Origin: a virus
Length of the DNA: 20,342 nt
IMG/VR virus record: IMGVR_UViG_3300010354_000884
Coordinates: 1-20,342 of that record
Strand: one strand, 5' to 3'
The notes below the pieces were generated by a model that was not told where the DNA came from, ran no database searches, and saw only the letters and a program-made list of their open reading frames with translations. Shown here piece after piece: positions 1 to 20,342 of this stretch. The position numbers were made by a program, and so were the translations under genes. Position 1 is the stretch's first letter, and each line of letters starts with the position of its first letter.

Positions 1-1
1 A

Positions 2-244
2 GTCACTTTCCAAGCAAATCTGACCGACACTGAGTATAACGGTTGGACGAATTATGAGACCTGGAATGTTGCACTCTGGATTCAAAATGATGAGGGTCTT
101 TATAACATCGCCAGTGAGTGCGGTTCGTATCAGGACTTCGTTGCATATATCAGTGAGTTTATGACACAAACTCCTGATGGCGTAAGGTTTGATGACCCCG
201 CTGTAAATGTCATCCAGATTGATAGCGATGTGTTCGACCTCTAA
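2..244 (+). CDS. Small phage protein of the NGWTNYETWN type (5' end missing)
   Basis: The frame is open from base 2 to the TAA at 242-244, giving 80 residues without a start codon; the gene begins upstream of the window. Near its start it carries NGWTNYETWNVALWIQNDEG. This Trp/Asn-rich signature is found in many short phage and cyanobacterial proteins, which I recall as a DUF family (DUF7249), not verified here. The function is unknown. The C-terminal part is acidic and polar, with no membrane segment, so a small soluble protein is likely. Codons use more G and C than the structural genes downstream. I am confident it is coding because the signature is distinctive, and not confident of any role. 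Confidence 0.8.
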   Translation, partial: VTFQANLTDTEYNGWTNYETWNVALWIQNDEGLYNIASECGSYQDFVAYISEFMTQTPDGVRFDDPAVNVIQIDSDVFDL

Positions 245-254
245 GTAACAACAA

Positions 255-275
255 AGGGGAATGAGATGCGCCCCT
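255..275 (+). other. Short GC hairpin between two small genes
   Basis: AGGGG (255-259) can pair with CCCCT (271-275) around an 11-base loop. No T tract follows, so it is not a normal intrinsic terminator. It lies 11 bases past a stop codon and 50 bases before the next start. It could be an RNA 3'-end or processing structure, or chance. Confidence 0.3.
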
Positions 276-324
276 ATAAAGACACTCACCAAACACACAG
301 TTTCTAACACTTTTCTTCTTCATT

Positions 325-495
325 ATGTCCAAGACCGTGATGCTTTCTCTGCTGGCTCAAGGTAACACTGGCAGCGAGATTATGTCCATTCTGGATGCAC
401 TTACTGCTGATAATGTTGCTGGTTTCGATTATATCGAGGGGCAGCAACTTGAGTCTGCACTGGGTATTCCTACTCTGGAAGAGATTGCCTTCTGA
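325..495 (+). CDS. Small conserved-type protein, 56 aa
   Basis: This is an ATG-to-TGA frame of 56 residues beginning MSKTVMLSLLAQGNTGSEIM and continuing with an acidic helix-like segment (SILDALTADN, then EGQQLESALG). It resembles short cyanophage and cyanobacterial proteins with a GNTGxxILxILD core that I remember as uncharacterised. The function is unknown. It is too short for an enzyme and has no membrane segment. No Shine-Dalgarno sequence precedes the ATG; the leader (about 301-324) is pyrimidine-rich instead. The start is chosen as the only in-frame ATG that keeps the conserved core. Its G+C content matches the preceding gene and is above that of the later genes. Confidence 0.7.
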   Translation: MSKTVMLSLLAQGNTGSEIMSILDALTADNVAGFDYIEGQQLESALGIPTLEEIAF

Positions 496-520
496 ATGTA
501 ACTAACTGTGTGTGCTCTGG

Positions 521-549
521 TTGACACTGGAGCACGCATATGTTATACT
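521..549 (+). promoter_or_regulatory. Strong sigma-70-type promoter
   Basis: TTGACA (521-526) and TATACT (544-549) are separated by 17 bases: a perfect -35 and a five-of-six -10 at ideal spacing. Transcription should start near 556. The first ORF downstream starts at 699, so the leader would be about 140 bases. In T4-like cyanophages such host-type promoters serve early genes. It is the best promoter match I found in the window. Confidence 0.8.
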
Positions 550-555
550 CATAGA

Positions 556-660
556 TGTAGTCGTTTGGCAGTTAATTGCGGGGCGTTCTTATAGGCGCGG
601 GGCGGCGTTGCGTTATAAAAAACCCAAACTACCCTAACCTACAGAGGTGACAAAACGCGA
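556..660 (+). other. GC-rich leader with candidate stem-loop; possible small RNA or regulatory leader
   Basis: This non-coding stretch follows the strong promoter. It contains GCGGGGCG twice (578-585 and 597-604). A hairpin can form from 589-598 with 610-618: five A-T pairs, one G-T pair, a bulged G595 and three G-C pairs, around an 11-base loop. A run of A follows. I find no tRNA features and no initiated ORF that covers it. It may be a structured 5' leader of the 699 gene or a separate small RNA. The evidence is base pairing by eye plus the promoter. Confidence 0.35.
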
Positions 661-698
661 ACGATATATCAATCTCAAAAAATTTTTCCGGAAGTATA

Positions 699-842
699 AT
701 GAGCACCTATAAGGTTCGCAGAAGAGCACCATATTGGAATTTCTGGAAGGTTGTATTAGCGGGATGGATGATACGTTATCCACGCCCCTTTTTTATTGCT
801 TTGGGTTTTTGTATTGCTTTGATATATAATGCGGTAACATAA
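699..842 (+). CDS. Small putative membrane protein, 47 aa
   Basis: An ATG-to-TAA frame of 47 residues. The N-terminus is basic (MSTYKVRRRAPYW), followed by aromatic and hydrophobic residues, and a likely membrane helix at about residues 30-46 (PFFIALGFCIALIYNAV). Positive residues before the helix suggest an inside N-terminus. GGAAG lies a few bases upstream of the ATG as a plausible ribosome binding site. It is the first gene after the strong promoter at 521-549, so it is probably expressed early. No family is recognised. Small phage membrane proteins often act on the host envelope, but nothing here shows that. The frame fills its interval well and has a ribosome site, which makes it credible despite its size. 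Confidence 0.55.
   Translation: MSTYKVRRRAPYWNFWKVVLAGWMIRYPRPFFIALGFCIALIYNAVT
801..830 (+). promoter_or_regulatory. Possible weak promoter inside the 47-aa gene
   Basis: TATAAT (825-830) is a perfect -10 hexamer. The best upstream box is TTGGGT (801-806) at 18 bases, matching only the TTG of the -35 consensus. It would give a short leader to the gene at 877. AT-rich coding DNA produces such matches by chance, so this is tentative. Confidence 0.25.
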
Positions 843-876
843 TAGGGTTGGGGCAAAAAAATCCGGAGATATTTTT

Positions 877-1071
877 ATGGCAGAAAAGGTTTATCACATA
901 TATGCAAAGGATAAGTGTTTATTTCATTCTTTAAGGGAAGAGGAGTTCTGTGTAACTTGGAATACTCTACACAGATTGGTAGGGTTAATGAAAACCGAAT
1001 ATACAGAAAATGATTTAAGTTTCATAGAACTTACCTTAAACAAAGAGATTTCATCTAACGCATCATATTGA
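877..1071 (+). CDS. Cyanophage-type conserved hypothetical protein, 64 aa
   Basis: A 64-residue protein starting MAEKVYHIYAKDKCLFHSL, with a conserved-looking middle (EEEFCVTWNTLHRLVGLMKT) and an acidic end. I recall near-identical layouts (KVYHIYAKD, then W..L..LVGLMKT.Y) as a common uncharacterised protein of T4-like cyanophages. It has no membrane segment and no known catalytic motif; two cysteines are present. CGGAGA about 10 bases before the ATG is a good ribosome binding site. Its TGA stop overlaps the -35 box of the next promoter. The function is unknown; the coding call is strong because start, ribosome site and remembered family agree. Confidence 0.8.
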   Translation: MAEKVYHIYAKDKCLFHSLREEEFCVTWNTLHRLVGLMKTEYTENDLSFIELTLNKEISSNASY

Positions 1072-1097
1072 CAAAAGCATATATAGACTGTTAAAAT
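1068..1097 (+). promoter_or_regulatory. Sigma-70-type promoter for the glycosyltransferase gene
   Basis: TTGACA (1068-1073) and TAAAAT (1092-1097) are 18 bases apart. The expected start near 1104 leaves a leader of about 18 bases before the ATG at 1122. The -35 box contains the TGA stop (1069-1071) of the preceding gene, so the intergenic space is used economically. It would drive 1122-2052, which ends at a terminator. Confidence 0.6.
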
Positions 1098-1121
1098 TGA
1101 TCTTGAAGGTTTGATTTTCTT

Positions 1122-1889
1122 ATGGCAAAAGGATTCACTGTAAAAGCAACTGCACCAAAACCCAAGGAACAAGAATGGGATATTGATGCAGTTAAAGAAA
1201 GAATGAAAGGGAAGAGTATTGTATTTTGTCTTCCAGGTCGAGGATGCTCTTTTATTTTTCTGAAGAACTTTGTACAACTGTGCTTTGATATGGTACAGAA
1301 TGGTATGAGTATTCAGATTAGTCAAGATTATTCTTCGATGGTTAACTTTGCACGTTGTAAGTGTCTAGGTGCAAATGTACTTCGTGGTCCGAAGCAAATT
1401 CCTTGGGATGGTAAACTACAATATGATTATCAACTATGGATTGACTCGGATATTGTCTTTGACACTAACAAGTTCTGGCAACTTTGTGATCTTGCTCTGA
1501 ATGAAGAAGGGGAAGAGAAGGAAGTAGTTGCTGGTTGGTATGCTACAGAAGATGGGCACACAACATCTGTCGCGCACTGGTTGGAAGAAGATGATTTCCG
1601 CAAGAATGGTGGAGTCATGAATCACGAAACTGTGGAATCAATCAGCAAGCGTCGTAAGCCATTCACTGTAGACTACACAGGTTTTGGATGGGTACTGATT
1701 AAGAAGGGTGTATTTGAGAATCTTGAGTATCCTTGGTTTGCACCTAAGATGCAAGTCTTTGAATCAGGAAATGTTCAAGATATGTGTGGTGAGGATGTTT
1801 CGTTCTGTCTTGATGCTAAGGAAGCTGGCTTTGAGATTTGGTGCGACCCTCGTATTCGTGTTGGGCACGAAAAGACTCGTATTATTTGA
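1122..1889 (+). CDS. Putative GT-A-fold glycosyltransferase
   Basis: A 255-residue soluble protein that reads like a GT-A (family 2-like) glycosyltransferase, which would move a sugar from a nucleotide-sugar to an acceptor. The key sign is the DxD motif D108-S109-D110 inside LWIDSDIVF, the usual metal and nucleotide-sugar site. A later GEDVSFC segment (E224-D225) matches the acidic acceptor-side motif of this fold. It is followed by AGFEIWCDPRIRVGH, ending in H249, a common late metal ligand. The N-terminal strand (SIVFCLPGRG, about residues 32-41) fits the first beta strand. No membrane segment or signal peptide is seen. It has its own promoter and is followed 22 bases later by a small basic gene. 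The substrate is unknown: virion protein, phage DNA or host surface glycan are all possible. The fold call is fairly firm, the activity inferred. Confidence 0.7.
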   Translation: MAKGFTVKATAPKPKEQEWDIDAVKERMKGKSIVFCLPGRGCSFIFLKNFVQLCFDMVQNGMSIQISQDYSSMVNFARCKCLGANVLRGPKQIPWDGKLQYDYQLWIDSDIVFDTNKFWQLCDLALNEEGEEKEVVAGWYATEDGHTTSVAHWLEEDDFRKNGGVMNHETVESISKRRKPFTVDYTGFGWVLIKKGVFENLEYPWFAPKMQVFESGNVQDMCGEDVSFCLDAKEAGFEIWCDPRIRVGHEKTRII

Positions 1890-1911
1890 TTAAAAATTTA
1901 GGAGAATTATT

Positions 1912-2052
1912 ATGGCAAAAGGCGGATCTAATAAGACTATTTTTGAACCTGGAGCACCTAAGAAAACTCGTCAAGGGCGCTCTGCACGAACACTTCTTTC
2001 AGCGACTTCTCGTAATGGTCGTAAAAAAAGGTATCGCGGACAAGGTAAATAG
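1912..2052 (+). CDS. Very basic small cyanophage-type protein, 46 aa
   Basis: A 46-residue protein from MAKGGSNKTIFEPGAPKKT to RNGRKKRYRGQGK. It has 14 Lys/Arg against one acidic residue, with basic residues clustered at 17-26 and 34-46. AGGAG at 1900-1904, seven bases from the ATG, is the best ribosome binding site in this region. I recall closely similar short proteins (KTIFEPGAPKKTRQGRS) in many T4-like cyanophages, without a function. The charge suggests binding to nucleic acid or to an acidic protein; that is inference. It is the last gene before a clear terminator and probably shares a transcript with the glycosyltransferase. Confidence 0.8.
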   Translation: MAKGGSNKTIFEPGAPKKTRQGRSARTLLSATSRNGRKKRYRGQGK

Positions 2053-2059
2053 ATTTAAC

Positions 2060-2084
2060 AGCATGTAGCAATACATGCTTTTTT
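2060..2084 (+). terminator. Intrinsic (rho-independent) terminator
   Basis: AGCATGT (2060-2066) pairs perfectly with ACATGCT (2073-2079) around a six-base loop, and T runs from 2079 to 2084. It starts eight bases after the stop of the small basic gene. The start codon of the next gene lies only 10 bases past the T tract. Confidence 0.85.
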
Positions 2085-2094
2085 ATTGGGTTTT

Positions 2095-2757
2095 ATGGTA
2101 TATCTTAATCACAATCTTCCAACGATTACTTGTTACATTCGTAATGAATTCCTTTATAATCATAAAAAAGGGCACGGTGAGGTAACTTTATGCGACGTAC
2201 ACTCTGTAGCGTCCTTAGAGAAGCACGTACCCCTCTTTGAGGCGTTTCTAGAGAATGGGGTGAACTGGACACGTAGACCCATTCATGCATTTTGCTGGAA
2301 ACCAGATGCACCAGTACCTGAATTAGAAGAATGTATGTGGTGGGATTGCTTTTCTCCTTATATTGATGTTCAAGTACGCTCAAGATTGGCTAACTTACGT
2401 GCAGAACTGATCAATTATCGTGGAGAAAAGAATGAAGGAACTTATTTGTTTACTCTAGATTGGTCATGGGAGTCGAAATCTACGCTGAATACTAACTTTA
2501 GTGAGACTCCAGAGCATAAATGTGCTCATTTTTTCAAGATGGATAATGGAAACTTCTATGCATATCCAAATAATAAAATTTTATGGTACGATGATGCATG
2601 GACAAAGAACAGAATTACCAAAAATCCAGGTTATGAAATTGATTTGACCGAATATTCCGTTGAAAATCGTCGCAAAATTGAAACATCTGACGATTTTATG
2701 TACGAAATCACAAATATTCGGGATAGCAACCCCGTAAAAAGTTCTGATTTTCAATAA
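2095..2757 (+). CDS. Conserved hypothetical cyanophage protein, 220 aa
   Basis: The protein reads MVYLNHNLPTITCYIRNEFL and on to a charged C-terminus ending SDFQ. The frame extends to a TTG at 2086, but that codon lies right after the terminator T tract, so the ATG at 2095 is preferred (220 residues). The opening 'YLNHNLPT..xYIRxEFL' is one I associate with an uncharacterised protein found near baseplate genes of T4-like cyanophages. It is rich in Trp and acidic residues (CMWWDCFSPYIDV, LDWSWES, ILWYDDAW), has no membrane segment, and shows no catalytic motif I recognise. No clear ribosome binding site precedes the ATG. A 2-base-shifted AGGAG at the end of the gene serves the next ORF, so the two are probably cotranscribed. 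Function unknown. Confidence 0.75.
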   Translation: MVYLNHNLPTITCYIRNEFLYNHKKGHGEVTLCDVHSVASLEKHVPLFEAFLENGVNWTRRPIHAFCWKPDAPVPELEECMWWDCFSPYIDVQVRSRLANLRAELINYRGEKNEGTYLFTLDWSWESKSTLNTNFSETPEHKCAHFFKMDNGNFYAYPNNKILWYDDAWTKNRITKNPGYEIDLTEYSVENRRKIETSDDFMYEITNIRDSNPVKSSDFQ

Positions 2758-2769
2758 TCAGGAGCAAAA

Positions 2770-2931
2770 ATGGACCAAAAAATGCTTAGAGAAATCGCAA
2801 ATGACGATTTAACTCCCAAAAAACACGATTTTTCTCATCAAAATGAGATTCATTCAAAAATTCGTAATGATGAGGACTATGATGATTGGGAATATGGAAC
2901 AGAACCACTCTATGAATCAAAAAATCAGTAA
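2770..2931 (+). CDS. Small charged hypothetical protein, 53 aa
   Basis: An ATG-to-TAA frame of 53 residues, MDQKMLREIANDDLTPKKHD at the N-terminus and an acidic, aromatic stretch (NDEDYDDWEYGTEPLYES) near the end. AGGAG at 2760-2764, five bases before the ATG, is a strong ribosome binding site. Only 12 bases separate it from the preceding stop, so it is likely translated from the same message. It has no recognised family or domain. The stop codon overlaps the late promoter of gp25. The ribosome site and the exact filling of the interval make it credible. Confidence 0.65.
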   Translation: MDQKMLREIANDDLTPKKHDFSHQNEIHSKIRNDEDYDDWEYGTEPLYESKNQ

Positions 2932-2937
2932 TAAATA
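2930..2937 (+). promoter_or_regulatory. T4-like late promoter for gp25
   Basis: AATAAATA matches the late -10 octamer of T4 (TATAAATA) and the cyanophage form NATAAATA, which is read by host polymerase with the phage late sigma factor gp55. It overlaps the preceding stop codon and ends 20 bases before the gp25 start, so transcription would begin about a dozen bases upstream of the gene. It likely drives gp25, gp6 and the giant gene. Confidence 0.7.
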
Positions 2938-2957
2938 AGATAGAATTATAACATTCG

Positions 2958-3359
2958 ATGCCTTTACAGAGGGTAAGCCAAGGTTTTAGAGATATTAGTA
3001 TGACTTTTCAGAGCAATCCTCTGAATAGTGATTTGATTGCGCTTAAAAATGAGAATGCAATTGCAAGATCTATTAGAAATATTGTGTTTACCCTCCCTGG
3101 AGAGAAGTTTTTTAATCCAGATTTTGGTTCTAGAATATCAAGAACTCTTTTTGAAAATGTAGATGACATCTCTGCATCAATTATTGTTGATGAGATTAGG
3201 CAATCAATAATCAATTATGAGCCAAGAGTTAGATTAATTGATGTCCAATCCTTTCCAGATTATGATAATAATGCGTTTGATGTGACAATTATCTATGAAA
3301 TAATTGGAATAGATGTATCACCACAAGAATTACAATTTGTATTGCAACCAACTAGGTAA
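2958..3359 (+). CDS. 25: gp25-like baseplate wedge protein
   Basis: A 133-residue protein, almost the length of T4 gp25 (132). It reads PLQRVSQGFRDISMTFQSNP at the start, then LKNENAIARSIRNIVFTLPG, FNPDFGSRISRTLFEN and YEPRVRLIDV, the usual order in the gp25/lysozyme-like baseplate family that also contains type VI secretion TssE. In T4, gp25 sits in the inner baseplate with gp6 and gp53 and contacts the first sheath ring, helping to start sheath assembly. The EPR motif (within NYEPRVRLID) is the conserved core element of this family. The family name recalls lysozyme, but no enzymatic role is expected. It is preceded by a late promoter, and gp6 starts two bases after its stop. There is no clear Shine-Dalgarno sequence. 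The identification is strong. Confidence 0.95.
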   Translation: MPLQRVSQGFRDISMTFQSNPLNSDLIALKNENAIARSIRNIVFTLPGEKFFNPDFGSRISRTLFENVDDISASIIVDEIRQSIINYEPRVRLIDVQSFPDYDNNAFDVTIIYEIIGIDVSPQELQFVLQPTR

Positions 3360-3361
3360 AA

Positions 3362-5437
3362 ATGCCACTAGTAAACTTTTCTAATCTGGATTTTGACCAG
3401 GTTAAATCAACGCTTAAAGATTATCTAAAAGCGAATTCCAATTTTACTGATTACGATTTTGAGGGATCTAATCTCTCAACAATTATTGATGTCTTGGCAT
3501 ACAATACCTATATTACTTCATATAATGCAAATATGGTTGCAAATGAAGTTTTTATTGATAGTGCTACTCTTAGAGAAAATATTGTAGGTCTTGCTAGAAA
3601 TATTGGATACGTTCCTAGATCAAGAAAGGCAGCGAGAGCAACAATTAGTTTTTTTGTAGATACGACTGCACTAACAGTTGCTCCACCAGCATCACTTACT
3701 CTTCATAAAGGTGTAGTTGCGTCTACATCAGGTTCTTTTGGTAATCAATCTTTAGTATTTTCTATTCTTGATGACATCACAGTTCCTGTTTTCAACGGTA
3801 TTGCAACGTTTAATGAAATACCGATTTATCAAGGTTCGTTTTTATCTACTAATTTTACATATAGTGCAAGAAATGTAAATCAAAGATTTGTACTACCAAA
3901 CACCGGAATTGATACTGAGCTGATATCTGTATCGGTTAAAACTAATGAAAACTCAACATCTTCGGTAAAATACACACTTCAAGATAGTTTGTTCACTGTA
4001 AAGTCAGACTCAAACGTATATTATATACAAGAAGTAGAAGATGAAAGATATGAACTTCTTTTTGGTGATGGGATTTTTGGCAAAAAATTAGAAGAAGGAA
4101 ACTATATTACTGCAAATTATATCGTTTCTAATGGTGATAGTGGTAATGGAGTAAGTCAATTCTCATTTGCAGGGAGACTCTCGTATACAAGAAATTCTAT
4201 AAACTATCCAGTAGAGTCTGGTATTTCTTTACTATCTGCAGGTTTAATATCTTCTGGTGGAGAAAACATAGAGTCTGTAGATTCTATTAAAAAATTTGCA
4301 CCAAAAATATATGCATCTCAAAATAGAGCACTGACTGCCGATGATTATGAAACATTAATACCAACAAGAATTTACCCAGAAGCAGAATCTATATCAGTTT
4401 TTGGTGGGGAAGAGTTAATACCTCCACAATATGGAAAGGTCTTCATTAGCATTAAACCAAGATTTGGAGACTTTTTACCAAATCTAATTAAAGAGAATAT
4501 TAAATTAAAACTTAAAAAGTATGCAGTTGCTGGAATAGTTCCGGAAATTTTAGATTTAAAATACTTGTATTTGGAAATCAACTCTAAAGTTTATTATAAT
4601 ACAAATTCTGCTCCCTCTGCAGAAACGGTATCAAGTTTAGTTCAAGCAAATGCAACAAAATATGCAGAATCTTCAGAACTAAACAAGTATGGAGCAAGAT
4701 TTAAATATAGCAAATTCTTGAAAATAGTTGATGATAGTCACGAATCAGTAACTTCAAACATTACAACTATACAAATTAGAAGAGATTTGAGAATTGTATT
4801 AAATGCTTTTGCAGAATATCAAATTGGATTTGGTAATGAGTTTCATATTAACAGTATGAATGGATACAATATTAAAACAACAGGATTTAGAGTGTCTGAC
4901 ATTCAACAAGATGTTTACATGTCGGATATTCCAAATACAGATAGAGTGACTGGAACTCTTTTCCTGTTTACTTTGCCATCTGCAAATTCAACAAGTCCAA
5001 CAATTGTTAGAAGAAATGTTGGAACGATTGATTATAAAAAAGGACTTCTAACCATCAATCCAATTAATATACAAGCAGGAAAAATAAAAGATGGTCAGTC
5101 TATTATTGAAATATCTGCTGTACCACATTCAAACGATGTTGTCGGATTACAGGACTTATATTTGCAACTAGATATAAGTAACAGCAATTTTGAAATGATA
5201 GTGGATAGTATTTCCTCTGGATTGGATCCATCAGCATCAAATTACATTACTTCTTCAAGCTATGCTAATGGGTCTCTAGTTCGTCAAACTGGTGAAATTG
5301 GTGCAGCATCTGCAAATGTTGTTGTTTCTACTACAACAGGAAGTGCTACCAATCCAAGCACAACAACAGTTACAACTACAACAGGAAGGACCAGTACATT
5401 TACCACTGGTACATCATCTTCTGGATCATCCTATTAA
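3362..5437 (+). CDS. 6: gp6-like baseplate wedge protein
   Basis: A 691-residue protein, near the 660 of T4 gp6, of the baseplate J/gp6 family. Two gp6 chains per wedge form the inner ring that holds the baseplate together and changes shape on contraction. Seen here: the N-terminal FDQVKSTLKDYLKANSNFTD, then LSTIIDVLAYNTYITSYNAN, NEVFIDSATLREN and GYVPRSRKAARATISF (about residues 1-100). These are typical of cyanophage gp6. A central region with ERYELLFGDGIFGKKLEEGN and LTADDYETLIPTRIYPEA fits the J-like domain. The last 40 or so residues (about 653-691) are almost all Ser, Thr and Gly and are not part of the T4 protein. The gene follows gp25 by two bases and precedes the giant gene by 18. 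Identification is strong. Confidence 0.95.
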   Translation: MPLVNFSNLDFDQVKSTLKDYLKANSNFTDYDFEGSNLSTIIDVLAYNTYITSYNANMVANEVFIDSATLRENIVGLARNIGYVPRSRKAARATISFFVDTTALTVAPPASLTLHKGVVASTSGSFGNQSLVFSILDDITVPVFNGIATFNEIPIYQGSFLSTNFTYSARNVNQRFVLPNTGIDTELISVSVKTNENSTSSVKYTLQDSLFTVKSDSNVYYIQEVEDERYELLFGDGIFGKKLEEGNYITANYIVSNGDSGNGVSQFSFAGRLSYTRNSINYPVESGISLLSAGLISSGGENIESVDSIKKFAPKIYASQNRALTADDYETLIPTRIYPEAESISVFGGEELIPPQYGKVFISIKPRFGDFLPNLIKENIKLKLKKYAVAGIVPEILDLKYLYLEINSKVYYNTNSAPSAETVSSLVQANATKYAESSELNKYGARFKYSKFLKIVDDSHESVTSNITTIQIRRDLRIVLNAFAEYQIGFGNEFHINSMNGYNIKTTGFRVSDIQQDVYMSDIPNTDRVTGTLFLFTLPSANSTSPTIVRRNVGTIDYKKGLLTINPINIQAGKIKDGQSIIEISAVPHSNDVVGLQDLYLQLDISNSNFEMIVDSISSGLDPSASNYITSSSYANGSLVRQTGEIGAASANVVVSTTTGSATNPSTTTVTTTTGRTSTFTTGTSSSGSSY
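5330..5388 (+). repeat. 14-base direct repeat in the Ser/Thr-rich tail of gp6
   Basis: ACTACAACAGGAAG occurs at 5330-5343 and 5375-5388, 45 bases apart, which is exactly 15 codons. It encodes part of the low-complexity Thr/Ser/Gly tail. It looks like a recent in-frame duplication or slippage product. Confidence 0.6.
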
Positions 5438-5455
5438 TAAGAGTAAGATAGTAAA

Positions 5456-8400
5456 ATGATAGAAAAAAGAATTAAGTTTCAGAACATCGTTCAGAATCAA
5501 CTTCCTTCTTATGTGAGGGAAGAATTTCCTTTAATAGCAGAATTTTTAAAACAATACTATCTTGCTCAAGAATTTCAAGGAGCTCCAGTTGATCTTATTC
5601 AAAATATTGATAAGTATATAAAATTAGATGAGACAGCTAATTTAGTAGAAAGTGTAATATTAAAAACTAATCTGGATTATCTGGATACAACAATTGAAGT
5701 TGATTTAATTCAATCACCATCAGGAACTAATGGATTTCCAGATTCTTATGGACTATTAAAAATTAATGATGAAATAATTACATATACGGGAAAAACAACT
5801 AACACCTTTACTGGTTGTATAAGAGGTTTTTGTGGCATAACAGATTATGTTTCCGAAACTAATCCTGAACAGTTAACATTTTCATCATCAAATGCCGAAC
5901 TTCATAGTGGAAGTTTATATAATGTAAACAACGAACTTGTAACAAAAGGTGCAGAGATTAAGAACCTTAGTGTTCTTTTCTTAAAAGAATTTTTAAAGAA
6001 GACAAAACATCAATTTTTACCAGGATTCGATAATAGAAATCTAGCAAAAAACTTAGATCAAAGCCTTTTTATTAAGCAGTCAAAGGATTTTTATGCGAGT
6101 AAAGGAACTGATCGTTCCTTTGAAATTTTATTTAAAGCTTTATATAACGAAAATGTTGAAGTTGTAAGACCAAGCGAATATTTGCTCACACCATCTAATG
6201 CAAACTATAGAGTAACAAATGATCTTGTTGTAGAAAGTATTTCTGGTGACCCAACTCAATTAGAGAATTCCTTCATATTCCAGGATGAGTATGGTTCTTT
6301 ATTTTCTAAAGCATACGCTCCAATAACTAATATTCAAAAAATAGATTCTGGTGTAGGAAAAACGTTCTATAAACTTAGTTATGATGCGGGATATAATAGA
6401 GATATTATTGTTGATGGTTCATTATATGGTGGATTTAAAGTACATCCAAAGACAAAACTAATTAGTAGAGTGTCTGCTGGTGCAACTGTACTTGATGTTG
6501 ATTCCACAGTTGGATTTGGAACTTTTGGAGAACTTTTTGTAACATATAACGATACTACAACTGGTATAGTTTCATACACATCAAAAACATTAACACAGTT
6601 TTATGGGTGCTCTGGAATAACGGGAATTATTCCAGATGCGTCTGAAGTTGGAATAAACACATATGCTTATGGTAAGTATTATACGTTTGAGAACGTAGGA
6701 ACTGCACTGACTGTCAGAACAGAAAATATCGTAACTCTCAGAATTAATTCAGTTCTTTCCGACTTAGAATATGATAAAAACTCTTACTATTATACACCAA
6801 AAGACACAGTAATAATAAAGACCCTTGGTTCTTCAGCTAAAGATTTCCTATCAAGAAATTGGTTTTATAATGTTTCATCTACTCATGAAGTTGAAAAAAA
6901 TGGATTGGTTCTTCTCAACACCTCAAATAATACTTATAGCATAACTTTAAAATCTGAACATTATTTCCGAGAGGGAGATATTATATCAATTATTGAAGGA
7001 AAAGTAGAAAGAGAGACTGCAGTAATTAGTGCAGTAACTTCCAAAAAATCTTTCCGCGCAACTCTTGGCAGTAGATTTTCATTATCTCTAACCGAAGACT
7101 ATAAAGTTAAAAGAAAAATTATAAAGGCTCAATCAAATACATTTAATCTCGACAAATATTCTGCTAACGTTCAGAATGTTTATACAAGTTCTTCTGAAAC
7201 TGGAGATAAAGCTAAAAAGATTTTAGTTTCTTCACCATCTTTACCATATTATAATTCTCAACCAACTGATGTAACTGATAGATCGGTTACATTTTCTGGA
7301 ACATTTACTTCAAATAGTAACGGAACTGAATTTACAATAAACAATCACAATTTCTATACTGGAGATGCAGTTTACTACGTCCCAGAAAAAATAAACAACC
7401 AGTATACAAATCTCTCTGGAATTAGTAGCACGGGAGTTGTTGTAAATTCTAGCATATTTAATGATGATAATTTTGTTGTTACTGGAATTGTTAATGGAGA
7501 AGAAGTTTCAAATAGAATTCCTACAAATGAAAAATTATATTTTGTTAAAAAAATTAACGGGAACAAAATAAAACTTGCTAGAAGTAGAGATGATATTTTT
7601 AACTCCAAATTTATAGATATTGGTTCAAACAAAACTGTAACTAATAATAAATTCGTTCCTTATGATTTTAGATTAAAAACTTTAGAACCACAAAAAATTC
7701 TAAGAGAAGTATCAGAACCATCAGTTGATGGCAAGTTCTATGAAACAGAACCTGGACTTAATGGAATCTTAGTAAATGGAGTTGAAGTTCTTAACTACAA
7801 ATCAACTGAGCAAATTAGATATGGCAGAATAGAGGAAATTGAAGTTGTATCGCCAGGAACAGATTATGACGTAATAACTCCACCTCTAATTAATATTGTT
7901 GATAGTGTAGGAACAGGTGCTACAGGATACGTCGCTGTTTCTGGTTCACTAGACCAAATAAGAATTATAGATCCAGGATTTGATTATCAAGAAACTCCAA
8001 AAGTTAATATTTCTGGAGGAAATGGTTCTGGTGCTGTCGTAGCAGTAAATATGAAGTTAGTTGAGCATTCAGCGACTTTCTTCTCGGATGCTGGTTCTGC
8101 TAAAGTTTCTATAGGATCCTCTTCATCTACAATTGGATTTGGAACTGCTCATAGATTTAGAAATGCTGAGCAGGTAATTTATATTACCAACAATCAAACT
8201 GAAATTGGTGGTATTGTAGATAGAGCAACGTACTTTGTATCAGTTATCGATCCATTAACAGTAAAGTTGCATCAAAATCAACCTGATGCAATTTCTGGAA
8301 TAAACACGGTAACTTTATCTTCTTTTGGTGTAGGAAAACATGAATTAAAATCATATAATAACAAGTCAGTAATAGAATCTATTAATGTTATTGATAGTGG

Positions 8401-11400
8401 GTCTGGTTATCAAAACAAACAAAGAACAACAAATTCAACTTCGGGAGTTAGCACCTCTCTTGGGCAGTTAACAATTCAAAATCATGGTTATAATTCTGGA
8501 GAAATAATCAGATATGTTGGAGTTTTAACTACATCAGATACTCCTATTGGGGGAATTACTACTAATACTGATTACTATGTCACCAAAGTTGATGAAAATA
8601 ATATTAAATTATCTTCAGTTGGTGTGGGAACAACCAATAGTGATTTCTATTATCAAACAAAACAATATGTAGATTTAACTTCTAAAGGAAGTGGAATACA
8701 TCTGTTTAATTATCAACCAATTACAGTTAGTGTTTCTGGAGCAGCACAAGTTTCTGCAACTATCCAACCAATTTTTAGAGGAGGTATAGACTCAGTTCAT
8801 TTGGTTAATAAAGGTGTTGGGTATGGTTCGTCAGAAGTTATTAATCTGAATAGACAACCACAAATAACTTTAAGAAGTGGTAAAAATGCTCAACTATATC
8901 CAGTTATAAACGATGGAAAAATAGTTGAAGTTTTAGTTGTAAATCAAGGAGTTCTATATAATTCCCCACCTAATTTAATCATAGTTGGTGATGGAGTCGG
9001 TGCAGTAGTAACCCCAGTAATGAATGGTTCAGTACTACAGTCCGTAAAAGTAATTGAAAGTGGTATTGGTTATACCCAATCTGCCACTTCAATAAGAGTC
9101 GCTTTTTCTGGAAATGGTGCTTCTTTTAAAGCAAATATACAAACTTGGAGAGTGAATCTTTTCCAGAAATATTTTAATACTTTTACTGATGATGATGGTA
9201 TTATTTGTGAGGGAATTAATAAAAAGTTTGGACTACAATATTCTCATTTATATGCTCCAAGAAAACTTAGAGAATCTCTTTATTCAACTGATCAGAATGG
9301 ACAGACTCTGTACGGACAAAAAGATCTTCCTTTTGTTAATGGAAAAGAATCAACCCCAATAAATCACTCACCAATAATTGGTTGGGCTTATGATGGTCAT
9401 CCAATTTATGGTCCATATGGTTACGTAAGTAAGTCTGGTGGAATTATTGCACAAATGAAATCTGCTTATGTAGAAGAAGCAGATAAAAAAGAAAACAGAC
9501 CACCAATTGGAGATGGTGAGGGACAATTCCCAGCTGGATTCTTTGTCGAAGATTTTACCTTTAAGAAATCAACTGACGAAACTGTACTCGATGAAAATAA
9601 TGGAAGATTCTGTGTAACACCAGAATTTCCAAAAGGAACTTATGCATATTTTGCAACTCTTAACACCTTATCTGTTGATGCAGCTCCACCATTCTTAAAC
9701 TATAAGAGACCTACTTTCCCATATTTGATTGGTAATAGTTTTAGAGGAATTCCCAATAAATTCAATTATAGATATGACTCAAACCAAGATGATTTTGATT
9801 TAAATACGACAGATTGGTTTAGAAACACTGATCCTTACAATTTACTTAATGGTAATGTCAATTATGATTATGTTTCAATACCAAACAAATTAAATCAAAC
9901 AATTGATATAACAGCAGTTTCTCCCGGATTCGTAGATAATGTTGGTATTGTAACTGGAGGTAACAATTACAAAATCGGTGATAATATAGTTTTTGATAAT
10001 TCTGGTACAGAAGGTGATGGTGCAGTAGCAAAAGTAACAAGAATTCTTGGAAAATCTGTCAATAGTGTAAGTGTTGCTACTAGTTCAATATTTAATGTAA
10101 GCATCGTTCCTTTTGATAATAGAGGAACATATAATGTTATTTGCGATAATCCACATAAATTCCAGAAATTTGACACTGTTAATATCACTGGATTGTCAAC
10201 ATCTTCTGCAAAAATTGAAGGTTCATATCAAATTGGTATTGGATCTACTGCAGTATTTTCAGTGGTAGGTCTCGGCACAACTTCACCAGGTATTGCAACA
10301 GTTGGTGCAACTGGAATTGTAACTTACTTTAGTGTTTCTGGAAGATTTGAAAATGTAAGGGAAAATGATATCCTTGGTATAGGAACAGAAAGAGTAAAAG
10401 TATTAAATATTGAACCAAGGCAATCAAGAATAAGAGTTTTACGAGCAGTTGATGGAACTGTTGGTGCATCTCATTCTGTAACTACAGTGTTGTACAAAGA
10501 TCCAAGAACATTTACCATAAATGTTGGATATAGTACAAATTATGATTATCTAGAAAATCGTGAAATATATTTCAATCCAGTAGAGTCTGTTGGACTTGGA
10601 ACCATTAGTGGTGTTGGTATTGGAACTACAATTTTCCTAGCAAATCCAGGTGCTGGAATAACTGCGATCTTCATTCCAACAAAGTCAATTTATATTAAGA
10701 ATCATAATTTAAATACTGGCGATCAACTTACATATTCTCCAAATGGAGGAAGTGGAATAGTAGCTCAATCTTCAGTAGGAACTGCACTAACTTTTTCTAA
10801 CCAACAGAAATTATTTGTTGCAAAAATAAGTGAAGACTTAATTGGACTAGCAACAGTTAGAGTTGGTTTAGGAACTACTGGAACTTTTGTAGGAATTGCT
10901 AGCACATGCAGATCTTCAACAACTCTATTCTTTACAGGAATTGGTACTGGTGTTTATCATAGCTTTAAAACTGATTATCCAGTAATAACGGGAGAAGTTG
11001 GTAGAAATATTGTCACAGTTTCAACTGCACAAACTCATGGTCTTTTAACGGGTCATAGTGTTTTTGTTGATGTCAATCCATCTATGGCATCAACATTCAC
11101 AATAACATATAATGATTATAATAGAAAAGTTTTATTCAATCCACAAACTTTTATTTCTTCAGGTGTTAATACTTCAACAAGTGCTATATCAATCTTAAAT
11201 CATGGATTTAAGACAGGACAAAAAGTTTTACACACTTCAGCAAGTCCTGCTGGTGGATTAAGTGATCAAAAAGAGTATTTTGTTGTCAAAGTAGATAATA
11301 ACAATTTTAAACTGTCAGATACTTATTATGATTCGGTTCAATTAAAACCAACAATCGTTGGAATTTCTAGCGTTTCTAATGGAACTCTTTCTCTAATTAA

Positions 11401-14400
11401 TCCACCAATAGAAGTTTATAGAAATTCTACAGTTGATTTTAACCTATCAAGTTCATCACTATCTTATATCAATCAAAGCACAAATTATCCAGCGTTTGAA
11501 TTAAATTTCTACTTAGATGAGAATTTTACAAATAAGTATGATAAGAACAAAGAAAGTTCTACTTTTGAGGTCAGAAGAAGTGGAACTGTAGGTGTTGATA
11601 CTAATGCCAAAGTCACATTAACTATAAATGAAAAAACTCCATCGGTTCTTTACTACAAATTAGAGCCATTATCAGACTCTCCTCAAGTAAAGCAAGAGGT
11701 AAACGTTGATAATGAAGTTTTATCAAATAATAGAATAGTTCCTAAGTTCAGTGTATATAATGGAAAGCATACTATAACTGTTGCTTCAACTAATACATTC
11801 ACATATACTATTAGTAAGGATCCAGAGAAAAGTTCTTATATATCAACAACTTCTTCAGCTATTCTTAAGTATGAAACAGATTGTGTAAATGCATATGGCT
11901 CAATAAGTAATATTGAAATAGAAAATGGTGGAAAGAATTACTATTCAGTACCAGGAATATCCACAATCAATAGTGGAATAGGTTCTGGGGCTATATTGGA
12001 AGTTTCTAGCAACTCTGTTGGTAAAATTAAAAACTTAAAAATTAAAAATATTGGATTTGATTTTCCTGCAGATAGAACTTTAAGACCAAGCACTGCTTTA
12101 CCAAAGATTATAAAAATAACTCCACTAGCATCTTTTGAATCTATCGGAGTTACTTCATTTGGTAGAGGATACACTTATGCACCAAAACTTTTGGTTTTTG
12201 ACGGAAAAACTAAAGATTTGATTAGAGACGTAGATTTGAAATATACTCTTGGTAACAATCAAGTTTCTATACTTAAAAATGTTTATGGCGTTAATAATGT
12301 AACACCAAACATACTCCCAATTCAGAATTCAAATGGAGTTGGAATTAGTACTATTCAATATAATTCAACAACTAAAGAAGTAGTTGTAACACTTGCAGTC
12401 GGATTTAGTACAGCGGACTCTTTCCCATTCGTTGTTGGTGATAAAGTTATGATTGAAAACACCAGTGTTGGTGTTGGAACTACTGGAAAAGGATTCAATT
12501 CTGAAGACTACAATTATCAACTATTCACTTTAACATCAGTTGATGAAAATAGAGGTGGTATTGGTTCAGTTTCATATAGTCTAAATGGAATAATTGGTAA
12601 TGGGGAAATAGTTGGCAAATTTAATCCAGCAAAGTCTTCTGGAAGAATTATTCCACAGAAACACTTCCCAACATTCAATCCAGTATTGAAAACGAGCAAT
12701 TACTCAGTTGGAGAAACTGTAAAGTCAACAACTTCATCTTTCTCAGGAAAAGTTGAAAGTTGGGATCCAAAAAATACTATTCTTAAAGTTTCATCAAAAG
12801 ATAATTTTGTTCCAGGAGAAGTTTTGGAAGGAACTTCCTCCAGAACACAAGGAATAGGTTCTTCAGTTTCAACTTTTGCATCATCTATAAACTGTAATGC
12901 ATCTTCTAAAGTGTTTGGTGGATGGCAAAGTAATTCTGGAGTTCTTAATAATAATTTACAAAGAATTCAAGATAGTTTTTACTATCAAAATTTCTCATAC
13001 TCTTTAAAATCAAAAGTAGATTATGACACTTGGAATGAGGTAGTAGGATCACTAAACCACACTCTTGGGTTTAGAAAGTTCTCTGACTACCAAATGGAAT
13101 CTCGTCCAAGCAATTCGGGTTCTGTTGGATTATCTACTGATGTTGGATACTTTGAAGTAATTAGTGATTTGGTTGGATTTGCTAACCTAAATTGTGTTTA
13201 TGATTTTGATCTTGTTAGAGAAAATTCAATTGATGTAAACAACAAACTAGTTTCCGATGAAATTGTATTTGCAAACAGAATTTTAACGGATTATGAGGAA
13301 TCAATCGGAAATAGAGTTCTTTCAATTGACAATTTAGGACCTCAATTTAATAGCAATCCAAGAGCAACAGCTTTTAGTATTGTTAATACATTTAAACTTT
13401 CAGATATTAGAGCACAAAAGTACATAACTTTTGTCACTGATAAGAGATTTGCTGCTCAAAGACAATTAATGTTGGTTGATTTGATTCATGATGGTTCATT
13501 TGCGTACATCAATCAATATGGAAGAGTTGAAACCCAATATGATCAAGGTTCTTTTGATTTCTCAATTTCCGGTAATGAAGGTCAACTTTTATTCTATCCA
13601 GTAAAATCTGCGGTTAATGATTACAATATCACTTGCCTGTCATATAACCTAGATGATAACTTACTAAGCACGGGTTCAACTTCTATTGGTGATGTTGCAA
13701 TAATTGATACCGATAGTCTTTCACTATCCTCTGGAATAACAACAACAATTGTTTCCATAGCAAACACATATAGTTCACTTAAAGTACTTGTTCAAATTAC
13801 TCCAGATATTAACTATCAAGAATTTGAATTTGAGGAACTTAATATCGTTCATGATGGAACAAATATTGAATTGTTAGAGTATGGTCAACTAACAACTATT
13901 CCTACAGCGTTTGCTGCTCCTGGATTAGGAACTTACTATCCATATTACAGTGGTTCAAAGTTAAATGTTGACTTTATTCCAAATGCTGGTGTTGGTATTG
14001 GTACAACGGGTGCGATTAATACAATTTTAGTTGGATTAGCTAATTCCTCTTATAGTGGAATTGGCACAATTAATATGAAACATGCCAGAATTGAAGCTAG
14101 AACAACCACGATACCATCTTCAGGTTCTCCAGGAATACACACTATTGCTCAATATGAAAATGAATATGATGCAGCTTATTTTGTAGTACAAATAGCAGAT
14201 ACTACAAATAATAACTACCAGATATCTGAAGTAATAGTCGTTGATGATTTCATAGCATCATCTGGTACTGGAGATACTTATGATACAGAGTTTGGAATTG
14301 TACAAACATCTTCCGGATTAGGTACAATTGGTTCAAGAGTTTCTGCTGGAGGAACTGTAGAACTTCTCTTCACTCCAAATCCAAGTATTAACACTCAAGT

Positions 14401-17400
14401 CAAAGTGTATATGAATGCACTTAGACATGAGGATGAAAGTAGAGATGAAATTGATTTCAATAATGGAACAATAGAGACTTTCTATAGTGATTACACTGGA
14501 ACTGAAAGAGATATCAAGAGATCTTTCCAACTAAATCATAAAAATTATCCAATATTTGAAAGATATTTTGTCGGAAGTGCTACTACCATCGTAAGTGTTT
14601 CTGAGGATACTATTATTATTCCTAATCACTTCTTTGTAAGTGGAGAAAACGTTGTATATCACTGTGCAGGTGCAGGAACAACACAAGCTATTGGAATTGC
14701 AACTACTTCATTATCAGGTGTTGGTTCAACAGATAGATTAACTCCAGGTATTACAACAAGTCTTTATGTAGTTAAAGTTGACAATAACAAGATTAAACTT
14801 GCATCAAGTGCAGAAAAGGCACTTAAAGTTGTTCCAGAAACTTTAGATATTACTAGTGTTGGTATTGGAACTTCTCACAGATTTGTTTCTACGAATCAAA
14901 ATCCAAAAGTTATTATATCATTAGATAACATCATCCAATCACCTATAACAAAAACTGACATAACTACAACTCTTGCAGAACCAGTTCTTGTAACTGATGA
15001 TACTGTTAAATTTAGTGGCATTACATCTTTCTTTGGTTCCGATTTAATAAAGATAAACAACGAAATTTTAAAAATAGAAGGTGTTGGTATCGGAAGCACT
15101 AATATAATTAGAGTTCGTAGAAGTTGGTTAGGCACATCTGTGGCAGGACACTCCACAGGGTCTACTGTGACTAAAGTTGTTGGAAATTATAATATTTTAG
15201 ACAATACCTTAACATTCAGTGAAGCTCCATATGGCAACACCCCATTAGGAACAAGCACAAATCCACCAGATGAAAGGGATTGGATTGGAATATCAACATC
15301 ATCTTACTTCTCTGGAAGAGCTTTCCTTCGTTCTGGAATTAAAAATACTGTTAATGAAACATATACTCAAAATTATGTTTTTGATGATATATCTTCTGGT
15401 TTTGATGGAACAAACAGTCTATTTACATTAACTTCTGAAGGTTCAAATGTTAGTGGAATAACAACCAATACAGTTATTCTTATTAATGATGTTTTCCAAG
15501 GAAGAGGTGCTGCATTTGACTATTCTATTTCAGAAAGTGCAGGAATTTCTTCTATAACTTTTGTTGGTTCTGGAATATCCGTTACCTCAGATATCAATAC
15601 TTCAAACCGTCCAATTGGTGGAGTTATTCTGTCAGTTGGTTCCACGGAAGGATTTGGATATCAACCACTCATTTCTGCAGGTGGAACTTCTATAGTTTCC
15701 TCTGCTGGAACTATTCAATCAATTAGTATTGGAAATAGTGGTTCTGGATATAGGGCAGAATCATCTTATGAAATTCTCACAGATGTTTCTTCAGCAGTTG
15801 GTGTTGGATCTACGGAAATATATCTAGAAAATCAAAATAGTGTATTTAATTTACTCAATTTACTGAATACTGGAAACAACTGTAGTATTGGACTAGGAAC
15901 TTTTGGAATTCAAACTCCAATAGTTTCAGTTGCTTCAACCTTTGTTCGTATTGGTATTGGAAGCACAACACCATATGCAATTCCAGCAGGAACACAAGTT
16001 AGTGTAAAAATACAAAATCCTCAAATTGGAATTGTTAATGTAAGTGTTGCAAATAGTTCAGTTGGTATTGTGACAACAACTCATGTTGGATTTGCTACTA
16101 TTATTTCTGGAAGAATTTCTACATCTGTTACTATAACAAATGCTGGTTCTGGATATACATCTACAAATGCACCTCTTGTTATTATTGATGATCCAGACTC
16201 TTATACAAATATTCCTTTAATTTACAGTTCTTCTTCTGCTGGTGTTGGAACCGGTGCAAAAATTGATATTGTAGTTGGGCAAGGTTCGAGTGTAGTTGAC
16301 TTTGAAATTACCAATACTGGTTATGGATTTAAAAACGGTGATGTTTTGACAATTCCTATTGGTGGATTAGCAGGAATACAAACAACATCAAACTTTAAAG
16401 AATTCCAAGTTACTGTCCAAAGAATATTTACAGATGAATTTACAGGATGGTCGCTAGGTGAACTTGAAATATTTGACAATTTTGAAGACTTATTTGACGG
16501 CGAAACTAAGGCATTCCAATTGAAGAAAGATGGAGTAGTTAAGTCTATAGTAGCTGGAAAGGGTTCAAATATTGACGTTCAGGATGTTCTTCTTGTATTT
16601 GTTAATGATATATTACAAGTTCCTGGTAAGGGATATGTATTTACTGGTGGAAGTGTTATAACGTTTACCGAAGCACCAAAAGTTGGTGATACTTCTAAAG
16701 TTATTTTCTATAAAGGAACTGGAAGTGTTGACGTTGTTTCTAGAGAAATAATAGAAACTGTAAAACCTGGAGATGAGTTGACAATTGGGTATGATTCATC
16801 CATAGGTCAGCAACCATATTTACAAGAAGATGAGAGAACAGTTTCTGCAGTAACTTCTACAGATTCTGTTGATACACTTCCATACTTTGGTCCAGGAAAT
16901 GTTAATGATGAGAATTTACTAAGACCTGTTGTTTGGTGTAGACAAACTGAAGATAAAGTTATTAATGGTAAAGAAATTGGAAAGGATAGGGAATTATACG
17001 AACCAACCATCAATCCATTTGGATATATCATTAAGTCGGTTGGTATTGGATCAACGATTGTATATGTTGATAGTGTAAGACCATTCTTCAATCCACAAAA
17101 TGAGAGTGCGGTCTCTATTACTTTCCAAAACAGTGTAAGAATCATATCTCAAGATTCTAAGATAGCAGCTGCTGCCACCGCAGTAGTTTCTGCTGCTGGA
17201 ACCATATCATCAATTATTATCAATAATGGTGGAAATGGATATACTTCATCGCCAACTGTAAGTATTGGCAATACCTTACAGTCTGTTGGTCTTGGAACGA
17301 CAGCAATTGCAATTTCTTCAGTAACTTCTGGTGTAGTCACTAGCATCACGTTAACTAATTCTGGAACTGGTTATAATCAATCTAATCCACCCAAAGTTCT

Positions 17401-18001
17401 AATTTCTCCACCAGTTTCTATTACAGAAACTAATAGTGTTTCATCTTATGCTGGAGATTATGGAATTGTTGTTGGATTTGGAACTACTACTCAGACATCG
17501 GTTGACAAATTTATCTTTGATTTATACCTACCAAAAGATTCTTTCTTAAGAAATTCATCTTACGTTGGAACTGCTATCACTCTGAGTCAAATTGATAGTA
17601 ATGATTACTTTATTGTTTACAATTCAAATGTTGGTATTGCAACAACATCAATAACTTCAAAAGATATTGATGGAAATAATATTGGAATAGGTACAAGGTT
17701 TGTTGATAACGTGTATCAGGTAGATTCAGTTACAACAACTCAATCAAATATTATAGGTATTGGACTAACTCACGTTAGAAGAGTTTATGTTAGAGTTGTT
17801 GGAATGGGAATTACAAATTCTGGAATTATTACTTCATCAAACTATTTTGGCGAATTTAGTTGGGGCAAAATTTCACTTGTCAGCAGATCTGAATCAAATT
17901 CATTCAATTTTTATGGCGATTCTGGTATTTCTGGCATTAAAACATCATCTATTGTCCAAAGAACAACTCCTTTGAAATATCAAAATTATTTGGAAATTTG
18001 A
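5456..18001 (+). CDS. Giant modular virion structural protein, at the gp7 position
   Basis: One uninterrupted frame of 4181 residues. It lies between gp6 and gp8, where T4 has wedge gene 7 (1032 residues), so a peripheral baseplate or tail role is likely. Homology to gp7 is not shown. Residues 1-260 (from IKFQNIVQNQLPSYVREEFP to FYASKGTDRSFEILFKALY) look like a conserved anchoring part. A YHYH-type domain lies near 1300-1402. QDSFYYQNFSYSLKSKV starts at 2506, followed by a conserved-looking region to about 2760. The C-terminus carries SNYFGEFSWGKISL (about 4127-4142). Between these are repeated beta-rich modules: about 15 GxGY units, at least six NHxxxTG units, four E-I-RG units and two or three FVND units, joined by many VGIGTT-like linkers. 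I see no catalytic site, signal peptide or membrane segment. There is no good ribosome site; it is probably read through from gp6. Confidence 0.9.
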   Translation: MIEKRIKFQNIVQNQLPSYVREEFPLIAEFLKQYYLAQEFQGAPVDLIQNIDKYIKLDETANLVESVILKTNLDYLDTTIEVDLIQSPSGTNGFPDSYGLLKINDEIITYTGKTTNTFTGCIRGFCGITDYVSETNPEQLTFSSSNAELHSGSLYNVNNELVTKGAEIKNLSVLFLKEFLKKTKHQFLPGFDNRNLAKNLDQSLFIKQSKDFYASKGTDRSFEILFKALYNENVEVVRPSEYLLTPSNANYRVTNDLVVESISGDPTQLENSFIFQDEYGSLFSKAYAPITNIQKIDSGVGKTFYKLSYDAGYNRDIIVDGSLYGGFKVHPKTKLISRVSAGATVLDVDSTVGFGTFGELFVTYNDTTTGIVSYTSKTLTQFYGCSGITGIIPDASEVGINTYAYGKYYTFENVGTALTVRTENIVTLRINSVLSDLEYDKNSYYYTPKDTVIIKTLGSSAKDFLSRNWFYNVSSTHEVEKNGLVLLNTSNNTYSITLKSEHYFREGDIISIIEGKVERETAVISAVTSKKSFRATLGSRFSLSLTEDYKVKRKIIKAQSNTFNLDKYSANVQNVYTSSSETGDKAKKILVSSPSLPYYNSQPTDVTDRSVTFSGTFTSNSNGTEFTINNHNFYTGDAVYYVPEKINNQYTNLSGISSTGVVVNSSIFNDDNFVVTGIVNGEEVSNRIPTNEKLYFVKKINGNKIKLARSRDDIFNSKFIDIGSNKTVTNNKFVPYDFRLKTLEPQKILREVSEPSVDGKFYETEPGLNGILVNGVEVLNYKSTEQIRYGRIEEIEVVSPGTDYDVITPPLINIVDSVGTGATGYVAVSGSLDQIRIIDPGFDYQETPKVNISGGNGSGAVVAVNMKLVEHSATFFSDAGSAKVSIGSSSSTIGFGTAHRFRNAEQVIYITNNQTEIGGIVDRATYFVSVIDPLTVKLHQNQPDAISGINTVTLSSFGVGKHELKSYNNKSVIESINVIDSGSGYQNKQRTTNSTSGVSTSLGQLTIQNHGYNSGEIIRYVGVLTTSDTPIGGITTNTDYYVTKVDENNIKLSSVGVGTTNSDFYYQTKQYVDLTSKGSGIHLFNYQPITVSVSGAAQVSATIQPIFRGGIDSVHLVNKGVGYGSSEVINLNRQPQITLRSGKNAQLYPVINDGKIVEVLVVNQGVLYNSPPNLIIVGDGVGAVVTPVMNGSVLQSVKVIESGIGYTQSATSIRVAFSGNGASFKANIQTWRVNLFQKYFNTFTDDDGIICEGINKKFGLQYSHLYAPRKLRESLYSTDQNGQTLYGQKDLPFVNGKESTPINHSPIIGWAYDGHPIYGPYGYVSKSGGIIAQMKSAYVEEADKKENRPPIGDGEGQFPAGFFVEDFTFKKSTDETVLDENNGRFCVTPEFPKGTYAYFATLNTLSVDAAPPFLNYKRPTFPYLIGNSFRGIPNKFNYRYDSNQDDFDLNTTDWFRNTDPYNLLNGNVNYDYVSIPNKLNQTIDITAVSPGFVDNVGIVTGGNNYKIGDNIVFDNSGTEGDGAVAKVTRILGKSVNSVSVATSSIFNVSIVPFDNRGTYNVICDNPHKFQKFDTVNITGLSTSSAKIEGSYQIGIGSTAVFSVVGLGTTSPGIATVGATGIVTYFSVSGRFENVRENDILGIGTERVKVLNIEPRQSRIRVLRAVDGTVGASHSVTTVLYKDPRTFTINVGYSTNYDYLENREIYFNPVESVGLGTISGVGIGTTIFLANPGAGITAIFIPTKSIYIKNHNLNTGDQLTYSPNGGSGIVAQSSVGTALTFSNQQKLFVAKISEDLIGLATVRVGLGTTGTFVGIASTCRSSTTLFFTGIGTGVYHSFKTDYPVITGEVGRNIVTVSTAQTHGLLTGHSVFVDVNPSMASTFTITYNDYNRKVLFNPQTFISSGVNTSTSAISILNHGFKTGQKVLHTSASPAGGLSDQKEYFVVKVDNNNFKLSDTYYDSVQLKPTIVGISSVSNGTLSLINPPIEVYRNSTVDFNLSSSSLSYINQSTNYPAFELNFYLDENFTNKYDKNKESSTFEVRRSGTVGVDTNAKVTLTINEKTPSVLYYKLEPLSDSPQVKQEVNVDNEVLSNNRIVPKFSVYNGKHTITVASTNTFTYTISKDPEKSSYISTTSSAILKYETDCVNAYGSISNIEIENGGKNYYSVPGISTINSGIGSGAILEVSSNSVGKIKNLKIKNIGFDFPADRTLRPSTALPKIIKITPLASFESIGVTSFGRGYTYAPKLLVFDGKTKDLIRDVDLKYTLGNNQVSILKNVYGVNNVTPNILPIQNSNGVGISTIQYNSTTKEVVVTLAVGFSTADSFPFVVGDKVMIENTSVGVGTTGKGFNSEDYNYQLFTLTSVDENRGGIGSVSYSLNGIIGNGEIVGKFNPAKSSGRIIPQKHFPTFNPVLKTSNYSVGETVKSTTSSFSGKVESWDPKNTILKVSSKDNFVPGEVLEGTSSRTQGIGSSVSTFASSINCNASSKVFGGWQSNSGVLNNNLQRIQDSFYYQNFSYSLKSKVDYDTWNEVVGSLNHTLGFRKFSDYQMESRPSNSGSVGLSTDVGYFEVISDLVGFANLNCVYDFDLVRENSIDVNNKLVSDEIVFANRILTDYEESIGNRVLSIDNLGPQFNSNPRATAFSIVNTFKLSDIRAQKYITFVTDKRFAAQRQLMLVDLIHDGSFAYINQYGRVETQYDQGSFDFSISGNEGQLLFYPVKSAVNDYNITCLSYNLDDNLLSTGSTSIGDVAIIDTDSLSLSSGITTTIVSIANTYSSLKVLVQITPDINYQEFEFEELNIVHDGTNIELLEYGQLTTIPTAFAAPGLGTYYPYYSGSKLNVDFIPNAGVGIGTTGAINTILVGLANSSYSGIGTINMKHARIEARTTTIPSSGSPGIHTIAQYENEYDAAYFVVQIADTTNNNYQISEVIVVDDFIASSGTGDTYDTEFGIVQTSSGLGTIGSRVSAGGTVELLFTPNPSINTQVKVYMNALRHEDESRDEIDFNNGTIETFYSDYTGTERDIKRSFQLNHKNYPIFERYFVGSATTIVSVSEDTIIIPNHFFVSGENVVYHCAGAGTTQAIGIATTSLSGVGSTDRLTPGITTSLYVVKVDNNKIKLASSAEKALKVVPETLDITSVGIGTSHRFVSTNQNPKVIISLDNIIQSPITKTDITTTLAEPVLVTDDTVKFSGITSFFGSDLIKINNEILKIEGVGIGSTNIIRVRRSWLGTSVAGHSTGSTVTKVVGNYNILDNTLTFSEAPYGNTPLGTSTNPPDERDWIGISTSSYFSGRAFLRSGIKNTVNETYTQNYVFDDISSGFDGTNSLFTLTSEGSNVSGITTNTVILINDVFQGRGAAFDYSISESAGISSITFVGSGISVTSDINTSNRPIGGVILSVGSTEGFGYQPLISAGGTSIVSSAGTIQSISIGNSGSGYRAESSYEILTDVSSAVGVGSTEIYLENQNSVFNLLNLLNTGNNCSIGLGTFGIQTPIVSVASTFVRIGIGSTTPYAIPAGTQVSVKIQNPQIGIVNVSVANSSVGIVTTTHVGFATIISGRISTSVTITNAGSGYTSTNAPLVIIDDPDSYTNIPLIYSSSSAGVGTGAKIDIVVGQGSSVVDFEITNTGYGFKNGDVLTIPIGGLAGIQTTSNFKEFQVTVQRIFTDEFTGWSLGELEIFDNFEDLFDGETKAFQLKKDGVVKSIVAGKGSNIDVQDVLLVFVNDILQVPGKGYVFTGGSVITFTEAPKVGDTSKVIFYKGTGSVDVVSREIIETVKPGDELTIGYDSSIGQQPYLQEDERTVSAVTSTDSVDTLPYFGPGNVNDENLLRPVVWCRQTEDKVINGKEIGKDRELYEPTINPFGYIIKSVGIGSTIVYVDSVRPFFNPQNESAVSITFQNSVRIISQDSKIAAAATAVVSAAGTISSIIINNGGNGYTSSPTVSIGNTLQSVGLGTTAIAISSVTSGVVTSITLTNSGTGYNQSNPPKVLISPPVSITETNSVSSYAGDYGIVVGFGTTTQTSVDKFIFDLYLPKDSFLRNSSYVGTAITLSQIDSNDYFIVYNSNVGIATTSITSKDIDGNNIGIGTRFVDNVYQVDSVTTTQSNIIGIGLTHVRRVYVRVVGMGITNSGIITSSNYFGEFSWGKISLVSRSESNSFNFYGDSGISGIKTSSIVQRTTPLKYQNYLEI
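7331..14810 (+). repeat. Dispersed NHxxxTG / YxVxxVDxNxIKL modules within the giant protein
   Basis: A unit of about 50-90 residues recurs. It starts with a strand and 'NH(G/N)(F/Y)xTG(D/E/Q)xVxY' and ends 'YFVxKVDxNxIKLS'. Clear copies begin near residues 626, 893, 1004, 1745, 1912 and 3053 (about bases 7331, 8132, 8464, 10690, 11188 and 14614). Further weaker relatives may exist, e.g. near bases 10140 and 11010. Copies differ a lot in sequence, so the duplications are old. They probably form small beta domains along a fibre or shell. Confidence 0.65.
7852..17373 (+). repeat. Dispersed GxGY modules within the giant protein
   Basis: About 15 copies of a short unit reading roughly 'IxSIxVxNxGxGYxxxPxVxI', often followed by 'GxGAxAxxxV'. 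They centre near residues 800, 840, 983, 1120, 1165, 1204, 1503, 2160, 2200, 2237, 3430, 3564, 3622, 3926 and 3970. They lie in clusters of one to three. Examples are VIDSGSGYQN, ITNAGSGYTS and INNGGNGYTS. A further copy (SSQGSGYTYG) is in gp8. Alternating hydrophobic residues with a Gly turn suggest beta-hairpins. Residue positions are approximate. Confidence 0.65.
9350..9661 (+). other. YHYH-type domain coding segment inside the giant protein
   Basis: About residues 1300-1402 contain HSPIIGWAYDGHPIYGPYGY (from H1304; W1310, D1313, H1315) and later DENNGRFCVTPEFPKGTYAY. This pair of motifs is the hallmark of the YHYH domain family. Here the name-giving Y-H-Y-H is replaced by Y-A-Y-F. The function of the family is not established; in this protein the segment is probably structural. 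Confidence 0.75.
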
Positions 18002-18003
18002 AT

Positions 18004-18011
18004 AATAAATA
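18004..18011 (+). promoter_or_regulatory. T4-like late promoter for gp8
   Basis: AATAAATA, identical to the element before gp25, starts two bases after the stop of the giant gene and ends 18 bases before the gp8 ATG. It would give gp8 and the next gene a late start independent of the 12.5-kb gene. Confidence 0.7.
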
Positions 18012-18029
18012 GATAAAAAACACCATCAA

Positions 18030-19574
18030 ATGGCTGCAATTATAACTGATCAAATTAGAATATTAAACGCGAAAAATTTTGTCGCTGATGTTGGCGTCAA
18101 TACGTATTATTCATTTATTGGTTTACCAAACCCTACAAATTATCAGTCTAACTGGGATTCTAGTCCTCCAGCGCCAAAAGACAACTTTGATCAGGAGAAT
18201 GATTATTGGGACACTATGGTTGCTCTGAAGAAAATCAATTCTTCAGATGTTAGGCAGGTTATTCCTAAAAGATTTTGGTCTTCTGGAATAACCTATGATT
18301 ACTATAGACATGATTATAGTAGATCAAATACTGCAAAAATTTCTGGTGCTACCAATTTATATTCGGCAAATTATTTTGTAGTTAATGATGATTATCAGGT
18401 CTACATTTGTCTTCAAAATGGAACAGACCCAGATAATCCAAATGGGAGACCTTCATTAGATAAACCAAATTTTACAGACTTAGAACCAAGATCTGCTGGA
18501 ACTAGTGGTGATGGTTATATATGGAAGTACTTATATACAATAAAACCAAGTGAAGTAGTAAAATTTGAGACAACTGATTTTATTCCAGTCCCAGAAAATT
18601 GGAAAACTGGAACTGATAACGCTGCTGTAAGAGATAATGCTATAGATGGTTCTATAAAAATTGTCGTAGTCACTGATAGAGGGGTTGGTCTAGGCACAGC
18701 AAATGCAACATACACTAGAGTCCCAATTAAAGGAGATGGTGCTGGAGCAGAATGCACTATTGTAATTAATAATGATTCTAAAGTTGATACTGTAACAATA
18801 TCAAGTCAAGGATCTGGATATACTTACGGAAATGTGGATTTAATTGCTGGTGGTGTTCCAACTGGAACAACAAGACCAAAATTTGATGTTATCATCCCAC
18901 CAAAAGGTGGTCATGGAGCAGATATTTACAGAGAACTTGGTGCTTACAACGTTCTTCTTTATTCCAGAATCGAAAACGATAACGAAAATCCAGATTTTAT
19001 AACAGGAAATCAAATTGCTAGAGTTGGAATAGTACAAAATCCAGAATTATCAGTTGGAACGGTTTTAAGTGCAGATAAAGTTAGTGCTTTATCCGCATTA
19101 AGACTAACAGGAGCAGGATATAGTTCAGCAACTTTTATATCAGATTCTTATGTAACACAAACAGTTGCAACTGGAACTACTGCTGTAGGTAGAGTTGTAA
19201 ATTACGATCAAACAACCGGTGTTCTGAAGTATTGGCAAGATAGAAGTGTTTCTGGATTTAATACTGTCGGAACAGCACAAACATCGCCAAGATATGGATT
19301 TGATTTAACTGAATTTACTTCTTCTCCAGGTGTTGGAGGTAATCTCACAATTGTACCATCAACTGGATCAAACTTAGCTATTGATACATCTTTTACTGGT
19401 ATAAGCACAGTAATAAATAATAGAACATATTACCTTGGTCAGACTTTTGCCAATGGTGTTGCTGGTCCCGAAGTGAGAAAGCACTCTGGAAATGTTATTT
19501 ACGTTGATAATAGACCATCAATAACAAGGTCATCAAACCAAAAAGAAGATATTAAAGTTATTTTGCAGTTCTAA
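18030..19574 (+). CDS. 8: gp8-like baseplate wedge protein
   Basis: A 514-residue protein of the T4 gp8 type. T4 gp8 has 334 residues and forms a dimer in the baseplate wedge, binding gp7, gp10 and gp6. The N-terminal part shows the family pattern: FVADVGVNTYYSFIGLPNPT, PKDNFDQENDYWDTMVALKK, DVRQVIPKRFWSSGITYDYY, then YICLQNGTDPDNPNGRPSLD and GDGYIWKYLYTIKPSEVVKF. The middle (about residues 225-275) carries a GDGAGAECTIVIN...VTISSQGSGYTYG unit like the modules of the giant protein, and may account for much of the extra length. The region after it (PPKGGHGADIYRELGAYNVL) is again typical gp8. It has its own late promoter, no clear ribosome site, and the next gene starts six bases after its stop. 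Identification is strong. Confidence 0.93.
   Translation: MAAIITDQIRILNAKNFVADVGVNTYYSFIGLPNPTNYQSNWDSSPPAPKDNFDQENDYWDTMVALKKINSSDVRQVIPKRFWSSGITYDYYRHDYSRSNTAKISGATNLYSANYFVVNDDYQVYICLQNGTDPDNPNGRPSLDKPNFTDLEPRSAGTSGDGYIWKYLYTIKPSEVVKFETTDFIPVPENWKTGTDNAAVRDNAIDGSIKIVVVTDRGVGLGTANATYTRVPIKGDGAGAECTIVINNDSKVDTVTISSQGSGYTYGNVDLIAGGVPTGTTRPKFDVIIPPKGGHGADIYRELGAYNVLLYSRIENDNENPDFITGNQIARVGIVQNPELSVGTVLSADKVSALSALRLTGAGYSSATFISDSYVTQTVATGTTAVGRVVNYDQTTGVLKYWQDRSVSGFNTVGTAQTSPRYGFDLTEFTSSPGVGGNLTIVPSTGSNLAIDTSFTGISTVINNRTYYLGQTFANGVAGPEVRKHSGNVIYVDNRPSITRSSNQKEDIKVILQF
19412..19419 (+). promoter_or_regulatory. Possible internal late promoter inside gp8
   Basis: A third AATAAATA lies inside the gp8 coding sequence, about 160 bases before the next gene. 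Unlike the other two it is not at a gene boundary and encodes ordinary residues, so it may be chance. Confidence 0.2.
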
Positions 19575-19580
19575 AGAATT

Positions 19581-20342
19581 ATGTCTCAGCAAACGAATCT
19601 CAACGTAGCTCCTTATTTTGACGATTTTGATCCATCCAGTGATTATCATAGAGTTCTTTTCAAACCTGGTTATCCAGTTCAAGCAAGAGAATTAACAACT
19701 TTACAATCCATACTGCAAAATCAAATTGAAAAATTTGGAAGGCATCTATTTAAAGAAGGCGCTAAAGTAATACCAGGAAACACATCGTATAATCCAAAGT
19801 ACTTTTGCATTCAATTAAATACAACTTATCAGGGTGTTCCAGTCGCTGCATATGCAGACCAGTTAGTTGGAACAAGAATTACTGGACAATCTTCTGGCAT
19901 CTCTGCATTTGTTGATTATGTTTTGCTACCACAAGATTCTGAAAGAGGAACTTTAACTCTCTACATCAACTATTTGAATTCTAGTACAACAAATAATTCA
20001 TCAGAAACCTTTTTTGATGGTGAGTTATTAACTTGTGATACTACTTTAACTTCCGGATTATTAGGAAATACTTCAATTTCTTCTGGAAGTCCTTTTGCAA
20101 TAACTATAGAGAATAATGCTTCTGCAATTGGATGTGCATATTCAATTCAAGAAGGTGTTTATTTTGTACATGGTACATTTGTAAATGTACAAAAAGAAAC
20201 TTTATTATTGGACCAATATTCAAATAGACCAAATTATAGAGTAGGTCTATATGTTCAAGAAGAAATTATTAATGCAAATATTGACGAAACTTTAAACGAT
20301 AATTCTCAGGGTTTTAATAACTACTCAGCTCCAGGTGCCGAT
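19581..20342 (+). CDS. DUF4815-type virion structural protein (3' end missing)
   Basis: The frame is open from the ATG at 19581 to the window edge: 254 residues, with the stop beyond. The N-terminus carries APYFDDFDPSSDYHRVLFKP and GYPVQARELTTLQSILQNQI, then EKFGRHLFKEGAKVIPG. This is the DUF4815 signature of phage structural proteins: an aromatic/acidic start, then F(K/R)PG.xVQARELTxLQ and FG.H.FK(E/D)G. In T4-like cyanophages such a gene often follows gp8. It is thought to be a baseplate-associated or fibre-like component, perhaps at the position T4 uses for gp9 or gp10; that is inference. The later part is beta-rich, with no catalytic motif. No ribosome site is obvious; it is six bases from gp8 and probably cotranscribed. 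Confidence 0.88.
   Translation, partial: MSQQTNLNVAPYFDDFDPSSDYHRVLFKPGYPVQARELTTLQSILQNQIEKFGRHLFKEGAKVIPGNTSYNPKYFCIQLNTTYQGVPVAAYADQLVGTRITGQSSGISAFVDYVLLPQDSERGTLTLYINYLNSSTTNNSSETFFDGELLTCDTTLTSGLLGNTSISSGSPFAITIENNASAIGCAYSIQEGVYFVHGTFVNVQKETLLLDQYSNRPNYRVGLYVQEEIINANIDETLNDNSQGFNNYSAPGAD

Follow-up and report, generated by a model that had tools for sequence, protein, structure and literature searches.

The locus described here raises the question of what kind of protein is encoded by a single gene of 12.5 kb lying among the baseplate wedge genes of a virus, and whether this protein is a counterpart of T4 gp7 or only takes up its place in the operon. The window, i.e., the stretch of DNA that was analyzed, is the whole virus record of 20,342 bases, which is probably a fragment; the giant gene with its parts and the wedge and structural genes around it lie on its plus strand. 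The open reading frame (ORF) at 5456-18001 starts with ATG, contains no internal stop codon and encodes 4181 residues with a calculated mass of 452.5 kDa, as compared to 119.2 kDa for T4 gp7. It is 4.05 times as long as T4 gp7 and covers 61.7% of the window, which agrees with the original prediction of a single gene of this size, with about four times the length of T4 gp7 and about 60% of the window. The assignment to the gp7 slot was likewise reproduced with Pfam and PHROG profiles. Upstream are the genes for the wedge proteins gp25 (2958-3359; PF04965, phrog_261) and gp6 (3362-5437; PF21379, phrog_219), downstream is the gene for the wedge protein gp8 (18030-19574; PF09215, phrog_438), and the resulting order gp25-gp6-giant ORF-gp8 places the giant ORF at the position of gp7. 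The gp8 gene is followed by the N-terminal part of a DUF4815/VrlC structural protein (19581-20342; PF16075, phrog_358), which is cut by the end of the window.

An assembly artefact appears unlikely, as 35 of 160 related frames listed from other viral contigs are intact, being bounded by stop codons at both ends and containing the N-terminal block. These 35 complete frames, some of which are near-duplicates, measure 3929-4792 codons from stop to stop; the sets of related frames are samples, and the counts refer to the loci listed. In a comparison of the giant ORF with three close relatives, of which two are represented by incomplete ORFs, differences were found mainly at third codon positions in every block of 500 residues, with 0.37-0.48 at the third, 0.11-0.22 at the first and 0.04-0.11 at the second position.

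The family of giant gp7 proteins is widespread and already annotated (phrog_2885; GenBank "gp7" in S-SM2, P-SSM2 and others). The giant ORF belongs to phrog_2885 ("baseplate wedge subunit"), whose profile it matches with 3995.5 bits, the best stretch aligning residues 1-3453 with profile positions 5-3362 of 4179; a search of NCBIfam yielded no match. When 50,697 phage records were searched with the N-terminal 348 residues, relatives were present in 480; the names Synechococcus, Prochlorococcus or cyanophage apply to 457 of these, and the best relative is gp7 of S-SM2 with 62.6% identity. The nearest named relatives of the virus are Kyanoviridae. In this family, the proteins of S-SM2 and Bellamy (4156 and 4067 aa), which are already annotated as gp7 or as baseplate wedge initiator/subunit, occupy the same slot, are about 54% identical to the giant protein along the entire chain and carry the same motifs in the same order, differing in sequence only. 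Cyanophages are among the commonest viruses of the ocean.

In contrast to this annotation, a passage in PMC7029224 states that T4 gp7 is absent from cyano- and pelagimyophages, where it is replaced by VrlC. If this were the case here, the product of the giant gene in the slot would be a structural protein without relation to gp7, such as a fibre for host recognition. Two segments of the giant protein bear directly on this. The first, "FYxSKGTxxSxxxLFKxLY" (residues 200-252; 6053-6211), corresponds to T4 gp7 725-758, the second, "DSxYYQxFSYxIxS...HPxGF" with HTLGF in the giant protein (residues 2490-2548; 12923-13099), to T4 gp7 847-896. A single-sequence search against 177,635 PDB sequences gave one match up to an E-value of 1, with an E-value of 0.028, and this was the gp7 protein of Klebsiella phage KP1. 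A profile of residues 1-870, built from 56 rows without any T4-type row (55 of 90 non-redundant rows, themselves drawn from 265, plus the window), gave two matches up to an E-value of 1 against the same set. Both were gp7 (E 3.7e-5), and the match was located at the segment "DFYxxKGxxxSxxxLFKxLYxExV", that is at the KGT segment of T4 725-758. A profile of the 59-residue motif 2490-2548, made from 20 proteins and again without T4-type rows, gave two matches up to an E-value of 5, which were the same pair of gp7 proteins (E 0.005 and 0.026), aligned at gp7 residues 846-892 and thereby at the HPxGF segment. A profile of the whole middle block (residues 2380-3060; 54 of 61 non-redundant rows, drawn from 142, plus the window) yielded six weak PDB matches to designed repeat proteins and tRNA synthetases, which were judged to be due to chance.

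The comparison with T4 gp7 by profiles, which had been proposed together with the original prediction, led to the same two places. When a T4-type gp7 profile from five phages was compared with 14 tiles over the whole giant protein (hhalign), tile 1-350 reached 96.5% and tile 2401-2750 31.5%, while the other 12 tiles did not exceed 0.4%; a first run of this profile on seven segments agreed, and over both runs the direct comparison of the middle motif with T4 lies at 28.5-31.5%. For T4 gp7 1-640, the 14 tiles yielded no counterpart. A profile of the compact slot-7 proteins (482-503 aa) matched residues 1-330 with 98.4% and the middle block with 96.1%. As this profile also matches the large insertion described below (94.5% for the segment with the YHYH domain, 77.3% for residues 600-930) through GxGY-type repeats in its spacer, its match alone is insufficient to define a gp7 core, and these two stretches are not counted as core. 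At the sequence level, the match suggests that the giant insertion is built partly from modules which are already present in compact members. The compact protein of Stenotrophomonas phage Mendera passes the cut-off of the Pfam family Baseplate_wedge (29.4 versus 27 bits), and the giant protein matches this family at residues 197-242 with a score of 18.6, below the cut-off. Ahead of the KGT segment, residues 8-60 (5477-5635) contain predicted core-bundle helices, for which an HMM match was found in 20 of 25 slot-7 proteins. This family HMM misses all five T4-type proteins, in which the helices are seen only by comparison with the compact profile, which aligns with T4 641-757 at 78.7%. In the model of the giant protein, helices lie at residues 2-15, 18-23 and 25-39, with low confidence (pLDDT about 45).

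Although each of these searches is modest, two separate motifs select gp7 alone, and in the right order, which argues for a homologue and not merely for a gene in the slot. By sequence comparison, the giant protein is thus confirmed as a homologue of gp7, and the idea of an expanded wedge protein gains support from the N-terminal part and the middle motif, each of which matches only gp7 in the PDB. The lack of gp7 similarity in 12 of the 14 tiles would fit an unrelated protein just as the statement in PMC7029224 does; the two gp7-specific motifs and a third region whose modelled fold aligns with gp7 are difficult to reconcile with it. In addition, VrlC (DUF4815) is encoded by a separate gene after gp8 in the window, in S-SM2 and in Mendera, where according to the annotation a gp8-type and a DUF4815 gene follow the 503-aa slot-7 protein. 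As VrlC thus exists beside the slot-7 gene, it does not take the place of gp7, and a replacement of gp7 by VrlC is very improbable. Contrary to that statement in PMC7029224, the present result implies that cyanophages do have gp7.

The third region comprises residues 249-438 (6200-6769), the model of which resembles domain V of T4 gp7. It aligns with T4 gp7 760-847 at a borderline Z-score of 7.9 and an rmsd of 2.4 Å over 85 residues (KP1 gp7: Z 8.0), and a beta module (residues 331-402; 6446-6661) is nested within it. In the VIA-align comparison, gp7 stands at rows 35-36, below rows with up to 9.6 for the model parts 331-402 and 469-557. A Foldseek search with the model of residues 1-870, a weak model with a mean pLDDT of 66, had its top rows taken by unrelated barrels and by beta domains from other tail proteins, and gp7 was absent from the best 50 rows listed. 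Likewise, the giant ORF gave no match to Pfam Gp7_5th up to an E-value of 1. What makes the alignment persuasive is its register, as the end of the KGT motif falls on residue 252 in the giant protein and on residue 758 in T4. The idea that the insertion replaces domain V of T4 was dropped, since the fold alignment suggested that this domain is retained.

Taken in this register, T4 gp7 725-847 corresponds to residues 200-438 and T4 gp7 847-896 to residues 2490-2548 of the giant protein. Its likeness to T4 gp7 (PDB 5IV5, 5HX2) comprises the operon position, the KGT segment and the HPxGF segment, with a borderline resemblance to the fold of domain V between them. The aligned sequences show the core motifs in T4 order, with a core that is split near T4 position 847 by about 2,050 residues, while about 1,630 further residues extend the chain behind it. 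The inserted part (residues 439-2489; 6770-12922) contains GxGY, TGD and other beta repeats as well as the YHYH domain, the extension stands where T4 gp7 has domain VI (920-1012) and its end, and T4 1-640 is unmatched. Judged by these alignments, the segment 725-896 of T4 gp7 is present but split, and the internal plan of the family is now readable. In an isolated model, residues 2475-2636 are unfolded (pLDDT <50), which fits a core that is completed by its distant half, but may also reflect poor modelling. In a search of open-licence PMC papers, neither the split core nor gp9-type domains were found described for gp7.

Both motifs were detected in order by HMMs in all 25 slot-7 proteins compared, of which ACG-2014d was covered up to residue 5501 and S-TIM4 up to residue 5428. 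The spacing between the motifs is 88-92 residues in the five T4-type proteins, whereas the seven compact proteins have 235-539 and the thirteen giants 1577-2818. The E-values of the motif and repeat HMMs are not independent, as these HMMs were iterated on the sequences which they count; in shuffle controls of the motif HMMs, 0, 1 and 1 of 200 matched at E <0.1, and the PDB and tile searches described above serve as further controls. The slot-7 proteins examined range from 482 aa in an Acidovorax phage to about 6,800 aa in ACG-2014d. As the giants among them begin at 1937 aa (S-CREM2), a protein of 4181 aa is of middle size. The earlier remark that giant structural genes are known in T4-like cyanophages is in line with this, the slot-7 gene being even longer in P-SSM2, S-TIM4 and ACG-2014d. 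Within the stretch that is longer in P-SSM2 gp7 (residues 3405-4529), no Pfam family reached its cut-off, and one had an E-value of 0.19. The compact proteins of Mendera, Xanthomonas phage X1 and Acidovorax phage ACP17 (482-503 aa) resemble the giant protein in their N-terminal helices and in the KGT and HPxG motifs, and their spacer matches the GxGY-bearing parts of the giant insertion. Unlike the giant protein with its spacer of 2,238 residues, they have a spacer of 251 residues and a tail of only 45-66 residues, and Mendera lacks the YHYH domain. A protein of minimal size is gp17 of Vibrio phage XM1 (242 aa), which can be likened to the giant protein by its published description. In the relevant part of PMC10457771, this gp7 orthologue forms a core bundle with two gp6-type chains, and its loop 80-106 and C-terminus hold the tail spikes. 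For the smallest giant, the 1937-aa homologue of S-CREM2, Table 3 of PMC10665884 lists 91 unique peptides and a coverage of 27.2% in virions. Sharing one core, the proteins from 482 up to about 6,800 aa form a size series in which the growth of a structural protein by insertion at fixed places can be studied.

The YHYH domain in the insertion (residues 1299-1403; 9350-9664) was identified by PF14240 with an E-value of 5e-21 and 76 bits, above the cut-off. It is present in the slot-7 ORF of all 12 annotated cyanophages, and in every one of them its coordinates fall between the two gp7 motifs. It was absent from T4, from Mendera (the one of the seven compact phages that was searched) and from 14 control genomes. 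A review predicts for YHYH domains a zinc site of three histidines and one aspartate and notes fusions to baseplate proteins (PMC7824862, in the passage on this domain). Following this prediction, the arm carrying the domain could be a metal-dependent hydrolase which opens the cell envelope, and the presence of the domain in all 12 cyanophages, together with a more complete copy in ACG-2014d (profile positions 22-185), would agree with such a function. In the giant protein, however, the match is restricted to profile positions 87-183 of 193, the second half of the domain. Furthermore, among 105 related sequences, the columns conserved to at least 97% comprise only one histidine (H1304) and the aspartates D1290, D1313, D1366 and D1379, so that neither a full-length domain nor a conserved site of three histidines and one aspartate was found. 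As only one histidine is conserved in these relatives, the zinc-hydrolase prediction is unsupported for this group. The hydrolase role was set aside for the lack of histidines and is regarded as improbable, and the domain is called, from its sequence, a YHYH-related half domain and not a hydrolase.

The C-terminal extension contains three tandem jelly-roll domains, which were recognized from the model and by profile comparison: D1 (residues 2630-2745; 13343-13690), D2 (residues 2740-2872; 13673-14071) and D3 (residues 2865-3020; 14048-14515). They are mutually homologous (96-97.8% in pairwise comparison) and were modelled with good confidence. D2 (aligned over residues 2745-2868) shares the fold of the C-terminal domain of gp9, the long tail fibre socket of T4 (PDB 1QEX, residues 169-287), with a Z-score of 12.3 and an rmsd of 2.6 Å over 116 residues. 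The next matches were KP1 chain 9f4a_LA (11.1) and tailspikes (9.5 and 9.1), with other chains at 6.1 or below. In a plain Foldseek search, 1qex was found at rank 13 (E 3.5e-3, probability 1.00). Support from sequence is weak, as a T4-type gp9 profile (hhalign) reached 23% with D2 (P 9e-4), 3.2% with D3 and 0.4% with D1. Whereas T4 gp9 is a trimer, the three copies in the giant protein lie in tandem in one chain, and the fold also occurs in tailspikes. In T4, the long fibre attaches to the C-terminal domain of gp9, while the N-terminal domain binds gp7 (PMC3004832, in its section on gp9). A gp9 C-terminal fold in the modelled extension fits a binding of appendages. The external fibre or whisker that had been suggested earlier was not borne out beyond this, as a projection from the virion is unsupported.

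A much bolder reading would be that gp7 has absorbed the fibre socket, with D1-D3 as a single-chain pseudo-trimer that docks the fibre, and that the YHYH arm replaces the gp10-gp11-gp12 pins. If true, most of the moving periphery of the baseplate would be one covalent polypeptide per wedge; the idea is considered unlikely. D1-D3 were found in six of the thirteen giants, the scan reaching residue 5501 in ACG-2014d and residue 5428 in S-TIM4. A replacement of the separate gp9 gene by the gp9-type domains was examined by counting. Among five annotated phages with D1-D3, a separate gp9/gp10-type gene is absent in four and present in one (P-TIM68); among seven phages without D1-D3, two of which (ACG-2014d and S-TIM4) were scanned up to the residues just given, it is absent in four and present in three. 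As this difference is not significant (Fisher p 0.58), the replacement was set aside as an explanation. S-SSM7 contains three gp9/gp10-type N-terminal segments (record positions 66614, 175613 and 188685), of which two belong to open frames of 715 and 853 codons that lie far from the wedge operon.

Thousands of the added residues are made up of small beta modules. Iterated HMMs detected eight copies of the GxGY unit, six of the TGD unit and five of an "IYVxS/ITY" unit in the giant protein, two of the GxGY copies being weak (E 0.002 and 0.008) and one "IYVxS/ITY" copy overlapping a TGD unit. As each family gave no match in 50 shuffles, the several families of small beta-rich repeats noted in the original prediction are real. 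One "IYVxS/ITY" module (residues 69-129; 5660-5842), seen by HMM and in the model, lies between the N-terminal helices and the KGT motif, and a GExI module (residues 2422-2471; 12719-12868), seen by HMM, lies just before the second gp7 motif. The neighbouring gp8 contains one GxGY unit of the same kind (E 0.0015), and this repeat is therefore common to neighbouring wedge genes.

Conservation was examined in 34 sequences, namely the window, three annotated phages and 30 complete ORFs, which remained of the 35 after one member of each of five equally long pairs had been dropped. Their identity is spread over the length at 0.35-0.70 per 100 aa and is lowest at residues 401-700 and 3401-3600. The conserved blocks at the N-terminus, middle and C-terminus that had been described before hold for distant relatives. 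Of the two regions of low identity, only 3401-3600 shows large insertions or deletions. This hotspot (residues 3400-3600; 15653-16255) measures 112-837 residues in the 34 sequences and 201 in the giant protein. In longer versions, an "FxCxxD...HxYPR" unit is repeated, with six copies at most, whereas the giant protein has none; between related contigs, the number of copies varies from 0 to 6 (for example in L129, residues 3373-4209). Such evenness could mean that the protein is indeed gp7, but that the inserted parts only form a passive structural shell, thickening the baseplate by a second layer which binds neither receptor nor fibre. Receptor-binding tips usually vary more, and the conservation over the whole length, the restriction of large insertions and deletions to a single region and the excess of third-position changes in every block would all be expected of a shell. 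A purely passive role is less easily combined with the gp9-type jelly roll and the tailspike-like matches (Z 12.3, 9.5 and 9.1), a fold found in appendages and baseplates, with a YHYH domain likewise found in appendages or baseplates, or with a hotspot of such variable length. The passive shell is seen as a serious possibility, if a somewhat unlikely one.

The reading preferred here, to which a probability of roughly 0.8 is assigned, is that of a gp7 wedge subunit of a T4-related cyanophage with a split core, two arms of beta modules and a role in peripheral docking. A mostly structural role is favoured, as conservation runs along most of the chain. According to the part of PMC3004832 that deals with gp7, T4 gp7 is a monomer with six copies per tail, and the giant protein would similarly be present once per wedge and six times per tail. 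Its N-terminal helices and the KGT segment would join two gp6 chains. The chain would then run out of the wedge in a long arm, built of beta modules and including the YHYH domain, and return to it, with the motif at 2490-2548 completing the core. From there, it would leave again as a C-terminal arm, on whose tandem jelly-rolls fibres or other proteins of the periphery could dock. Being covalent parts of gp7, the arms may take over some of the peripheral work which is done in T4 by gp10, gp11, gp12 and in part by gp9, and during the switch of the baseplate they would follow the wedge in its outward movement. A review, in its passage on these genes, describes cyanophages as lacking g10, g11 and g12 (PMC2984593). 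How the cyanophage baseplate differs from that of T4 is the question which the plan of a split gp7 addresses. With this plan, the residues of the wedge core can be told from the added ones, and the modules are named for expression or for a search in maps.

Some minor observations concern the remainder of the window. The late-promoter-like sequence ATAAATA occurs at 2931-2937 and 18005-18011, where it precedes the start codons of gp25 and gp8 by 26-28 bases. With these two sites included, the late-promoter motif NATAAATA was found three times in the window, as compared to 11.4 times expected from shuffles, and is thus not enriched, but rather less frequent. A protein of 223 residues (2086-2757) matches phrog_3704 ("ferredoxin"), and its positional counterpart in S-SM2 is named likewise; as its six cysteines do not include a CxxxxCxxC pattern, this name looks doubtful. 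Nearer to the first base of the window, 1122-1889 encodes a protein of 255 residues that belongs to phrog_1574 of unknown function and shows weaker matches to glycosyltransferase families, and by position and length, S-SM2 and Bellamy contain genes of equal length at the same place.
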